64,000 bases of DNA from Methanoculleus frigidifontis (lineage in GTDB: Archaea; Halobacteriota; Methanomicrobia; Methanomicrobiales; Methanoculleaceae). This document shows, one piece after another, positions 1-64,000 of this stretch (the first letter of the stretch is position 1; the number at the start of each line of letters is the position of its first letter). The translations under genes were made by a program, and so were the position numbers. The stretch lies in the NCBI RefSeq assembly GCF_030464345.1, contig NZ_VCYH01000009.1:1-64000 (forward strand), written 5' to 3'. The notes beneath the pieces were generated by a model. The model made no database searches. It was given only the letters and a program-made list of their open reading frames with translations, and was not told the origin of the DNA.

Positions 1-317
1 TGCCGGATGTTCAGGATCATCCCTCGTTCATCTCAGCCGATGCTGCTTACGATGCACGGGAGATCCGCCAGTACAACCGGAAGAGACGCATAAAAAGCAA
101 TATTCCGGTCAACAGGAGATCCCGGACGCACCCGAAGCGAGGAAGGCCATACGGGTTCGATCCGGAACTCTACAAAAAGCGCAGTGCCATCGAACGATTC
201 TTCAGCTGGATCGAGGCGTTCAAGAAGACTACTCCCCGGTTTGAGCGCTATGAGCACTCATTCCTCGGGCTAATCCGCCCGGTATGTGCCATGATGATCT
301 GGAGAATATTGGGATGA
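1..317 (+). pseudogene. IS5-family transposase, C-terminal part (cut by window edge)
   Basis: The frame open from base 3 to the TGA at 315-317 encodes the C-terminal third of a DDE transposase. It contains the second catalytic Asp region (ISADAAYD) and the Glu motif KRSAIERFFSWIEAF, and ends MMIWRILG. A closely related but frameshifted copy lies at 12195-13010 on the other strand. The N-terminal part lies outside the window, so it cannot be said whether the gene is whole. It abuts an ISH3-type fragment on the opposite strand. Confidence 0.8.
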
Positions 318-935
318 GCTCATGAAGTAGTCGAACCGAAAATCGCGCACATCAATGGTTTGTGGACCCTGTTTCACCGGTGAGAAGTGGATCCAGAGCA
401 GAGCGATCCAGATATTCTTGAGGAGGAAGGAAATAATGGCATAGAGATACCGGATCACGGGGTTCCTTGTGCTCGTTCGAGGTTTCACCTGATTTCGCAT
501 CCGGTGGGACGATTCGATCGAGAACCGGGAGCGATAGGTCTGATGGATGCGGAGCGGATGCCACGCAAAGCCACCGGTGATGTAGCCCAGATTTTCAACC
601 CCATGGTTTCCTCGTTTACCCTTAGCGTACTTCACGGCAACGGCGATGGTCAGGACAGGCGTTGGTTTACCTCTCATCCGATACTCAGTGTACCGGGACT
701 GCGTCCCCTTGAGCAGTTCTTTCATCCGTTTACCGTGTTTCCTGACCGGAATGATGAAGGGTACCTGCATCCGGGTCAGAAACCCGATAACTTTCCGGGT
801 GTAGAACTCCCGATCAAGGCAGAGAGCTTCGATAGTGAGGCCGAGTTCGGCAATCCGGTCAAGGCAGCTGGTGTAACCGGCGGGATAAAAATGCTCAATA
901 GTGACGGAATAATAGTGCTCACTTCCTCTGCATAA
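318..935 (-). pseudogene. ISH3-type transposase, C-terminal fragment
   Basis: The minus-strand frame contains CLDRIAELGL, LCLDREFYTRKV and VPFIIPVRKHGKRMKELL. These match the complete-looking N-terminal copy at 6655-7386. It continues to the C-terminal region with an RSRFSIESSHR motif that would carry the catalytic Glu. The family-specific N-terminus is missing upstream of about 935, and the frame runs antisense into the IS5 piece at its other end (open to 270). It is a dead fragment trapped between an IS5 element and the group II intron. Confidence 0.75.
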
Positions 936-1001
936 TTCTTCGTTTCCGATCCCGTCTTGCCTTAGACCTGCGGGATGACACTCTGCCGCCGGCGTTCCTT
1001 G

Positions 1002-1019
1002 AGGCGATAACTATCGCCT
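1002..1019. repeat. 18-bp palindrome beside the intron insertion point
   Basis: Arms AGGCGATA and TATCGCCT are perfectly complementary with a 2-nt spacer. It lies about 15-20 bp from the 3' junction of the group II intron, in the 3' exon. Some group II introns home next to hairpins, so it may be part of the target site. This is inference. Confidence 0.5.
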
Positions 1020-1073
1020 TTAATGTTCAGCGGTCGAGTAGGGAGAAGGTGTTACCACCTTCCCCCCTTCCAA

Positions 1074-1107
1074 GAACGCACCGTGCGGTTTTCACCGCAG
1101 TACGCTC
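1074..1107 (-). ncRNA. Group II intron domain V
   Basis: Read on the minus strand, this 34-nt hairpin starts GAGCGTACTGCGGT, has a GAAA tetraloop and ends ACCGCACGGTGCGTTC. It carries the catalytic AGC triad at its base. It is the ribozyme core that binds metal ions for splicing. The reverse transcriptase stop codon falls inside it. Confidence 0.85.
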
Positions 1108-2600
1108 ATGCATTCCACTACCCGGTTCTCGGGCGGCAGCGCGAAGTAAGAGAGGCTGGTTTGTACCCAAGGCGTCTGCCTCTTCATGCGTTCCCTTCTG
1201 TTGAGGAAATAGTTTCTCTCGAGGTAGGGATTTGCAGTCAGTCTAGGGATAGTGTGCCTCCGGATGGTTGCGTCTTCGAACAAGAGGAGGGTGTTCTCCT
1301 TTGTCTGGAATATCCAGTTTCTGTTCCCTTCCGAGTGCCAGTATCTACGGGCAATCCACTTGTGCCCTTTGGTGGGGTGTCGGTGTTTGCCCCACTTCCA
1401 GGTAACTGTCCATACATAGTGGTCAAGGTACCCAAATGTCCCTTTGGCCGCATTGTGGCGATGGTAATTTGACCAGCCCCGGATAACCGGGTTCAAGGCC
1501 ATGATCAGGCGGTCTTGTGTCCAGGCTCGTGCCTTTTTGACGATCGCCTTGATCTTTTCCGAGATTGCCTTGACTGACTTCCGGGATGGCTTTACCAGGA
1601 GCGCTCCGTTATATTTCCGGAAGTTGTATCCAAGAAAGTCGAAACCGTCGTCAATATGGGTAATCACCGTTTTCTCCGCGGACAGTTCAAGCCCTCGTTC
1701 TGCGAGAAACTCCCGGATGATGTCACGAGCCTCTTCCGCTCTCTCCTTCGTCGGAGCGATGACCAGAAAGTCATCTGCGTAACGGACGAAGTGCACGTTC
1801 ACCTTCGGGAATCGTGCGGTGAGAATCTTCTCCATCCCGTCCAGCGTCATGTTGGCGAGGAGGGGTGAAATTATCCCGCCTTGGGGCGTTCCTTTGTCCG
1901 TCGGGTAGAGCACCGTATCAAAAACGAACCCGGCTTTCAGGAACTGGGCCAGCACCGACCTGTCCATCGGGATGTTCTCCCTGAGCCAGTCGTGGGCGAT
2001 GGTGTCGAAACACCCTTTGATGTCGCCTTCCAGAATCCACGGATTCGAGCCTTTCCTCATGAGACACGTGAATGCGTAGCGAGACGCATCCTGCGCACAT
2101 CGGAAGAGCCGGAACCCAAATGAACGGGGATCTGCGGTTGTCTCTGCTATCGGCTGGAGCGCCAGTGCGTAGAGTGCCTGCATCGCCCGGTCGTACATGG
2201 TCGGGATGGAGATGGGGCGTTTCGTATCCTTCCCGGGCTTCGGGATGTAGACCCGGCGGAGAGGTTGCGCACGATACTGTCGGTCGGTGAGACTCATAAC
2301 CGCCTGCATCTTGGCGGATGCAGTTGTCCAGAGGTCGCCGTCAACACCCGGGGTATGTCTCCCCTTGTTCTGCGTGACTATTCGCACTGCAAGCAATTTT
2401 GCCGAGTGCGAATGGGTCAGCAGGTAATTGAGTCGCTTTACCAGATTCCATTTTCCTTCTTGCGTTGCCTTTGCAATCCGGGTCTGTAGCCTGTTGACAG
2501 CGGAGCTCACGTTGTCCCAGTCAATGGCGTTCCATTGCCGGGCGAGTTCCTTGTCAGTATGCTTCTCGCCGTTCGGCGTCGTTGAATGACATACTTTCAC
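1092..2600 (-). CDS. ltrA: Group II intron reverse transcriptase/maturase
   Basis: This intron-encoded protein makes DNA from intron RNA and helps the intron fold. Visible parts are an N-terminal RT0/RT1 region (WNAIDWDNV, GRHTPGVDG), palm motifs EGDIKGCFD, GTPQGGIISPLL and the catalytic FVRYADDFLV, and the X/maturase domain (GWSNYHRH, KRHPTKGHKW-like, RRYW). No clear HNH endonuclease domain follows, so homing probably uses the reverse-splicing/nick-independent route. The GTG start at 2600 is chosen because a GGGAGG ribosome binding site lies 7 nt before it. An upstream ATG at 2666 in the same frame lacks one. The stop lies inside intron domain V, an unusual overlap of coding sequence and ribozyme core. 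Confidence 0.9.
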   Translation of the reverse strand: MKVCHSTTPNGEKHTDKELARQWNAIDWDNVSSAVNRLQTRIAKATQEGKWNLVKRLNYLLTHSHSAKLLAVRIVTQNKGRHTPGVDGDLWTTASAKMQAVMSLTDRQYRAQPLRRVYIPKPGKDTKRPISIPTMYDRAMQALYALALQPIAETTADPRSFGFRLFRCAQDASRYAFTCLMRKGSNPWILEGDIKGCFDTIAHDWLRENIPMDRSVLAQFLKAGFVFDTVLYPTDKGTPQGGIISPLLANMTLDGMEKILTARFPKVNVHFVRYADDFLVIAPTKERAEEARDIIREFLAERGLELSAEKTVITHIDDGFDFLGYNFRKYNGALLVKPSRKSVKAISEKIKAIVKKARAWTQDRLIMALNPVIRGWSNYHRHNAAKGTFGYLDHYVWTVTWKWGKHRHPTKGHKWIARRYWHSEGNRNWIFQTKENTLLLFEDATIRRHTIPRLTANPYLERNYFLNRRERMKRQTPWVQTSLSYFALPPENRVVECMSVLR

Positions 2601-3117
2601 GGGTATACCTCCCTTCTTTGCTGTGAAACACCTGTCCCACGTCTGCACCCTTTCAGGTCGAGGCAACGGCCTCTGTCCTGCCCGTTACAGGCAGGCATTC
2701 GCTTCTTGGGACATCCTGTTCCGTCTCCACCGTTTGTCGGCCTCACGGCCTCCATACCTCTTCCGAGGGGTGGATACGGGTTTCCAAGTTCCGTATCGAG
2801 GATACTCAATGACGCTGTAGGAGCCATCTATGAACCGGGAATCATTGAGTCTGCCTGTCGTCCTGTGGGGCGACCCAGTAACGACCTGATTCCGTACCGT
2901 TTTGGTCCGGGCGTGGTAACCACCCTGGTTTCGCCCGTTGGAGATTACGATCCTTTGGCGATGATTCAGCGTTTGCTTCTCCGTGACATTCTTTTCCTAG
3001 CAGATTGAACAGATCAGGGTTTTGTTCTTCTCCACATTGTCTCATGGGCTTCACACCTCCCTGTTACCAAGAACGCATGCCATGATAGGAACATCCCAGA
3101 CAGAATGGATGGCGGAT

Positions 3118-3640
3118 TTATCCGCAATCCCCGATATAGCTTCTTGTCGCACCGCCCCATTCCCCAAACGACTTGTTTGACGTGAATATCGTCGATGATT
3201 TCTCATACCGCCGGGAGATCAGCTGAAAGAAACAGTGAGCACCTTCACTATTGAAGGGCAAATACCCCATTTCGTCGATGATCAGCAAATGAAACTTGGT
3301 GAGGGCTTTGATCCGCTCCTCGAGTTTATTCTCCCGGTTTGCTTTCATCAGCCGTTCGATCAGGTTCGAGGCATTCGCATACGACACCCTGAATCCCTGC
3401 TTCACCGCCTCGTGGCCGAGAGCAAGAGCGAGATGCGTCTTCCCGACTCCCGGTGGCCCTAAGAAGACAACATTCTCAGCGTGATGGACAAACCGAAGCG
3501 AGGCGAGATCCCGGATCACCGCCGGATCCAGCGACGGCTGGAAGCTGATGTCGAACCTAAACTCCGCATGATTTAGGGCATATACTTCCTTCTCTGCTCT
3601 CCTTTTCGACATTTCCTGATGCAGAAGGAAAGATCTATAT
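3118..3640 (-). pseudogene. istB: istB ATPase, C-terminal part
   Basis: It encodes the ATP-binding helper of IS21. Visible are DISFQPSLD, the Walker A motif GPPGVGKTHLA, Walker B LLIIDEMGYLP, and the sensor-like FTSNKSFGEWG. After FGEWG the frame departs from the family and stops, so roughly the last 60 residues are missing. The N-terminal part is 1.5 kb away at 5092-5334, on the far side of an inserted transposase. Confidence 0.8.
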
Positions 3641-3666
3641 GCTCATAATCCCTAATATTATATCAT

Positions 3667-5091
3667 ATGGGTGAGTGGGTTCGGGCATGGCTGGAGGAGC
3701 AGCGGCGGCAGGGGGAGAAGTGCCTTGAGATCAAGGAGATCCAGGGCAAACCCTACGTCTACCGGTCGACGAGCGTTTACGACAAGACAACCAAATCGCC
3801 GAAGAAGGTCAGCACGTACCTCGGCAGGCTCACGAAAGACCAGGGTCTCATCGCCAAAGGAAAAAGAGGACAGAGCATCCCGATGCCTCCCCGCAGCGTT
3901 CGTGAATACGGGAATGCCGCTCTGATGGCCGAGGAGTTCGGGGAGGTGCTCCCGGTTCTCCGGGAAGCGTTCCCAACCTGCTGGCAGGAGATCGTCGCTC
4001 TCACCTTCACCCGGATCGCCGGGTATACCCCGCTCTCCCGGGTAGAGGATGCCTGGGAGAAACTCGACAACACCCTTGCCCTCTCCGCGGACTGCGACCC
4101 CCGCACCCTCGCCCGTGTTCTCATCGAAGTCGGCGGCGACCGCACCGCCCAGCAGGCAGTATTCCGGCATCTCTCCTCGCAGGCGCAGCAGCTCGTCTAC
4201 GACCTTTCGTTCATCTTCTCTCACTCCGATACCGTCAACCTCGCCGAGTTCGGCTACAACGCCGAAGGCGTCTGGTTGCCGCAGGTCAACATCGCACTCT
4301 TCAGCGCGACGGACACCGGCCTCCCTGTGATGATCCGTGCCCTGCCGGGCTCGGTCAGGGATGTCGCCACCCTCGTCGGATCCCTCGCCGAGATCGATAC
4401 CGCCAGGACGACCCTCGTCCTCGACCGGGGTTTCGTCTCGGAGAAAAACGAACAGATCCTGACCGAGGCAAAGATCCCGTTCGTCCTCCCCCAGCGGCGC
4501 AACAGTGTCCGGTATGCAACGCGGATCCATCTCACCGACCACTTCTTCTACCACAAACGGCTCATTCATGCCGGAAAACGCGAGGTTGATGGTTTGACAC
4601 TCTACCTCTACGAAGATGCCGATCTCGCGGTGGAAGAGCAGAAGACCCTCTACCGCCTGCTGGAAGGAGGGGAGATCGATCGGGAGACGTTGAACCAGCG
4701 GCTGAAGCGTGCCGGCAGGATCCTGATCCTCTCCTCGATCACGGCACCGCCGCAGGAGATCTATGAACTGTATAAGTCCCGAAATATGGTCGAGAACCAT
4801 TTCGCCGCGTTCAAGAGCCTGATCCAAGCAGACAAACTCTATCTCCGGGATGCCACGGCAGTCTTCGGCCATGTCTTCATTGGATTCCTCTGTCTCTATC
4901 TCTACTGCCGGATCCTGAACCGGATCAAACAGGCAGGACTGTCAGCCCACCTCTCGCCACAGGGACTGCTCCTGAAACTCTCAAAGGTGTATGCAGTGGT
5001 CTACGAGGAGGAGAGACGGATGACCGAGGTGCCAAAACAGGTGCGGGGAATCGCCGAGAAGCTCAACCTCGGCATATTCCCTAATAGGTGA
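3667..5091 (+). CDS. IS4/IS1634-type transposase, full length
   Basis: A 474-residue DDE transposase that cuts and rejoins its own element. The N-terminal segment resembles the IS1634 start (IKEIQGKPYVYRSTSVY, VSTYLGRL). The catalytic core is visible as an Asp-containing FIFSHSDTV...FGYN stretch, TTLVLDRGFVSEKN and the Glu in SRNMVENHFAAFKSL. No internal stops are seen. It lies inside istB in the opposite direction. Obvious terminal inverted repeats were not found. A near-direct repeat (CCCTAATA at 3650-3657 and 5079-5086) flanks it, but the second copy falls inside the gene's last codons. An AT-rich AATATTATATC just before the start may be its promoter. It could still be active. Confidence 0.85.
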   Translation: MGEWVRAWLEEQRRQGEKCLEIKEIQGKPYVYRSTSVYDKTTKSPKKVSTYLGRLTKDQGLIAKGKRGQSIPMPPRSVREYGNAALMAEEFGEVLPVLREAFPTCWQEIVALTFTRIAGYTPLSRVEDAWEKLDNTLALSADCDPRTLARVLIEVGGDRTAQQAVFRHLSSQAQQLVYDLSFIFSHSDTVNLAEFGYNAEGVWLPQVNIALFSATDTGLPVMIRALPGSVRDVATLVGSLAEIDTARTTLVLDRGFVSEKNEQILTEAKIPFVLPQRRNSVRYATRIHLTDHFFYHKRLIHAGKREVDGLTLYLYEDADLAVEEQKTLYRLLEGGEIDRETLNQRLKRAGRILILSSITAPPQEIYELYKSRNMVENHFAAFKSLIQADKLYLRDATAVFGHVFIGFLCLYLYCRILNRIKQAGLSAHLSPQGLLLKLSKVYAVVYEEERRMTEVPKQVRGIAEKLNLGIFPNR

Positions 5092-5334
5092 GGAGTTTGG
5101 GGTCGAAATCCTCGAGCCGCTTCCCCATCGGAATCCAGCCAATCGCATCCGGAACTCACGGGCACGGTCTTCCTTGCTCTTCACCTCTTGATCCAGCAGG
5201 TGGTCGAGGACCTCCAGCGTCGATCGTTCCTCTTCCGCCGCAATCTCAAGATAGTTATCGAGATATTCGTCGATGGTGGTCAGTTTCAACCGTTTCAGGT
5301 TATCATGCACCCGTTCATAGACCAGAGCGTTCAT
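5092..5334 (-). pseudogene. istB: istB, N-terminal part
   Basis: It starts at an ATG overlapping the istA stop by 4 bases and reads MNALVYERVHDNLKRLKL, then LEVLDHLLDQEV, the normal IstB N-terminus. Near 5125 the frame slips: one frame ends RMRLAGF while the next frame resumes with PMGKRLEDFD. It then meets the inserted IS4/IS1634 gene. Both the frameshift and the insertion inactivate it. Confidence 0.75.
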
Positions 5335-6574
5335 AGGTGCACCTCATCAGCGAACGCATCATAGACCGCAAGCGATCGGTGTTCCACATCCGGTGTAACC
5401 ATCGCAAAGAGCGGTCGTGAGGTCTTCCTCTGCTGAGCATTGCATCGCATGGCCTCCGCCAGAAGACCGGCAAAGTGCTCTTTCTCCCGGATGACCCGGC
5501 CATGCCCGGGGACAACGGTATGCGTACAGATGATGTCGGTACCAATCCGGACGTTCATCAGGCTGCCCTGGAGTTCCAGGACAGCCTCCCGTCCGGCATA
5601 GTGATAGGGCACCGAATACCGGTTACCGAGATAGGAGATATACGCTTCCCGTGAGATCTTCCGGCGTTCCTCTCGTCGGAGCTGGTAGGGAGGAATGTTC
5701 GTCAGAGATTTCAGTTCTCCTGCTGCAGCCGTTCAAACGGGATCTCGTGGGTGATGCCGTGCGGTTCGGCATTCACCCGGTCGCACCACCGGCGGAGCTG
5801 CAGGTTCATGTCGGCCAGCGACGTGAACGCGCTGCCCAAGAGAAAGTCACGCTTCATAAATCCGATGGAGTTCTCGACTTTCCCCTTGGTCTGGGGGCAG
5901 TAGGGTCTGCATACCCGCGGAATGAACCCGAGATGGGTGAAGAAGTCCTCGAACTTCGGATTTCACTGGTGGTCGCCAGCGCGGATGGCCCGCTTGAGGA
6001 TCACCGTTTTGATGTTGTCATAGAGGAGCTCCTCGGTATACCCGCCGAAGTAGTCGAATGCATGGAGATGGCACTGAATGAGGGTGTAGACGTCGGTGGA
6101 AAGGGTGAAGACCATGAAGCGCATCCGGGAATATCCGAGGATGATGCTGAAGCAGTACACGGTCTTCTGGTGTCCGTCGACGTCCAGATACCCGCATTCC
6201 CCCCAGTCGACCTGTGCCTGGACGCCGGGTTTCGTTTCAAACCGGATGACGGCTGAAGTGCCTTCGGGAGGGCGGATCGACCGGATATAGTCTTTGACGG
6301 TTGTATACTTCCCGGTATAGCCCAGTTCCCGAATCTCCCGGTAGATCCGGGTTGCAGTGAAGGGATGCTTGTGGATACGCAGACGAATGTGCTCCTTGAA
6401 AGGATCCAGAATGCTCTCTCGGTTTCTCCGCGGAGTCGAGGTGGGCACTGTCGGGACGGCAAGATACTTGCGTATCGTATTCCGGTGGTATCCGGTCTGT
6501 TGTGCAATCTGGCTGATTTTCAGCCCTTGGTGGTAGAGATCGCGAATCATGTAGAAATTCTCCGTGGTTAGCAT
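5331..6574 (-). pseudogene. istA: istA transposase of IS21, stop plus frameshift
   Basis: The start MLTTENFYMIRDLYHQ is followed by an HTH (ISQIAQQTGYHRNTIRKYL) and an rve-type DDE core (GVQAQVDWGECGYL, LLYDNIKT). An in-frame TGA at about 5961 interrupts it just before NPKFEDFFTHLGFIPR. Family sequence then continues (CPQTKGKVENSIGFMKRD) to a frameshift near 5715, after which ISREAYISYLGNRYSVPY and the C-terminus follow. Two lesions make it non-functional. Confidence 0.85.
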
Positions 6575-6654
6575 TGCCACAACCTTCAAGCGAGTGCTTG
6601 TAGGTCGGCAGGTGTACACTTTATCCCGCCATAATTGCACAAAATTAAACCGCT

Positions 6655-7386
6655 GTTCACATCGACACCGTGCTTTCCTCGTTTGCCCTTCGCATACTTG
6701 ACTGCGATCGCGATCGTCAGGAGCAGCGGTGGTTTGGCTTTCATCCGGTACTCGGCGTACCGGGACTCTGTCCTCCGGAGTAGTTCTTTCATCCGCTTGC
6801 CGTGTTTCCTGACCGGGACGATGAACGGCACCTGCAGCCTGGTCAGAAATCCGAAGACCTTCCGGGTGTAGAACTCCCGGTCAAGGCAGAGTGCCTTGAT
6901 CTCAAGACCGAGCTCGGCGATCCGGTCGAGGCAGCGGGCGATATACCTGACCTTGGAGATTTCCTGACGCACCGGGTACACCGCCAGCGTCATCTGCCGA
7001 TCTTTCGTGGTCACGTAGAGGGTAACGTAGGAATAGAACTCGTTCGTTGACTTTTTGCGCTTGCTTCTAATGACATACGATTCGTTCTCATCGGTAGTCT
7101 CCCCGTAGTACGGATCGTTCGTGTAGTCGATGGCGAACTGATACGCGTTCCCGGGCTTCAGGACGTGGTGAACAAAATGGGCGAGGATAACGGCATTCTC
7201 CTGCTCCAACATCCCGACCAGCGCCTGGAACAGGTCGGACCGGGTGAACCGCCCCTGAATCGGGATGGTCAAGTGCTGATCCAGTGCTGCGACAACATGA
7301 GCACAACATTCTTTGGGTTTCAGGTGGCTATTTTTCTGCAGGTAATCTTCTTCCTTTGGGCAAAAGGCATGAGGAAACGCCTGCAA
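6655..7386 (-). pseudogene. ISH3-type transposase, C-terminus lost to IS21
   Basis: About 244 family residues remain: the N-terminal region CPKEEDYLQKNSHLK, the first catalytic Asp in AIDYTNDPYYGE, the second in ALCLDREFYTRKV, then VPFIVPVRKHGKRM. At KYAKGKRGKHGVDV the sequence runs into the IS21 terminus, so the region carrying the catalytic Glu is lost. The related fragment at 318-935 has the opposite part. Confidence 0.8.
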
Positions 7387-7489
7387 CCTATAAAGATCTT
7401 TCGTTTTTGTGACGGTTTGCGGTAGGAGAGGACTATTTGCGGGTTCTAAAATTAGCTAAATACTGAGACCAAACTCGCCTACTTCGCTG

Positions 7490-7603
7490 TTAGCCGCCCC
7501 ACATCGGGGTTATGAAGTGCTTGAGCCGTATGCAGGGAAACTCGCACGTACGGCTCTGAGAAGACGGGGCAGAGGTAACTCCACCCTGTTATTCGACTTA
7601 TGA
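7490..7603 (+). mobile_element. 3' remnant of a second group II intron
   Basis: Domain V lies at 7523-7556 (starts GAGCCGTATGCAGGGAAA, ends CACGTACGGCTC). A domain VI hairpin ending CCCTGTTAT TCGAC follows. The remnant is in plus orientation, opposite to the complete intron at 1038-3056, and its domain V differs, so it is a different intron lineage. No reverse transcriptase remains and the 5' limit is unclear. Confidence 0.8.
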
Positions 7604-8470
7604 TTTTAGTCGCAAAATTTTAAACTTTAAAAAAGCCCAAAATCCACTCACTCTTACTATTAGTTCGTTTATATCATCTGTATCATTGACGCTGAGCCTC
7701 TTCAATCTAAATGGATCAGTATTGTATGTATTAAATCCAAACTCAGTTGTGAGACCAAACTCATATCCTGCATCCATGCATAATTGAATGTCTCTATCAG
7801 AATAGTTGCCGTTGGGATATGCGATTGCATTGATATCTAAATTATAATCCCTCTCAAGCATTTGTTTTGAGATAAATATTTCGTTCCATGCCTCACTATC
7901 ATCACACTTTGTTAAACAAGGATGGAATATTGTATGTGATTGGAAGTTAACAAACGGTAACATTTCGATAATTTGGTTCTTTGACAAAGCTTGTGGGGAT
8001 AGATATGTTTTCTCTTGTTCAAATCCAATTTCTTTTAATATTCGGAGCCTTTCGCTATTTTGCGTATTTTTCAACATTCTACCATTATAAAATGGGTGCT
8101 TTTCTTTAAACCAAAAGTGTCTATTAGTATTAATTATCCCAGAACATAGGTATATAGTTACTGGAATATGAAATTTTTTAATGATGGGAAGTAATTTATA
8201 ATTACCTCTGTGTCCGTCATCAAACGTGATTATCAATGCTTTTTTTGGCGGGTTTTTCTTTTCTCTATGCAAATATAAAAAATCATTTAGGGAAATAATG
8301 TTATAAATACTCATTAATTTTCCAAATATTTTCTCTGCTGTATCGGGGTTAATGTCGTGAAAATATAGTATCGTTACTTTGTTCCTTTGAATTATTTCCC
8401 TAAATATAAAGGGTATTCCAGAGTATCTAATACATCCATATATCAATTTTTCAAAATAATTTCCTACCAT
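7598..8470 (-). CDS. NodB-type polysaccharide deacetylase
   Basis: A 290-residue enzyme predicted to remove acetyl (or similar) groups from a sugar polymer or lipid-linked glycan. The NodB core is visible: ILYFHDI, the metal/catalytic motif ITFDDGHRGN, the metal-binding SHTIFHP, and AYPNGNYSD. No signal peptide is evident. It is AT-rich like the genes next to it and lies at the downstream end of the polysaccharide locus. Its last codons end right beside the group II intron remnant, so that insertion lies just behind the stop. Substrate is unknown. Confidence 0.85.
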   Translation of the reverse strand: MVGNYFEKLIYGCIRYSGIPFIFREIIQRNKVTILYFHDINPDTAEKIFGKLMSIYNIISLNDFLYLHREKKNPPKKALIITFDDGHRGNYKLLPIIKKFHIPVTIYLCSGIINTNRHFWFKEKHPFYNGRMLKNTQNSERLRILKEIGFEQEKTYLSPQALSKNQIIEMLPFVNFQSHTIFHPCLTKCDDSEAWNEIFISKQMLERDYNLDINAIAYPNGNYSDRDIQLCMDAGYEFGLTTEFGFNTYNTDPFRLKRLSVNDTDDINELIVRVSGFWAFLKFKILRLKS

Positions 8471-8585
8471 ATTCCACCAAATGTTTAATCTGCAAAGAAT
8501 CTTATTCTTAACTTACCTTTCATCGACCCTATACTTAAAATAAACATAATAAAGATTTTATATCTAACCTCTGTGAACTGTAGGA

Positions 8586-10529
8586 TCAAAACAAGTGAAA
8601 GCCATATAAATCACTATTGTCGTACATCTTATGTCGCTTTTCTAAATCTTGAAGCACCTCTGCCCCAAGGATAGTGCTAATACTTATACTTTTATTATAA
8701 CCCTCTATATTTGTTTGTATTGTTACAGGTCTATCGAAATAGTCCTCTCTCCAGAGAAATATGCTCGATTCATGTGTGTTTAAGTCCTTCCTCGAAGAGA
8801 ACGAAGTCACTTGGATTCCAAGGTATGAACCATGATTCCCACCGTATCTGTCATCGGAGACCATTTTATCCGCATATTTTGCTAATGTTATCCCGCCCTG
8901 TTGCTCTGGAATAGTATATGATGATATTGAAGGCGTCCACTCTTTTAACCAGAGGGGACTATCTATATTCGAAACGGAGCTAAAAGACATAAAAAATGCT
9001 AAGCTGCTAATTATAAAAAATAAGAATATTTTTGAGTAAACAGGTCTCGATAATCTATACGATGTTTTTATGACAGCATATGCTGTCATTAGGGATAAAA
9101 AAAAATAAATAAATGCAAACCATCGTAGAGGCATAATATTTCGTATACCAAGCAGAGGAAAAAGAAAGGTGAAACCTAAAAGGATTGCTGCACCTAGTAC
9201 CATTGAGAATTTTACAGTACTACGCTGAGAGGAAGATAGCCAGAACAAACATCCGATAATCGCAAAGAAAATGACAAGGGTCAGGCCCATAACGTCGGCA
9301 ACCTGTTCTAGAAAAGGAGGGAGAGCCAAAGTGTTAACGTACTCCCCAGTTGAAGTCTCAACTGTTGCAGCTTCGGGTCTGTTTAGAAAACCTGCTTTGT
9401 TTACAATAGCATCTTCGAGTGTCTGGAGTATCACTTCAAAAAAAGATCTTTCTCCTTTCATACCATATATTGCAACAAACCAATGTTGAAGCAATTCGAT
9501 CACAAATATAATGGGGATTAAGGCAATGGGTAAAACTGTTTTTATATCGAATACTTTTCTATATATTAATACCCCTGATACAACGGCACATAATGTTAAT
9601 AGTGCTACAAATGATGAGTGTGCATGACTGAGAATTAACACAGGGATAAACACAAACACAAGGATGAGCCATTTGATCCGCTCCCTTTGTTTGGCAATTA
9701 TAATAAGTTTGAATACTAAATAAACGAAAAAAAAGAAAAGACAGAGCCCGAAACTGACGGTTCCCGGGGATACTCCATAACGTATCTGAAAATCAGAAAT
9801 ATTTACAATCAGCATGGCCAGAAGTCCAACCTTCTCATCGAATAAGCTTCTTCCCAAAAGAAATACACATATTGATGATGCGACTAGAGGAATAATTATT
9901 CCAAAACCTGTTGCATCTCGAATAGGAACATCCATCACGATCTGGTTGACTGCAGTATGAATATGCATCAACGGATAAAAGGATTCTTTCCCGTATAGAA
10001 CACTGATATCGCCAATTTGAGAAAGTAATCGATTCATTTCCATATGCACCCAGTAATCAACGCCACTCCCGCCGGTGAAGTAATGGATTGAAAGTATCTG
10101 ATTAAAAGAGATGAGAAGTATCTTGAGTAACTGTCTGACTAATTCAGTTCTACATTCTATACTAATTATTGAGAGAGCAAGTAAGCCTGCACAGAATGTA
10201 ATTAGAGCAAAATAGAGAACTGGGCGTTCAGTAGAGTTGTGGAGTATCAATAAACTCAGTGAAAATGCAGCGAAGAAGCCAATGTCATAGAAAACTTTCA
10301 TCGGTCTCGAGGTATAAGTAACTATAGTTTTTTCTTTTTTGTTCTTTATACAGAGATACGTTAAAGATGCAAGAAAAAGTGCAAATCCCAGTGTGAGTAG
10401 ATGTATTGTTGGGGAAATAAAATATAATGAGGTAATAAAAAGACCTAAAGGTAGTCCCACTATTGCAATTATGAAATCCGTCCTTTTTATTATGGTATCG
10501 TAATAGTTTTTCAGCACACTGGAGCCCAT
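8586..10529 (-). CDS. Multi-spanning membrane protein, GT-C glycosyltransferase-like
   Basis: A 647-residue protein with about 12-14 hydrophobic segments spread over residues 15-500, followed by a roughly 120-residue soluble tail. A loop after the first helices reads GSGVDYWVHMEMNRLL and HIHTAVNQIV, like the acidic/His first loop of GT-C enzymes (oligosaccharyltransferase or ArnT/PMT type). That suggests transfer from a lipid-linked sugar donor at the outer face of the membrane. I do not recognise a named family. A polymerase (Wzy-like) role is an alternative. Its place next to deacetylase and flippase genes fits either. Confidence 0.6.
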   Translation of the reverse strand: MGSSVLKNYYDTIIKRTDFIIAIVGLPLGLFITSLYFISPTIHLLTLGFALFLASLTYLCIKNKKEKTIVTYTSRPMKVFYDIGFFAAFSLSLLILHNSTERPVLYFALITFCAGLLALSIISIECRTELVRQLLKILLISFNQILSIHYFTGGSGVDYWVHMEMNRLLSQIGDISVLYGKESFYPLMHIHTAVNQIVMDVPIRDATGFGIIIPLVASSICVFLLGRSLFDEKVGLLAMLIVNISDFQIRYGVSPGTVSFGLCLFFFFVYLVFKLIIIAKQRERIKWLILVFVFIPVLILSHAHSSFVALLTLCAVVSGVLIYRKVFDIKTVLPIALIPIIFVIELLQHWFVAIYGMKGERSFFEVILQTLEDAIVNKAGFLNRPEAATVETSTGEYVNTLALPPFLEQVADVMGLTLVIFFAIIGCLFWLSSSQRSTVKFSMVLGAAILLGFTFLFPLLGIRNIMPLRWFAFIYFFLSLMTAYAVIKTSYRLSRPVYSKIFLFFIISSLAFFMSFSSVSNIDSPLWLKEWTPSISSYTIPEQQGGITLAKYADKMVSDDRYGGNHGSYLGIQVTSFSSRKDLNTHESSIFLWREDYFDRPVTIQTNIEGYNKSISISTILGAEVLQDLEKRHKMYDNSDLYGFHLF

Positions 10530-10787
10530 CCTATGGTTAATGCCCTGTTATCCAAGCTGTTTGTCCGAATTATTTAAGTGGGCGAATATTTTCTTATTCA
10601 CTTTGGGGGGGTTGGTAATTCCTCAGAAGTAATTTCTTACTAGTCGAGAAAAAATATGTCCATACAAAGTTATATTTTATCTTTATTAAACTTATTTTTT
10701 AATATTCTTCAAAATTTTCAGAGATAATACAAAATTGCCCTTATTATATTTGGTCTTAATATTTTACTCTTTGTTAGTAGTACTTAA

Positions 10788-11792
10788 CTAAAATTCCTTA
10801 GATAATTGCGAATAACCCTCTCTCTTCCTCCCCTCCTCTCGCCTCCTGCCCTCACCGATGAGCCTTCTCCTTTCTGAACGCTTGGATTTCCAGGATTCTT
10901 CGGCTCTGTTGAATCCCTCAACAATCAAAACAACTACAACTGCTGGAGGTGCCTTGGTAAGGTTGTGGAGAATGAGTTTGATCTTGATCTCCTTGACCTG
11001 ATACCGGTATTTCCGTGCCTTCAGATCCCCGCCGAATCTTCTTTTGAGGACTGAAAATGCCGTTTCGACTTTGTTTCGTTCACGGTAGCGGTTTGTATCG
11101 AAGGCGGCGAACATCTCCTGCCGATACTTTCCTGACTGGATCTTCCCCTGCCACGTTCGGACGGGTATCACCGAATCCGCCCCGATCTCTTCCCGGACCC
11201 GACAGTGGAGATCTTCAGAATCATAGCCCTTATCCATGACGTAGCATTCGGTTCTTCGGGTCTGTCCGATCAGTGACTTCGCATGGATGATGTCATGTAC
11301 CGGCTTCTGTGAGATCTTCCCGACCAGGATCACCTGTTTGCGGGTATCCACAGCAATCGAGGTCTTCAGGAACGTCTTGCGCATCTTCCCTGTCCGCCAG
11401 GAGTAGTACTGACTGGCGTACGAGCTGGTGAATCCCGAGGAATCGATGGCGGTTATCGGAATACTTTCGCCCCGGGAATAAAACAGCGTAAGGGTTTGTT
11501 TCAGGATTCTCGTGAATACGAGGGAGGACATCCGTGCCATGAACTTGTGGAGCGTGGAGTAGTGCGGAACCTGATCCAGCTGAAGCAGTGCTTTGATCCT
11601 GTCCATCAGATCGAAGAGAGCAACGGTATCACGGTAGTCCGTATCAAGGATCGCCCGGAAGAGAAGGATCGCTAGCAGTTGATGCTGGGTATACGTTCTC
11701 CGGGAGTATTTGCAAGAGTAGAGGGGAATTCGGGAAGAACGGACGGCCTGAAGGCAGGCTTCAATAAGGTTGATATATCTGTTCGTCGACAC
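10788..11792 (-). CDS. IS5-family transposase (ISH-type), intact core
   Basis: A 334-residue DDE transposase: the first Asp in [14 protein letters not shown], second in [13 protein letters not shown], Glu in [17 protein letters not shown]. The start [15 protein letters not shown] is reached without interruption. Family sequence ends at about [11 protein letters not shown]. The frame then reads through the left inverted repeat into flanking DNA and stops only at 10788, adding a charged Arg/Glu-rich tail of some 35 residues. Whether this tail harms activity is unknown. Confidence 0.85.
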
Positions 11793-11905
11793 TATCTCTG
11801 CTCCTTGTGCTTGATTTGGTCATTAACACAAGGAGCAACGATTTTATAGATCTTTCCCCTCCGGGCAGGAATGGCCTACCTCAGGGTTTCAACAGAGCCG
11901 ATTAA
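10898..11905 (-). mobile_element. IS5-type insertion sequence with inverted repeats
   Basis: The ends carry the inverted repeat TCGGCTCTGTTGAAWCCCT, at about 10898-10917 and again inverted at about 11884-11903. The element sits in the polysaccharide locus between the GT-C-like gene and older transposon debris. No clear target duplication was found. Confidence 0.75.
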
Positions 11906-12184
11906 TCAGGACTTATATTTGTCGTTTTTTTGTTTATGCTTGTATTTGCGGGTATGAAAGTCATCCACCAAGGAATTGTAGAGCCGATGGAGTTTGGCAA
12001 GGGAAGGCTCTTCCTTTGAAAAGAACCCGAAGATCAGGGTCAGAAGAAATTCTACTGGGAATATCTCCCTCGATCGCCGAATAAATCCGCACGTGACTGC
12101 CGCACAAGCAATCTCCTCACAGGAGAGAGATGCTGCCAACTCGTGCTTCAAGAGATGCCATTCGAAGGTACTCTTTACAGGCAT
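11906..12184 (-). pseudogene. IS4-type transposase N-terminal fragment
   Basis: The 90-residue frame MPVKSTFEWHLLKHEL...FPVEFLLTLIFGFFSKEEPS resembles the N-terminal (non-catalytic) part of IS4-type transposases. It ends in an Lys-rich tail where the IS5 element begins. The catalytic domain is absent, so it is a fragment cut off by that insertion. Family assignment is tentative. Confidence 0.45.
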
Positions 12185-12194
12185 GAGACCTGCC

Positions 12195-13010
12195 CTGATA
12201 GAGAGCTCATCCCAGAATTCTCCAGATCATGATGGCACATACCGGGCGGATCAGCCCGAGGAATGAGTGTCGGTAGCATTCAAACCGAGGAGTACCTTTT
12301 TGAACGCCTCAATCCAGCTGAAGAACCGTTCGATGGCGCTGCGCTTCTTGTAGAGTTCCGGATCGAACCAGAACGGCCTTCCCCGCTTCGGGTGTGTCCG
12401 GGATCTCCTGTTGACCGGAATATTGCTTTTTATGCGTCTCTTCCGGTTGTACTGGCGGATCTCCCGTGCATCGTAAGCAGCATCGGCTGAGATGAACGAG
12501 GGATGATCCTGAACATCCGGCATTTGGGAATGCTCCGAGTGTTGGTTCATAGAGCTGGGAGTCATGGACATTGGCGGGTGAAACCGTGCAGGCAAGGGGG
12601 AGTCCATGCCGATCGACCAGAGTGCTCAGCTTGTTCCCGCTCACCTTCTTATAGCCATCATAGCCGGTAGATCCCCCTTTTTCGCTGGGATATCCTTGGT
12701 ATCGGTGGAACAATGCGTGAGATCGACTTTTCGGATCTCATATCCTGATTGGAGAAGGTCGAGGAAGATCGCCTGGTACGCCCCTCTCTCACAGAGTTCG
12801 AGGTGGTAGCGGTGAACCGTCGATTTCGTGCCGTATTTCTCCGGCACGTCGTGCCAGGTGCAGCCGGTGGTCAGGACGTACAGGATACCGTTGATCAGCC
12901 CGCGGGGGTCACGCCGCGGGCGGCCAATGTGCAGCTTCGTTGGGGGGAGGTATTTCTGGATGATCTCCCGGAGAGCATCGTCGATTTCGGTAACGTTTCA
13001 GATTTGCTGT
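12195..13010 (-). pseudogene. IS5-family transposase with several frameshifts
   Basis: Pieces in three frames assemble into one IS5-type protein: HIGRPRRDPRGLINGILYVL, VHRYHLELCERGAYQAIF, VDLTHCSTDTKDIPAKKG, then GYDGYKKVSGNKLSTLVD, PSFISADAAYDAREIRQYN, and SAIERFFSWIEAFKK followed by a shift near 12305 into RHSFLGLIRPVCAIMIWRILG. It is the decayed relative of the copy at 1-317. The 5' end abuts an IS256 element at about 13003. Confidence 0.8.
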
Positions 13011-14232
13011 AAAATCGTTGAGCCCTGTTTCCTTGTCTGATCATTCCTTCTCAATCGTCAAATATCTTCTGCCGGTGACCCACTCCTCGTTGATGTCCAT
13101 CAGGATCGAACCAGCCAACCGGAGAAGGGCATCTTCATTGGGGAATGCTCCTACGACCTTTGTTCTCCGCTTCAGCTCCTTGTTGATTCTCTCCATCATG
13201 TTCGTGGTTCGAATCCGTTTCCCGTGGTTTTTTGGAAACGCGGTATAACTCATGAGCCCTGGAAGGAACCGCTCGATGGTATTGGCTGCTTTGCGGTACC
13301 CTCGTGTGTTCAGGTCGTCAGCGAGATCCTGCAACCGCTGCTCATCGCCATATGCTTCCTTCAAAGATTCAGCAACCTCTTTCTGGTGTTTCTTTGGGAT
13401 ATTCTTCAGGACAGCCCGCGAACAGTGCACCTGACACATCTGCCAGGATGCACCGAGGAAGGCGGCCTCCGCCGCCTTCTGGATGCCGGTATGGCCATCG
13501 GAGATGATCAGCTGGACGCCGGCGAGTCCTCGTTCCTTGAGGTCTTCGAAGACCCCTGCCCAGAACGCTTCATTCTCACAGTCGGTGATCCGGGCTCCCA
13601 GGATCTCCCGGAAGCCGTCGTCCCGAACCCCGGCGGTTACCAGGAGAGCTTTGGTGACATACCGAGCTTCCTCTCTGACCTTGTAGTAGGAAGCATCCAC
13701 GAACAGGTAGGGCATTTCCTGTTCGATCGGCCGCTGAAGAAACGCCTGAACCTGCTCATCGAGGTCTTTCGCCATCCGGGAAACGGATGCAGGCGAGAGC
13801 TGTTCGATCCCGAGATGCTGAACGATATCTTGGACTTTCCGGGTCGAGACACCCTGCAGGTAGGATTCTGCAATGGCATTCACGAGAGCCTTCTCCACCC
13901 GTGCATACCGCCCGAAGACCGCTGTCTCGAAGGGGACTCCTCGCAACTGTGGTTTTTTCAGGGTAGTCTCACCATACCGGGTTTTCAGAGAACGGTCTTT
14001 GTAGCCGTTCCGGTAAGTTTTTCTCACATCGGTTCGCTCGTAATGCCCGGCTCCGGTCTGCTGGAAAGCCTCCAGCAGCATCACCTGGTTCAGGAACCAC
14101 GTGATGAGGTTCAGCATGCCCTGATCGTTGTCGGAAAGATAATCTTCGATTAACGCTAAGGTATCCATGACCCTGGTTCTCCTTTTGCCAAATCTAGGTA
14201 GGATTCAGGGTCAATTCAATTTTACAGAAATT
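13003..14232 (-). mobile_element. IS256-family insertion sequence
   Basis: Inverted repeats containing CTGTAAAAT and a CCCTG block lie at about 13003-13027 and inverted at about 14205-14232, around a complete transposase gene. It has inserted next to or into the IS5 pseudogene at 12195-13010. Confidence 0.75.
13041..14168 (-). CDS. IS256-family (Mutator-type) transposase, full length
   Basis: A 375-residue transposase. The catalytic residues are visible: Asp in YLFVDASYYKVRE, Asp in LIISDGHTGIQKA followed by the typical CQVHCSRAVLKNIPK, and Glu in RTTNMMERINKELKRR. Length and ends (start MDTLALIEDYLSDN, end WVTGRRYLTIEKE) match the family and no lesions are seen, so it may be active. A related C-terminal relic at 15901-16118 marks an earlier insertion. 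Confidence 0.92.
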   Translation of the reverse strand: MDTLALIEDYLSDNDQGMLNLITWFLNQVMLLEAFQQTGAGHYERTDVRKTYRNGYKDRSLKTRYGETTLKKPQLRGVPFETAVFGRYARVEKALVNAIAESYLQGVSTRKVQDIVQHLGIEQLSPASVSRMAKDLDEQVQAFLQRPIEQEMPYLFVDASYYKVREEARYVTKALLVTAGVRDDGFREILGARITDCENEAFWAGVFEDLKERGLAGVQLIISDGHTGIQKAAEAAFLGASWQMCQVHCSRAVLKNIPKKHQKEVAESLKEAYGDEQRLQDLADDLNTRGYRKAANTIERFLPGLMSYTAFPKNHGKRIRTTNMMERINKELKRRTKVVGAFPNEDALLRLAGSILMDINEEWVTGRRYLTIEKE

Positions 14233-14374
14233 TCGTTACGCTACCTCGATTTCCCGGAAGGCCATGAATCTGGGTATTATCTGAGAGGCCTTATATTTTT
14301 AGGATGTCCTCAGAGTATAATGGTGCCGAAGGGCTGAGGGGTGGGAGCCAGGAAACCCGATCGGGTCAACGATA

Positions 14375-15709
14375 CTATGCTTTAACTGATAACATATGGG
14401 TGATATTTGATATCGCTTTCAAATTTAATTTAATCAATATAATATTCATTGAAAGCATAATCAGCGCATAGATTGTCAGCATTATTAACACTGGCACTCC
14501 ATACAGTTGTCCTATATAAAACCCAACAAAAACTGCAACAAGACGAGTAATGTCCCAGATGAGCTTCCAGTGATTAAAACCATAGATTTCCAACTTTGTC
14601 GTTGGATATACAATAAAATTCGGAATAACATGCAGAGCTAGCGGTAGACAATACCAACCTGCTTCTATCCATGCCTCTCCAAAAATTACTGGTACAACGA
14701 AAGGAGCACATAATGCAAAAGTGCCAATTAATGGAATGGCGATAAAAGATAGGTGCCTGATCGTTTTAACGTAAAGTGACCGTAAATCCTGTGATTCCTC
14801 CCTTACCATCTTTGATGCTTCACCGAGGTATGCCTGTGCCAATGATCTTGAAATTGCACTTCCCGGAATTACCATCATACTATTAGCAAGCGCATAAAAG
14901 CCGGCGGTTTGTCCATCATATATTGCCAGGAGCATGATAGCGGGGAGATATATTGTAAAGTTGTTTACGATAGAGGCGGGGAGATTTAATACTGGAAAAC
15001 TCCAATATTCTTTTGCAACAGTTTTGATACCGCTAAATGAGATTCTTCTCAGGCCGTCCCGCTCTTTTATCCACATGGCGCGGGAGTAGGTTCCTATTCC
15101 GGCTATTTCAGAGACAACATGCCCAATAATCAAACCTATTGGGCCAAAAGAAAGAAAGCCGAGAAGGATTTTGAATACTGCACTACAAGCACTCTGGTTA
15201 ATTTTTGTATAGGTGATTCTCTTATAATCTCTCTGCCGTATTGCCCAATAGTTGAGTGTGGTATAGAGTCCTATACCAAAGAAACCCAAAATAAGTAACA
15301 ATACGTAATCCGCAAGAGGATCTAGGTTGAGGATGTTGACTAAAATATCTCCTCCAAATAGTAGAATAAGTGAGAATCCTGCAGTTGTAGCAATCAATAA
15401 AATTAAACACAAAGCAAAGAGGTTCGCAGCACCATCATCTCGTTTTGGTAATGCGTACGCAAATTCATACCGAAAAGTGGCAGTAACGGCAACAATTGAT
15501 AATATTGAAGTATATGCTGCCAGGAGGCCCAGATCTTCAGGTGTATATATCCGTGTGATTATTGGCATTGACAGAATGCCTATTAGCTGAGCCAATATTG
15601 TTCCACTCCCAAGAACGAAAACACTTTTGTATAGAGGATTGTTTGAGATGAACCGAATAATTTTTGTAGAAAGTTGATTACTCTCAATTATATCATACAC
15701 TCGTTTCAT
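14375..15709 (-). CDS. Wzx-type lipid-linked oligosaccharide flippase
   Basis: A polytopic protein of about 444 residues with 12-14 predicted membrane helices, of the MATE/MVF-like polysaccharide transporter clan. It begins with an amphipathic stretch, then the typical first helices (SVFVLGSGTILAQLIGILSMPIITRIY, here with the diagnostic TRIYTPEDLGLLA region split by helices). It should move undecaprenyl- or dolichol-type lipid-linked glycan units across the membrane for surface assembly. The ATG at 15709 (MKRVYDII) is preferred over one 18 bases upstream. Insertion sequences flank it on both sides, so it is now cut off from the rest of the operon. Confidence 0.85.
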   Translation of the reverse strand: MKRVYDIIESNQLSTKIIRFISNNPLYKSVFVLGSGTILAQLIGILSMPIITRIYTPEDLGLLAAYTSILSIVAVTATFRYEFAYALPKRDDGAANLFALCLILLIATTAGFSLILLFGGDILVNILNLDPLADYVLLLILGFFGIGLYTTLNYWAIRQRDYKRITYTKINQSACSAVFKILLGFLSFGPIGLIIGHVVSEIAGIGTYSRAMWIKERDGLRRISFSGIKTVAKEYWSFPVLNLPASIVNNFTIYLPAIMLLAIYDGQTAGFYALANSMMVIPGSAISRSLAQAYLGEASKMVREESQDLRSLYVKTIRHLSFIAIPLIGTFALCAPFVVPVIFGEAWIEAGWYCLPLALHVIPNFIVYPTTKLEIYGFNHWKLIWDITRLVAVFVGFYIGQLYGVPVLIMLTIYALIMLSMNIILIKLNLKAISNITHMLSVKA

Positions 15710-15900
15710 ATTTTCCCCTAACGGCATACTGTTACTATACTTAGATTCAGAACCAGTAAATTGTTACTGCATTGTATCTTGTGAGACTATCTGACTCTCT
15801 CGATCATAGTACTCTGCCTGTCCATCTATGCGATTGCGGAGCGATATCGGTAGCATCTCATATTTTCTGTATTTTGCCCCGTGCCTTGAATCGCCTCTGA

Positions 15901-16118
15901 TCATTCCTCGTCCATTTGCAAATACTTTTTGCCGGTGACCCAGTCCTCGTTGACGTCCATGAGGATCGAGCCTACCAGTCGAAAGAGTGATTCCTCATTG
16001 GGAAAGACCCCGACGACCTTTGCTCTGCGTTTCAGTTCTCTGTTCACCCGTTCTACCATATTGGTCGTCCGGATCCGTTTCCAATGCCGTTTGGGGAACG
16101 CCGTATAACTGATCCCAC
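15901..16118 (-). pseudogene. IS256-family transposase C-terminal relic
   Basis: The minus strand reads ISYTAFPKRHWKRIRTTNMV, ERVNRELKRRAKVVGVFPNE and MDVNEDWVTGKKYLQMDEE before the stop. This is the last 70 residues of an IS256 transposase, similar to but diverged from the intact one at 13041-14168. The rest is gone, replaced by the IS1634-type element. Confidence 0.85.
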
Positions 16119-16135
16119 ATTCCGCGTGTCTTTGA

Positions 16136-17660
16136 TCACAAATAGTTACTTTTGTACTCCTGCCCGAGCAACTGGAGTATCTTCCAGAACTCCGGGTTCA
16201 TGTTCGTAACCAGCACTGTCACCGCCTCTCCCGCTTGGAACCGCAGTTCCCGGACACCCCGGAATCGGAAGAACAGCCACTTCAAGGTCGGGTTCTGGGT
16301 CTGCTTCTTGGTCTGGTCGGTCATCGTTTCACCGGTCTCCTGCAGTTTCCGGCGGAGCCGGAACTCGGTCATCGCATAGATGAAGAGGCAGAACATCATG
16401 ATCATCGCCAGCGCCTGAATCCGCGACGGTTTCTTGAGATAGATCTCCGCCACCCGGAATGAGGGATCCTTGAGGAACCGGAACCCCCGCTCTACCGTGC
16501 CCTGCTCTTTGTAGTTCGTCAGGAGCTCGTCAGGTGAGAGTTCTAGATCATTCGTCGCCAGAACGAACCGGCCGAGTTTCTGTCGACGTTGTTCGACAAC
16601 CAGGAGGTTGTGTTCAAGCTCCGCAGAGACCGTATAGACCGTTTCCACCGGCTCATCCGCCTTCGGCCTACCCCGCTTCTTCGTTATCTTCCGGGTAGTT
16701 GTTCGGATGTCCAGAGAGCTAAAACAAAACTGCGGGTTCTCCTGTAACCACTTCTCGGCAGCGATCCGGGCATCCGGTTCGCAGGCGAACTCCCGTGCCC
16801 CGAGTTTTCGCAGCGACGTCTCGGCTGTCCTCTTGTCTTTCTCCATCCTTTTTGCGAACGTCTTTTCCTGCTGCTCCTGCATCGGTGCTGAATGGTAGAC
16901 GACCCACTTCTGCGGGATGCCAGCATAGTCAGATACATGCTCCGTATACCGGTAGCGGCCATCCGCACACGGGTGCAGGGGGAGGTCTGCGGCAACGAGA
17001 TCCTTCATCTCGTTCAGGGTCGCCGGCACCCGGCTGATCCAGAACGTGCGGGTGCCAAGCGTCGCGAGGTTCTCGGCGGTGTAGAAGGCGGCATCGGCGA
17101 TATGGTAGACCTTGTCCGGGTGCTGCAGGTTCTCGGTGAGCTGGGTGATGATCGTCAGCAGGGTCTTCTTATCGGACTCGTTCCCGGAGACGGTCTGCAG
17201 GAAGAGCCGAATGCCGTGCTGATCGGTCGCCATTCCGAGGACGAACTGCTTGAGATCCCATCGGCCGTCCTTGGGATGGCTAGGTGATGGTCATGTCGCG
17301 GGAGTCGAAGTCGGCGTCGTACTCGCCGCTGACGCTGAAGGCGGTGGTGTCGATGTGGAGGCAGTGCGTGCCGTAGTCGCTGGCGAGGAGGCACTCCGCC
17401 GCGATCGCGTTAAAGAACTCGGCCGGGCCGTACGCGGCGATCGCATCGAGCGTCCTGCCCAGGACGTCGTCGTTGAGATGCTCGGTGGTGATGCCGTCGC
17501 CGAGGAGCCGGTCGACGGCAATCTCCGAGAAGAACTCCGGGTAGAGGTAGAGGCGTCTCTCAATGAACCCGAGACCGTTGAGCACCATGGCTTTGACAAT
17601 ATCCCCGTGGGTGAGGTGGTGCTGGCGCGTTTTGGGAATCCTGGATTCCCGGCGACACAT
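16136..17660 (-). pseudogene. IS1634-family transposase with one frameshift
   Basis: The N-terminal part (17280-17660) reads ...HCLHIDTTAFSVSGEYD up to SRDMTIT. It then hits TAG at 17278, where two bases are missing from the expected ITYGHPKDGRWD. The remaining 365 codons continue unbroken: VLGMATDQHGIRLF, DKVYHIADAAFYTAENL, and the Glu motif YKEQGTVERGFRFLKDP. Apart from this single lesion it is full length, so the damage is recent. Programmed frameshifting is not usual in this family. Confidence 0.85.
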
Positions 17661-17744
17661 AACGATGTGAAGAACAATAAAGTATTATCTGCCTTTGATT
17701 GCTATTTAGTTGAGAGATTATTAGTATTCTGAAATACCGAATCA

Positions 17745-17772
17745 CGTTATGTGTTGGGTGCAACACATAACG
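17745..17772. repeat. 12-bp arm inverted repeat upstream of the IS1634 gene
   Basis: Perfect arms CGTTATGTGTTG (17745-17756) and CAACACATAACG (17761-17772) are separated by GGTG. A further copy of the right arm's ACACATAACG lies at 17655-17664, within the first codons of the transposase gene. It may be a transposon terminus plus regulatory site. Confidence 0.7.
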
Positions 17773-18498
17773 AGTAAAATAAAATGTCTCAATGATATTT
17801 ACTCCGTTCGAAATTTAAGTCTAAATTCAGTCAATTTTTGTGAGCCTCGTTATGAATGAGCGGGACTGTAGGGGGAATAGCACAGTCAATGACCCCGGCG
17901 ATCCCGAGGGTGTCGAAAGCACCGGCGAAGATCCCGAGATGGCCGATCGAGACGTCGGAACCTTCGATGAATTCAGCAGAAGTGGGCACAGCAGAGGTTA
18001 TTTATTGAAAGTACAAGGATCTTGCGGTTTGATAATTCTACCGAGGACTCAAGTTAGTGCGAAAGGTAGGATGATCACCATCATCTGGCATCTCATCGTG
18101 AATGGTGAAGATTACGTCGATAAGTACAGTGAATCCAGACATCTTCAATCCCCACAGATGCATACTCTTCACATTCCCGCACTATACGCTTGAAGACGTC
18201 ATCCGTCTGGTGTCCGAGGCGATAGAGTTCCTGAACCGACGCGATCTAGATCCTGCTTGACGAGTCACTCCGAGGTACTTCCTGAAGAGAAATCCGGCCG
18301 TCCGGGGTGCAGGATGAGCGGATGCTTTTGAGAATTTGTTCTCCTTCCATAAGCGAGCACTCCTGCTTTTCGAGAGGTTTCTAAACCGAGAGGAACAAGG
18401 AATACACTATGAGAGTAAGGCTGCATCTGGCCGGATTAGGGAATCACCCCGCCACCTGACGACGACTTTTTCATGGAAACATTTAAAAAGATCTCGCG
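17773..18498. other. Spacer with transposon debris
   Basis: No convincing gene. A plus-strand stretch at about 18050-18160 reads AKGRMITIIWHLIVNGEDY, like the end of IS110-type transposases. A different frame at about 18165-18261 gives HYTLEDVIRLVSEAIEFLN, possibly from another element. Both are short and disconnected. The rest is unassigned. Confidence 0.35.
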
Positions 18499-19593
18499 TC
18501 ATGGGATAATCTCCATCCATATATCTTGGGCAGCACTCATTGTAATCCTTTCTGTGACAGTTTTTATTGAGTTATTTGAATAATCATGTAATATATCCGG
18601 ATTTTGCAATAGCCATATTATTGATGTTGCGAATGATTCAACATCATTATAATCGCGAATGAGGATCCCATTATATCCTGTCTGGATAATGTCTGTAACA
18701 TCTCCGCACATTGACGATACAACTGGCACTCCACAATGCAAGGATTGCATAACTGATTGGGGAAATCCTTCTCGCTCTGAAGTTAATAGGTTTATCTTAC
18801 TTTTATTTATCCAGTTCCAAGGATCCTTTTTCCATCCATAGAACACAATTGTATTCGATAGATCGAGAGAATCTGATAAATTCACAAGGTTTGTATATTC
18901 TGGACCATCTCCTACGATAGCTACCTTAATGTCTGGAATCACCTTTTTAGCCAAATAAGTTGAATGTATGACCGTTTCAACATGTTTCACCTTTGCCAAT
19001 CTACCTAAAAAGAGAACATCAATTACTTTGGGTATGCTAGTTTGAATAAAATTATTTTCCATCGGTTTATACAATATAAAAATTTTCTCTTTATTTATAC
19101 CAATTTTTTCCAGAAATGATTTAGTATAGGTTCCATTTACAATTATTATGTCCATTCTTTTCGCAATATGCCTGACAAATAAACCGTATAATGATAACTC
19201 CGGTAATGGCCTTGTGTAAGCATATTTTTCTATTGGACTGCCAGGTTCAAAAAATTCAACTGGACCAGCAATTAGATTTACTCCTACTCTCTTTCGAGTC
19301 AATTTTCCAATAATATAAGCTAGCATGCCGTGAGGGAAAAGTAAATATCCCAAAACCAGTTTTGGTTTATATTTTAATGACAAATATAGCAGATACAAAA
19401 ATTTGATAAATAAGCCAATTGGATAAATTTTTACAGACCATGTAGGTGGGCAATAGTACTTGACTTTATCCACGCTTGGCCCGATAGTATCTCTTACAAT
19501 TAAAATGGTATCTACTTCATCTATTTTTGTGAGTGGATAGATATGGTTTCGCAAATTTAGATCTGATAGTTTCATAGTTATGAGAAGATTCAT
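18499..19593 (-). CDS. GT4-family glycosyltransferase
   Basis: A 364-residue GT-B fold enzyme predicted to add a sugar from a nucleotide donor to a growing glycan at the cytoplasmic face. The C-terminal Glycos_transf_1 domain shows DVLFLGRLAKVKHVETVI, VAIVGDGPEYTNL, FYGWKKD and the donor-binding LLTSEREGFPQSVMQSL plus CGVPVVSS. The N-terminal half is diverged, with a hydrophobic FLYLLYLSLKYKPKLV segment. It overlaps the capA-like stop by 4 bases (ATGA) and is the last gene of the 29-18.5 kb operon. Strongly AT-rich. Confidence 0.88.
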   Translation of the reverse strand: MNLLITMKLSDLNLRNHIYPLTKIDEVDTILIVRDTIGPSVDKVKYYCPPTWSVKIYPIGLFIKFLYLLYLSLKYKPKLVLGYLLFPHGMLAYIIGKLTRKRVGVNLIAGPVEFFEPGSPIEKYAYTRPLPELSLYGLFVRHIAKRMDIIIVNGTYTKSFLEKIGINKEKIFILYKPMENNFIQTSIPKVIDVLFLGRLAKVKHVETVIHSTYLAKKVIPDIKVAIVGDGPEYTNLVNLSDSLDLSNTIVFYGWKKDPWNWINKSKINLLTSEREGFPQSVMQSLHCGVPVVSSMCGDVTDIIQTGYNGILIRDYNDVESFATSIIWLLQNPDILHDYSNNSIKTVTERITMSAAQDIWMEIIP

Positions 19594-20678
19594 GCCTCAT
19601 ACCTTCTTTTTTTTCCAAAATACGAGCTGACTGTACTGCACACTGTAGAAAAGGAATATCGATACAAATTTTTAACAAAGTGAACTTTCATATTCCACTT
19701 TACAGCTGCTTTATACTTATTATATAATAGGTTATAATCCCCAATATACGTAATATAATCCGACAATGAGCGGTTCTCGAATGAATTTCTGATTGCTCCG
19801 ACAGACATTAAAAAAGCATCTGAATGAGGTGAATTCATGATATGGGGGTGATAATCGTACGCATTAATAGTAACCGGAGTAATATTAATGTCCATCAAAT
19901 CTGATGAGTCCTGAACATCAATCTCTGCAATAAATGATTCTCTGGTCGTAGGGATGTACGTGTGATCAAAGATAAAATTACCCAGACTGTAAAAAATGGG
20001 TCGGTTTTTGTAGATTTCATAACTCTGAGTGATGTGGGGGTGCCCTCCAAGGATAATATCGGCACCTGCATCGACAAGATCCCGGCCTATTTGGATTTGG
20101 TCAGGCGAGGGGTACGGAACATATTCAGACCCCCAATGCAGAGATATGATGATCAGGTCTGAAACAGGTTTTACTTTTTCAATATCTTTGATAATTGCAT
20201 CCTTATGGTAAATCTTATTGTAACAGACATCAGCAATGTGATCCTCTATATAGGAATAGCCTAGAAAAGCAATCCTATACCCTTTGATGTGTAGGATTTC
20301 AATCTCATCTCTAACTCCCACAGGGGCTATATCATTGTCTTTGAGATTTTTGACCGTATGGAGAAATGTCTTCCGGCCGTTTTCCATGATGTGATTATTT
20401 GCAACTGAAAGGACATTGAAATGAGCGTTTTTCAGACCTTGGATGACTTCTGGCTCTGCACAGAAAAAAACCGAATCTTTGCCGGTTTTTGAGTTAATGT
20501 CCATGATCGAACATTCTAAATTTCCAAAAACAATGTCCCCGTCCTTGAATAGGGGGGAAACCTCCCTGAAGAGGTATTTTGAACCGTTCTTCTGAATTAC
20601 GCTTTTCACCCCAAAAGTATCACATAAGGGCTGCTCTCCCAGCATGATGTCGCCGACGGCGTATATTTTAAGAGGCAT
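19590..20678 (-). CDS. CapA-family capsule-synthesis protein
   Basis: A 362-residue member of the CapA/PgsA metallophosphoesterase-like family. It shows AVGDIMLGEQP, FGNLECSI, SVANNHIMENG, IISLHWGSEYVPYP, GGHPHITQS and FYSLGNFIFDH, which together form the metal site. Bacterial CapA helps make or export poly-gamma-glutamate. In archaeal glycan loci the exact role is unknown. No signal peptide is seen. Its start shares one base with the stop of the upstream capK-like gene (TAATG), so the two are probably translationally coupled. Confidence 0.88.
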   Translation of the reverse strand: MPLKIYAVGDIMLGEQPLCDTFGVKSVIQKNGSKYLFREVSPLFKDGDIVFGNLECSIMDINSKTGKDSVFFCAEPEVIQGLKNAHFNVLSVANNHIMENGRKTFLHTVKNLKDNDIAPVGVRDEIEILHIKGYRIAFLGYSYIEDHIADVCYNKIYHKDAIIKDIEKVKPVSDLIIISLHWGSEYVPYPSPDQIQIGRDLVDAGADIILGGHPHITQSYEIYKNRPIFYSLGNFIFDHTYIPTTRESFIAEIDVQDSSDLMDINITPVTINAYDYHPHIMNSPHSDAFLMSVGAIRNSFENRSLSDYITYIGDYNLLYNKYKAAVKWNMKVHFVKNLYRYSFSTVCSTVSSYFGKKRRYEA

Positions 20679-22018
20679 TATCTACGCTCCATTTCATTTA
20701 GTATGAATTTGTACTTCCCCGCCTTCGTTCTCTCAATCTCATCAACTAGTTGAAATCGAATTTTCCAAAGGGGACTTTTTGATTGTATTATTTGTTTTAT
20801 TCTCTCCAATTCCTCCGCATCAAAACTATCTTCTATGACCAACTTTACGTGAATTTCATCCACAGTCTTTTGCACGACTTGGTATTCTTTGATCCCTTGA
20901 CAATACTCCCAGAAAATGTATAAAAAGAACCAACCATGTACGTTTTTTCCTTCAGGGGTGATAAGAACATCAACTGTCCGGCCAATGATCTCTTTTAATA
21001 ATTTATACCCTCTTCCGCATTCGCACATATCTTCTGTAATATATACATCGTCCCCGGTAGCGTACCTGATAAACGGCATTGAAAAGTTATGCAGGCTCGT
21101 TGCGAGGATCTGCCCCCCCCCGTTATCAACAACCTGGCCGCCATCTTGAGCAACGACCTCCGTAATGCTCCGTTCGGTATCTATGTGCAGCCCATAATGC
21201 TCGGGACATTCGTACGCACTGACCCCCCCGTCGTTCAGGCCGTACCCATCAAAGACATCGCACCCGAAAACCCGGTCGATCGTCTCCCGCATGTGAGGAA
21301 AGAGTTTATCTGAGGTAGTAAATACTGCCTTGGGAGAAGGAACGGGAATGTCATTCTCTTCTAACCATTGGGCATAGAAATAGATAGATGAGGCGTATCC
21401 TCGAATGAATTTGGGCTGAAAAGTGTTCAGGATGCACGCATAGCTCCGCATTTCTGGCTCGCCCATATCGAAGGAAGAGATCTTCTTAAGGTTCCTCGCG
21501 ATCTCGTGAGCCTTTGTGATAAGATTGGACTTTGTCCCGACATTAAGGGATGACCCGGCAAGAAAGACCATCTTATCACCAAGTTCAAAGCCTCCATACC
21601 CCCATCCTCGGTAGAGGAGAGCTCCGCCTAAAAAGCGGTCGTTTTTTGATATTCGGTACTGGAAAGGGGTGCCGGTCGAACCACCGGTTGCCCGATCTTC
21701 GTACTGCATTGCGGAGAGGCTTGCTGGCTTGAGTTCCTTCCAGTGTTCCTGTATGATCTCTTTTGTCAGGATGGGAAGTTTCTGGAGGTCTTCAATTGTG
21801 CGTATATCCTTGGGAACAAGTTTAAGCTCTTTGAAGAGGTTGCTGTAATAGGGAACGTTCTCGTACACGTAGGAGACCATACGCCTTAGTTGTTTTTCCT
21901 GTTCTCCTTTTAATTCCGCATAGGGTCTCCACTGGTTTTTCATAAGACGCTTGTAGGTCGGGTAGAATGAGTGTTCCCCAATGGTATGTGCCAAGATGAA
22001 TAATTGCTTATTGAACAT
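20678..22018 (-). CDS. CapK/PaaK-like adenylate-forming enzyme
   Basis: A 446-residue protein of the phenylacetate-CoA ligase-like (CapK) branch of the ANL superfamily, which activates a carboxylic acid as an acyl-adenylate. Motifs are the P-loop-like TGGSTGTPFQYRIS, VFDGYGLNDGG, MPFIRYATGDDVYI, CECGRGYKLLKEIIGR, and a C-terminal Lys region (ERTKAGKYKFI). Homologues are common in capsule loci, where the substrate is seldom known. Here it may activate an acid for attachment to a sugar. It lies just downstream of the wecC relic and is coupled to the capA-like gene. Confidence 0.87.
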   Translation of the reverse strand: MFNKQLFILAHTIGEHSFYPTYKRLMKNQWRPYAELKGEQEKQLRRMVSYVYENVPYYSNLFKELKLVPKDIRTIEDLQKLPILTKEIIQEHWKELKPASLSAMQYEDRATGGSTGTPFQYRISKNDRFLGGALLYRGWGYGGFELGDKMVFLAGSSLNVGTKSNLITKAHEIARNLKKISSFDMGEPEMRSYACILNTFQPKFIRGYASSIYFYAQWLEENDIPVPSPKAVFTTSDKLFPHMRETIDRVFGCDVFDGYGLNDGGVSAYECPEHYGLHIDTERSITEVVAQDGGQVVDNGGGQILATSLHNFSMPFIRYATGDDVYITEDMCECGRGYKLLKEIIGRTVDVLITPEGKNVHGWFFLYIFWEYCQGIKEYQVVQKTVDEIHVKLVIEDSFDAEELERIKQIIQSKSPLWKIRFQLVDEIERTKAGKYKFILNEMERR

Positions 22019-22400
22019 TTAGATCACCTTTCCCGATCCCTAGATACGCACCCCTCCCTCTGATTGCAAACAGATTCTTCCCGTCCACGACCCCCGGTGA
22101 GGCCATCTGACCCGTTGCCGTCTCCAGAATGAGGAAGGTTGCACACTCCGTCTCACTAAACGCCTCCTCAAAGCTCCCGTCCGGGGAAAACACCCTGGCC
22201 TTCGTTGTCGCAAGGATGGGGACGTATGGGTCGTGCACCCGCACATCAGCCCCGAGATTGACAAACTCCTTGATAGTCTTGATCGAGGGTGACTTGGGAG
22301 TCATTGATGTTCTTCTTGTAGGCGAGGTACGTAACAATAATCTTGGCACCATAGAGGCAATTGCTGACCAACCTGAGGCCGTCCTTGGCGAAGTTGATGG
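22008..22400 (-). pseudogene. UDP-sugar 6-dehydrogenase (WecC/Ugd type), C-terminal relic
   Basis: One frame reads GLRLVSNCLYGAKIIVTYLA then YKKNINDS. After a shift near 22285 the next frame gives PSIKTIKEFVNLGADVRV and HDPYV, FEEAFSETECATFLIL and a normal-looking end. This is the UDP-binding C-terminal domain of a UDP-N-acetylmannosamine/glucose dehydrogenase. The NAD-binding half is absent. The relic overlaps the capK start and lies directly behind the DUF354 gene, a common neighbour of wecB/wecC in methanogens, so the locus once made a uronic acid sugar. Confidence 0.75.
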
Positions 22401-22522
22401 TGTGCTCCTCAGGAACTCTTTGAGTTTGCCGGAAGGCTCATTGGGGCTGGGGGTGAAGCCATGCGATCCCGCGATTGTGCGATCGGATGGATAACAGGCA
22501 GAATGGCCTGTAAATACGGCAA

Positions 22523-23629
22523 TCATGATTCATCATCTGGGGCATGAGTACAGGAGTATTGCACCCCGGGGTGCTCTTTGATCTCTGCAGAACTTTGGGG
22601 ATAGTTCTCGATAAGCCAGACGAGAAACGCAGTCACATCGATCTTATCTTTCAACAGATTGTCTCTTTTTTGTACCCAAGCCTCCTTGATTTTGGGCTGT
22701 TGCAAAAGTTCAGTCGCTTTGGATAATGCAATATGTTCATCGGAGTAATTATATATAAGGCCGTATTTCTGTTCAAGTTCGATGAAGTTACCCATGTCAT
22801 TACTCCCCACAAAAGAATTGCATCTAATAGCTGGAGTACCTAACACTGCAGCTTCTGTTGTCATCGTTTGTGAGTCACAGAGAAGAATTTTAGCATAATA
22901 TAATGCATCATGCATTTTTTCTGGTGGAATACTTATCTGGTACTTTCTTAACGGTTTTGGTAGTGCTGCCTCTGAACTGATTAAAACATTGGAATACTTT
23001 TCTAGTTCCTTAACTATTTCTTCTTTATTTCCTAGACCTTTATGCCCGGCATCGTGCTGAGCGTTCCATGCTACGAAGTGAACAATGGTGTAGGGGTCTT
23101 TTTCATCGATCTGCAATTCCTTAAGAATTGATGGATCTGGGATAAAGTAATTTGGATGGAGATATGCAAGTTCCTTATACCCCTCGTATCGAATCTGCTT
23201 TTGACCTAAATCATTACGGAAGGTAGATGGGGTACAGATAATATCTACAAATGGATAAGTAAGTATTTTATTGATTGGAACTGGTTCGCTGTCATTGAAT
23301 AAGATGACTGGTGTGCTGGTCAGTTTTCCAGCCAGTGCGACAGTTTCTCCAGGTCCGCAAATGAGATCGGGTTTGAAAGCGCGAATCAATTCTGACAGGT
23401 TTCGAATCCGTTGAAATAACTCAATGGATAATCCTGTGAATCCTATTTTCTGTTTACTAATTACTCTATATTCGATATTATAGTGAGATAGCAGCTCAAG
23501 AAGTACATCCTTATCCCGGGCTGATACTAGAACGTCATGTCCATGCTCTTGAAGCTTTTTAATCGTATTTTTATGGAAGTGTACCTGTGCGGGATGGCCA
23601 ATATCGAAGATTAGTCTCATGTTAACCAT
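22523..23629 (-). CDS. DUF354 glycosyltransferase-like protein
   Basis: A 368-residue protein of the DUF354 family, which has a GT-B fold related to MurG and UDP-GlcNAc 2-epimerase. It starts MRLIFDIGHPAQVHFHKN, continues with DLICGPGETVALAGKLT, and the C-terminal half has LLCDSQTMTTEAAVLGTPAI, the likely nucleotide-sugar binding loop. Members occur in archaeal surface-glycan loci with wecB/wecC. The reaction is not established. Start taken at 23629 (MVNMRL). A start three codons later is possible. Overlaps the acyltransferase by 8 bases. Confidence 0.82.
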   Translation of the reverse strand: MVNMRLIFDIGHPAQVHFHKNTIKKLQEHGHDVLVSARDKDVLLELLSHYNIEYRVISKQKIGFTGLSIELFQRIRNLSELIRAFKPDLICGPGETVALAGKLTSTPVILFNDSEPVPINKILTYPFVDIICTPSTFRNDLGQKQIRYEGYKELAYLHPNYFIPDPSILKELQIDEKDPYTIVHFVAWNAQHDAGHKGLGNKEEIVKELEKYSNVLISSEAALPKPLRKYQISIPPEKMHDALYYAKILLCDSQTMTTEAAVLGTPAIRCNSFVGSNDMGNFIELEQKYGLIYNYSDEHIALSKATELLQQPKIKEAWVQKRDNLLKDKIDVTAFLVWLIENYPQSSAEIKEHPGVQYSCTHAPDDES

Positions 23630-24128
23630 CCAGTTTTTTAATCACCTTTGCTGGCACGCCCACAGCAAGACTATTTGCGGGTATACTCTTGTTTACGACC
23701 GCACCCGTTCCGATGACAGATTTCTCCCCGATCTCAACCCCCTGGATCACGATGCAGCCCGGGGCCATCCATACGCCCATGCCTATCTTGACGGGCTGCA
23801 CGCTTCGGGGATACTTCTCGCGGAGAGGGAGGGTTCCCCGTGAATGGGCGCTGATGATGCAGCGGTCTCCAATCTCGGCGTAGTCCTCAACGGTGATGTA
23901 CTCGGGGTGAATGCGGTCGAAGATCACGTCGTATCCGATGTACACGTTTTTGCCGATGTTGACGCCTCGCATCCGGTGGAGGCGGGCTCTCCAGGAGGGG
24001 ATGGGGAAACTGGATGCGAGTCGTTCGAGTATCCAGTTCTTGAAAAACTTGAGGCCGAAGAGGATGGCATTCTGGTTCTCGAACTGGATCGTTTCTTCGA
24101 ATGCGATTTTGTCCCGGTTGGATATCAT
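23622..24128 (-). CDS. Hexapeptide-repeat (LbetaH) acyltransferase
   Basis: A 168-residue left-handed beta-helix transferase. Imperfect hexapeptide repeats run from about residue 55 (VNIGKNVYIGYDVIF) to 160 (VEIGEKSVIGTGAVVNKSIP), with the catalytic-type His in ISAHSRGTLPL. It ends in the common VGVPAKVIKKL. Such enzymes transfer acetyl or longer acyl groups from CoA to sugar hydroxyls or amines. Its position directly behind a thiolase and a 3-hydroxyacyl-CoA dehydrogenase suggests the acyl donor could be 3-hydroxybutyryl-CoA instead of acetyl-CoA. That is inference. Confidence 0.88.
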   Translation of the reverse strand: MISNRDKIAFEETIQFENQNAILFGLKFFKNWILERLASSFPIPSWRARLHRMRGVNIGKNVYIGYDVIFDRIHPEYITVEDYAEIGDRCIISAHSRGTLPLREKYPRSVQPVKIGMGVWMAPGCIVIQGVEIGEKSVIGTGAVVNKSIPANSLAVGVPAKVIKKLDG

Positions 24129-25234
24129 CTGTTCACCTTTCCGTATGTGTAGAAGCCTTCTCCGGACTTAAATCCAAGTTTCCCCTGTTCGATGAGATCG
24201 GAGAGTAACTGTGCCGGTTTGTATTTGGGGTTGTTGAACTCCTGGTATAAGACCTCAAGGATCGAGAGGCAGATATCAAGGCCGATGAAGTCTGCGAGTT
24301 GGAACGGTCCCATGGGGTGGTTTAAGCCGAGCTTTATGGCGCTGTCGATATCTTCCTTCGATGCGACTCCCTCTTCGAGGAGAAGAACTGCTTCGTTGAT
24401 CTGCGGGAGAAGGAGCCGGTTGACGACGTACCCCGGACTGTTCTGGACGATGATCGGCTTTTTGTTCAGCGCTGTAACAATACCGATGATCGAGTCTTTT
24501 GTCGCGTCGGATGTCATTGAACCGATGACGACCTCGACCAGATCCATCCGGTGGACCGGATTGAAGAAATGCATCCCTATACATTTTTCTGGCCTGTCCG
24601 TTGCCCCGGCGAGATCGTCTATCGAGAGTGACGAAGAGTTTGTTGCAAGGATGGTGGAGGGCTTGCAGACCTGTGAGATGCTATGGAAGATCTCCCTTTT
24701 AATGTCCATATCTTCTGCTGCGGCTTCGATGATGACGTCACAGTCTGCAAGGCCCGAGTAATCGGTCGTGATGGTCAGGCTCTGAAGAACCGCTTCTGTT
24801 TCGGCGTCGCTCATCCTCTTTGCGATCTGCTTCTGTATCTTTGAGACCGCCTTTTTTGCGCTATCGTCGGAGCGTGTCTTCAGCACGGTTGGGTAGCCGT
24901 ATTGAATGAGATATGCGGCTATCTGAGAGCCGAGGAGGCCGGTGCCGATGACGCCGATCTGGTCTCTCTGTACGTCATTCTGCTGGATATCGATGATATC
25001 GCCGATCTCATACTTTTGGAAAGACTTTTCGATTTTCTTGTGCCCATGTAAGTCTTCCAGAATGTTGACGAAGTAAGGCACTTTTTCATTTCCGGTTGAG
25101 GGCACGAAGACTTCGGATGTGCCGATAACCCGGTACTGGGTTTCCTCAACCGGGGTTACGCCCTGTCCGCAGAAGATACACTTCTCGACAGGGTGGTTCC
25201 AGCACTTGTGGCACTGGAGACAGCAGTATTTCAT
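24125..25234 (-). CDS. 3-hydroxyacyl-CoA dehydrogenase with N-terminal zinc-ribbon/OB-like domain
   Basis: A 369-residue fusion. Residues 1-80 resemble a DUF35-type rubredoxin-like ribbon and OB fold: Cys pairs in YCCLQCHKC and EKCIFCGQG, then ending near KYEIGDIIDI. Residues 90-369 are a complete NAD-dependent 3-hydroxyacyl-CoA dehydrogenase: IGVIGTGLLGSQIAAYL (Rossmann), IIEAAAEDMDIKREIF, ATNSSSLSIDDLA, catalytic His/Glu region MHFFNPVHRMDLVEVV, and NSPGYVVNRLLLPQINEA. It should reduce acetoacetyl-CoA to 3-hydroxybutyryl-CoA or the reverse. The ATG at 25234 is chosen: it forms a TAATG overlap with the thiolase stop, as in the capK/capA pair. An ATG at 25264 would overlap by 31 bases. Confidence 0.87.
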   Translation of the reverse strand: MKYCCLQCHKCWNHPVEKCIFCGQGVTPVEETQYRVIGTSEVFVPSTGNEKVPYFVNILEDLHGHKKIEKSFQKYEIGDIIDIQQNDVQRDQIGVIGTGLLGSQIAAYLIQYGYPTVLKTRSDDSAKKAVSKIQKQIAKRMSDAETEAVLQSLTITTDYSGLADCDVIIEAAAEDMDIKREIFHSISQVCKPSTILATNSSSLSIDDLAGATDRPEKCIGMHFFNPVHRMDLVEVVIGSMTSDATKDSIIGIVTALNKKPIIVQNSPGYVVNRLLLPQINEAVLLLEEGVASKEDIDSAIKLGLNHPMGPFQLADFIGLDICLSILEVLYQEFNNPKYKPAQLLSDLIEQGKLGFKSGEGFYTYGKVNR

Positions 25235-26367
25235 TAGATGCCCTCCATAAGCGTAATGCCGCATGTCCCGCCGATCCCGCCGATATTCTGGGTGAGACCC
25301 AGCTTTGGATCCGATACTTGACGCTTTCCAGCCTCCCCTCGGAGTTGTGTGACTATCTCGTAGATTTGAGCGAGTCCCGTGGCTCCAATGGGATGCCCGT
25401 CTGCTTTCAGCCCACCATCGGTATTGACGGGGTGCTCGCCTCCGGGGAGAATGCTTCCGTTCTCAATAAGTTCGGGCGCCTCTCCAGGTCTGCAGAAGCC
25501 GAGGTCTTCCAGTGCGAGAAGCTCGCTTATCGTGAAGCAGTCGTGGACTTCAAGGATGTCTATCATGTCGGGCGTGACTCCTGTATCCTGGTACACCTTT
25601 CTGGAGGCGATCTTTGTGGCGTTGAACGAGGTCAGGCTCTCCCGCTGTGTTAATGAGATTGTATCTGTTGCGATACGGGAGCTGAGGATTTTCACATCCC
25701 GATCTGACTGTTTTTTGCTGGATATGATTATTGCAGCTGCCCCATCGGAGAGTGGGCTGCAGTCGAAGAGGTTCAGGGGCGACGCAACCCTGGGGGATTG
25801 CTTGATCATCTCCACGGTGACATCTTTATGATAGAAATGCGCCAGTGGATTGAGGTTTGCGTTCTTGTGGTTGATATATGATACCTGCTCCAGCGCATCA
25901 TGTGAGATTCCATATGTACTCATGTACTGCTGAGCGATCAGTGCATATGCTGCGGGGAAGATCAGCCCCTGCTCGTAATCGTTCTTATAGTCGCCAGCCA
26001 TTGCAATTGCATCGGTTGGGGAGATGAGGTGTGTCCCCGTCATCTTCTCAACCCCTACGATCATGATGTTTGGTGTCTTTTCAAGACAATTGATAGCCTG
26101 ATTTAATGCAACGCTACTTGAGGCGCAGGCGGTTTCAATCCGGATGATGGGTATATTGAGTGAGGGGAGGAGCGATGCGATGATCGAGTTGAAGTGGAGC
26201 TGCCCGTTGAGAGGCCCGCCGAGGAAATTTGATACGAAGATTGCATCAATGTCGGTAATATCCAGAGGACTATCCTCGACGGCGTTGAGCATAGCCTCAT
26301 ATGTCAATTCTGGAAGGGTTTTTGTAAGAGCTCCGAATTTGGTTCGTCCGATACCGTTGATATACAT
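25234..26367 (-). CDS. Thiolase (acetyl-CoA C-acetyltransferase type)
   Basis: A 377-residue thiolase of the archaeal/SCP2-like type. It carries the nucleophilic Cys in IRIETACASSSVALNQ, the His of GGLKADGHPIGATGLAQ and the C-terminal GGTCGI. It would condense two acetyl-CoA to acetoacetyl-CoA. In archaea such thiolases usually sit with HMG-CoA synthase and a DUF35 protein for isoprenoid synthesis. Here the DUF35-like part is fused to the next gene's dehydrogenase and the surroundings are glycan genes, pointing to a dedicated use. Ten bases separate it from the upstream deacetylase. Confidence 0.87.
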   Translation of the reverse strand: MYINGIGRTKFGALTKTLPELTYEAMLNAVEDSPLDITDIDAIFVSNFLGGPLNGQLHFNSIIASLLPSLNIPIIRIETACASSSVALNQAINCLEKTPNIMIVGVEKMTGTHLISPTDAIAMAGDYKNDYEQGLIFPAAYALIAQQYMSTYGISHDALEQVSYINHKNANLNPLAHFYHKDVTVEMIKQSPRVASPLNLFDCSPLSDGAAAIIISSKKQSDRDVKILSSRIATDTISLTQRESLTSFNATKIASRKVYQDTGVTPDMIDILEVHDCFTISELLALEDLGFCRPGEAPELIENGSILPGGEHPVNTDGGLKADGHPIGATGLAQIYEIVTQLRGEAGKRQVSDPKLGLTQNIGGIGGTCGITLMEGI

Positions 26368-26376
26368 AATTCACCC

Positions 26377-27300
26377 TCAAATACTGTTCTTTACGAGTTC
26401 TCCGAGCGTCGCCGTCTGTCTATCCTTGAACTTGCCTAGAATGTAGCGCACTCTCTTTTCAACGAGTTTCCCTTTCACAATCCAGTAGAATGGCCTTTTG
26501 TTGCCGACATCGGGGAAAGACTCGGTAGAGATATCGATGGGATGGAAGTAGAATATTGAATCCCCTCGTTTTAAGCATTGTTTTATGCCCTGATACACAA
26601 CCCGCCCTCCTAAAAACCGTAACATCGGTCCTCCTGAGGTAGGGATTTTCGCTCCGAGATTGTAATATGCAAAGGGAAACTCAACAATACTCCGTTGCAG
26701 AGTCGATGGCTCCAGACCGCCGTGCGAAGGGTAGTAGGGATACGATGACACTCCGGATAGGGAAGAATCGGTCTTATTGTACAGTGAGTTGACAGAAACC
26801 GATGAATCGTACCTGAAACCCATTCTCTCAAGCGAGTCGATCATCCACCCGCCGATGAGTGCATTTGGTGCACGGTACCCAATTATTTTGTCCCCGGACA
26901 CTTTTTCTAGGATCTGTTTTGCATGCAAAGTTTGTATTTCAAATTGTTCTTGACTGAGCAGTGGTTGTTTTGTTGCTGGATCAATCTTGCATGCGTGGGT
27001 TAATCCGTGGCAGGCGATCTCATGACCCTGCTCCACAATTGACTTGACCAGGCCGGGATACCGGTTAACCACATCTGCTACGACAAAGAATGTAGCACGA
27101 ATGTTGAACTGATTGAGTAGATTTAACACTCGATGAGTTGGCTCGGTCAGGTAGTCGTACCTTTCGGTCCATGTGTTGTAAAACTCTTCGACACCCTTGT
27201 AGGCAGAAAACGGCGACCCACAGACTGATGGAATGTGATACCAGTCCTCGATATCAATAGTAACTGCGAGCGAGTTGTTGGAGGTAGGTGACATGGTCAT
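26377..27300 (-). CDS. Polysaccharide deacetylase, DUF3473-like
   Basis: A 307-residue NodB-clan protein: DIEDWYHIPSVCG (metal Asp), TFFVVADVVNRYPGLV, the HxxxH metal motif CHGLTHA, GYRAPN and FYFHPIDIS. The extra C-terminal region after the NodB core resembles DUF3473, found in PEP-CTERM/exosortase-associated deacetylases. It probably de-N-acetylates a lipid-linked or polymeric sugar. It follows the double GT2 gene by 3 bases and precedes the thiolase by 9, so it is co-transcribed. Confidence 0.88.
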   Translation of the reverse strand: MTMSPTSNNSLAVTIDIEDWYHIPSVCGSPFSAYKGVEEFYNTWTERYDYLTEPTHRVLNLLNQFNIRATFFVVADVVNRYPGLVKSIVEQGHEIACHGLTHACKIDPATKQPLLSQEQFEIQTLHAKQILEKVSGDKIIGYRAPNALIGGWMIDSLERMGFRYDSSVSVNSLYNKTDSSLSGVSSYPYYPSHGGLEPSTLQRSIVEFPFAYYNLGAKIPTSGGPMLRFLGGRVVYQGIKQCLKRGDSIFYFHPIDISTESFPDVGNKRPFYWIVKGKLVEKRVRYILGKFKDRQTATLGELVKNSI

Positions 27301-27303
27301 GCC

Positions 27304-29031
27304 TCAGTTCGTACCCGCACTGTTCTTCTCCGCCTGCATATCAAAGAACATCGCGAAGAACAAGAACTGCATCCCCAGCATGAGCATCAGGAACGACAGC
27401 ACCCCGTGTACGAAGAGCACCGGGTAGCCCATCACGAACTTCTCCCAGAGGGTTATCAAGCCCCCGACTACCCCAATCGGCGCGAGCACCGCCCCGGCGA
27501 GGTAGAAGAACGCGAGGGGATGGAAACCCATCTGGATGTACTTCGTCTTCAGGCGGAAGAGGAAGTTCCCGAGGAGGAGCTTCGAGACCCTCGGGATGTA
27601 GGTCGAGTAGCGGATCTTCGACTTCTCCCGGCCGTAGCGGGCCGGGATCGCGACGTCCCTGACGGTCATGTTGTGGATGTTGAGCCAGACCAGGAGGTTG
27701 TTGCAGTAGCCGTAGCCTTGGTAGACGCTCTCGAGCGGGAGCTCGGCGAGGGCTTTGACCGAGATCGCCGTGTAGCCGTTCTGGGGATCCATCATCTGCC
27801 AGTAGCCCGAGGCCACCTTGGTGAGGAAGGTGAGGAGGGAGTTGCCGAAACTCCGCCAGGGCGGCATGCCCTCCCGGTAGGCCTCGTTGATGAGGCGGTT
27901 GCCCTTGGTGTAGTCGGCCCTGCCGTCAATGATCGGGTCGAGGAGGGAGGGGAGGTGAGTTGGGTCCATCTGGTTGTCCCCGGCCATCACCGCGGCGACG
28001 TCCATCCCGTCCGCGATCGCCCGCTTGTAGCCGGAGGTGATCGCCGCCCCGACGCCCCGGTTCGGGTTGTGGTGGATGGGGATGATCCTCGGGTCGCGTT
28101 CGGCATAGGCGTCGATGATCGCCCCGGTTCGGTCGGCCGAGCCGTCGTTCACCGCGTAGATCCTGGCGACGTAGCCCGGGATGCCGTCGAGCGTCTCCCG
28201 GATTAGGTCCTCCTCGTTGTACGCCGGGATCACGACGGCGATCTGCTTCCCGCGGTAGCAGGGTTCTCCGTGCATGACCGCGCTCGTGCTCGAGGCTCCC
28301 GCGGTGTCTGGGTACACCCCGAGCGGCACCGCGGCAACCTGGAGGTGGTGGTCGTTGATCTGGAGCAGGATCTCGGAGCTGGCGGAGATGCCGTTGCCGC
28401 CCGGACGGATGGCCTCGATCGCCCGTTTGCCGTATGCCCCAAAGCCGTCTTGGAAGTCGGATATCGCACGATCGGTGCCGGCCATCGTGGTTGCCCTGCC
28501 GGGCACACTTATTCCGGCCTTCCGGTCGGCGGGAGTTCCGTCGCCGTTGCCGTCGACGAACCGGGAGCCGATGACGACATCCGGTCCCTTCCGAAGCTCG
28601 GCGAGGAGGTGTGGGATCTCCTGCGGGTTGTGCTGGCCGTCGGAGTCGATGATGACGAGCTCCTCGGCGCCGACCTCGCGGGCTGTTGCAAAGATCGTCT
28701 GGAGCGCTCCGCCGTAGCCCTTGTTGGTCTCGTGCTGTACGACGAGGGCGCCGAGGGCTCTCGCAATCACGACGGTGTCGTCTTTGGAGCCGTCGTCGAC
28801 GACGAGGACCCTGTCGGCGGATTTCTGGGCGCCGACGATCGTCTTCGCGATGTACTTCTCCTCGTTGTAGGCGGGCATGGCGACGATGGTGCGGATCTGT
28901 TTTGCCGGCGTTTTGGCGTCCGGTCTTCCGAGCTCGTCGACGAGGAGCGTGGGCTCGTCCTCGGGAACCTGCCGGTCTGGGGCGGGCTTGACGGGAGATG
29001 CCGGAGAGGGACTGGTCGTGCGGGTCGTCAT
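27304..29031 (-). CDS. Double GT2 glycosyltransferase with C-terminal membrane helices
   Basis: A 575-residue protein with two GT-A domains in one chain. The first (about 45-240) shows TIVAMPAYNEEKYI, VLVVDDGSKDDT and ELVIIDSDGQHNP. The second (about 265-500) shows AVVIPAYNEEDLI, YAVNDGSADRTG and VAAVMAGDNQMDP. It ends with two hydrophobic segments (FYLAGAVLAPIGVVGGLITL, then LSFLMLMLGMQFLFFAMFF) that should anchor it in the membrane. Both domains resemble dolichyl-phosphate mannose/glucose synthases. It heads the minus-strand operon and, unlike the AT-rich genes behind it, is strongly GC-rich, so it probably belongs to the native chromosome. Confidence 0.88.
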   Translation of the reverse strand: MTTRTTSPSPASPVKPAPDRQVPEDEPTLLVDELGRPDAKTPAKQIRTIVAMPAYNEEKYIAKTIVGAQKSADRVLVVDDGSKDDTVVIARALGALVVQHETNKGYGGALQTIFATAREVGAEELVIIDSDGQHNPQEIPHLLAELRKGPDVVIGSRFVDGNGDGTPADRKAGISVPGRATTMAGTDRAISDFQDGFGAYGKRAIEAIRPGGNGISASSEILLQINDHHLQVAAVPLGVYPDTAGASSTSAVMHGEPCYRGKQIAVVIPAYNEEDLIRETLDGIPGYVARIYAVNDGSADRTGAIIDAYAERDPRIIPIHHNPNRGVGAAITSGYKRAIADGMDVAAVMAGDNQMDPTHLPSLLDPIIDGRADYTKGNRLINEAYREGMPPWRSFGNSLLTFLTKVASGYWQMMDPQNGYTAISVKALAELPLESVYQGYGYCNNLLVWLNIHNMTVRDVAIPARYGREKSKIRYSTYIPRVSKLLLGNFLFRLKTKYIQMGFHPLAFFYLAGAVLAPIGVVGGLITLWEKFVMGYPVLFVHGVLSFLMLMLGMQFLFFAMFFDMQAEKNSAGTN

Positions 29032-30654
29032 CGGATCGCCTCCGCAAGGTGAGTATGAGTGGAACGTAGTGCGGAATATGAGGACGGCGTGATCGCGGAC
29101 GTGGCGACCGTCGGGGAGTTTGCCTCGGGCGAGGTTCCTTGTATCGTATTCATCGTGGCCTCCGGGTGGTGGGCGGCATCTGCATGCCGGCGGTCACCGT
29201 CGGGGTATGGGGTGAGGCAGGAATGGTGCCGGGTGCCGGGGTGTGCAGTGAGCGGTCGGTGCATGTCGGTGCCTCGGGGATAGGGGTTCGGAAGAGCCCG
29301 GGGTGGGTGCCCGGGCGGCGTACAAATTTGATGTTATGTTGTCGTGCGGTGTATATCAAGATTCTCTTATTCGGCAGGGGCGGGTACTTAATCGTTGCGG
29401 CCGGGGGAAATGTGCGGAGATTCAGGGATTATGGAAATCTACAATGGTATTGGAATATTTGGGGGGGGAGATATTTCTGAGGCGTTTTTCTGGTTTTTTG
29501 GATAATTTTGCGTTTTGGTATTAAGGAATGTCGGTTTGGTCTTCGGCGAAGAGCCGGGTAAAACGGGAAACCGTGGCGGTAACGGGGATTTTTGGGGCGA
29601 TGGTGCGTGTGGTGGTATTTCCCTGCATTCATACCCATCCGGGACCTGCCTGCGGGGTGGGCTGTTGCCGGTTTGCGCAGGGGTGCCGGAGAGCGCGGGT
29701 GTTCCGAAGGGGAGCGGCGGGTGGTACGGGTCGATCCGTACAGGGCGAGGGTGCTCCGGCGCTGCGGTCCGCTCGTCGTGCCGGCAGGTGCGGCAGGTTT
29801 TCGGGAGGCGTGGCCGGCCGTGACGGCGGGAAGATCGCCGGCCGGTGCCGGTACCTCTGCAGGCGGGCATGCCCGGCCGGCGTCCGGGGGCCGGCGGCAG
29901 GGTCCGGGCGAAGCGGACGGTGCGGATGTGCAGGTCACGGGAGTATGCGTGGATGAAACGGGTGATCGGGATCGGCGCAACGCCGCCCGATGTATCGGTA
30001 CCAAGGAAGTGCCGCAAAGGCAGAGCCTGAGAGCACGATCGTTCCGGTGGTATCGCGTGGGGGAGGGTGCGGGAGGGAGCCGGGGTAGTGCCCTACGAAA
30101 CAACTGAGAATACCTTTGCTCGGATCGCACCCCTGGTGTTCCCGAGTGTTTGCACCCCGGGGCACGGCGTTCCATTGGGTATCGCCATGACTGCCCCCGC
30201 CCCCGGGGGCGGGGGAGGAGGCCGGAGGCCGGGTGGGGTGGAGGGTAAGGTGTGCGGATCTTTGCATACGACAGGGGAGGGGAGACCCCTCCCCGTCAGC
30301 CCCACCCCCATGGCGATAGCCACCACGGTCCACGGCATGAGGGCATGCGTGAGAAAAAGGCCGAACTTCGGGAACCGGCCAGGTCCGGCACCAGTCTCGT
30401 CAGGGAAGAATGACAGCCGGAAGAGAGCGTCACCAAAGCCCGATTTTTGTCATGAACGCGGGTTGGTGGATAGCGTAATCCGGTCGGATTCTCTGAGATC
30501 ACGCATCAGGTATGTGCTGGAGCACTACCCGGGTTTTCCCGGGGGTGGCGCATCGGGGGAGTGAGGGGAGGATCGGTTCCTGGCTGGCGGAGCGTGCCGG
30601 GGTGATCGTGGGGGAGATCTTCGGCCGGTCGGCGGCCGGCGGCCTGCCGTCTGG
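29032..30654. other. GC-rich gene desert
   Basis: About 1.6 kb upstream of the GT2 gene without a gene I can support. Open frames here are Pro/Arg-rich and lack family motifs, as expected of chance frames in GC-rich DNA. A run of AT-richer sequence lies at 29320-29520. The only structured part I see is the repeat copy at about 30155-30415. Confidence 0.6.
30179..30340. repeat. GC-rich dispersed palindromic repeat, copy 1
   Basis: The core runs from GTATCGCCATGACTGCCCCC to CCATGGCGATAGCC. The two ends are inverted (TATCGCCATG against CATGGCGATA), and the interior contains a perfect C/G-run hairpin (CCCCCGCCCCC/GGGGGCGGGGG). A second copy is at 62724-62875, with similarity reaching into the flanks. 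MITE-like; no protein. Confidence 0.8.
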
Positions 30655-30945
30655 GTTACGCAAACGTTATATCGTATGAATCGGGGCTGAATCCTGCCGA
30701 ATTTCGACCCGCACAGAAGCCCGGAGACGGACGATCCCGGGGCGAGCTATAGTGAGCATCCTTGGAAAATTACCTGCCCGCATATCGCCGCTATTGCCCT
30801 CGGATCCTGCCGATTGACGGGAATCGGGGCGCAATAAGCCGGTTTTTTGCGGAGCCGGATTTCGGGATCCGGGATCGGCGGTAAAACCGGAAAAGGGCGC
30901 TGATTTGGGCTTCTTTTTTCGGCGGGAGAGGCCGTCCCTCATGAG
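30655..30945. repeat. Dispersed 285-bp intergenic element, copy 1
   Basis: From GGTTACGCAAACGTTATAT to the TTTTTTCGGCGGGAG stretch this region matches 46430-46710 over its whole length with scattered substitutions. It contains no shared reading frame. An AACGTTATAT box at one end could be a promoter, and CGGAGCCGGAT with a distal T-run could be terminator-like. It sits just before a TA cluster in both places. Confidence 0.75.
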
Positions 30946-31059
30946 GGGCCGGGCAGAGCGTGGGGAAAGAGGGAACTATCGGAGACGGACACCGGCATCT
31001 CTGAGAGAGCGTTCATGAAGGTCCGATGCAAACCCGTATCGGGTAAACTGCAGTATACC

Positions 31060-31302
31060 TCAGTATATCCAGGACAACGACGATCACGATCGATACCGAT
31101 CTTCGCGACAGGCTCAATGCACTGAAGGTCCATCCGCGCAAGGCCGCAAGCGTAGGTGATCGGCCGCCTCGTGGAGAACAGCGTCGACGACGAGCCGCTG
31201 AGCGACGAGACGATCCGGGCTCTCGAAGCATCGCTTGAGGACCTCAAGGCAGGCCGTGTATGTACGCTGGACGCTGGTACGGCGGAGCTCCGCGGCGCAT
31301 GA
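31060..31302 (+). pseudogene. RHH antitoxin relic paired with intact RelE
   Basis: The DNA aligns to the intact antitoxin at 50139-50375. Both candidate start codons there (TTG, GTG) are CTC and ATA here. The frame shifts after LRDRLNALKVHPRK, so RENSVDDEPLSDETIRAL-like sequence is in another frame. The antitoxin cannot be made, yet the toxin behind it is open. Confidence 0.8.
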
Positions 31303-31571
31303 CCTGGCGTGTCGTATTCACGGCGACCGCACGGCATGCAATGAAACGGATCCCGAAGGCAGCAGCGTTTGCGATAGGGGAAGAACTGGCATCGCTTGCC
31401 GGAGAGCCCGATCCGAAAAGAATCGTGAAAAGACTGCAGGGATCGCAGAATCCGCCGTTTTATTCGCTCCGGGTTGGGGACTGCCGGGCGATCCTCTCGA
31501 CTGTTAATGATCTGGTGATCATCCACGTGGTCGACGTGGGACATCGGAGCAGTGCGTATCGGAAGTACTGA
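31299..31571 (+). CDS. RelE/ParE-type toxin with an altered core residue
   Basis: A 90-residue toxin of the RelE superfamily, expected to cut ribosome-bound mRNA or otherwise block growth. It reads MTWRVVFTATARHAMKRIPK, ...LQGSQNPPFYSLRVGD and ends VGHRSSAYRKY. In its close paralogue at 50372-50644 the strand-forming motif is VGDYRAIL. Here it is VGDCRAIL, which replaces the conserved Tyr. The start is set by homology and by the ATGA overlap in the paralogue. Its own antitoxin is dead, so it is either attenuated by the change or held by a paralogous antitoxin. Confidence 0.85.
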   Translation: MTWRVVFTATARHAMKRIPKAAAFAIGEELASLAGEPDPKRIVKRLQGSQNPPFYSLRVGDCRAILSTVNDLVIIHVVDVGHRSSAYRKY

Positions 31572-31706
31572 TTGAGGAGGGCTCTATCGCTCCGACACCG
31601 ACAGACCGGGCCTTGGACAATCCGGCACGGAGGTGGCGGAGGAAAAATCTGGAACCGTGCAAGAATATATACTCCTGCAGATGGTACTACCTCCTGTGAT
31701 GTACCT

Positions 31707-31973
31707 ATGGAAGCCACGATCACGCTCCCGGAGTCCCTGCTCTCGGCCATCAAAGTGAGAAAGCCGGATCTCGATCGTTTCATCCGCCGGATTCTGGCGG
31801 TTGAACTGTATCGGGAAGGGCGGCTGTCGCTCGGCAAGGCGGCAGAGGTCGCCGGGGCACGGAATAAGTGGGAGATGATCCTCCTTCTGGATGAGAAAGG
31901 AGTGCCGGTGGACTACTCAGGCGAGGATGCGGAAGCAGATCTCGAAACACTCCGAAAGCACCTGGGGCGCTGA
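31707..31973 (+). CDS. UPF0175-family antitoxin
   Basis: An 88-residue UPF0175 protein, the usual antitoxin partner of DUF3368 PIN toxins. It contains an N-terminal RHH-like strand/helix (MEATITLPESLLSAIKV) and an HTH-like middle (LSLGKAAEVAGARNKWEMI), and ends DLETLRKHLGR. The ATG at 31707 is supported by a TATA box (GAATATATAC, 31663-31672) about 40 bases upstream and by the paralogue at 50770-51036. An in-frame upstream start at 31572 would precede the promoter. The toxin gene begins 6 bases behind it. Confidence 0.88.
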   Translation: MEATITLPESLLSAIKVRKPDLDRFIRRILAVELYREGRLSLGKAAEVAGARNKWEMILLLDEKGVPVDYSGEDAEADLETLRKHLGR

Positions 31974-31978
31974 AACGG

Positions 31979-32458
31979 ATGGATGTCGTCTCTAATTCCA
32001 CGCCCCTGATTGCTCTGGCAAAGATCCAGAAACTCAATCTCCTGAAACACTTTTTCGGTACCGTTTCTATCCCGCAGGAGGTCTACGACGAGGTGGTCAC
32101 TCGCGGAGGCCCGCTCTACGGTGCCGATGAAGTGTCGCAGGCGTCCTGGATACGTGTCGTCTCTGTTGAGAACAGAACGGCCGTCGATGCCCTGTCTCTC
32201 AACCTCGACCGTGGCGAAGCGGAGGCAATTGTCCTTGCCCGGGAGATCGGTGCGCTGCTGATCATTGATGACAGAGACGGAAGAAATGCAGCAGCATCGC
32301 TCGGTGTTCCGATAACCGGCACCATCGGTGTTCTTCTTCTGGCTGCGGAGGACGGCATGATCACCTTCGGGGACGAACTGGACGCACTGGTCGCGGCAGG
32401 GTTTCGCCTCAGCGAACGGGAGTATCGAAGGATCCTCGACTTGGCAGGAAAGCGATAG
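31979..32458 (+). CDS. DUF3368 PIN-domain toxin
   Basis: A 159-residue PIN-like nuclease. The first acidic position of a PIN fold is replaced by the DUF3368-typical VSNSTPLIALAKI. The later acidic residues are LDRGEAEAIVLA and LLIIDDRDGRNAA, and GTIGVLLLAAEDG follows. It should cleave RNA and is held by the UPF0175 protein encoded 6 bases upstream. A truncated copy of this gene lies at 51040-51135 after the second UPF0175. Confidence 0.88.
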   Translation: MDVVSNSTPLIALAKIQKLNLLKHFFGTVSIPQEVYDEVVTRGGPLYGADEVSQASWIRVVSVENRTAVDALSLNLDRGEAEAIVLAREIGALLIIDDRDGRNAAASLGVPITGTIGVLLLAAEDGMITFGDELDALVAAGFRLSEREYRRILDLAGKR

Positions 32459-32536
32459 GTGACATGCGGAGGGAGTCGGGCAAGACAAGTTGCTGATCTG
32501 TTTTCGCCGGCCGGCTCTCCTGGTCGAATCGTTCGG

Positions 32537-32854
32537 TCAGACCGCCACCCCATCGACTGCGACGTTTCTCAAAAACGAAGAGTGTCGGTGTGCCCGGACG
32601 TCGTCTCGCGAAAGCACCTTGACCGAGAGGTAGTCCCCGGTCTCGACCAGCAGGTCGAAGGCCATGCCGGTAAGGAACTCCCTGATTCGATAGTCTTCCT
32701 CACGGGTAATCACCAGGATGTCGATATCGGAGTCCGGCCGATCGTCTCCGCGTGCCGCCGATCCGAAGAGCAGGATCTCTTCGATAGCATCTCCGCATGC
32801 TTCCCGAGCCTTTGCCGCGAAGGTGCGGACAACCGGGCGAATAGGAGGTGTCAT
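32537..32854 (-). CDS. MNT-type minimal nucleotidyltransferase (copy 1 of 3)
   Basis: A 105-residue nucleotidyltransferase of the MNT/MntA class. The active site ILLFGSAARGDDRPDSDIDILVI is visible as FGSAARG followed by SDIDILV. Known MntA proteins neutralise HepT-type toxins by AMPylation, but no HepT gene is next to this one. It lies 155 bases downstream of a 61-residue antitoxin-like gene, and this pair recurs at 39.6-40.2 and 49.3-49.9 kb. The C-terminus FLRNVAVDGVAV is shared by all three. Confidence 0.87.
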   Translation of the reverse strand: MTPPIRPVVRTFAAKAREACGDAIEEILLFGSAARGDDRPDSDIDILVITREEDYRIREFLTGMAFDLLVETGDYLSVKVLSRDDVRAHRHSSFLRNVAVDGVAV

Positions 32855-33009
32855 ATGGGGAGTGTCGTTTCTCCTGATGAGAGTATGCGGAGTCTGTGCA
32901 GAAAAAGGGTTTGCCGGCAGAGAGTCGGGATCGGTACGGATTCGTTCGGTGCGGAGAGGGGAGCACGGTTATGGAAGGATGCGCCGGAACGCTGCCGGCC
33001 TGGCGTGCG

Positions 33010-33195
33010 TCACAGCGGGACCTCCACGAGTTCTTCTGTTTCCCGGATCCGCTTGATATCCTCTCCAAGCCGCCGTTTCTTGTCGCGCTCGATCGTCTCC
33101 TCTGTCGGTTCCGGAAAGGCCGCCTTGGCTCCCGTATCCGGGAGAGGGCAGCCGGGAACCTCTTCTCTGACAATGGTGCGCTTTGGGGCATGCAT
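33010..33195 (-). CDS. Antitoxin-like small protein with scrambled middle
   Basis: A 61-codon frame with the same ends as the intact copy at 49758-49943: start with TIVREEV, end KKRRLGEDIKRIRETEELVE. The middle (PGCPLPDTGAKAAFPEPTEE) is not the family sequence. The neighbouring frame of the same DNA reads FPAALSRIREPRRPF, which does match. Two compensating indels have therefore swapped the reading of the central segment. It may be translated but probably does not fold as an RHH/VapB-type antitoxin. Confidence 0.6.
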   Translation of the reverse strand: MHAPKRTIVREEVPGCPLPDTGAKAAFPEPTEETIERDKKRRLGEDIKRIRETEELVEVPL

Positions 33196-33400
33196 CGGAT
33201 AGAGAGTCTACGAACTGCCGACGGAAAAATGGTGCCGGCATATCGGGAGCTCTCCGGCGGCTTTGTCTTTCGGTCACCAGACGGTAGCGAGGGAATGTTC
33301 TCGTGCAGGATGAGCGCCGTCTCTTGAGGGTCCCACAGGAGGTCTGATACAAACAGTTCGTGGTCGTCGCGATGCCGCATCTACGAACCGGTGCGGCGGG
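33196..33400. repeat. TA-associated spacer repeat, copy 1
   Basis: The sequence around GAGAGTCTACGAACTGCCGA, followed by a CCGGCATATCGG-like part and a GGGTCCCA...GATACAAAC part, recurs at 40235-40345, 43600-43800 and 49944-50130. At 49944-50130 it lies between two divergent antitoxin genes, so it is likely a shared promoter region that was copied with the modules. Confidence 0.65.
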
Positions 33401-33432
33401 GCATACGGCCGCCGCCTGCTGCCGCCCGCTCA

Positions 33433-33674
33433 CTACTTCCTGTATGCCGTCCTTCGGTGGTCGACCTCGAGCACCAGAATAAGGAGTTTGTCATCTTCGA
33501 TAGAGAGGATTGCACGATACGTCCCGACACGAAAGGTGTACAGGATGCTCGGGGCGGCGATCTTCATCTTCTTCACGTATGCGTACGGATCACCTTTGAT
33601 CTCGGATAGCCCGCGGATGATGCGCCGCGCAGGTCACGGCGGGCTCGCGCCGAATACGAGAGCGTGTACGCCAT
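33433..33674 (-). pseudogene. RelE-type toxin relic (frameshift shared with 43844-44085)
   Basis: From ATG at 33674 the frame gives an Ala/Arg-rich start up to the RRDLRG position and then shifts. The other frame continues RIIRGLSEIK, PYAYVKKMK, FRVGTYRAILSIEDDKLL and ends RRTAYRK at 33433. The same shift at the same site is present in the paralogue at 43844-44085. The antitoxin gene upstream is also frameshifted. Confidence 0.75.
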
Positions 33675-33903
33675 TCAGACGCAAAACTCCCGTGCAATCT
33701 CCTCTTCCGAGTAAACCCTGCCTGCCTTAATGTCCTCCAGAGCCTCCTTTATCCCCCGGATTGCCTCGTCGCTGAGCGGCTCGGTGTCGAGCGCCGGATC
33801 GAGAAGCCGGATGATGACATCGGTATGACTCCTTTGCGTAGCGTTTGAGCCCCTCCAGCCGTGCCTTCACCTCGGGGGCGACCTGGATCGCCGTAGCGGC
33901 CAT
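33675..33903 (-). pseudogene. RHH antitoxin relic
   Basis: It starts MAATAIQVAPEVKARLEGLK, like the intact copy at 44086-44316, then loses the frame after YAKESY, where one base is missing. The expected DVIIRLLDLALD continues in another frame. It precedes the RelE relic at 33433-33674. Confidence 0.8.
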
Positions 33904-34328
33904 AGAACTCTGTAGGTCACTGGAGCTGGTAAAACGTGTCCCCTCTGAATATCCGATGGCACCCAACGGAGTATCTGCCTGGCTGCTCGGGCATAATCCG
34001 GGTGTGATCTGCAGGAATGCATCGGTTGAGCAGATCACCGGCCTCAATCCGAACCGACCGTCATCTAAACCGGGAGGGTGGTTTGGTGATGCAAGCACAG
34101 GTGCATCTGGAGCGGGACGTACGGAGAAAGGCAATGATCAGAACACTGGGTGCAGGATTATTGGAGTCGGATCTGCAATGGAGTGGCTGAAAAAATGGTG
34201 CGTTTTGTCACTGCCTGACGGTGTGCTGTTTTGAACATAGTCAGTCCCCGTATTGTGCGGGGAAATGCCGGAAGATCGCAGGATGTACCGGGAAGAGTAT
34301 ATCTCTGCAGATGGTGGTACCTGTACCC
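33904..34328. other. Spacer without recognisable gene
   Basis: I see no family motif here on either strand. The distal end (about 34290-34328) has a GAAGAGTATATCTC TATA-like box identical in position to those before the UPF0175 genes. Confidence 0.5.
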
Positions 34329-34395
34329 ATGGAAGCCGCGATCACGCTCCCCGAATCCCTACATCCAGCCATCACCGTGAGAGAGCCGACTCGGT
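34329..34395 (+). pseudogene. UPF0175 antitoxin relic, first 20 codons
   Basis: The frame MEAAITLPESLHPAITVREP matches the start of the UPF0175 proteins at 31707 and 50770, with the same TATA box upstream. It then breaks off where the RhuM gene's leader begins. Third UPF0175 copy in the window. Confidence 0.8.
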
Positions 34396-34429
34396 GCCCG
34401 AAAGGGACGGGCGATGCGGAGCGGCCGGC

Positions 34430-35485
34430 ATGAGCGAAGAGACGCCGGTGCCGGTCGAAGGGTCGTCCGAGTTCCTCCTCTATCAGACCGAGGGGGGTGA
34501 AACCCGCGTGCAGGTCCGCCTCTTCGAGGGGACGGTCTGGTTGACGCAGCGGTTGATCTCCGAACTGTACCAAAAGTCGGTCAAGACGATCAACGGGCAT
34601 ATCAAGAACATCTATGAGGAGGGCGAACTCGATCCCCGGGCAACTATCCGGAAATTCCGGATAGTTCAACAGGAGGGAGACCGCCGGGTCGAGCGGCTGG
34701 TGGACTTCTATAGTCTCGATATGATCCTCGCCGTGGGTTACCGGGTCCGGTCGCACCGGGGCACCCAGTTCCGGCAGTGGGCGACGAAGCAGCTGCGGGA
34801 GTACGTGGTGAAAGGTTTCGTTCTGGACGACGAACGTCTGAAAGAGGCCGGCGGGATCGGAGGCGACTACTTCGATGAACTTCTGGAGCGGATTCGCGAT
34901 ATCCGGGCGTCGGAGCGGCGGTTCTACCAGAAGATCACCGACATCTATGCGACGAGCATCGACTACGACCCGAAGCACCCGATGACGCTGGAGTTCTTCA
35001 AGACGGTGCAGAACAAGATGCACTGGGCAATTCATGGGCATACGGCAGCGGAGACGATATACCTCCGGGCCGATGCGGGCAAACCGCATATGGGGCTGAC
35101 AACCTGGAAGGACGGGCCGAAGGGAGGGGTTCGGAAGACCGATGTGACGGTGGCGAAGAACTACCTGACCCAAGAGGAACTCTCGAATCTGAACCTGATT
35201 GTGAACCAGTACCTCGACTTCGCCGAATTTCAGGCCCGCCAGCGCCGGGAGATGAGAATGGAGGACTGGATCCGAAAGCTCGACGGGTTCTTGCAGCTGA
35301 ATGACCGGAGCATCCTTGAGAATGCCGGGAAGATCTCGGCAGAGAAAGCACGGCAGAAGGCGCTGAAGGAGTTCGAGCACTACGAGGCGCAGCGTCGCAT
35401 CAGAGAGGCGACCGAACCGACGAGCGACTTTGACCTGATGGTCGAAAATATCAGGTATCTCTCTGATGGAAAGGACGATACGTGA
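34430..35485 (+). CDS. RhuM-family protein
   Basis: A 351-residue member of the virulence-RhuM family. The N-terminal part, TEGGETRVQVRLFEGTVW, continues with a DNA-binding-like LTQRLISELYQKSVKTINGH segment. Then come VDFYSLDMILAVGYRVRSHRG and FRQWATKQLREYVVKGF, typical of the family, and a C-terminal NQYLDFAEFQARQRREM region. The biochemical role is unknown; homologues are frequent in defence and mobile islands. The ATG at 34430 is preferred over the longer frame from 34253, whose first 59 codons come from a UPF0175 relic read out of frame. Codons for TIRKFRIV contain a perfect 25-bp palindrome. Confidence 0.85.
   Translation: MSEETPVPVEGSSEFLLYQTEGGETRVQVRLFEGTVWLTQRLISELYQKSVKTINGHIKNIYEEGELDPRATIRKFRIVQQEGDRRVERLVDFYSLDMILAVGYRVRSHRGTQFRQWATKQLREYVVKGFVLDDERLKEAGGIGGDYFDELLERIRDIRASERRFYQKITDIYATSIDYDPKHPMTLEFFKTVQNKMHWAIHGHTAAETIYLRADAGKPHMGLTTWKDGPKGGVRKTDVTVAKNYLTQEELSNLNLIVNQYLDFAEFQARQRREMRMEDWIRKLDGFLQLNDRSILENAGKISAEKARQKALKEFEHYEAQRRIREATEPTSDFDLMVENIRYLSDGKDDT
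34642..34666. repeat. Perfect 25-bp palindrome inside the RhuM gene
   Basis: Arms AACTATCCGGAA and TTCCGGATAGTT flank a single A. Short relics of the same coding segment at 40345-40405 and 51253-51315 keep the dyad symmetry with changed bases. Confidence 0.8.
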
Positions 35486-35644
35486 ACTCTAGCACCTTCT
35501 CTGTCTGCTGCCGGAGCGTCGTGGGATGATTTCACACAGAGACCCGCCAGTTGATTGACAGGGAATGCCATCGGGTCGCCGTCTGCCGCCGTGGTGCCTG
35601 ATCGGTAAGGAGAGTGGTACATCGCTCCTCTCCCGGTTGGTACA

Positions 35645-35664
35645 TATTTTTACCATATGGTACA
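35645..35664. promoter_or_regulatory. Start-codon palindrome left from an HTH-MNT gene
   Basis: TACCATATGGTA is a perfect dyad covering an ATG, preceded by ACATATTTT. The same arrangement (ACATATTTTTACCACGTGG) starts the intact HTH-MNT gene at 44845. Here the codons after the ATG (MVQNVTVRISG) match that gene's first residues only, so it is a leftover operator/start region. It now lies just beyond the convergent small gene at 35682-35906. Confidence 0.5.
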
Positions 35665-35681
35665 AAATGTGACTGTCCGGA

Positions 35682-35906
35682 TCAGCGGTCAGGCTGCTCG
35701 GGCACGGCTTTTTTCTTCCGGTGCTCCCGGATTCCTGCAACGACCGTATCGAAGTCCTGCCCGGGCAGGGCTTTGCGCTCCTTTGTGTAATCGCCGCTGC
35801 CGTGGGAATAACTCTGGATGAACCGTATTGCATCTGCGGGTCCGAGACTCCGTACCAGCACCTGGAATCCCTGGATCCGGATCTCATTGAGCGTCTTTGT
35901 CTCCAT
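35682..35906 (-). CDS. Small PIN-associated protein (antitoxin candidate), intact copy
   Basis: A 74-residue protein, METKTLNEIRIQGFQVLV followed by RSLGPADAIRFIQSYSHGSG, then DYTKERKALPG and a basic tail EHRKKKAVPEQPDR. It overlaps the upstream PIN-domain gene by 23 bases, which suggests a TA-like pair in which this is the partner. Short proteins of this shape next to PIN genes are known from other prokaryotes as uncharacterised. Four more copies in the window (36594, 39317, 44384, 49027) are frameshifted or lack the N-terminus and have no PIN gene. Confidence 0.75.
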   Translation of the reverse strand: METKTLNEIRIQGFQVLVRSLGPADAIRFIQSYSHGSGDYTKERKALPGQDFDTVVAGIREHRKKKAVPEQPDR

Positions 35907-36339
35907 ATGTCACCTCCATGAGCCACTGTACAGGGTTATATATCGCGATAGGGATCTTATCCTCCAGCCTCTTAATAACTTTGACGAGGGAATCATCGGT
36001 TGTGAGCAGTACGGCACCGGCACTCTCGGCAGATGCCAGGTGCAAAGCATCGAACGTGTCGATGCCCAGCTCATGGAACAGACGGGCACGCTCCACGATC
36101 TTCGTATCGGTCATGACCCGCTCCCGTGCAAACTGCAGAAGACTCTCGACGGCTTTCATCTTTTCTTCTTCCACGATCCGGGCAATTTCGTAGTCGATAA
36201 CCTCACTCCCCACTAACTCCCAGTCCGTTGCGCATCGATTGAGGATTGCGATCACGGCTTCAGCCTCCATCCTGATACGGTATGATGTTTGGTCATCGAA
36301 CGGCCGGCACAGGCAGCAGACATCGAGATAGACTTTCAT
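35884..36339 (-). CDS. PIN-domain nuclease, toxin candidate
   Basis: A 151-residue PIN-like protein. The start MKVYLDVCCLCRPFDDQ carries the first Asp. Later acidic positions are VIDYEIARIVEEEK, GIDTFDALHLASAE and LLTTDDSLVKVIKR. RNase activity is expected from the fold. The ATG at 36339 fits the PIN start; 32 further codons upstream in the same frame lack similarity. The small gene 35682-35906 overlaps its end, as expected of a co-translated pair. Confidence 0.82.
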   Translation of the reverse strand: MKVYLDVCCLCRPFDDQTSYRIRMEAEAVIAILNRCATDWELVGSEVIDYEIARIVEEEKMKAVESLLQFARERVMTDTKIVERARLFHELGIDTFDALHLASAESAGAVLLTTDDSLVKVIKRLEDKIPIAIYNPVQWLMEVTYGDKDAQ

Positions 36340-36561
36340 GGAAGCGACCGGATTCTCTATTGTCCCTCCCTCCCGATAAAGCCGACTCCTTTTCCATGGG
36401 ACACGAGGGGTTTGATCCGGATCAGGGAGAAGCATACGGCTGTAGCCGAATGTTTCCGGAGATCCGCTGCCGAAAAAAGAGCCTCATCTTCCGTTCCCGG
36501 CGGCGATAGGTTCTTCCGGTCCGGCGCATGTGGATCTTTCCCGTGCGGTCGGCTCATCCCT

Positions 36562-36579
36562 GTTCCGCATGGAACAGAA
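36562..36579. promoter_or_regulatory. Start-codon palindrome, second leftover
   Basis: Arms CTGTTCC and GGAACAG flank GCAT, so an ATG again lies in the dyad, followed by codons for MEQNVTVRISG-like sequence. It is the counterpart of the sites at 35645 and 44838, with different arm bases. Confidence 0.5.
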
Positions 36580-36593
36580 TGTGACCGTCCGGA

Positions 36594-36720
36594 TCAGCGG
36601 TCAGGCTGCTCGGACACGGCTTTTTTCTTCCGGTGCTCCCGTATCGAAGTCCTGCCCGGGCAGGGCTTTGCGCTCGTGTGTGTAATCGCCGCTTCTCTGG
36701 GTATGCGTCTTCATTGCCAT
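36594..36720 (-). pseudogene. Small PIN-associated protein, N-truncated relic
   Basis: It starts MAMKTHTQRSGDYTHERKAL and matches the C-terminal half of 35682-35906. A 17-base deletion after GQDFDT (compare 44384-44527) shifts the frame before the KKKAVPEQPDR-like tail. The N-terminal METKTLNEIRIQGF part has been replaced by a short leader. Confidence 0.75.
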
Positions 36721-36960
36721 CTGCCATCTTCCGGTTCTGCATGCTAAAAGAGCGGCGCTCTGATGCGCACGCTCCCCGCCGAAGAGTGTCCGTCGTAGTC
36801 ACGCCTGCCTCCTCGGAACGTGCGAGGAGTCCCTGCTCGCCCAGCCGGCAGTCCACCAGGTCGTCAAGCTGCTGCCGGGAGAGGTGGAGCTGCTCGGCCA
36901 TGATGGCAAGCAGCCGGTCGTCGATCTCCTTCTTCCGACCCAGGTGCGAATGGGGGTGTC
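36721..36960 (-). other. Duplicated block with LSRQQLDDLVDC frame, copy 1
   Basis: A minus-strand frame reads MAEQLHLSRQQLDDLVDCRL then EQGLLARSEEAGVTTT. The same block and the same downstream truncated small gene recur at 44553-44720. I do not recognise the protein, and it may be a fragment of a longer gene. Confidence 0.45.
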
Positions 36961-37343
36961 GCGGCTGGTATACCGGAAGGTCAGTCTTCTCTGTCCGACC
37001 CATTCAGCCGCCGGAGGCTTTCGCACGCGAGTGTCTTGTGGCGGGAGGGGCCTTCATATCGTTGCGTATGTATGCAGGGCGAGATACGTCTGAGGAAGTG
37101 CCTGCAACCCGGAAACGGGAATCCGCACCCGAATACAACGAGGCAGCGTGCGTGAGGTGCTCCGGAAGACATCTTTGGCGAACGTGTTTTCCCGGTGCGA
37201 CAGGTATTAATTAATAGAGGTGTCTCTGATATGTTTCCATTGAAATTGCCGAAGGTTCGGTACCATTCCGGAAAATAGTCTTTTGCCGGTTTGTCGGCAT
37301 GCAGGGCCTTGCTGCGCTGTGGAAACGAGAGGAGGGGATTTCT

Positions 37344-37481
37344 ATGGCAAAACCACTGGAACTGACGGGAGATGATGCACGGCGTTTTCACCGGTATATG
37401 GAAACATACGAAGAACTGCCGCCGCGAGGACGGAAACTCATGGCGGACGCTGTGAAACTCGCCCGGCAAGAACCGTTGTGA
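37344..37481 (+). CDS. Small antitoxin-like protein, 45 residues
   Basis: The frame MAKPLELTGDDARRFHRYME then TYEELPPRGRKLMADAVKLA has the look of short archaeal orphan TA-type proteins (a K-P-x-L start, an acidic DDA helix and a final amphipathic helix). A GAGGAGGGG ribosome site lies 7-8 bases upstream, which supports the start. No toxin gene follows. Function unknown. Confidence 0.6.
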   Translation: MAKPLELTGDDARRFHRYMETYEELPPRGRKLMADAVKLARQEPL

Positions 37482-37572
37482 GAATGTGCTTCCCGGAAAG
37501 GGTCCGGATACCCGGTCTGCCGGAACACCTTTTCCGGCAACCGTTTCTCACGGTGGCATGCGGCGCCGGCGG

Positions 37573-37878
37573 TCACGGCGATGAATCCCGCGTTCCCGGC
37601 CGTTCATCGTAGCGCTTCACCTGGTCGGTCATGGTGGCCGCCAGCGACCTGAACGCCTCCGGAGACATCCGTGCATCGATGACGAGCCGTTTTTGCACCT
37701 TCTCCGTCACGATGTCGCCGTTTTGGTCCGTGGTAAATTCAGGCTCCTCATAGGTGAGGATTACCTGACCGAAACGTGCATTGAGCGTGACAATCGCGCC
37801 GTCTACATGCACCGTCCGAAAGCCGGGATCTTTCGTAATCTCAAAGGCGGTTCTGCAATCATTCTCTTTTGCCGGCAT
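37573..37878 (-). CDS. DUF3467-like protein
   Basis: A 101-residue protein. The central strand-rich part (VDGAIVTLNARFGQVILTYE) and the end (IDARMSPEAFRSLAATMTDQ followed by VKRYDE) resemble DUF3467, whose members end in an MSP-helix and QVxxYE. Function unknown. It overlaps the upstream gene 37859-38278 by 20 bases, so the two are made together. A short relic of its C-terminal part is at 51185-51262. Confidence 0.65.
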   Translation of the reverse strand: MPAKENDCRTAFEITKDPGFRTVHVDGAIVTLNARFGQVILTYEEPEFTTDQNGDIVTEKVQKRLVIDARMSPEAFRSLAATMTDQVKRYDERPGTRDSSP

Positions 37879-38278
37879 GCTGGCCTTCCTCCTCTCTCCC
37901 GGCTTCGGAATACTCCCGCTCGCCGTAGAAGACGCTCCCGTTCGGAGAGGCGACCCCCCACGTTCCCTGCCACCCGGTTGTATCGCCCCTCCGGTTCGAC
38001 GAGTCCGCAAACCTGCTCCGGCCGCTCCCGGTGCCGGTCGGCTCCGTCCCGGTGTACTGCAGCAGTTCCCCGGGGGGGGACAGCGTATCGCAGAGGGCCG
38101 AAAGAAGCCTCTTCTCGACGCCGGCGTTGATGACGTTCAGGGTTCCCTTTGCGGGCTCATCGTGAAGAGAAATCGTGACGCGGCCGACGATCTGGTTTCC
38201 CCCGGATAGTTCAGCAAGGAGAGAGACGGCATCAGTCGCGATTGGGCGGTCGTATACAGGGAGGAAAACCATCCGCAT
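37859..38278 (-). CDS. Unknown protein, partner of the DUF3467-like gene
   Basis: A 139-residue frame beginning MRMVFLPVYDRPIATDAVSL. It has a strand-rich centre (GRVTISLHDEPAKGTLNVIN, AGVEKRLLSALCDTLSPPGE) and a low-complexity Gly/Ser/Arg tail. I do not recognise a family. The regular N-terminal half and the overlap with the next gene suggest it is real. Confidence 0.5.
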   Translation of the reverse strand: MRMVFLPVYDRPIATDAVSLLAELSGGNQIVGRVTISLHDEPAKGTLNVINAGVEKRLLSALCDTLSPPGELLQYTGTEPTGTGSGRSRFADSSNRRGDTTGWQGTWGVASPNGSVFYGEREYSEAGREEEGQHAGKRE

Positions 38279-38301
38279 AGCAGCCTCTGATCCCATCGAA
38301 A

Positions 38302-38313
38302 TACTTTTAATAG
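38302..38313 (+). promoter_or_regulatory. TATA box of the relB/relE-like pair
   Basis: TACTTTTAATAG is centred about 27 bases before the ATG at 38335. An archaeal start about 26 bases after the box centre would make the mRNA leaderless. Confidence 0.6.
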
Positions 38314-38334
38314 AGCAGACGGTGACTACTACTC

Positions 38335-38553
38335 ATGACTCCGGCTGTCACCATCGATGAACTCTATCTTGAAATCAAAAAGATCCAGGAGACAATGGTC
38401 CGGCGGGAAGATCTCGACGCCCTCCTCGATACCGTTGAGATTCTCAGTAATCCCGAAACAATGGCGGCGATACAAAAGAGCGAAGAAGATATCGCTGCCG
38501 GACGATATCGGGAGATATCCTCAATAGACGACCTTCTCAGCGAGTTGTCCTGA
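38335..38553 (+). CDS. RelB-like antitoxin
   Basis: A 72-residue acidic protein: MTPAVTIDELYLEIKKIQET, then a helix REDLDALLDTVEILSNPETM and an IDDLLSELS end that is typical of RelB/YefM-type antitoxins which wrap the toxin. Its stop and the toxin start share one base (TGATG). The promoter seen 27 bases upstream supports the start. Confidence 0.82.
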   Translation: MTPAVTIDELYLEIKKIQETMVRREDLDALLDTVEILSNPETMAAIQKSEEDIAAGRYREISSIDDLLSELS

Positions 38554-38825
38554 TGGAGTGGACGATCCGGAGGACCGATACTTTTGTTGAGAGCCTCGCG
38601 GAAGTCCGGGGCAACAGGGAAGTTATAGCCGAACTCGATAAGAAACTTCAACGCGTAAAGCAGGATCCGCTCAATACAGGCGGCTGGCTTTCAGGTGCAC
38701 TGCACGGGAAAAAAGCAACCAGGATTGCAAAGCGCTACCGACTGATATTCCTTCCTGACGAAAGGGAACGAACGGTATACCTGATAGCAATCGATCACCG
38801 CCGGCACGTCTACAGGTTGCGGTGA
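38553..38825 (+). CDS. RelE-type toxin
   Basis: A 90-residue toxin: MEWTIRRTDTFVESLAEV, a helical DKKLQRVKQDPLN part, then GALHGKKATRIAKRYRLIFL and a final strand TVYLIAIDHRRHVYRLR. Basic residues and Tyr at the expected RelE/YoeB-like positions suggest mRNA cleavage at the ribosome. Translationally coupled to 38335-38553. Both genes look intact. Confidence 0.85.
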   Translation: MEWTIRRTDTFVESLAEVRGNREVIAELDKKLQRVKQDPLNTGGWLSGALHGKKATRIAKRYRLIFLPDERERTVYLIAIDHRRHVYRLR

Positions 38826-38974
38826 ACGAACGCCCGGTACGACACTCTTTTTTCCGGCACAAAGTTTCTCTCAGTCACCGTCTCTACCGGGGTACGGTTT
38901 CTCGTCCCCCGGCATAGCCCGCCCGACGTCCCGGCCTTCGTAATCCGATGCAGGTGCACTCGCAACCATAAAAA

Positions 38975-39220
38975 ATGATTCCTGAAAAATGCAGCCTCTG
39001 CAAAGGTGCCCTGCACGAAGGAAAGACCGAATTTCTCGCGGCCGTACAGAACGAAGTCATTGTCGTGCGAGACGTCCCGGCATACCTCTGCGACCGGTGG
39101 GGTGAGGCATACGGCTGCGGCAGAGACGCACCGGTTGATCGACGCGATCATGGACGGGGTGCTATCTGCGCACCATCTGCTGCCGCCCGCTCGCCGCCGG
39201 CGAGATCACCCTTGCTGAAT
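38975..39220 (+). pseudogene. YgiT-type zinc-finger protein, relic (copy 1)
   Basis: Starts MIPEKCSLCKGALHEGK, continues to VRDVPAYLCDRWGEAY, then shifts frame. The second zinc pair is damaged (CDRW in place of CDRC). The intact version is at 56809-57054. No DUF4258 gene precedes it here. Confidence 0.8.
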
Positions 39221-39316
39221 AGTGGGTATCTGCCCGGTACACGGCCGATGAGTGCGATCTTTCTCGAGCGGTCGGCTCATCCCTCTGCCGCGTGGAACAC
39301 CCTGTGGCCGTCCGGA

Positions 39317-39543
39317 TCAGCGGTCAGGCTGCTCGGGCACGGCTTTTTTCCTCCGGCGCTCTATGATCCCTGCAACGACCGTGTTGAAACCCTGCTCGAG
39401 CAGGGCTTTGCGCTCGTGTGTGTAATCGCCGCTCCCGTGGGAATTACCCTCGGATGAACCGTACTCGCGTCTGCGGGTCCGAGGCTCCTTACCAGCACCC
39501 GGAATCCCTGGATCCTGATCTCATTGAGCGTCTTTGTCTCCAT
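39317..39543 (-). pseudogene. Small PIN-associated protein, frameshifted copy
   Basis: Starts METKTLNEIRIQGFRVLVRS and loses the frame after LGPADA. Another frame then reads GSGDYTHERKALLEQGFNT and ends RKKAVPEQPDR. The tail lesion is identical to that in the duplicate at 49027-49253. No PIN gene accompanies it. Confidence 0.8.
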
Positions 39544-39571
39544 AGGTCACCTCCATGAGCCACGGTCATCG

Positions 39572-39889
39572 TCAGACCGCCACCCCATCGGCTGCGACGT
39601 TCCTGAGAAACAAATCGTACCGGTGTGCCTGGAGATCGGCTCGTGATAGCACCTTGACCGAGAGGCGGTCTCCTGTCTCGACCAGCAGGTCGAAGGCGAG
39701 ACCGGTGAGCAGTTCGCGGAGGTGAAGATCCTCCTCACGGCTGATCACCAGGATGTCGATATCGGAGTCCGGCCGGTCATCTCCCCGTGCCACCGATCCG
39801 AAGAGCAGAATCTCCTCGATTGCATCTCCGCATGCCTCCCGCGCCTTCGTCGCGAAGGTGCGGACTACCGGTCGAATAGTGGGTGTCAT
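39572..39889 (-). CDS. MNT-type minimal nucleotidyltransferase (copy 2 of 3)
   Basis: A 105-residue nucleotidyltransferase with FGSVARG and PDSDIDILVISRE. The protein is identical to copy 3 (49282-49599) and close to copy 1 (32537-32854). The ATG at 39889 begins MTPTIRPVVRTFATKAREA. An upstream in-frame extension has no family match. It lies 158 bases behind the antitoxin-like gene 40048-40233, and no HepT gene is adjacent. Confidence 0.87.
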   Translation of the reverse strand: MTPTIRPVVRTFATKAREACGDAIEEILLFGSVARGDDRPDSDIDILVISREEDLHLRELLTGLAFDLLVETGDRLSVKVLSRADLQAHRYDLFLRNVAADGVAV

Positions 39890-40047
39890 ACAACGGAAGG
39901 GTATCGTTTCTCCTGATGAGTATCTGCGGAGTCTGTGCATAAAAAGGATCTGCCGACAGGGAACCGGGATTAGTACGAAGTCGTTTGGTGTGGAGAGCCC
40001 AGCACGGCTGAGTGGGATACTTCTGAACGCTGCCGGCTTGGCATGCG

Positions 40048-40233
40048 TCACAGCGGGATCTCCACGAGTTCTTCCGTTTCCTGGATCCGCTTGATATCCA
40101 TTTCGAGCCGCCGCTTCTTGTCGTGCTCGATCGTCTCCTCTGTCGGTTCCGAAGGGGCTGCCTTGGCTCCCGTATCCGGGAGAGGGCAGCCGGGAACTTC
40201 ATCTCTGACAATGGTGCGCTTCGGGGCATTCAT
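40048..40233 (-). CDS. Antitoxin-like small protein with scrambled middle (copy 2)
   Basis: Sixty-one codons, start MNAPKRTIVRDEVP and end DIKRIQETEELVEIPL. As in 33010-33195 the middle segment is read in the wrong frame relative to the intact 49758-49943 copy. The same pair of compensating indels is shared, so these two descend from one already altered gene. Confidence 0.6.
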   Translation of the reverse strand: MNAPKRTIVRDEVPGCPLPDTGAKAAPSEPTEETIEHDKKRRLEMDIKRIQETEELVEIPL

Positions 40234-40344
40234 GGAAGAGAGAGTCTGTGAACCGCCGACGGGAAAATGGTGCCGGCATATCGGGTGCTCTCCGCTGGCT
40301 TCATCTTCCGGCCACCGGACGGCTAAACTGATACTCCAGGACTC

Positions 40345-40405
40345 ACGGGCGAACTTGATCCCCGGGCAACCATTCGGAAACACCGAATCGTTCAGCGGGA
40401 GGGAG
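40345..40405 (+). pseudogene. RhuM relic, one short segment
   Basis: Translates as ELDPRATIRKHRIVQREGDW, matching residues around 66-86 of the RhuM protein (34430-35485). Nothing else of RhuM is present. The dyad at its centre is kept with changed bases (ATTCGG against CCGAAT). Confidence 0.7.
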
Positions 40406-40419
40406 ACTGGCGGTCCTTT

Positions 40420-40535
40420 TCCAGATGATGAATGGCATCGGGATCGGATCTCTTTGCACGCTTCGCCCGGCAGCTGTTCGAGTCCATCTTTCGGGTTGAC
40501 GACATCCCATCCGATGGGCTCCGCCATGTCGACGG
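40420..40535 (-). pseudogene. Fused relic of a HepT and an MNT gene
   Basis: About 40500-40530 reads like the MNT segment AEPIGWDVV...LEQL of 47618-47938. About 40425-40475 resembles the HepT GEACGQIPEEIRSR region of 47259-47588. The two fragments are joined without the rest of either gene. Confidence 0.55.
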
Positions 40536-40547
40536 AACTCCTGTTGG

Positions 40548-40937
40548 TTACGGTTCGCTGAACGGATTCAGGATCTCGAGCGTACAGATCCCGGTAAAAT
40601 CGCGTTTGTTGCGAGTGACCAGCACGCAGTCGTGAACCAGAGCAGTGGCTGCGATGACGGCATCGGGGAGCTGTACCCCGCAGGTCCGGCGAAGATGAAT
40701 GGCGCTGTCTGCAATCGTATCGGTCAGGGGGAACACTTCTGCAGGACGGGTGAATTCTTCAGCCCTTGCATAGCCCTCCGGGGTGTGCTTCTTCCATCCA
40801 AGGAATTCTATCTTTGTAATGATTGAGATATGAAACGAGGATCGGAGCATGGCCTCGATTTCATCCACCCTGCGCGGAGGAATGGCATCCGCAAGGTAAT
40901 AGATGAGAATGTTTGTATCGAGGAGATAGCGCTTCAT
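40548..40937 (-). CDS. VapC-type PIN toxin
   Basis: A 129-residue PIN nuclease: MKRYLLDTNILIYYLADA (first Asp), an acidic TKIEFLGWKKH part, LPDAVIAATALVHDCVLVTR and a final NKRDF. Expected to cut tRNA or other RNA. The ATG at 40937 gives the 4-base ATGA overlap with the antitoxin gene. An ATG 12 bases earlier is possible. Confidence 0.87.
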   Translation of the reverse strand: MKRYLLDTNILIYYLADAIPPRRVDEIEAMLRSSFHISIITKIEFLGWKKHTPEGYARAEEFTRPAEVFPLTDTIADSAIHLRRTCGVQLPDAVIAATALVHDCVLVTRNKRDFTGICTLEILNPFSEP

Positions 40938-41140
40938 ATCCTGTTCCATTCGTTTCGCAAATCCCGCGTCTCGCTCTCCAGATTGACCGGAAGGTCTTTG
41001 TAGATTCCCCGGTAGCGTGCAGGGTCGGGAATGCCGACCGGCGTATCCGCTCTTCCGGCGACGAGGTTCTCCCAGATGTCGATCGGTACAATTACACCCG
41101 TCCTGTTTCCTTCCGTATCATAAATGTACTGCACTCCCAT
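40934..41140 (-). CDS. VapB-like antitoxin
   Basis: A 68-residue protein, MGVQYIYDTEGNRTGVIVPI then DIWENLVAG, a small Phd/VapB-like DNA-binding start common in archaeal and cyanobacterial TA pairs. An acidic/aromatic tail ends RDLRNEWNRI. Start chosen at 41140 by family style; an ATG 18 bases upstream is possible. Overlaps vapC by 4 bases. Confidence 0.8.
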   Translation of the reverse strand: MGVQYIYDTEGNRTGVIVPIDIWENLVAGRADTPVGIPDPARYRGIYKDLPVNLESETRDLRNEWNRI

Positions 41141-41365
41141 GGATGCGCTCACCTGCATGTATGTGGGCACTCCGAGCCGATTAGTGTTGCTCCCGCAATG
41201 GACTCCTGATGTGCTGGAACGTGCGATCATTGGTGCCGGGGAATATCGTTTCTTCTCCAAGCCGCCGCTTTTCTGTGCTCGTTCGGATCTCCCCTCCGGT
41301 TCTGAGAGAGAGGCCACTCGCGTAGATCCTGCCTTCCCGGCAGGAACAGGTTCCTCGTGGCGGAC

Positions 41366-41767
41366 CTACCTCTCCGTGCGCTCGTAGGTGCAGACCTCGA
41401 GATCCGCAACCTCTCCGATGACCAGAAAATCGGCATCGCGGGTGGCGATCGCACCGGCACCGTGCGCTCGTGCAATCCCGGCGATGAGAACGTCAAGGGC
41501 GTTGACCGGCGTGCCCCGGGCTGCAAGGCGTGCCGCGATGGAGCTCGATTCTTCGGCAGCACCGATCGTGTACTCGAGCACCGGGGTCTGTGCGAAGAAG
41601 TCCCTGAAGAACTCCTCCTCCTTTCGTGCGTGCGTCCGCTTGACGCCGGCCAGTATCTCGTGGCAGGTGATCGCCGTTGTCGCGTAGACCTCATCCCCGA
41701 GGCACGAACGCGTCCCGGGAACGCCGCGGAAGAAGTCGATGAGGAAGGAGGTGTCGAGGACGATCAT
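41366..41767 (-). CDS. vapC: VapC-type PIN toxin
   Basis: A 133-residue PIN nuclease with MIVLDTSFLIDFFRGV (first Asp), CHEILAGVKR (Glu), VNALDVLIAGIARAHGAG and ATRDADFLVIGEV (Asps). All four acidic positions are present. It overlaps its VapB gene by 4 bases and looks fully functional. Confidence 0.9.
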   Translation of the reverse strand: MIVLDTSFLIDFFRGVPGTRSCLGDEVYATTAITCHEILAGVKRTHARKEEEFFRDFFAQTPVLEYTIGAAEESSSIAARLAARGTPVNALDVLIAGIARAHGAGAIATRDADFLVIGEVADLEVCTYERTER

Positions 41768-41976
41768 ACGCGGAACCGTGCAGTACGGCGGGTTGCTTCG
41801 GTGAAGGCTTCGATCTCATCGAGAGCGGTGCTCCCCGCGAGTGCCCCGAACCGCCGCTCAAGTCCTACGGAGCGTGACCGCAGCAGAAGATCGATGGCAT
41901 CGGAGAAGCTCATATCCGGTTCCTTCATCCGCCGGAGGTTCTCGTAGGTCGAGTCGCGGATGGTGATGGTCTTCAT
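41764..41976 (-). CDS. vapB: VapB antitoxin (UPF0330 type)
   Basis: A 70-residue antitoxin: MKTITIRDSTYENLRRMKEP is the DNA-binding start and MSFSDAIDLLLRSRS the second helix. The C-terminal FTEATRRTARFRV would block the toxin. A paralogue without toxin is at 48009-48203 and a decayed one at 57085-57250. The promoter is at 41996-42008. Confidence 0.9.
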   Translation of the reverse strand: MKTITIRDSTYENLRRMKEPDMSFSDAIDLLLRSRSVGLERRFGALAGSTALDEIEAFTEATRRTARFRV

Positions 41977-41995
41977 GCATCAGTGTAGTGGCACA

Positions 41996-42008
41996 CGAGT
42001 ATATAGAG
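41996..42008 (-). promoter_or_regulatory. TATA box of vapBC
   Basis: On the minus strand CCTCTATATACTC is centred about 26 bases before the vapB ATG, so the mRNA should be leaderless. Confidence 0.65.
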
Positions 42009-42151
42009 GTGGTGCTGTGGACCTCTCGCAGGCGAAGATGCGTGCGGCGAGGTATCGGGTCGTGGGTCTGCCTGGGCGAAGGCGGGCGGCACGACCCGGT
42101 GGTCTGCGGCTGCAATTCGCCGACGAGCGGCGATCCCGGTCCCCCGGCCTC

Positions 42152-43537
42152 CTATGGCAGAAGGCCGAGGTCGGTACAGTCCCAGACCCGATACCCCTCC
42201 TGCCTGAGCGCCTCTTTTCCGTCGACGCGTCGCGCCGCCAGCCCGAGGGTAACAGGCCCGGCGATGCCCCGGACCAGCGGCACCTTCTCGTGAAGGGCGT
42301 TGAGGATGCCCCGGGCGTCTCTCTTCGCAAGATCCCGGTTCTTGATCTCGACGGCGAGGGTGCCCCCGGCGCCGACGGCGAGCAGGTCGATCTCATCGCC
42401 GCGGCGGTTCCACCACGATCCGATCCGCTCGTACTCAGTGCCGAGTTCTTCGGAGAGCAGATTCCTGACCGCCTCTTCGAATGCGTGCCCGGCGAACGCC
42501 GGCCATTCGGAGAGCACTTTGGCGCAGAGGCGGTCGTAATGGCCGCTGGCATAGAGGCTTGTGTTGCGGTAGACGAACCGGCTGTAGAACCTGAAGAAGT
42601 TGTCTTTCAGGAAGTACCTTCCCATCTTGGAGCGGGACCTGCCTGCCTCGGTAACCGGGACCCGGTACTCGACGATCCCGAGAAGATCGATGAGATCGGC
42701 AAGGTACGCCGGAAGGGAGTTTGCGGCAACGTGTGCGGAGTCGGCGATCTCTTTTGGTGTCGACCTTCCTTCGGCGAGCGCGGCGAGGATCTCATAGTAG
42801 GTGGCATACTCTCTGCCGAACTCTTCTACGAGGACGTCGCTCATCTCCCGCCGAAGCGGAGCAAGATCGTTGAAGACCAGCCGGTCGAGCGCCTCGCGAA
42901 GGTTTCGGCACCCGAACTTCTCGAGGTATGCATAGTAGGAGATGGTTCCTCCGAAGAGCAGGGCGAGGTCGAGCCGGTCATGTGGGTCGCCGACGCCGAG
43001 GTCGGCGAGGATGGCAAGAGTGTCCCGTACGTGAAACGGTTGCAGGGTGACGATCGTATCCGCCCGCTTGAAGAGCGGCGCACCGCCTTCGAGGAAGATC
43101 TTCCGGATCATGCCGACCGATGACCCGGATATGACCAGGAAGAGGTTTGACTCTCTGCTGTAGAGATCCCAGAACCGCTGAAGCTCGGTGATGACGGACG
43201 GGTCGATCTTCTCGAACCGCTGGAACTCATCGAAGACGACGATGAGCGGGCGGTCAAAGGAGAAGAGAAACGAAAACAGCGTTTTCGGCGTGTCGAAGCG
43301 GACGTAGGCCGGGAGCTCGAGCATCTCCACAGTGTAGGTACAGAACTCCTCCATCAGGACGTCGAGGCTCTTGTTGCTGTCGACGAAGTAGTAGAGAGCC
43401 GTCCGGCCACGGATGAACTGTTTGATCAGCTCCGTCTTTCCTACCCGCCGTCTGCCGGTAACGACGAGAAAACTCGGGGCGGTCTTCTCGAGATGATCCA
43501 TGAGGGCGAGTTCCTGCACCCGGTCGTAGAACTGCAT
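42152..43537 (-). CDS. Archaeal ATPase with C-terminal DUF234
   Basis: A 461-residue STAND-like ATPase of the archaeal ATPase_2/DUF234 type. Walker A is VVTGRRRVGKTELIKQF, Walker B is PLIVVFDEFQRFEK, then LVISGSSVGMIRKI. The C-terminal DUF234 has NRRGDEIDLLAV and GTLAVEIKNRDL, a PD-(D/E)XK nuclease-like core. It may act as a nucleic-acid-directed ATPase/nuclease in defence. The start at MQFYDRVQEL (43537) follows family habit; two ATGs lie 6 and 21 bases upstream. A short relic of its DUF234 part is at 56280-56350. Confidence 0.87.
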   Translation of the reverse strand: MQFYDRVQELALMDHLEKTAPSFLVVTGRRRVGKTELIKQFIRGRTALYYFVDSNKSLDVLMEEFCTYTVEMLELPAYVRFDTPKTLFSFLFSFDRPLIVVFDEFQRFEKIDPSVITELQRFWDLYSRESNLFLVISGSSVGMIRKIFLEGGAPLFKRADTIVTLQPFHVRDTLAILADLGVGDPHDRLDLALLFGGTISYYAYLEKFGCRNLREALDRLVFNDLAPLRREMSDVLVEEFGREYATYYEILAALAEGRSTPKEIADSAHVAANSLPAYLADLIDLLGIVEYRVPVTEAGRSRSKMGRYFLKDNFFRFYSRFVYRNTSLYASGHYDRLCAKVLSEWPAFAGHAFEEAVRNLLSEELGTEYERIGSWWNRRGDEIDLLAVGAGGTLAVEIKNRDLAKRDARGILNALHEKVPLVRGIAGPVTLGLAARRVDGKEALRQEGYRVWDCTDLGLLP

Positions 43538-43599
43538 AATCATTATGAATATAATCATTATAGATGTAATGAATTTCTGTTGCCTGAAGGGATGGATAG

Positions 43600-43800
43600 A
43601 ATAGATTGTCTGCGAACCGCTGACGGAAAATTGTTGCTGATATATCGGTACTCTCCGGTGGCCGAAAGCGAAGCCACCGGATGGCACACAGAGGAGAGAT
43701 TCCCGGGCGAGGAAATGTTCCCGTGTAGGACGAGCGCCGTCTCTCGAGGGTCCCACCGGGGGCCCGATACAAACCGTTCGTGTTCGTTCCGGTGCCGCTA
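43600..43800. repeat. TA-associated spacer repeat, copy 3
   Basis: Sequence from TTGTCTGCGAACCGCTGACGG to a GATACAAACCG part, matching 33196-33400 and 49944-50130. It lies upstream of the DUF234 ATPase gene and downstream of the RelE relic. Confidence 0.65.
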
Positions 43801-43843
43801 TGAAGGGGGCGCTCCCTGCGCACCATCTGCTGCCGGCTGCTCA

Positions 43844-44085
43844 CTACTTCCTGTATGCCGTCCTTCGGCGGTCGACTTCGAACGCCAGAACAAGGAGTTT
43901 GTCGTCTTCGATAGAGAGGATTGCACGATACGTCCCGACACGAAAGGTGTACAGGATGCTCGGGGCGGCGACCTTCATCTTCTTCACGTACGCGTACGGG
44001 TCTTCTTTGATCTCGGAGAGCCCGCGGATGATGCGCCGCGCAGGTCACGGCGGGCTCGCGCCGAGTACGAGAGCGTGTACGTCAT
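43844..44085 (-). pseudogene. RelE-type toxin with frameshift (shared with 33433-33674)
   Basis: ATG at 44085 directly follows the antitoxin stop. The frame reads MTYTLSYSARARRDLRG, then shifts. The rest in another frame is RIIRGLSEIKEDPYAYVKKM, LYTFRVGTYRAILSIEDDKL and RRTAYRK. The lesion is at the same base as in 33433-33674. The antitoxin before it is intact. Confidence 0.78.
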
Positions 44086-44316
44086 TCAGACGCAAAACTC
44101 CCGTGCAATCTCCTCTTCCGGGTAAACCCTGCCTGCCTTAATGTCCTCCAGAGCCTCCTCTATCCCCCGGATTGCCTCGTCGCTGAGCGGCTCGGTGTCG
44201 AGCGCCAGATCGAGAAGCCGGATGATGACATCGTTATACGATTCCTTTGCATAGCGTTTGAGCCCCTCCAGCCGTGCCTTCACATCGGGAGTGACCTGGA
44301 TCGTCGTAACTGCCAT
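44086..44316 (-). CDS. RHH antitoxin, intact, toxin broken
   Basis: A 76-residue ribbon-helix-helix protein: MAVTTIQVTPDVKARLEGLK (strand and first helix), SYNDVIIRLLDLALD (second helix), then an acidic SDEAIRGIEEALEDIKAG tail for toxin binding. Its RelE partner downstream is frameshifted, so it now acts alone, perhaps as a repressor. Confidence 0.82.
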   Translation of the reverse strand: MAVTTIQVTPDVKARLEGLKRYAKESYNDVIIRLLDLALDTEPLSDEAIRGIEEALEDIKAGRVYPEEEIAREFCV

Positions 44317-44383
44317 AGAACTCTGTAGGTCGCTGTAGGTATTACGGTTTGTCCCGTATGGAAACCCGATGGCACTCGCCGGA

Positions 44384-44527
44384 TCAGCGGTCAGGCTGTT
44401 CGGGCACGGCTTTTTTCTTCCGGTGCTCCCGGATTCCTAGAGCGACCGTATCGAAGTCCTGCCCGGGCAGGGCTTTGCGCTCCTTTGTGTAATCCCCGCT
44501 TCTCTGGGTATGCATCTTTGTTGCCAT
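44384..44527 (-). CDS. Short form of the small PIN-associated protein
   Basis: A 47-residue open frame, MATKMHTQRSGDYTKERKAL then GQDFDTVALGIREHRKKK and the AVPEQPDR end. It equals the C-terminal half of 35682-35906 behind a new N-terminus. Unlike the 36594 copy it is unbroken. Whether it is translated is unknown. Confidence 0.5.
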   Translation of the reverse strand: MATKMHTQRSGDYTKERKALPGQDFDTVALGIREHRKKKAVPEQPDR

Positions 44528-44552
44528 TTTTGTCATCTCCCGGTTCCGCGTG

Positions 44553-44720
44553 CTAAAGAAGTGGCGCTCTGATGCGCACGCTCCCATGCTCCATGCAGAA
44601 AGAGGTTGTCGTAGTCACGCCTGCCTCCTCGGAGCGTGCGAGGAGTCCCTGCTCGTCAAGCCGACAGTCCACCAGGTCGTCAAGCTGCTGCCGGGAGAGG
44701 TGGAGCTGCTCAGCCAATGT
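44553..44720 (-). other. Duplicated block with LSRQQLDDLVDC frame, copy 2
   Basis: Reads AEQLHLSRQQLDDLVDCRLD then EQGLLARSEEAGVTTT, nearly the same as 36780-36960. No family recognised. Confidence 0.45.
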
Positions 44721-44837
44721 CGGCAATAGGGGCAGTATGTACCGGAAGTACCGGTGGAAGGCCGGTCGGTATCGGTGAGGGACTCCTGCATGATCGGCAG
44801 GAGTGGCGATGCCTTTTTCACACATCGGTACATATTT

Positions 44838-44855
44838 TTACCACGTGGAACAAAA
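44838..44855. promoter_or_regulatory. Palindrome at the HTH-MNT start codon
   Basis: ACCACGTGGA contains the perfect dyad CCACGTGG, which covers the GTG start. ACATATTTTT lies just before it. Related dyads at 35645 and 36562 suggest an autoregulatory operator. Confidence 0.5.
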
Positions 44856-45390
44856 TATTACCATTCAGATCGTCGGGCTGCTCCTCAAAGGTGATTCGTA
44901 TCCGCGCAGTCTTGCGAAAGATCTGGACGTTTCGCACCCGACTGTCCTGCGGAAACTCAAGGGCCTCCTCGACGAAAACGTCGTCGACTTCAGGGTCGAG
45001 GGGAAAAATACGGTGTACTTTCTGAAAAAGAGCATTGAAGCCCGGGTGTACGGGTACATGGCGGAGTGGTATTCGCTCGGAAAAACGATTGAGTCTGCTC
45101 CGCACCTGCGTTCCATTATCAGAGCGGTTCAGGAAGAGAAAGATGTTCCGCTTGCGATACTCTTCGGCAGTTATGCAAAAGGAACATACGGCCCCTCGAG
45201 CGACATCGACGTCTATCTCGAGACGACCGACCGTGAGGTGAAGCGCGACCTTGAACGAAGGCATAGCAGGCTCAGCGTAAAGATCGGTACCTGGGATCCT
45301 GAAAATCTGCTGATACGGGAGATCGTACAAAACCATGTTATTCTGAAGGGGGTTGAACGGTATTACGAAAAGACGCGATTTTTTGAGTAA
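44845..45390 (+). CDS. HTH-MNT nucleotidyltransferase
   Basis: A 181-residue protein: an N-terminal winged helix (GLLLKGDSYPRSLAKDLDVS then HPTVLRKLKGLLDENVV) and an MNT nucleotidyltransferase domain with ILFGSYAKGTYGPSSDIDVY. The GTG at 44845 fits the family start EQNITIQIVGLL. An ATG at 44803 is upstream of the likely promoter. It overlaps the HEPN gene by 38 bases. Together they look like an MNT/HEPN TA pair in which the HTH gives transcriptional control. Confidence 0.82.
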   Translation: MEQNITIQIVGLLLKGDSYPRSLAKDLDVSHPTVLRKLKGLLDENVVDFRVEGKNTVYFLKKSIEARVYGYMAEWYSLGKTIESAPHLRSIIRAVQEEKDVPLAILFGSYAKGTYGPSSDIDVYLETTDREVKRDLERRHSRLSVKIGTWDPENLLIREIVQNHVILKGVERYYEKTRFFE

Positions 45391-45850
45391 ACTCTATCGG
45401 GAGAGAAAGATCCGGATCGTCGATCCGAGTACCACGGTGCAGGAAGCCTACCGGAGCAAATCCGAAAGTTATCTCATCTCTGCAAAGATTCTGCTCGAAA
45501 ACGGGAGGCTCGAAGAGACCGTCTCGATGGCATATTACAGCATGTACTACATGCTGCTCGCCCTCCTCTTCAGGACCGGCATCCAGTGTGAAAACCACAC
45601 CGGAGCGATGATTCTCCTTGAGAGATTGTATGGGATCGACAACTCCCGGATCGCCGCCGCCAAGCGGGATCGTGTCGACAAGCAGTACTATGTCGATTTC
45701 GAGATAACTGCCGAGGACGTAACGGAATCAATCGAAGAAGCAGAGGTGTTCTGTGCAGAGCTGCTGAACTCTATGGAGCGGTTGCATCAGGGGGAGATCA
45801 CGCGCCTTCGCCGGGAGGCACTCCGGCTCCTTGAAGGGCAGGGCGAGTGA
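45353..45850 (+). CDS. HEPN-domain protein, toxin candidate
   Basis: A 165-residue HEPN protein. Helices ESYLISAKILLENGRLEETV and SMAYYSMYYMLLALLFRTGI form the core, with ECENHTGA-like His region near residue 85 and a coiled C-terminal helix. The RxxxxH RNase motif of classical HEPN toxins is not clear, so it may be a non-nuclease HEPN. A TTG start at 45353 is used; the true start may be a few codons later. Confidence 0.75.
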   Translation: MNGITKRRDFLSKLYRERKIRIVDPSTTVQEAYRSKSESYLISAKILLENGRLEETVSMAYYSMYYMLLALLFRTGIQCENHTGAMILLERLYGIDNSRIAAAKRDRVDKQYYVDFEITAEDVTESIEEAEVFCAELLNSMERLHQGEITRLRREALRLLEGQGE

Positions 45851-45909
45851 AAGGGTCGGCGTGACATGCCCGGAGTTCTCCGGATGAAATCCTTTTTTCA
45901 TGAGACGCT

Positions 45910-46356
45910 TTACGACGACGAAATTTTTTCGCGAATCCGCTGGCTCTCTCCGTCAAAGAGCGACAGGAATTTCCGGCGCAGCTGCAGGGCGCCCGCCGTC
46001 AGTTCGCTCTCGTCACGCTCCACGAAATCCTTCCAGTTCTCCTCGAACTCAGCAGTGATCGCCGCGAGGCCCTCCCGCAGGTCCGGAGCGACCGCGAGCA
46101 GGCGGTAGTCGTGGTTGTACAGGATGCAACTCCCGTCTTCGAGCTCGAGAAAAAGATCGATCGGGCTTGTCAGTTCGCGGATCTCACCGTGAATTCTGAC
46201 GTAGATCAAAGGAATCCGGGCGGGGGGCTGCTGCTCGTGGGCATGGGAGATCAGCCGCCCGATAACGTCGCTGTAGGTCTCACGGGGATGCACCTTCAGG
46301 CGATTGAGCTGGTCTTTCACCTCGGTTGATATGTTGATCGACGACGTATCGGACAT
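45910..46356 (-). CDS. RHH-start protein with unknown C-terminal domain
   Basis: A 148-residue protein. The N-terminus MSDTSSINISTEVKDQLNRL and HPRETYSDVIGRLIS is the same RHH fold as the antitoxins here. The rest (IYVRIHGEIRELTSPIDLFL, YNHDYRLLAVAP, LREGLAAITAEFEENWKDFV) is unknown to me and may sense a ligand or bind a toxin. No toxin gene is adjacent. Confidence 0.65.
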   Translation of the reverse strand: MSDTSSINISTEVKDQLNRLKVHPRETYSDVIGRLISHAHEQQPPARIPLIYVRIHGEIRELTSPIDLFLELEDGSCILYNHDYRLLAVAPDLREGLAAITAEFEENWKDFVERDESELTAGALQLRRKFLSLFDGESQRIREKISSS

Positions 46357-46429
46357 ACTACTCCCTACTACTGCGGTGGTATATACCCGGATCGATTGGC
46401 GGCCACAGCGATAGCCGACTTGCCGTTTG

Positions 46430-46710
46430 GGTTAAGCAAACGTTATATATCATGAATCCGGGGCGAATATTGCCGAATTTCGACCCTCACAGAAGCCCGG
46501 AGACGGCCGATCTCGGGGTGAGCTATGGTAAGCATCCTTGAAAAATTACCCTGCCTCATATCGCCGCTATGGCCCTCGGATCCTGCCGTTGTACGGGAAT
46601 CGGGGCGCAATGCTTCGCCCGTTTGCGGAGCCGGATTTTGGGATCCGAAATCGCCGCTAAAAACAGAAAAGAGCGCCGATTCGGGCTTATTTTTTGGCGG
46701 GACGGGGTGA
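46430..46710. repeat. Dispersed 285-bp intergenic element, copy 2
   Basis: Matches 30655-30945 over its length: AGCAAACGTTATAT start, CCGAATTTCGACC, CACAGAAGCCCGGAGACGG, CATATCGCCGCTAT, CGGAGCCGGAT and a TTTTTTGGCGGGA end. Substitutions are scattered and one short internal part differs. No shared frame. Confidence 0.75.
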
Positions 46711-46950
46711 TCTCTTTCAAGGAGATGTTCCCTGGAAGTCGCCGGGTGCTGTCCGTCATCGCACGCTGTGATCGAATGATTCCGGCGAACCCGCCCTGCA
46801 TACGGAGATCAACGGTGTTGGAGAAGTCACACCGGATCATTGCAGTCACCGAAGTTTCTCGCATATGAACGTCTGCAGAGTGGGGTTGCATGCTGTGGCG
46901 TATGTGACGGTGTATGTGCGTATGTCCCGGCCGCAATACTGTTGGCACGA

Positions 46951-46960
46951 AAGGTTAATA
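46951..46960 (+). promoter_or_regulatory. TATA box of hicB-like gene
   Basis: AAGGTTAATA centred about 32 bases before the ATG at 46988, with GGGAG as possible ribosome site. Confidence 0.45.
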
Positions 46961-46987
46961 CTTCTGAGAAGGGAGATTACACTACCC

Positions 46988-47206
46988 ATGACCGTCTTTG
47001 GTGTTGTCATAGAAAAAGATGAAGATGGCTGGTATGCGTATATTCCTGCAGCTTTGGGGTGTTACGCACAGGGCGATACCTACGAGGAGGTTCTTTCCGC
47101 CGTTCGGGAAGTGCTTCTGCTGGTTCTGGAGGAACTCACCGCAACCGGACAGGAGATTCCGGAGGTCGACCAGATCAGCCTCACGACCGTTGACGTGACG
47201 GTGTAG
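46988..47206 (+). CDS. HicB-family antitoxin, orphan
   Basis: A 72-residue HicB-type protein: MTVFGVVIEKDEDGWYAYIP and LGCYAQGDTYEEVLSAVREV, the partial RNase H-like fold of HicB. HicB normally holds a HicA mRNase, but no HicA frame is found on either side. It lacks the C-terminal DNA-binding tail of long HicBs. Confidence 0.8.
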   Translation: MTVFGVVIEKDEDGWYAYIPAALGCYAQGDTYEEVLSAVREVLLLVLEELTATGQEIPEVDQISLTTVDVTV

Positions 47207-47258
47207 TGTTCAATGGTCGCGATGCTCCAGGTAAACTGCGCCGCACAATCTCTGCTGG

Positions 47259-47588
47259 CTATGGCTCCGCTTTACCCGGTTGCCCGGTGTCGTCTCTGAT
47301 AGTCCGGAGATCGGCCTTCAGCGGCGGGATCTGATTTTTGATGATGAACCAGACGGTTTCGAGATCGACACCGAAGTAGCGGTGGAGAACGACGTTCCGG
47401 AGACCGACGATCCTTTTCCAGGGCACGAGTGGGTAACGGGATCGGATCTCTTCCGGAATCTGCCCGCATGCTTCGCCCAGGATTTCGAGATTCCGAATAA
47501 CGGCGTCTATGGTCTTCTGATCGCGGACGAATTCCTCTTGCGAAAATCCTTCCGTATACTCTTCGATGCGCTCGAGCGCCTCGAGCAT
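47259..47588 (-). CDS. HepT-like RNase toxin, start damaged
   Basis: A HEPN/DUF86 protein with [20 protein letters not shown] and the RNase motif RNVVLHRYFGVD (R-x4-H-x-Y). The natural start, an ATG overlapping the MNT stop (reading MSKRGSLPL), is one base out of frame with the rest (LFLDDMLEALERI), so a small indel separates them. The ATG at 47588 gives a 109-residue form missing the first few residues. Activity may be reduced. Confidence 0.75.
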   Translation of the reverse strand: MLEALERIEEYTEGFSQEEFVRDQKTIDAVIRNLEILGEACGQIPEEIRSRYPLVPWKRIVGLRNVVLHRYFGVDLETVWFIIKNQIPPLKADLRTIRDDTGQPGKAEP

Positions 47589-47617
47589 ATCGTCCAGAAA
47601 GAGGGAGGGACCCGCGT

Positions 47618-47938
47618 TTAGACATACGTGGCGTCCTCGCGGATCGACTGGAGCAGTTTCGGCCTTCGGGCGATACCGCCCTTCAGCACCAGGTCGACCG
47701 GAAGGCCGAGGAGCTGTTCGAGTTCGTCTTTCAGGTCGACGACGTCCCACCCGATGGGCTCCGCCAGGTCGACGAGGATATCCACGTCGCTTCCTGCAGT
47801 CTGTTCGTTCCTCGCGTATGATCCGAAGATGCCGATCTCCCGGACGTTGTAGCGCTCCCGCAGGTACGGCTTTGCCCGGCGAAGCGTATCCGCGATAGAG
47901 CGAATGTCCGGTGTCTGGAGAGTCCTTTCGGTTGACAT
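47618..47938 (-). CDS. MntA-type antitoxin nucleotidyltransferase
   Basis: A 106-residue MNT protein: MSTERTLQTPDIRSIADTLR, active site IGIFGSYARNEQTAGSDVDI and LVDLAEPIGWDVVDLKDELE. In the known family it AMPylates and silences HepT. The HepT-like gene begins about 29 bases behind it. The ATG at 47938 fits the family start. Confidence 0.87.
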   Translation of the reverse strand: MSTERTLQTPDIRSIADTLRRAKPYLRERYNVREIGIFGSYARNEQTAGSDVDILVDLAEPIGWDVVDLKDELEQLLGLPVDLVLKGGIARRPKLLQSIREDATYV

Positions 47939-48008
47939 GGCGTTTCCCTGGAGTTCGGGTGCCCGGTTCCCGCACCGCGGTTGATCTTCAATTGCGTGGT
48001 ATCCATCA

Positions 48009-48203
48009 TCATGGTTTCGTTCGTGAAACGAAGACTTCGATCTCATCGAGAGCGGTGCTCCCGGCGAGTGCCCCGAACCGCCGCTCAAGTCCGGCGGAGC
48101 GTGACCGTAGCAGAAGGTCGACGGCATCGGAGAAGCTCATATCCGGTTCCTTCATCCGCCGGAGATTCTCGTAGGTCGATTCCCGGATGGTGATGGTCTT
48201 CAT
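48009..48203 (-). CDS. VapB antitoxin without toxin
   Basis: A 64-residue protein 95% like 41764-41976 up to STALDEIE, then a different tail (VFVSRTKP). The toxin-binding C-terminus and the vapC gene are gone. The TATA box TATATGTA (about 48228-48236) is kept, so it may be a free DNA-binding protein. Confidence 0.75.
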   Translation of the reverse strand: MKTITIRESTYENLRRMKEPDMSFSDAVDLLLRSRSAGLERRFGALAGSTALDEIEVFVSRTKP

Positions 48204-48369
48204 GCATCAGTGTGTGGATACACGATTACATATACGTAGTGCCGTGGAACCCTCGCGAAGATTCGTGCGGCGAAGGATCGGGTCGTGAAACCGCCGGAAC
48301 GGTCGGCTGCCGAAAGTCGCATTCGCCGAAGAATACTTCTGCCATGTCGACGTTTGCGTATATACCGAC

Positions 48370-48585
48370 ATGCCTGCGAACAAAAAGCGCATCGTAGAAC
48401 TGGCAAGGGAGGACGCCGTTCTCATCTCCCGTCACGCCCGGATACGGATGTTTGAGAGAAACATCCGGACAGACGAGATCATTGCCGTCATTGCGGCCGG
48501 AACGATCATCGAGGAGTATTCCGACGATGAACCGTGCCCCTCGGTACTGATCCTTGGTTTTATTGGGGAGCAGGCGTATCAGTAG
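48370..48585 (+). CDS. DUF4258 protein (toxin candidate), truncated frame
   Basis: A 71-residue frame: MPANKKRIVELAREDAVLIS, RHARIRMFERNIRTDEI and PSVLILGFIGEQAYQ. DUF4258 proteins are RelE-related and pair with YgiT-type zinc proteins. The stop falls at QAYQ, where family members continue with HVVVAIC...LRVITAY. That sequence is present in the next frame. The same early stop occurs at 56496-56711. The YgiT partner behind it is broken. Confidence 0.78.
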   Translation: MPANKKRIVELAREDAVLISRHARIRMFERNIRTDEIIAVIAAGTIIEEYSDDEPCPSVLILGFIGEQAYQ

Positions 48586-48682
48586 TGTGGTAGCTATTCT
48601 TGCGTGATCACGTGCGGGTGATCACCGCATATGTACCATCGGAAGAAAGATGGGCGGGTAACCGGATACGGAGAGAGCAAAA

Positions 48683-48930
48683 ATGATTCCTGAAAAATGC
48701 AGTCTCTGCAAGGGTGCCCTGCATGAAGGAAAGGACCTGAGTTTCTCGCGGCCGTGCAGAACGAGGTCATTGTCGTCCGTGGCGTCCCGATGTCACATCT
48801 GCGACCGGTGCGGCGAGGCATACGGCTGCGGCAGCGACCTCCCGGAAGATCGACGCGATCATGGACGGGGTGCATCGCGGTACCATCTGCTGCCGCCCGC
48901 TCGCCGCCGGCGAGATCACGCTTGCCGAAT
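48683..48930 (+). pseudogene. YgiT-type zinc-finger protein, relic (copy 2)
   Basis: Starts MIPEKCSLCKGALHEGK, then slips frame around DLSFSRP, regains CDRCGEAYGCG and is lost again. At least two indels compared with 56809-57054. Confidence 0.8.
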
Positions 48931-49026
48931 AGCGCGTGCCTGCCCGGCACACGGCCGATGAGTGCGATCTTTCCCGGGCGGTCGGCAGATCCCTCTGCCG
49001 CATGGAACACCAGGTGGCCGTCCGGA

Positions 49027-49253
49027 TCAGCGGTCAGGCTGCTCGGGCACGGCTTTTTTCCTCCGGCGCTCTATGATCCCTGCAACGACCGTGTTGAAAC
49101 CCTGCTCGAGCAGGGCTTTGCGCTCGTGTGTGTAATCGCCGCTCCCGTGGGAATTACCCTCGGATGAACCGTACTCGCGTCTGCGGGTCCGAGGCTCCTT
49201 ACCAGCACCCGGAATCCCTGGATCCTGATCTCATTGAGCGTCTTTGTCTCCAT
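49027..49253 (-). pseudogene. Small PIN-associated protein, frameshifted copy (duplicate)
   Basis: Same sequence and same lesion after LGPADA as 39317-39543, carried by the 760-bp duplication. Confidence 0.8.
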
Positions 49254-49281
49254 AGGTCACCTCCATGAGCCACGGTCATCG

Positions 49282-49599
49282 TCAGACCGCCACCCCATCG
49301 GCTGCGACGTTCCTGAGAAACAAATCGTACCGGTGTGCCTGGAGATCGGCTCGTGATAGCACCTTGACCGAGAGGCGGTCTCCTGTCTCGACCAGCAGGT
49401 CGAAGGCGAGACCGGTGAGCAGTTCGCGGAGGTGAAGATCCTCCTCACGGCTGATCACCAGGATGTCGATATCGGAGTCCGGCCGGTCATCTCCCCGTGC
49501 CACCGATCCGAAGAGCAGAATCTCCTCGATTGCATCTCCGCATGCCTCCCGCGCCTTCGTCGCGAAGGTGCGGACTACCGGTCGAATAGTGGGTGTCAT
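49282..49599 (-). CDS. MNT-type minimal nucleotidyltransferase (copy 3 of 3)
   Basis: Identical in protein to 39572-39889, with FGSVARG and SDIDILV active-site parts. This copy is behind the only intact version of the 61-residue antitoxin-like gene (49758-49943). It may be the original of the set. Confidence 0.87.
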   Translation of the reverse strand: MTPTIRPVVRTFATKAREACGDAIEEILLFGSVARGDDRPDSDIDILVISREEDLHLRELLTGLAFDLLVETGDRLSVKVLSRADLQAHRYDLFLRNVAADGVAV

Positions 49600-49757
49600 A
49601 CAACGGAAGGGTATCGTTTCTCCTGATGAGTATCTGCGGAGTCTGTGCATAAAAAGGATCTGCCGACAGGGAACCGGGATTAGTACGAAGTCGTTTGGTG
49701 TGGAGAGCCCAGCACGGCTGAGTGGGATACTTCTGAACGCTGCCGGCTTGGCATGCG

Positions 49758-49943
49758 TCACAGCGGGATCTCCACGAGTTTTTCCGTTTCCTGGATCCGC
49801 TTGATATCTTCCCCGAGCCGCCGCTTTTTTTCGTGCTCGATCATCTCCTCTATCAGTTCCGAGAAGGTCATCCCCGGCTCTCGCATATGGGAGAGGGCGG
49901 CCCAGACCTCTTCCCTGACAATAATGCACTTTGTGGCATTCAT
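49758..49943 (-). CDS. RHH/VapB-type antitoxin, intact reference copy
   Basis: A 61-residue protein: MNATKCIIVREEVWAALSHM, REPGMTFSELIEEMIEHEKK and DIKRIQETEKLVEIPL. The strand plus two-helix start and the VEIPL end are typical of archaeal antitoxins of VapB/RelB style. No RelE or PIN gene follows directly; an MNT gene follows after 158 bases. It is transcribed divergently from 50139-50375 across a 190-bp repeat. Confidence 0.78.
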   Translation of the reverse strand: MNATKCIIVREEVWAALSHMREPGMTFSELIEEMIEHEKKRRLGEDIKRIQETEKLVEIPL

Positions 49944-50130
49944 GGGATAGAGAGTCTACGGACCGCTGACGGAAAAATATTGCTGATATCTCAGGCAATC
50001 TTTGGCGGCTTCGCCTTTTGGCCACCGGGCGGTGAAACGAGGAGATACTCCCGGATGAGGGAAGGTTCCCCGTCCCTTGAGGGGCCCACTGGAGATCTGA
50101 TGCAAATCCTTATTAGGTAAACTGCGGTAT
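49944..50130. promoter_or_regulatory. Divergent promoter region, TA-associated spacer repeat copy 4
   Basis: This 190-bp gap between two divergent antitoxin genes contains the repeat seen at 33196, 40235 and 43600. A GGTATACTT box lies at about 50127. Likely a shared, mutually repressed promoter. Confidence 0.6.
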
Positions 50131-50138
50131 ACTTGAGT

Positions 50139-50375
50139 GTGTCCTCTACAACGACGATCAAGATCGCAACCGATCTCCGCGATCGGCTTAATGCACTGAA
50201 GGTCCATCCGCGTGAGACCTACAGCGAGGTGATCGGCCGCCTGGTGGAGAACAGCGTCGACGACGAACCGCTGAGCGACGAGACGATCCGGGCTCTCGAA
50301 GCATCGCTTGAGGACCTCAAAGCGGGCCGCATCTTCACGCTGGACGAAGTCATGGCGGAGCTCCGCGAAGAATGA
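50139..50375 (+). CDS. RHH antitoxin of relE pair
   Basis: A 78-79-residue RHH protein: SSTTTIKIATDLRDRLNALK, HPRETYSEVIGRLVENSVDD, then an acidic ETIRALEASLEDLKAG helix and IFTLDEVMAELREE. GTG at 50139 is used; a TTG 6 bases before is equally open. Overlaps the toxin by 4 bases (ATGA). Confidence 0.85.
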   Translation: MSSTTTIKIATDLRDRLNALKVHPRETYSEVIGRLVENSVDDEPLSDETIRALEASLEDLKAGRIFTLDEVMAELREE

Positions 50376-50644
50376 CCTGGCGTGTCGTATTCACGGCGAC
50401 GGCACGCCACGCGCTGAAACGTATTCCGCGGCCTGTCGCGTTCACGATCGGGGAAGAACTTGCATCGCTTGCCGGGGAGCCCGATCCGAAAAAATTCGTG
50501 AAGAGACTGCAGGGGTCGCAGAATCCGCCGTTCTACTCACTCCGGGTCGGCGACTACCGGGCAATCCTCTCCATCGTCGATGACCTGGTGATCATCCACG
50601 TAGTCGACGTAGGGCACCGGAGCAGTGTGTATCGGAAGTACTGA
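50372..50644 (+). CDS. RelE/ParE-type toxin, intact
   Basis: A 90-residue toxin: MTWRVVFTATARHALKRIPR, ...QNPPFYSLRVGDYRAILSIV and VVDVGHRSSVYRKY. It keeps the Tyr that is Cys in the copy at 31299-31571. Paired with 50139-50375 and probably active. Confidence 0.88.
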   Translation: MTWRVVFTATARHALKRIPRPVAFTIGEELASLAGEPDPKKFVKRLQGSQNPPFYSLRVGDYRAILSIVDDLVIIHVVDVGHRSSVYRKY

Positions 50645-50725
50645 TGTTCCTTGACACATGCGGGGTTTCTTCGTCCCGGCATGATCGGTGAGGACGGGGA
50701 GGAAGCATTCCGAAACCATCGGAAG

Positions 50726-50734
50726 AGTATATAC
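50726..50734 (+). promoter_or_regulatory. TATA box of UPF0175 gene
   Basis: AGTATATAC, conserved also before 31707 and 34329. It places the RNA start near 50756, after an ATG at 50737 and before the ATG at 50770, which decides the gene start. Confidence 0.65.
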
Positions 50735-50769
50735 CCATGCAGATGGTACTACCTCCTGTGGTTGTACCC

Positions 50770-51036
50770 ATGGAAGCCACGATCACGCTCCCGGAGTCCC
50801 TGCTCTCGGTCATCAACGTGAGAAAGCCGGATCTCGATCGTTTCATCCGTCGGGTTCTGGCGGTCGGATTGTATCGGGAAGGGCGGCTGTCGCTTGGCAA
50901 GGCGGCAGAGGTCGCCGGGGCACGCAATACGTGGGAGATGATCCTGCTCCTGGATGAGAAAGGAGTACCGGTGGATTACTCAGGCGAAGATGCGGAAGCA
51001 GATCTCGAAACGCTCCGAAAACACCTGGGACGCTGA
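50770..51036 (+). CDS. UPF0175-family antitoxin, second copy
   Basis: 88 residues, nearly the same as 31707-31973: MEATITLPESLLSVINVRKP, then LSLGKAAEVAGARNTWEMIL and DLETLRKHLGR. The start is set by the promoter at 50726-50734. The DUF3368 toxin gene behind it is only a stub, so this is an antitoxin without toxin. Confidence 0.87.
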   Translation: MEATITLPESLLSVINVRKPDLDRFIRRVLAVGLYREGRLSLGKAAEVAGARNTWEMILLLDEKGVPVDYSGEDAEADLETLRKHLGR

Positions 51037-51039
51037 AAC

Positions 51040-51135
51040 CGGGGGATTTTTCCAAAGCGGGCACCTCTGATTGCTCCGGCAAAAATCCGGAAGTTCGATC
51101 TGCGAACAGCTGTGTCGGTACTGTTTCCCGCAGGT
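51040..51135 (+). pseudogene. DUF3368 toxin relic
   Basis: The frame reads FSKAGTPLIAPAKIRKFDL then a VLFPAGV end. It corresponds to the first 35 residues of 31979-32458 (VSNSTPLIALAKIQKLNL). The start codon and the rest are gone. Confidence 0.7.
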
Positions 51136-51184
51136 GTCTCTGACACGGCGGTCACCGGGGTGCGTTTCGTTTCTTCGGTTGCTC

Positions 51185-51262
51185 GTTGCATTGGTTCACC
51201 TGATCCGTCATGGGGTGGCGGTGACGTGAGCGCTTCCGGAGACCTCTGTGCATCTCGAGGGG
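51185..51262 (-). pseudogene. DUF3467-like gene relic
   Basis: The DNA aligns to 37610-37685, the part coding for ARMSPEAFRSLAATMTDQ of the DUF3467-like protein, with indels. Only this segment remains. Confidence 0.55.
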
Positions 51263-51315
51263 GGCGAGCCCGGCCACCGGGTACCTGTCCGGAAATTCCG
51301 GATAGTTGGGAGGGT
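51253..51315 (+). pseudogene. RhuM relic with palindrome
   Basis: Aligns to the RhuM bases 34618-34680 around the 25-bp palindrome (TCCGGAAATTCCGGATAG kept). Second isolated copy of this segment after 40345-40405. Confidence 0.55.
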
Positions 51316-51348
51316 GAATGGCCGGGAAAAGGAGCTGATACGAGCGAA

Positions 51349-52641
51349 TCATTCCTGCACGTTCGATCTGCCGTCGAGCCAGGTATAGACCGGCACGACG
51401 TGAATTGCCCTGCCGCCGATAACCACGTCTTCGGACTCGGCCTCTGTGATGATGATGCCCTCGGCGAGGCCGTACGCATCCATCGCCTCGCAGAGCCCGC
51501 GGATCTCCCTCTTTCTGGTGCCGGGATCCCCGAGGGACTGCGTTACCTGAATTGCCAGGGCGATCGTCCGCCCCGATTTAACGAGGAAATCACACTCGTA
51601 TCTGTCCTTGTGGTAGTAGATGGCGTCGTATTGCTTTTTCAGCGTGATGAAGACGAGATTCTCGAGCAGTTTTCCCCGGTTCTCTGAAAATGTAAAGGCA
51701 ACGGCGTTTATAAGACCCGTATCGATGGCGTAGATCTTCTTTGGGTTTGCGAGCTGTTTCTTCACCGAAGAGTCGTATTTCATCAGGGTGTACAGGAGAT
51801 ACGCATTCTCGGCATACTCGATGTACTCCCGTACGGTCTCGGTTGCGATATGAAGGGCGCCGGCAATCCGATGATACGAGAGCGCGTTCCCTGCGTTCGA
51901 GATCAGGTAATAGAGGAGGTCTACGAGATCGCTGTTGTTCCGCAGCCGGTTCGGGAAGATGATATCCTTCAGATAGATCGTCTCATAGTAGCTTTTAAGG
52001 ATCTGCCTCTTCAGATCGGCATCTGGTTCGAGGGCCACACGGGGAAACCCCCCGTAGTGCAGGTACGCGGCGAACTGCTGCCTCTTCTCGACGAGGGTCG
52101 GGTTCGTCATGCCCTGGAACCGAAGATACTCGGGGAACGAGAGGGGATAGATGGTGCAGGAGAAATACCGACCGGAGAGGCGGGTGCTGAGCTCGTGCCG
52201 GAGCAGCGAGGAGACTGAACCGGTCAGAATGCATTTGACGTTGCTCTTTGTGTCGTGGAATGTCTTGACGGCAGACGCCCAGTGTGTATAATTCTGGACC
52301 TCGTCGATGCAGAGATAGAGCCGCTCAAGGCCGGCATGGCGAGCGAGGTAGTCTTCGACGATGCCGCCGAGCAGCGCGGGATCGTCTGCCATGGAGATGA
52401 AGAGCGGTTCATCCAGATTGATGGAGAGGATGGCCTCCTTTGGGACGCCCCTCTTCAGGAGAAAACGAATGATCTGGTACACGAGCGTGGATTTTCCGGT
52501 CCTTCGTGCACCGGCGAGAAGCAGAATCTCTCTCGCATCCAGGTAGCGTACAATTTCGGGGAATTGTGACAGGCGTTCGACGCCGGTCTCAAACCCTCTC
52601 GAGAACCACCAGGGATTTTGGCTTTCGAGAGCGATCTGCAC
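51349..52641 (-). CDS. AAA_14 / DUF4143 ATPase
   Basis: A 430-residue ATPase of the AAA_14-DUF4143 type. Walker A is LLLAGARRTGKSTLVYQI, Walker B LYLCIDEVQNYTHW, then CILTGSVSSLLRHELSTRL and YPLSFPEYLRF. The C-terminal DUF4143 nuclease-like core has YYHKDRYECDFLVKSG. Such genes are frequent in archaeal mobile and defence islands; the function is not known. A GTG at 52641 starts it, and the TnpB transposon ends about 9 bases upstream, so its original promoter has been replaced. Confidence 0.87.
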   Translation of the reverse strand: MQIALESQNPWWFSRGFETGVERLSQFPEIVRYLDAREILLLAGARRTGKSTLVYQIIRFLLKRGVPKEAILSINLDEPLFISMADDPALLGGIVEDYLARHAGLERLYLCIDEVQNYTHWASAVKTFHDTKSNVKCILTGSVSSLLRHELSTRLSGRYFSCTIYPLSFPEYLRFQGMTNPTLVEKRQQFAAYLHYGGFPRVALEPDADLKRQILKSYYETIYLKDIIFPNRLRNNSDLVDLLYYLISNAGNALSYHRIAGALHIATETVREYIEYAENAYLLYTLMKYDSSVKKQLANPKKIYAIDTGLINAVAFTFSENRGKLLENLVFITLKKQYDAIYYHKDRYECDFLVKSGRTIALAIQVTQSLGDPGTRKREIRGLCEAMDAYGLAEGIIITEAESEDVVIGGRAIHVVPVYTWLDGRSNVQE

Positions 52642-52644
52642 CTT

Positions 52645-52870
52645 GTCAACTACCCACGACTAAAGTCGCGGGCATGGTGCCGTAATTGGCTCCATGCTCT
52701 TTACAGGCTTGCGATTCAACCTCTCCCCGGGACGGGAGCAGACCGCAATAGGCCGGTTGACGGCGGCCCTTACCGCGATGTTCTTCGCGGCATTGAGATC
52801 GGCGTTTTCGGCGTGTCCGCACTGCAGGCACCGGAACGTGGCCTGATCCGACCGATTGCCGGGATCAGTA
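52645..52870 (-). ncRNA. Predicted omega (guide) RNA of TnpB
   Basis: By analogy to known TnpB systems, the 3' end of tnpB and the right end give a structured RNA whose guide is the DNA just past the element. Here that DNA begins TTGACAAGGTGCAG, the start of the ATPase gene. The 5' limit is a guess. Confidence 0.4.
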
Positions 52871-53962
52871 TGCCCGCAGACACTGCACTGCTGGCTGGTA
52901 TACGAGCCGTTGATCACCTTCAGCAGAACACCAAGTTTTCTGGCCTTGTATGCGATGAAGGTTCTCAGCTGGAAAAACGCCCACGTATGATGTCGTTCGC
53001 GGTTTTGCTTGGTAACCGTTGTCCGCTGGAGAATGCCCGTCAGGTCTTCCAGGGCAACTCCTCGCTTCGTGCCTTCTGCCGCACGAACGACTTGCTTGCT
53101 GATGACGTGGTTCACGTCCGTCTTAAACCGGCGTTCTCTGCCGGAGATCTTCCGCAGTTTCTCCTTGGCGTCCTTCGTGCCCTTCTGTTGCAGGGCGGCA
53201 CGAAGGTTTCCATACCGCTTCCGCACCCTCTCGGTGGCTGCACTGGAGTAGACCGTCCCGTCGCTGGTCGTGGCGATGGTGACCACGCCGAGATCGACCC
53301 CGAGATACTCGGCCGGTTCAGGGATCTCGCGATCAGGGGATTTGACGGTCGCGTAGAGCCAGAATGCCCCATCCCTGTAGACGAGATCGGTCTGCTTGAC
53401 CGCCGCTACCGGGGGGAAGTAGTCGGGTCTCGCGTACCGGAGTTTGATCCTGCCGTCCAGCGTCCAGATGCTCGCCCTGTTCTTCCCAAGGGAGAGCACC
53501 CGGGCATCGTAGCAAATAGCACCGTGCTCACAGAACGAGATCTCGGAGAGTACCTGCAGGGGTTTGCCAAGAGCCCTCAGGATCTTGTTCTTCGCCTTGA
53601 TCGCCTCAATGGTGCTCCGGTAACTGCCGGCAACCTTGCGGATGGCAAGCTGCGCCATCTGGGCGGAAAGCCCGAACTGCTCTCTGACCGTGGAGTACAT
53701 CCGCTTCTGCAAGCCGATGGTGGAGAACTGCTTTTCAAAAAAGGCAACCGGCGACACGAAGGCGCAGGCAGCGTTGTACCGCTCCATGGTGGCAAACAAC
53801 TTCTTCCGGTCTTCAGGAGAAGCATACAGCCGCAACTTCGTCACCGATTGCATACGTATTCCTATTCGCTGCGATCGGCATAAAGCACAGCCGTGCACTG
53901 AGAAAGTGTTTTTACCCGTTGGCCTGTGGCCGATTCCTCCCACGGCTAAAGTCGCGGGGCTC
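52650..53962 (-). mobile_element. IS200/IS605-type element with tnpB only
   Basis: Both ends have the small hairpin CCACGACTAAAGTCGCGGG or CCACGGCTAAAGTCGCGGG (52654-52672 and 53940-53958). Only tnpB lies between. No tnpA (Y1 transposase) is present, so mobility would need help in trans. The right end lies directly beside the start of the DUF4143 ATPase. Confidence 0.82.
52660..53853 (-). CDS. tnpB: TnpB RNA-guided nuclease
   Basis: A 397-residue TnpB. RuvC-like residues are visible in order: Asp in YLGVDLGVVTIATT, Glu in GVALEDLTGIL, zinc ribbon CSVCGHTD...CLQCGHAE and Asp in NADLNAAKNIAV. All catalytic residues are present, so it may cut DNA with a guide RNA made from the element's right end. 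The ATG at 53853 (MQSVTKLRLY) is preferred. The stop lies inside the right-end hairpin, typical of tnpB with overlapping omega RNA. Confidence 0.9.
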   Translation of the reverse strand: MQSVTKLRLYASPEDRKKLFATMERYNAACAFVSPVAFFEKQFSTIGLQKRMYSTVREQFGLSAQMAQLAIRKVAGSYRSTIEAIKAKNKILRALGKPLQVLSEISFCEHGAICYDARVLSLGKNRASIWTLDGRIKLRYARPDYFPPVAAVKQTDLVYRDGAFWLYATVKSPDREIPEPAEYLGVDLGVVTIATTSDGTVYSSAATERVRKRYGNLRAALQQKGTKDAKEKLRKISGRERRFKTDVNHVISKQVVRAAEGTKRGVALEDLTGILQRTTVTKQNRERHHTWAFFQLRTFIAYKARKLGVLLKVINGSYTSQQCSVCGHTDPGNRSDQATFRCLQCGHAENADLNAAKNIAVRAAVNRPIAVCSRPGERLNRKPVKSMEPITAPCPRL

Positions 53963-53995
53963 CTCGGCCACGGTGATCCTGATCCATCTGTAGAG

Positions 53996-54190
53996 TGTAG
54001 TCGACAATTTGGTATGTAATTGTGGATTATGCTCGACAAAATCTCCGGGCGCTACAAGGGCGGGAGATGTCGGAAGTACTGGTCTTCTGTGGTCTGAGAG
54101 GAGCCCGTCGTTCCGGTATCGGGAAATGTGTCGACTGTAGTCGACGATTTTCCTGACAACTGTCGACTACGTTCGACGGAATTTCCGGAC
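53996..54190. repeat. Cluster of GTCGAC-containing repeats
   Basis: Several copies of a motif near TAGTCGACRAWTTTCC: 53996-54010, 54030-54048, 54136-54153 and 54170-54189. The last two are each preceded by a TGTCGACT, forming inverted pairs. The space between 54050 and 54120 lacks it. Perhaps binding sites of a regulator or replication factor. Confidence 0.6.
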
Positions 54191-54407
54191 AGGCGCACCG
54201 ACGCTCGGGGGAGGGAGAGGCGCCGTTCCATCAGGTATGCGGGCTCTTCGGGTCGGTCCGGCAAAGACTCTCGCTGCAGAACCGGTGATGCCGGGATCGC
54301 CCGCGCCTGACGAAGAGTCCCGGTGCCTTCAGGGGAGAGAATCCTTAATGCTCTTCCACGACCAAATGATATAGCCGCAGAGATCCGACCGGCATCGTAT
54401 TTCAGGC

Positions 54408-54480
54408 ACCCCCGTAGTGTAGTGGTCAATCATGCAGGACTTTGGATCCGGCGACGGCGGTTCGAATCCGCCCGGGGGTA
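54408..54480 (+). tRNA. tRNA-Gln (anticodon TTG)
   Basis: Acceptor stem ACCCCCG pairs with CGGGGGT. The D-arm holds GTAGTGTAGTGGT, the anticodon loop is CTTTGGA with TTG, and the T-arm GGCGG-TTCGAAT-CCGCC is perfect. The discriminator is A and CCA is not encoded, as usual in archaea. The anticodon stem CAGGA/TCCGG has one A-G mismatch. A TATA-like ATGATATAG lies at 54366-54374, about 40 bases upstream. Confidence 0.92.
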
Positions 54481-54800
54481 TCAGGGCAGAATGGTCAGCA
54501 CCTGCGGCAAAGCGGATCGCTCTTTTGCAGTCGTAGGCGGCTGAGAACGCTATCTCCGACGATGCCGGGTGCCCGAAGGTGTGTGCTCCGCGACCGCGAG
54601 CCCGGATCTCGCCGGGAGACCGGTCCTGACGGCGCCGGGATGGTTTCTTTCCTTGCGGCATATGTCTCCGGCTCGGAAAATCCCTCAAAAGGGCAGTTTG
54701 AGGAACGATCCTTTTCCACATCGGCGTTTTTGAGAAACGGATGCCCCGCTATCGGTGCAAAAGAGAAACGTTTTTCACGGGGCGGGGGCAATACACAGCC
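54481..54800. other. Spacer after tRNA-Gln, no gene seen
   Basis: No motif-bearing frame and no repeat seen apart from GC-rich stretches. No copy of the tRNA 3' end was noticed, so no integration site is evident. Confidence 0.5.
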
Positions 54801-55019
54801 ATGGAAGACGAGTGTTCGATGCGCGAGCCCCGCGACATCAGCGATCAGCTCTCGGGGCTGAAACAGCATCCGCAGGAATCCCTCGACGACGTTGTCAGGC
54901 GCCTTGCCGCAGAGGTGGCCGACGACGAGTACGACGACCCGATGAAGACCTGGAAGTCGTGCCCCGTGTATAAGCTTGAAGTGCTCTGGAAAGACCAAAG
55001 CCGGGAAAGCGCAGAGTAA
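54801..55019 (+). CDS. RHH-like antitoxin, orphan
   Basis: A 72-residue protein: MEDECSMREPRDISDQLSGL, HPQESLDDVVRRLAAEVADD, with the same strand-helix-helix style as the other antitoxins, then a short tail PVYKLEVLWKDQ. No toxin behind it. The ATG at 54801 is preferred over one 60 bases upstream. Confidence 0.65.
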   Translation: MEDECSMREPRDISDQLSGLKQHPQESLDDVVRRLAAEVADDEYDDPMKTWKSCPVYKLEVLWKDQSRESAE

Positions 55020-55174
55020 CCCTGCCGCTGCCGGCTCTGGAGAGGAGAGGTCTCTCCGGGTGCGTCCGCCGGTGCGGGGAGAGATCGCCAACCTATTTTT
55101 CGCGAAAGACCGCCTCGGAGCGGTGCGGCTGCTGTGAACCAAAGGTATTTCTGATAGCCGGGCTATTCTCGGTC

Positions 55175-55405
55175 ATGGTCGGCACACCGGAATGGATGCA
55201 GAGGAGGATGGGGCTCCGGCGGCACCGGGGCTGCCGCAGGCCGGGCGCTGCCGGGTACATCGAGGTGCCGCTCGGCCGGGACACGCTGCGGGCGCTCAAG
55301 AAGGGCCTGCGGGGGATCCGGTTCGGGCGGGTGCCCCGGCTCGGAGAGATCGTCGCAGCGCTCGATCATGCGTGGCTGGCTGCCGAGCGGGCGCCGGAGT
55401 CCTGA
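55175..55405 (+). CDS. Small basic protein of unknown function
   Basis: A 76-residue Arg-rich frame with a plausible RHH-like end: YIEVPLGRDTLRALKKGLRG and RLGEIVAALDHAWLA. The N-terminal third (RRMGLRRHRGCRR) is low complexity. Probably real given its place among small DNA-binding genes, but not sure. Confidence 0.45.
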   Translation: MVGTPEWMQRRMGLRRHRGCRRPGAAGYIEVPLGRDTLRALKKGLRGIRFGRVPRLGEIVAALDHAWLAAERAPES

Positions 55406-55416
55406 TCGCAGGGTGC

Positions 55417-55746
55417 CTATCCTGCTGATCGCTCCGGGCAACCCCCGGGCCGGCACCGCGGAGCCTGCGGGCGCAGAAAGCCGTTGCCGCACCGGGTGCA
55501 CCGGTACTGGGCATAGACAACCGCATGGTCCGGGATCTCGACGGAGCCGAGCCACTCGCCCGGACTCCCGCAGCGGGGGCACGCCGGCGTTGCCTCCTCC
55601 TGCACCTTCTGTTTTATCAGGAGGGCGATGATCGCCTGGTTGACGTCCGGATAGGGTGCATTGCTGCCGTTTGACTGTACTTTCTCCATCAGCCACCGGT
55701 AGAGTGAGTCCGGTAGGCGTACGGTGATCTGGGGGCGTTCTTCCAT
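55417..55746 (-). CDS. RHH protein with C-terminal zinc ribbon
   Basis: A 109-residue protein: QITVRLPDSLYRWLMEKVQS is an RHH-type strand/helix, PDVNQAIIALLIKQKVQ the second helix, and ACPRCGSPG...YRCTRCGNG a four-Cys zinc ribbon. Likely a DNA-binding regulator. It is convergent with 55175-55405 and divergent from 55867-56151, whose N-terminus (LPGHLYRWLRVKV) is related. Confidence 0.75.
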   Translation of the reverse strand: MEERPQITVRLPDSLYRWLMEKVQSNGSNAPYPDVNQAIIALLIKQKVQEEATPACPRCGSPGEWLGSVEIPDHAVVYAQYRCTRCGNGFLRPQAPRCRPGGCPERSAG

Positions 55747-55866
55747 GGTATCTGCATGGGAAGCGCCCGCTTAAAAATGATACCTATGGGTAGCGAATGT
55801 TACCGCGATCCGCCGGCGAAAAACAAGAGACTATATCGGCTCGCGGGAAATACCTGAAGAAGAGAG

Positions 55867-56151
55867 ATGGAACCGTCCGAAAACGTGCAGAGCAAGCAGG
55901 TGGGGGTGCGGCTGCCCGGCCATCTCTACCGGTGGCTGAGGGTGAAGGTGGACGCTGGCGAATACTCCAATATGGCGCAGTCCGTCATCGGGGAGCTGAC
56001 GAAGGCGAAGGCGCTCGAGGAGCAGCGCCGCGAGCCTGCGGCCTACGCTGTCCGCGAAGAGCCGGAGAGCGACCCGCTGCTGCGGCTCGTCGACGAGCGG
56101 CTGGACGCGCTCCGGCGCGAGCTCCACGGCGAGATCGAGCGGCGGCGGTGA
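55867..56151 (+). CDS. RHH protein with coiled C-terminus
   Basis: A 94-residue protein: KQVGVRLPGHLYRWLRVKVD and YSNMAQSVIGELTKAKALEE form an RHH-like start. A long charged helix (PLLRLVDERLDALRRELHGE) follows that may dimerise. It is transcribed away from the related gene 55417-55746 across a 120-bp gap. Confidence 0.7.
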   Translation: MEPSENVQSKQVGVRLPGHLYRWLRVKVDAGEYSNMAQSVIGELTKAKALEEQRREPAAYAVREEPESDPLLRLVDERLDALRRELHGEIERRR

Positions 56152-56495
56152 TGGCGGGCGGCAGTCCTCCCTGCCCGAAGGGCTCTTTTTTCGTCGATGG
56201 CTCGTGCCGCGGTCCCGGCAACGCTGCAATCTTCTCCCCGATACCTTTGGGAATACTCCGACCTTCTTCTTTTTGGCTCAGCTGTGATCTCGATGATGAG
56301 TAAACCGATCCCATTGCCCCGGCGGTTCCCCTACGATCCAAGCTGCTCATGCTCCGTGAAATGATCGACGCAGAGATGGTGCGAGCACCGGCCGCTTGGA
56401 GAGCTCCTTATCGCAAAAGCGTTTGCGGCGGTCGACCTCATCCCGTCTCCGTCGAAGAATACTTCTGCTTGTTTGACGTTTGCTTATTTGCAGAC
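56152..56495. other. Spacer with DUF234 ATPase relic
   Basis: At 56280-56350 the minus strand resembles the EYERIGSWWNRRGDEIDLL coding part of 42152-43537, with indels. Otherwise no gene seen. Confidence 0.45.
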
Positions 56496-56711
56496 ATGCC
56501 GGCGAACAAAAATCGGATCGTGGAACTGGCAGGGCAGGACGCTGTTCTCATCTCACGGCATGCCCGGGTCCGGATGTTTGAGAGGAACATCCGGACGGAC
56601 GAGATCATTGCCGTCATTATGGCCGGTACGATCATTGAGGACTATCACGATGATGAACCGTGTCCTTCCGTAATGATCCCTGGTTTTATCGGGGATCAGG
56701 CATATCAGTAG
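56496..56711 (+). CDS. DUF4258 protein (toxin candidate), truncated frame
   Basis: A 71-residue frame: MPANKNRIVELAGQDAVLIS, RHARVRMFERNIRTDEI, PSVMIPGFIGDQAYQ. As in 48370-48585 the frame stops at QAYQ, and the family's final strand (VVAICSDHLRVITAY) is in the next frame. An intact YgiT partner follows 97 bases later. Confidence 0.8.
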   Translation: MPANKNRIVELAGQDAVLISRHARVRMFERNIRTDEIIAVIMAGTIIEDYHDDEPCPSVMIPGFIGDQAYQ

Positions 56712-56808
56712 TGTGGTAGCTATCTGTAGTGATCACCTCCGGGTCATTACCGCGTACGCAGCGCCCGGAGGACCTGTGGACCGACAACCGGATACGGAGA
56801 GAGCAAAA

Positions 56809-57054
56809 ATGATTCCTGAAAAATGCAGCCTCTGCAAGGGTGCCCTGCACGAAGGAAAGACCGAGTTTCTCGTGCGGGTGCAGAACGAGGTCATTGTCGT
56901 GCGCGACGTCCCGGCGTACATCTGCGACCGGTGCGGTGAGGCGTACTTTACAGCAGAGACCTCCCGGAGGATCGACGTGATCATGGACGGGGTGCATCGG
57001 GGCACTATCTGTCTCCATCCGCTCGCCGCCGGTGAGATCACCCTTGCCGAATAG
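56809..57054 (+). CDS. YgiT-type zinc-finger antitoxin (MqsA-like N-terminus)
   Basis: An 81-residue protein: MIPEKCSLCKGALHEGKTEF, VRDVPAYICDRCGEAYFTAE (two CxxC pairs), then a helical SRRIDVIMDGVHRGT and a final LAAGEITLAE. YgiT-type proteins neutralise DUF4258/MqsR-like toxins. The only intact one of three copies in the window. The ATG is preceded by GGAGAGAG. Confidence 0.85.
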   Translation: MIPEKCSLCKGALHEGKTEFLVRVQNEVIVVRDVPAYICDRCGEAYFTAETSRRIDVIMDGVHRGTICLHPLAAGEITLAE

Positions 57055-57084
57055 CGGGTATCTGTCAGTCCGTCACTGCATTCC

Positions 57085-57250
57085 GCGAACAAAAATACCG
57101 AAGGTTGCGGACTCTCCGATACGCGAACGCCCCGAAACGCCGCCCCTGTCCGGCACACCGGCTCTGCAGCAAACGATCGACGGCATCGGAGAAGTTCGTC
57201 CGATCCTTTTCACTGTCGCAGGTTCCCGCAAGGTCGCGTCGCGGATGGTG
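57085..57250 (-). pseudogene. VapB relic
   Basis: One frame has TIRDATLREPATVKR, another NFSDAVDRLLQSRCAG and RRFGAFA. Together they match 41764-41976 with a frameshift. No start codon, and no vapC gene follows. Confidence 0.6.
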
Positions 57251-57316
57251 CCTGCCACCCGGCCACCCATGGTTTTTTGAACCGGCGGGCCGTAAACCCG
57301 GGGTTGTGGTGCAGGC

Positions 57317-59977
57317 ATGCGGCCCTCAACGCTGGTGATCCTCGGGCTGGCAGGAGTGGCGATTGCGGTATCGATCGCCGTCGGGGTTCTCGCCGACTGG
57401 TTCTGGTTCGGGGCGGTCGGCTACGAATCGGTCTACCTGACCGTGCTCGCGGCACGGGTCGGCCTCGGGGTTCTGGGTTTTCTGGTCTTCTTCGCCGTTT
57501 CGTACGGGAACGCCGCCGTCGCCGCCCGGACGGCGGGGCAGGGGACGCCGCTCGTCGCCGGGCTCATCGCGGCCGTGGGGAGCCTGCTTGCAGGAATCGT
57601 CCTCTCGGGCGCCTGGGAGACGGTGCTGCTCTTCTTCAATCAGACGGCGTTTCTCGCGGATGACCCGATCTTCGGGCTTGATATCGGGTTCTACGTCTTC
57701 GCGCTTCCGTTCTATACGCTCATTGTCAATTTCCTGCTGGGGCTCTTCCTCTTCGCGGCCGTTCTCGCCGGCGCCGCGTTCCTGATCCGGGCGCTCGGGA
57801 TCGAGCTTGAGCCGGGCCGGCAGCCGGCGGTGACCGCAGAACCCCGCGGCTGGCAGCAGTATGCCCGGGCGTTTCTCCCCCATCTCTCCGTGCTGCTCTT
57901 CCTTGTCTTTGCGGCGCTCGCCGTCCGGCTCTGGCTCGCCCGCTACGGCATCCTCTTCTCCACGACGGGAGCGGTCTACGGCGCCGGGTACACCGCCGTC
58001 AACGTCACCCTTCCGGTGCTGACGGTTCTGGCCGCGCTTGCGCTCGTCATCGGGATCGGTTTTCTGATCAACGCGGCCTTCGGGCGGATCCGGGTGATCG
58101 CCTACGGCCTTGCGGCCTTCGTGGGCGTCGCCCTGATCGGCCTCGTCGCCGTCGCTGCCGTGCAGGGGCTCATCGTGGCGCCGGACGAGTTCAACCTCGA
58201 GCGGGAGTACCTCGGCTACAACATCCAGCATACCCGTGCCGCCTACGACCTCGACGAGGTGGACGACCGGTTCTTCCCGGTCGCGCTCAACCTTACGGCG
58301 GAGGACATCCGGGAGAACAACGCCACGATCAGCAACATCCGGCTCTGGGACTGGCGGCCGCTGCAGGCCACCTACGCGCAGCTGCAGCTCTTCCGGACCT
58401 ACTACGACTTCTTCGACGTCGACGTCGACCGCTACACCCTCGACGGCCGGTACAGGGAGGTGCTCGTCTCGGCGCGGGAACTGAACGTCGGGCTCCTCCC
58501 CGAGCAGGCGCAGACCTGGGTGAACCGCCACCTCATCTTCACCCACGGCTACGGCGCGGTGATGAACCCGGTCGACCAGGTGACGCCCGAGGGGCTCCCG
58601 GTCTTTTATCTGCGGGACATCCCGCCGGTCGCGCAGTTTGAAAACCTGACCGTGACCGAGCCTGCCATCTACTACGGCGAGGAGACCGGCAACTACGTGG
58701 TGACGCAGACGACCACGGCGGAGTTCGACTACCCGTCCGGCGAGCAGAACGTCTACACGAGGTACGGCGGCACCGGCGGAGTGCCGCTCAGCGACGGGCT
58801 GCGGCGGCTCGTCTACGCGGTCAGGTTTGGGTCGATAGAGCTTCTGGTCTCGGGCTCGATCACCCCGGAGAGCAGGGTCCTTCTCTACCGGAACGCAGCC
58901 GAGCGGGCGGCGGCCATCGCCCCCTTCCTCTCCTATGACCCCGACCCCTACGTCGTGGTCGACGGCGGGAAGATCTTCTGGATCATCGACGCCTACACGA
59001 CCTCCCTGCAGTACCCCTACGCCGAGCCGACGGCCACGGAGGTTCTCGACGGCGGGCGGACAAACTACATCCGAAACAGCGTCAAGGTGGTCGTCGACGC
59101 CTACACCGGCGACGTCGCCTACTACGTCGTCGACCCGGACGACCCGCTGATCGCCGCCTACGAAAAGATCTTCCCTGGCCTCTTCCGCGGGATCGGGGAG
59201 ATGCCGGCGGGGCTTCGCGACCACATCCGCTACCCTCAGGGGATCTTCCAGGTGCAGGCGAACGTCTACGCCCTCTACCACATGCAGGACCCGCTGGTCT
59301 TCTACAACAAGGAGGACGCCTGGGTGATCCCGGACGAGATCTACCGGGGGGCGAGGCAGCCGATGGTGCCCTACTACGTCATCCTGCGGCTCCCGGGCGA
59401 GACGGACGAGGAGTTCATCCTCATGCTCCCCTTCACGCCCCGCAACAAGGAGAACATGATCGGCTGGATGGCGGCGCGGTGCGACGCACCGAAGTACGGC
59501 GACCTGGTCGTCTTCCGGTTCTCAAAACAGGAGCTGACCTACGGCCCCATGCAGGTCGAGGCCAGGATCGACCAGGACCCCGAGATCTCGCAGGCGATCA
59601 CCCTCTGGTCGCAGGCGGGCTCCGACGTCCTGCGGGGCAACACCCTCGTGATCCCGATCGAGAATTCCATCATCTACATCGAACCGCTCTACCTCGAGGC
59701 GACCGAGCGGGGAACCCTGCCGCAGCTCCGGCGGGTGATCGTCGCCTACGGGGACATGCTGACCATGCAGGAGACCCTGAACCAGTCGCTGGCGGTCATC
59801 TTCGGCGAAGGCGGGGAGGCGCCGCCCGGGGAGGTGCCGGCCGTCGGCGGCGATCTCGCAGAACGGCTCGCCCGGATCAGCGATCTCTTCGATGCCGCAG
59901 AGCAGGCGCTCTCGGAGGGTGATCTCGGGCGCTACCAGGAGCAGATCAACGAGATCGGGCAGGTCGCGTCGCCGTAG
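57317..59977 (+). CDS. UPF0182-family membrane protein
   Basis: An 886-residue UPF0182 protein. Seven hydrophobic segments lie within about residues 5-285 (first: LVILGLAGVAIAVSIAVGVL), followed by a large extracytoplasmic part of about 570 residues with NIQHTRAAYDLDEV and YDPDPYVVVDGGKIFWIIDA typical of the family. It ends in an acidic helical tail (ARISDLFDAAEQALSEGDLG). Function unknown; found in methanogens, actinobacteria and cyanobacteria. It marks the return to ordinary chromosome. Confidence 0.93.
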   Translation: MRPSTLVILGLAGVAIAVSIAVGVLADWFWFGAVGYESVYLTVLAARVGLGVLGFLVFFAVSYGNAAVAARTAGQGTPLVAGLIAAVGSLLAGIVLSGAWETVLLFFNQTAFLADDPIFGLDIGFYVFALPFYTLIVNFLLGLFLFAAVLAGAAFLIRALGIELEPGRQPAVTAEPRGWQQYARAFLPHLSVLLFLVFAALAVRLWLARYGILFSTTGAVYGAGYTAVNVTLPVLTVLAALALVIGIGFLINAAFGRIRVIAYGLAAFVGVALIGLVAVAAVQGLIVAPDEFNLEREYLGYNIQHTRAAYDLDEVDDRFFPVALNLTAEDIRENNATISNIRLWDWRPLQATYAQLQLFRTYYDFFDVDVDRYTLDGRYREVLVSARELNVGLLPEQAQTWVNRHLIFTHGYGAVMNPVDQVTPEGLPVFYLRDIPPVAQFENLTVTEPAIYYGEETGNYVVTQTTTAEFDYPSGEQNVYTRYGGTGGVPLSDGLRRLVYAVRFGSIELLVSGSITPESRVLLYRNAAERAAAIAPFLSYDPDPYVVVDGGKIFWIIDAYTTSLQYPYAEPTATEVLDGGRTNYIRNSVKVVVDAYTGDVAYYVVDPDDPLIAAYEKIFPGLFRGIGEMPAGLRDHIRYPQGIFQVQANVYALYHMQDPLVFYNKEDAWVIPDEIYRGARQPMVPYYVILRLPGETDEEFILMLPFTPRNKENMIGWMAARCDAPKYGDLVVFRFSKQELTYGPMQVEARIDQDPEISQAITLWSQAGSDVLRGNTLVIPIENSIIYIEPLYLEATERGTLPQLRRVIVAYGDMLTMQETLNQSLAVIFGEGGEAPPGEVPAVGGDLAERLARISDLFDAAEQALSEGDLGRYQEQINEIGQVASP

Positions 59978-60027
59978 ATAACGCCTTTGTTCTTTTTTGG
60001 GGTCCTGGTAGTGCTGGGAATCCCTGC

Positions 60028-60037
60028 ACATATATAG
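60028..60037 (+). promoter_or_regulatory. TATA box of the mntA/hepT pair
   Basis: ACATATATAG, about 48 bases before the ATG at 60081. A GAGAGTGAGAG stretch between them may be the ribosome site. Confidence 0.6.
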
Positions 60038-60080
60038 TATCCGACGGTAACAACTATCAAGAGAGTGAGAGAACTGCCGT

Positions 60081-60371
60081 ATGGGTATCTCGAGACAGGT
60101 TCTGGAAAAGAAAGACGACATACTTCGCATCGCCGCACGACACGGTGCTCATACGATTCGGATCTTCGGTTCGGTTGCCCGGGGCGAGGAGACGCCGGAG
60201 AGCGACGTCGACTTCCTCGTGGAGTTCGAGGAAGGCCGCACCCTTCTTGATCAGGTGGGACTCATCCAGGATCTGGAAGACCTGCTCGGTTGCAGGGTCG
60301 ATGTCCTGACCGAGGGAGGGTTGCACTGGTATATACGGGATCGGGTACGGCGGGAGGCGGTTTTGCTGTGA
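60081..60371 (+). CDS. mntA: MntA-type antitoxin nucleotidyltransferase
   Basis: A 96-residue MNT protein: [40 protein letters not shown] and [19 protein letters not shown]. In the known MntA/HepT system it adds AMP to HepT and blocks it. It overlaps the HepT start by 3 bases (GTGA). Both genes look intact. Confidence 0.9.
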
Positions 60372-60706
60372 AGGACGATCGGCTCTACCTGATCCATATC
60401 CTCGAGCGGATCGAACGAATCGAATCCTATGTGCAGGGCGGCCGGGAAGAGTTCGTAGCATCGCCGATGCGGCAGGATGCGGTTATCAGGAACCTCGAAG
60501 TTATCGGAGAGGCTGCAAAGTGCATATCCGAAGATCTTAAGCAGCGGTATTCCGACATTCAGTGGCGACAGATTGCCGGTCTGCGTGACGTCTTAATCCA
60601 CCAGTACATGGGTGTGGACGTTGCCCGGGTGTGGAATATCGTCGAGCGTGACCTCATCCCCTTAAAGATCCGTATCCGGAACCTGCTCGCGGATCCCGGT
60701 ACATAA
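60368..60706 (+). CDS. hepT: HepT toxin (HEPN RNase)
   Basis: A 112-residue DUF86/HepT protein: [40 protein letters not shown] and [17 protein letters not shown], which carries the R-x4-H-x-Y RNase motif. The final Tyr is the AMPylation site in the family. GTG start at 60368. Intact partner of 60081-60371. Confidence 0.9.
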
Positions 60707-60742
60707 GGCCGGCCGATCTGGGGGGGTTCGGCGAGTGCAATC

Positions 60743-60753
60743 GCTTTTTATAC
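60743..60753 (+). promoter_or_regulatory. TATA box of the CBS-domain gene
   Basis: GCTTTTTATAC centred about 30 bases before the ATG at 60779. The mRNA leader would be only a few bases. Confidence 0.6.
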
Positions 60754-60778
60754 CCGCGCCGCCCAGACTCCCGTAGGT

Positions 60779-61237
60779 ATGGAGCCCGGCGATACACCCA
60801 TCCGCAAGATCATGCACCGGGAGTTTCTGCACGTCACCCCGGAGACGCCCGTCGCCGTCGTCCTCGAGAAGTTCTCGGAGCGCGGGCGGCACGACCTGAT
60901 CGTCCTCGACGAGTCCGGCGGCTTTGTCGGGGTGATTCTGCTCACCGATATCGTCGGGTGCGTCCTCCCCCGGCTTGGCATCAGGGCGAAGAAGCGGTCG
61001 GCGGCCCTCCCCTCCGATCTCCTCTGCATGATGCGGGGCGGTGACCAGGGTGCCGGCGACCTCGCCACCCGGTCGCATATCGCGATAGGGGAGGACGCCA
61101 CCGTCGCCGACGCCCTCGCCCACATGGCCCGCGACCGCCACCCCTATCTCGTCGTCGTGGACGCGGCCGGGACGGCGGTCGGCTGCATCGAGATATCGGA
61201 TATCATTGCGTTTCTGCGGAAGGACGGCCACCTCTAG
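60779..61237 (+). CDS. CBS-domain protein
   Basis: A 152-residue protein with two CBS motifs: IRKIMHREFLHVTPETPVAV then HDLIVLDESGGFVGVILLTD, and IAIGEDATVADALAHMARDR then YLVVVDAAGTAVGCIEISD. Such pairs bind adenyl nucleotides. Its 3' end overlaps the convergent antiporter gene by 35 bases, so it may regulate that transporter, but this is only a guess from position. Confidence 0.9.
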   Translation: MEPGDTPIRKIMHREFLHVTPETPVAVVLEKFSERGRHDLIVLDESGGFVGVILLTDIVGCVLPRLGIRAKKRSAALPSDLLCMMRGGDQGAGDLATRSHIAIGEDATVADALAHMARDRHPYLVVVDAAGTAVGCIEISDIIAFLRKDGHL

Positions 61238-62390
61238 CCCCTCGCTCCTGCAGGGCGAACCCCCACTTCATCAGGAGCGGGGCCGCGAAGATCGTTGCTA
61301 TCACCATCACCGTGACGGCGGAGTAGAGCCCGGCGCCGATGATCCCGGCGGCGAGCGAGACCTGGGCGACGACGAGGGCGATCTCGCCGCGGGCCGAGAT
61401 CCCGAACCCCACCGTGAGTGCGGCGGCCGGGCTTGCGAGGAAGTAGCGGGAGCCGAGATAGCCGCCGAGGGTCTTGCCGGCGATGGCGAGGACGATCAGG
61501 GCCGGGACGAGCAGGCCGACAAAGACGGCCGGGTCCGGGGAGAAGAGCAGCCCGATCGAAGCGAAGAAGAAGGTGACGAAGAACCCGAACCCGAAGTCGA
61601 TGATGCCGTCGAAGACGCTGCGGTCGTTCCGGACCTGCCGGCCGAGAATGATCCCGGCGACGAACGCCCCGATGGCGTAGTGCAGCCCGAGCGCGTGCGC
61701 CGCCGCGGCCGTCGCCAGCGCAATGGCGATCGCCGCCACATAGGGCATCTCGTGGGTCAGCATCGAGCGTGAGATCCGGAAGAGCCAGACCGAGAGCCGC
61801 CGGCCGATGGTGAACGCAAAGCCGATGAAGAGAACGGCGAGGAGGAGCGCGCCCGCGAGCGGCAGGAGATCGAGCCTGCCCGAGAGCGCGACCGGGGAGA
61901 GGACGCCGAGGAGGACGATCCCGATGATGTCGTCGACGACCGCGGCGCCGATGACCGTGTTTCCGACCAGGCTGTCCAGGCGGCGCAGGTCGATCAGCGC
62001 CCTGACCGAGACACCGATGGAGGTGATCGAGAGGATGACGGCGAGGAAGAACTGCTCGGCGAAGGAGAGGCCGAGGAGGGCGCCGCCCAGAAATCCGAGG
62101 GCGAAGGGCACGGCGACGCCGGTTCCTGCGGTGAAGGCGGCGGCGCTCTTCGCTGCTGCAAAGGCTTTCGGGTTCATCTCCACGCCGGAGATGAAGAGGA
62201 GGGCGATGACGCCGATCGTCGCGAAGACCTCGAGGGTTTCATCGAGCGTCACCAGCCCGAGCACCGCCGGCCCGAGGAGGACCCCGGCGCCGATCTCGCC
62301 GATCATCGGCGGGTAGCCGAGCCGCTCCAGCCCCTCGCCGAAGACCTTGGCGACGACCAGGATGACGATGATCGCGACGATCGGATCCAT
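61203..62390 (-). CDS. Cation:proton antiporter (CPA2 / KefB type)
   Basis: A 395-residue transporter with about 12 membrane helices: MDPIVAIIVILVVAKVFGEG at the start, GEIGAGVLLGPAVLGLV, the ion-site region VIGAAVVDDIIGIVLLGVL (paired Asps) and FGISARGEIALVVAQVS. It should exchange Na+ or K+ for protons. No C-terminal TrkA domain. The start is set at 62390 by family habit; a longer frame upstream lacks similarity. Confidence 0.9.
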   Translation of the reverse strand: MDPIVAIIVILVVAKVFGEGLERLGYPPMIGEIGAGVLLGPAVLGLVTLDETLEVFATIGVIALLFISGVEMNPKAFAAAKSAAAFTAGTGVAVPFALGFLGGALLGLSFAEQFFLAVILSITSIGVSVRALIDLRRLDSLVGNTVIGAAVVDDIIGIVLLGVLSPVALSGRLDLLPLAGALLLAVLFIGFAFTIGRRLSVWLFRISRSMLTHEMPYVAAIAIALATAAAAHALGLHYAIGAFVAGIILGRQVRNDRSVFDGIIDFGFGFFVTFFFASIGLLFSPDPAVFVGLLVPALIVLAIAGKTLGGYLGSRYFLASPAAALTVGFGISARGEIALVVAQVSLAAGIIGAGLYSAVTVMVIATIFAAPLLMKWGFALQERGARGGRPSAETQ

Positions 62391-63250
62391 CAGGGGAGAG
62401 ATGGTCGTCCGGGGCGCAAAAGCCTTGCGACGTTTTGGGGATGAGGGGAAACACTCCATGTAGCGATCCGGTCGACGAGGCGTCTTCACACGGTTCGAGC
62501 CTCAGATCTCCCGCCGGAAGCAGCGGGGTGGGTGAGATGAGCCGGCTGCGCCGGATGGTGAGGGATATCTTCGTGGGGGTGGGGGAGGGGGCCGGCCCCA
62601 TACGCGCTACCGTAGCCTCTGGGTGCACCGAAATTCCTGGTGCTATCGGCGGGGTCCAGGCACTTGATGAGGTCCCATCTCTTGCTCCGGATGACCGCAA
62701 TCCGGGGCATGGGCTTTCCCCTGTGTATCGCCATGACTGCCCCCGCCCCTGGGGGCGGGGGAGGAGGCCGGAGGCCGGGTGGGGTGGGGTCGATGATGTC
62801 TGTGGATCTTCATGGGAGACAGGGGAGGGGAAACCCCCACCCCCCGGGGCGATAGCCGCCACGGTTCACGGCATGGGGAGACGCCCGGGAAAAAGGTCGT
62901 CCACGGGACAAGCCCGGTCAGGGGAAGAACCCGGTAGACGCGCAAATCCCCGTATCTCAGGGTAGCGCTAATGGAGGGCATCCACCTCCCCTGACGCGAT
63001 TATCCCTCCGGCCCCTGGACCTGAATAGGCGGGGGTGCATACAAACCCATCAATCACCTGCAAAGAAAAAGTCTCAGGTTTTTTGCAGACGCTATCAGAG
63101 TGCAAGAGAGTATTTCCCCTCTTATCGCATGCGATTGCCGTTCTGACCCCTGAAACCTGGGGCGGTCGCGGAGGAAGGTGGTCATCGTTTCTCCTCCGCG
63201 TGGTGTAATCCCGGAGCCTCTCCCGGCAGGGCAGCAGGGAAAAAAAGAAT
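62391..63250. other. Spacer between antiporter and thrS, repeat-bearing
   Basis: No gene supported. It contains the second copy of the GC-rich palindromic repeat and, at about 63030-63240, mixed sequence with a CAGGTTTTTTGC and CCCTGAAACCTGGGGC part of unknown meaning. Confidence 0.55.
62724..62875. repeat. GC-rich dispersed palindromic repeat, copy 2
   Basis: From GTATCGCCATGACTGCCCCC through GGAGGCCGGAGGCCGGGTGG to GGGGCGATAGCCGCCACGG. It matches 30179-30340. Flanks up to about 62930 also resemble those of copy 1 (GGGAAAAAGG, CCGGTCAGGGGAAGAA). Confidence 0.8.
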
Positions 63251-64000
63251 TTAGATGAACCGGGGCTTCTTCGAGAGCTTCCGCGGGGTATAGAGGGGGC
63301 GGGAGGGTTTGCCGGCGGTCTCGGCCCTGACGGCGGCGACGAGCTCTTCCTCGGTCATCTGCATCTTGCAGGGCTTCTTCGGCTCCGAGAGCCTCCGCAC
63401 CGTCACGGTGAGCCGTCCGGTCTCGGCCTCCTGGTCGCCGATGACCGCGACGAAGGGGACCCAGTCCATCCCGGCCTCGCGGACCTTCTTGTTCACGCTC
63501 TCCTCGCGGTCGTCGAAGTCGGCGCGGATCCCGGCAGCGGTTAAGCGCGAAGCGATCTCCTCGGCGAAGGGGTGGTGCCGCTCGGCGATCGGCACGAGCC
63601 GCACCTGGGTCGGGGAGAGCCAGGTCGGAAGCGACGGCACCGCCTGGGTCGCGGTCTTCTCGAGGAGGGCGCAGATGACCCGCTCGATGCTGCCGGTCGG
63701 CGAGCAGTGGAGGATCGGCGGGTAGACCTCCTCGCCCTCGGGGGCGTAGTACTTGATCCCGAACCGGCGGGAGCTCTCCACGTCGATCTGCACCGTCGGG
63801 TTCTCGATCGGCCTTCCCTGGCCGTCGATCGCGGCGAGGTCGACTTTTGCGATCCAGTAGTGGAAGCGCTCGGAGAGCACCTCGATCAGCATGGGGACAC
63901 CGGAGTCTGCGACGATCTTCTTCACCCAGGCCTCGTTCTCCGCGTAGAAGTCGCGGGTGCAGCGGAAGATGCCGACGAGCGGGGTCTCGAGGTCCTGTCC
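63251..64000 (-). CDS. thrS: Threonyl-tRNA synthetase, C-terminal part (runs off window)
   Basis: The frame enters from the window edge ([20 protein letters not shown]) and contains catalytic-domain sequence [20 protein letters not shown] and [12 protein letters not shown] (motif 3 region), then the anticodon-binding domain ([38 protein letters not shown]) and a basic end. Lack of further domains here fits the archaeal type. Essential housekeeping gene, intact as far as visible. Confidence 0.93.

Follow-up and report, generated by a model that had tools for sequence, protein, structure and literature searches.

In the archaeal mevalonate complex, a DUF35 protein docks the thiolase to HMG-CoA synthase, and in the structure 6ESQ from Methanothermococcus thermolithotrophicus both enzymes share a CoA site and the intermediate is not released (PMC12329534). 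Shy-Sal is another DUF35-linked pair, for which no significant channelling was found (PMC12329534). According to a survey of DUF35 fusions, the fused partners are thiolases, short-chain-dehydrogenase-like Rossmann domains, SCP2 and hot-dog dehydratases, and 3HCDH is absent from this list (PMC2954200). A combination of DUF35 with a 3-hydroxyacyl-CoA dehydrogenase (HADH) was not described in the literature we searched.

In bacteria, both (R)- and (S)-3-hydroxybutanoyl amino sugars and the transferases are established (PMC3726653, PMC4869667, PMC9676051). The capsule locus of V. cholerae O31 contains a lone 3-hydroxybutyryl-CoA dehydrogenase ORF and is a partial precedent (PMC1847822). For hydroxybutyryl groups in archaeal glycans, N-glycans included, the open-access papers that we searched yielded nothing relevant.

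We analyzed a 64,000-nucleotide stretch of DNA from Methanoculleus frigidifontis (the window), in which genes for a thiolase, a HADH with a predicted N-terminal DUF35 domain and a hexapeptide acyltransferase follow each other. This module resembles the 6ESQ complex in the type of thiolase, the DUF35 zinc-ribbon/OB domain, the presence of a second enzyme that would consume acetoacetyl-CoA and the overlapping genes. It differs in the consumer, which is an NAD(P)-dependent HADH fused to DUF35 rather than a separate HMG-CoA synthase, and in its position within a glycan instead of a mevalonate locus, in a host that also holds the canonical set. As in ChsH1-ChsH2-Ltp2 and Shy-Sal, DUF35 is fused to an enzyme of an acyl-CoA pathway and would tether a thiolase-fold partner (PMC12329534), but those systems join a hydratase to a retro-aldolase in steroid catabolism, whereas the locus in the window is biosynthetic and pairs a dehydrogenase with a thiolase of the condensing type. 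Clostridial Hbd (6AA8) has the same fold and catalytic residues and is 49% identical over the HADH domain in a structural alignment; the protein from the window differs from it by the added DUF35 domain, a Thr/Ser-Arg loop in place of Asp and the lack of crotonase/butyrate genes nearby. Finally, as for the FdhC, QdhC, Pse5Ac7R3Hb and QuiNAc4N(S3Hb) gene sets, a 3-hydroxybutyryl group is predicted on a surface sugar by way of a locus-encoded acyltransferase. The descriptions of those sets report the transferase and mention no thiolase (PMC4869667, PMC9676051, PMC3726653), whereas here the acyl-CoA supply would be encoded in the locus as well.

The glycan operon

Based on open reading frames and Pfam/NCBIfam profiles, the minus strand between 29031 and 18499 carries a compact ten-gene glycan operon with the following features, given in the order from 29031 to 18499.

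27304 to 29031, minus strand: tandem GT2 glycosyltransferase with PpgS-like and AglJ-like halves (NF058614, TIGR04182)
26377 to 27300, minus strand: NodB-type polysaccharide deacetylase with DUF3473 (PF01522, 1.2e-18; PF11959, 2.7e-10)
25234 to 26367, minus strand: thiolase of the SCP2/archaeal acetoacetyl-CoA type, 377 aa, gene 1 of the module (PF22691, 8.7e-44; PF00108)
25264 to 24125, minus strand: dehydrogenase fusion, called ORF of 379 aa (Pfam, NCBIfam)
24971 to 25234, minus strand: predicted DUF35-type domain of the fusion, aa 11-98 (four invariant Cys and predicted fold)
24137 to 24964, minus strand: 3-hydroxybutyryl-CoA dehydrogenase-type domain of the fusion, aa 101-376 (PF02737, 3.5e-55; PF00725, 2.8e-34)
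23622 to 24128, minus strand: hexapeptide (left-handed beta-helix) acyltransferase, 168 aa (PF00132, 2.2e-11)
22523 to 23629, minus strand: DUF354 protein, glycosyltransferase-like (PF04007, 7.1e-22)
22526 to 22008, minus strand: broken remnant of a UDP-sugar dehydrogenase gene (ORF and profile match)
20678 to 22018, minus strand: CapK/PaaK-like adenylate-forming enzyme (NCBIfam AMP-dependent CoA ligase families)
19590 to 20678, minus strand: CapA (PGA_cap; PF09587, 1.8e-61)
18499 to 19593, minus strand: GT4 glycosyltransferase (PF00534, 1.9e-31), with a GC content of 0.336 the lowest of the block

The initial annotation had described a thiolase, a dehydrogenase and a hexapeptide acyltransferase as consecutive genes with overlapping ends, set among glycosyltransferase, deacetylase and capsule-type genes. 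The coordinates and, by Pfam and NCBIfam, the families of the three genes bear this out, as does the identification of GT2, NodB/DUF3473, DUF354, CapK/PaaK-like, CapA and GT4 genes around them. Its assignment of the second gene as a 3-hydroxyacyl-CoA dehydrogenase holds for the catalytic part, but the product is not a single-domain enzyme: a predicted DUF35 domain occupies aa 11-98.

HMG-CoA synthase is not encoded in the glycan operon, where a 3HCDH domain is fused to DUF35 instead. A canonical HMG-CoA synthase-thiolase-DUF35 row is found separately in the same genome (G000:C11), with HMG-CoA reductase close by, and we therefore regard the set in the window as dedicated. The dehydrogenase of the window is the only HADH of the genome, no HADH was found in 60 relatives, and the genome lacks a crotonase. 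It is therefore unlikely that the product is consumed by another pathway in this genome.

Domains and catalytic residues of the module

About 100 extra residues precede the dehydrogenase domain in the fusion. Since a fold search with the full-length protein returned dehydrogenases only, the N-terminal domain was modelled separately with AlphaFold2, and the resulting model (pLDDT 84.8) combines a zinc ribbon with an OB barrel. The top 17 PDB fold matches of this model all belong to the DUF35 family (best E 2.4e-3, probability 1.00), and most of them are components of complexes with a thiolase (6ok1, 5m3k, 7pyt, 6esq). Cys15, 18, 29 and 32 are invariant across all fusions, and the separate DUF35 protein of the genome has them too. 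No Pfam profile matched the N-terminal 100 residues when these were searched by themselves, even at an E value of 10, so that the assignment is based on the four cysteines and the predicted fold. As modelled, the N-terminus of the fusion is a DUF35 zinc-ribbon/OB-fold domain. Homologues of the fusion begin at Met11, and therefore the true start is probably at 25234, a position that shares a single base with the stop codon of the thiolase gene.

The best PDB match of the thiolase is the archaeal acetoacetyl-CoA thiolase of 6esq (1.1e-76). It keeps Cys81, the His275-Asp-Cys277-Phe (HDCF) motif and the GHP His325, motifs that it has in common with the mevalonate thiolase of the same genome. Measured against the archaeal acetyl-CoA thiolase equivalog NF053570 (cut-off 600), the thiolase in the window scores below the threshold (366 bits) and the genome's own enzyme above it (612.5).

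The catalytic part of the fusion contains 3HCDH_N and 3HCDH domains, and all five fusions known to us retain the catalytic residues Ser, His232, Glu244 and Asn282. Profile, sequence and fold searches place it nearest to butyrate-type C4 3-hydroxybutyryl-CoA dehydrogenases: it matches PRK05808 (4.3e-101) with a score of 337.9, below the curated cut-off of 408, and in Foldseek the (S)-3-hydroxybutyryl-CoA dehydrogenase 6aa8 (1.2e-36). Following the family, the product would be S-configured. The loop after beta-2 reads Lys-Thr-Arg in the window, and all five fusions carry Thr-Arg or Ser-Arg at this coenzyme loop, whereas Asp or Glu occurs there in most of the 40 further HADHs used for comparison. 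In Rossmann folds, Thr/Ser-Arg in place of Asp/Glu after beta-2 is the usual mark of a preference for NADP(H). Judged by these residues, the coenzyme is probably NADPH, a preference that would suit the biosynthetic direction.

The hexapeptide protein is related to sugar O-acetyltransferases. In an alignment of three hexapeptide partners of the module His95 is invariant, and the alignment to SACOL2570 points to it as the probable catalytic residue. We consider this protein a candidate 3-hydroxyacyl-CoA:sugar acyltransferase.

Recurrence and origin of the module

The pair of thiolase and fusion was found in five genomes only, three from archaea and two from Cloacimonadota, with two of the loci on metagenome contigs as short as 6.8 and 3.6 kb. 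Its recurrence in four genomes besides that of the window means that the pair is not due to chance. In every locus the fusion directly follows the thiolase and an acyltransferase adjoins the pair, and glycan genes follow the module in four of the five, the fifth being the contig of 3.6 kb. The acyltransferase is not one protein throughout; it comes from either of two unrelated superfamilies, hexapeptide or OafA-type, which argues that the pair supplies the acyl donor.

Candidatus Cloacimonas sp. SDB (L002) keeps the gene order of the window at 49-78% identity, with thiolase, fusion, hexapeptide protein (78%), DUF354 (49%), CapK/PaaK-like enzyme (70%) and CapA (62%). The second Cloacimonadota locus (L055, genome G479) contains thiolase, fusion and a hexapeptide protein with 40% identity to that of the window, followed by a DUF3473 deacetylase of the same family as the NodB-type deacetylase in the window (29% identity). 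The trio search near glycan genes of other archaea, suggested in the initial annotation, was positive in two cases. One is an archaeon of the window's phylum (L042/L013, genome G102), in which thiolase and fusion are followed by an OafA-type Acyl_transf_3 protein and preceded by a PglD/NeuD-type acyltransferase, a PF02719 sugar-nucleotide dehydratase, a DegT aminotransferase and a UDP-sugar dehydrogenase. Dehydratase, DegT and PglD could together produce an amino sugar, so that N-acylation is suggested for this locus. The other (L083, genome G1278) belongs to a different family of the window's order; here the hexapeptide gene lies upstream of thiolase and fusion, and the surface-polysaccharide genes downstream include a PIG-L deacetylase, about 12.5 kb from the module, and a PF00953 transferase.

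The pair is rare, occurring in 2 of 232 genomes of the window's order and 2 of 125 from the phylum of the Cloacimonas genome. Samples of two bacterial phyla, with 346 genomes around one from Balneolaceae and 349 around one from Clostridiales, gave HADH-only matches and no fusion, and viral contigs gave no relative. A non-exhaustive scan of genome contigs with exact peptide patterns from one sequence found one fusion. Other Cloacimonadota thiolases were set aside; the one inspected (L084) adjoins HMG-CoA synthase.

The five fusions form a single clade that matches the thiolase clade, with support of 100/99 and 100/100 in the two gene trees. Within the HADH tree, the fusion from the window is sister to that of Cloacimonas (100/97), although L083 comes from the window's own order. 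Since the copy in the window is closest to a Cloacimonadota copy, the transfer crossed domains. The composition of the archaeal cassettes is foreign as well. Their GC content is 0.45 against surroundings of 0.60 in the window, 0.34 against 0.60 in L083 and 0.43 against 0.49-0.55 in L042. In trinucleotide use, all three are nearer to one or both Cloacimonadota samples than to the window's host; compared with their own hosts, the cassettes of the window and L083 are nearer to Cloacimonadota and that of L042 is nearer to G479. Thus, the trio looks like part of an imported low-GC block and not native to its archaeal host. The block is bordered by the host-like GT2 gene (GC 0.645, GC3 0.887), and in view of the sharp fall to 0.471 in the adjacent gene, the deacetylase is apparently part of the imported DNA. 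It looks unlikely that the two Cloacimonadota contigs were misbinned, since in composition they are close to their own bins and far from the window's host, although contigs and samples are short. Taken together, the module is real and conserved, and it passes horizontally from one glycan locus to another among methanogen-type archaea and Cloacimonadota.

Proposed function and alternative readings

We consider it probable that thiolase and DUF35-dehydrogenase form a complex that makes (S)-3-hydroxybutyryl-CoA, whose 3-hydroxyacyl group the adjacent acyltransferase then transfers to a surface-glycan sugar. The thiolase would condense two acetyl-CoA to acetoacetyl-CoA, which the HADH domain of the fusion would reduce, probably with NADPH. 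DUF35 would dock the thiolase, and the covalently fused dehydrogenase would take the place of HMG-CoA synthase. NodB-type and PIG-L deacetylases could provide a free amine for acylation, while OafA-type and hexapeptide O-acyltransferases would permit O-acylation instead. The whole block would move between glycan loci as a unit of horizontal transfer. A dedicated 3-hydroxyacyl-CoA supply for an acyltransferase in the glycan operon, the central idea of the initial annotation, is thus well supported by context, with the retained catalytic residues, the recurrence of the pair beside acyltransferases of two superfamilies in glycan loci and the lack of another HADH or a crotonase.

Both thiolase and HADH could take longer or branched acyl-CoA, and the module might therefore make another 3-hydroxyacyl-CoA for glycan acylation (longer, branched or methylated, such as 3-hydroxy-2-methylbutyryl). 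SCP2-type thiolases with DUF35 partners do vary in substrate (benzoylsuccinyl-CoA in 7pxp, steroid side chains in 6ok1), and the CapK/PaaK-like enzyme of the operons in the window and in L002 could activate another acid. However, no CapK is visible adjoining the module in L042, L055 and L083, and the nearest relatives of the two enzymes are C4 dehydrogenases and an acetoacetyl-CoA thiolase, so that we regard a different acyl chain as rather unlikely. It is very improbable that the acyltransferase only acetylates and that the complex makes a 3-hydroxyacyl-CoA or another product with a different role in building the glycan, such as in a lipid carrier or a branched sugar. The hexapeptide protein does score best with acetyltransferase families, but the module and a hexapeptide partner of 78% identity have moved together between an archaeon and Cloacimonadota, and elsewhere acyltransferases of another superfamily replace it. 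The lowest probability of all we assign to a role of thiolase and dehydrogenase in central or storage metabolism (butyrate, PHB or fatty acids), with their location among glycan genes an accident of transfer: although butyrate and PHB metabolism typically employs enzymes of these two families, the genome has neither a crotonase nor a second HADH, an acyltransferase lies beside the pair in all five loci, and glycan genes are present wherever the contig permits reading.

Beyond the 3-hydroxybutyryl-CoA supply proposed here, we tentatively envisage an assembly line in which acetoacetyl-CoA is channelled without release, acyltransferases are exchangeable, and spread between Cloacimonadota and methanogen-type archaea gives unrelated organisms the same glycan decoration; we regard this as possible but doubtful. 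Because the DUF35-linked Shy-Sal pair showed no significant channelling, we put channelling forward only as a hypothesis. Thiolase and fusion offer a compact two-protein system for asking whether DUF35 permits channelling past the unfavourable thiolase equilibrium.

If the proposed function is correct, the thiolase/DUF35 architecture would not only dock HMG-CoA synthase and tether hydratase and aldolase but also supply a 3-hydroxyacyl donor for glycans, and a 3-hydroxybutyryl decoration would be predicted on a methanogen-type surface. Interdomain transfer of such a surface-glycan trait would be relevant to microbial partnerships and to recognition by viruses.

The UDP-sugar dehydrogenase remnant

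Within the glycan operon, the minus-strand gene row that holds the thiolase, the fusion gene and the hexapeptide acyltransferase, we identified a short remnant ORF:

22008-22526, UDP-sugar dehydrogenase remnant (PF03720, residues 77-152)

Judging from its sequence, this ORF is a decayed UDP-sugar dehydrogenase gene, because its similarity is limited to the C-terminal part of the enzyme and the reading frame is not shared by the portion upstream. At the equivalent position in the Candidatus Cloacimonas sp. SDB locus (L002), another, unlike short ORF is found.

Surroundings of the glycan block

A single gene of the row (27304-29031) encodes two GT2 glycosyltransferase domains, one half resembling a PpgS-like polyprenyl-phosphate sugar synthase and the other AglJ of S-layer N-glycosylation. 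Left of the block, positions 1-17700 are dense in mobile DNA, with several transposase genes, some of which look broken (one example is listed), and group II intron elements:

17660-17280 and 17233-16136, apparently broken transposase, split over two frames
2666-1092, group II intron reverse transcriptase
1033-1109, 2959-3112 and 7521-7597, group II intron pieces (Rfam)

Neighbours of the thiolase-fusion pair in other archaea

The pair in archaeon G102 is preceded by what looks like a full amino-sugar set (L042:10592-18392), comprising a PF02719 dehydratase, a DegT aminotransferase, a PglD-type acyltransferase, a UDP-sugar dehydrogenase and an epimerase. On a contig from the window's order, the region adjoining the imported cassette of 34% GC (region L083:5497-18228) encodes an ATP-grasp enzyme and a second, similar-looking ORF, as well as a PIG-L deacetylase and a GNAT-like (PF13480) protein whose neighbours look similar to it.
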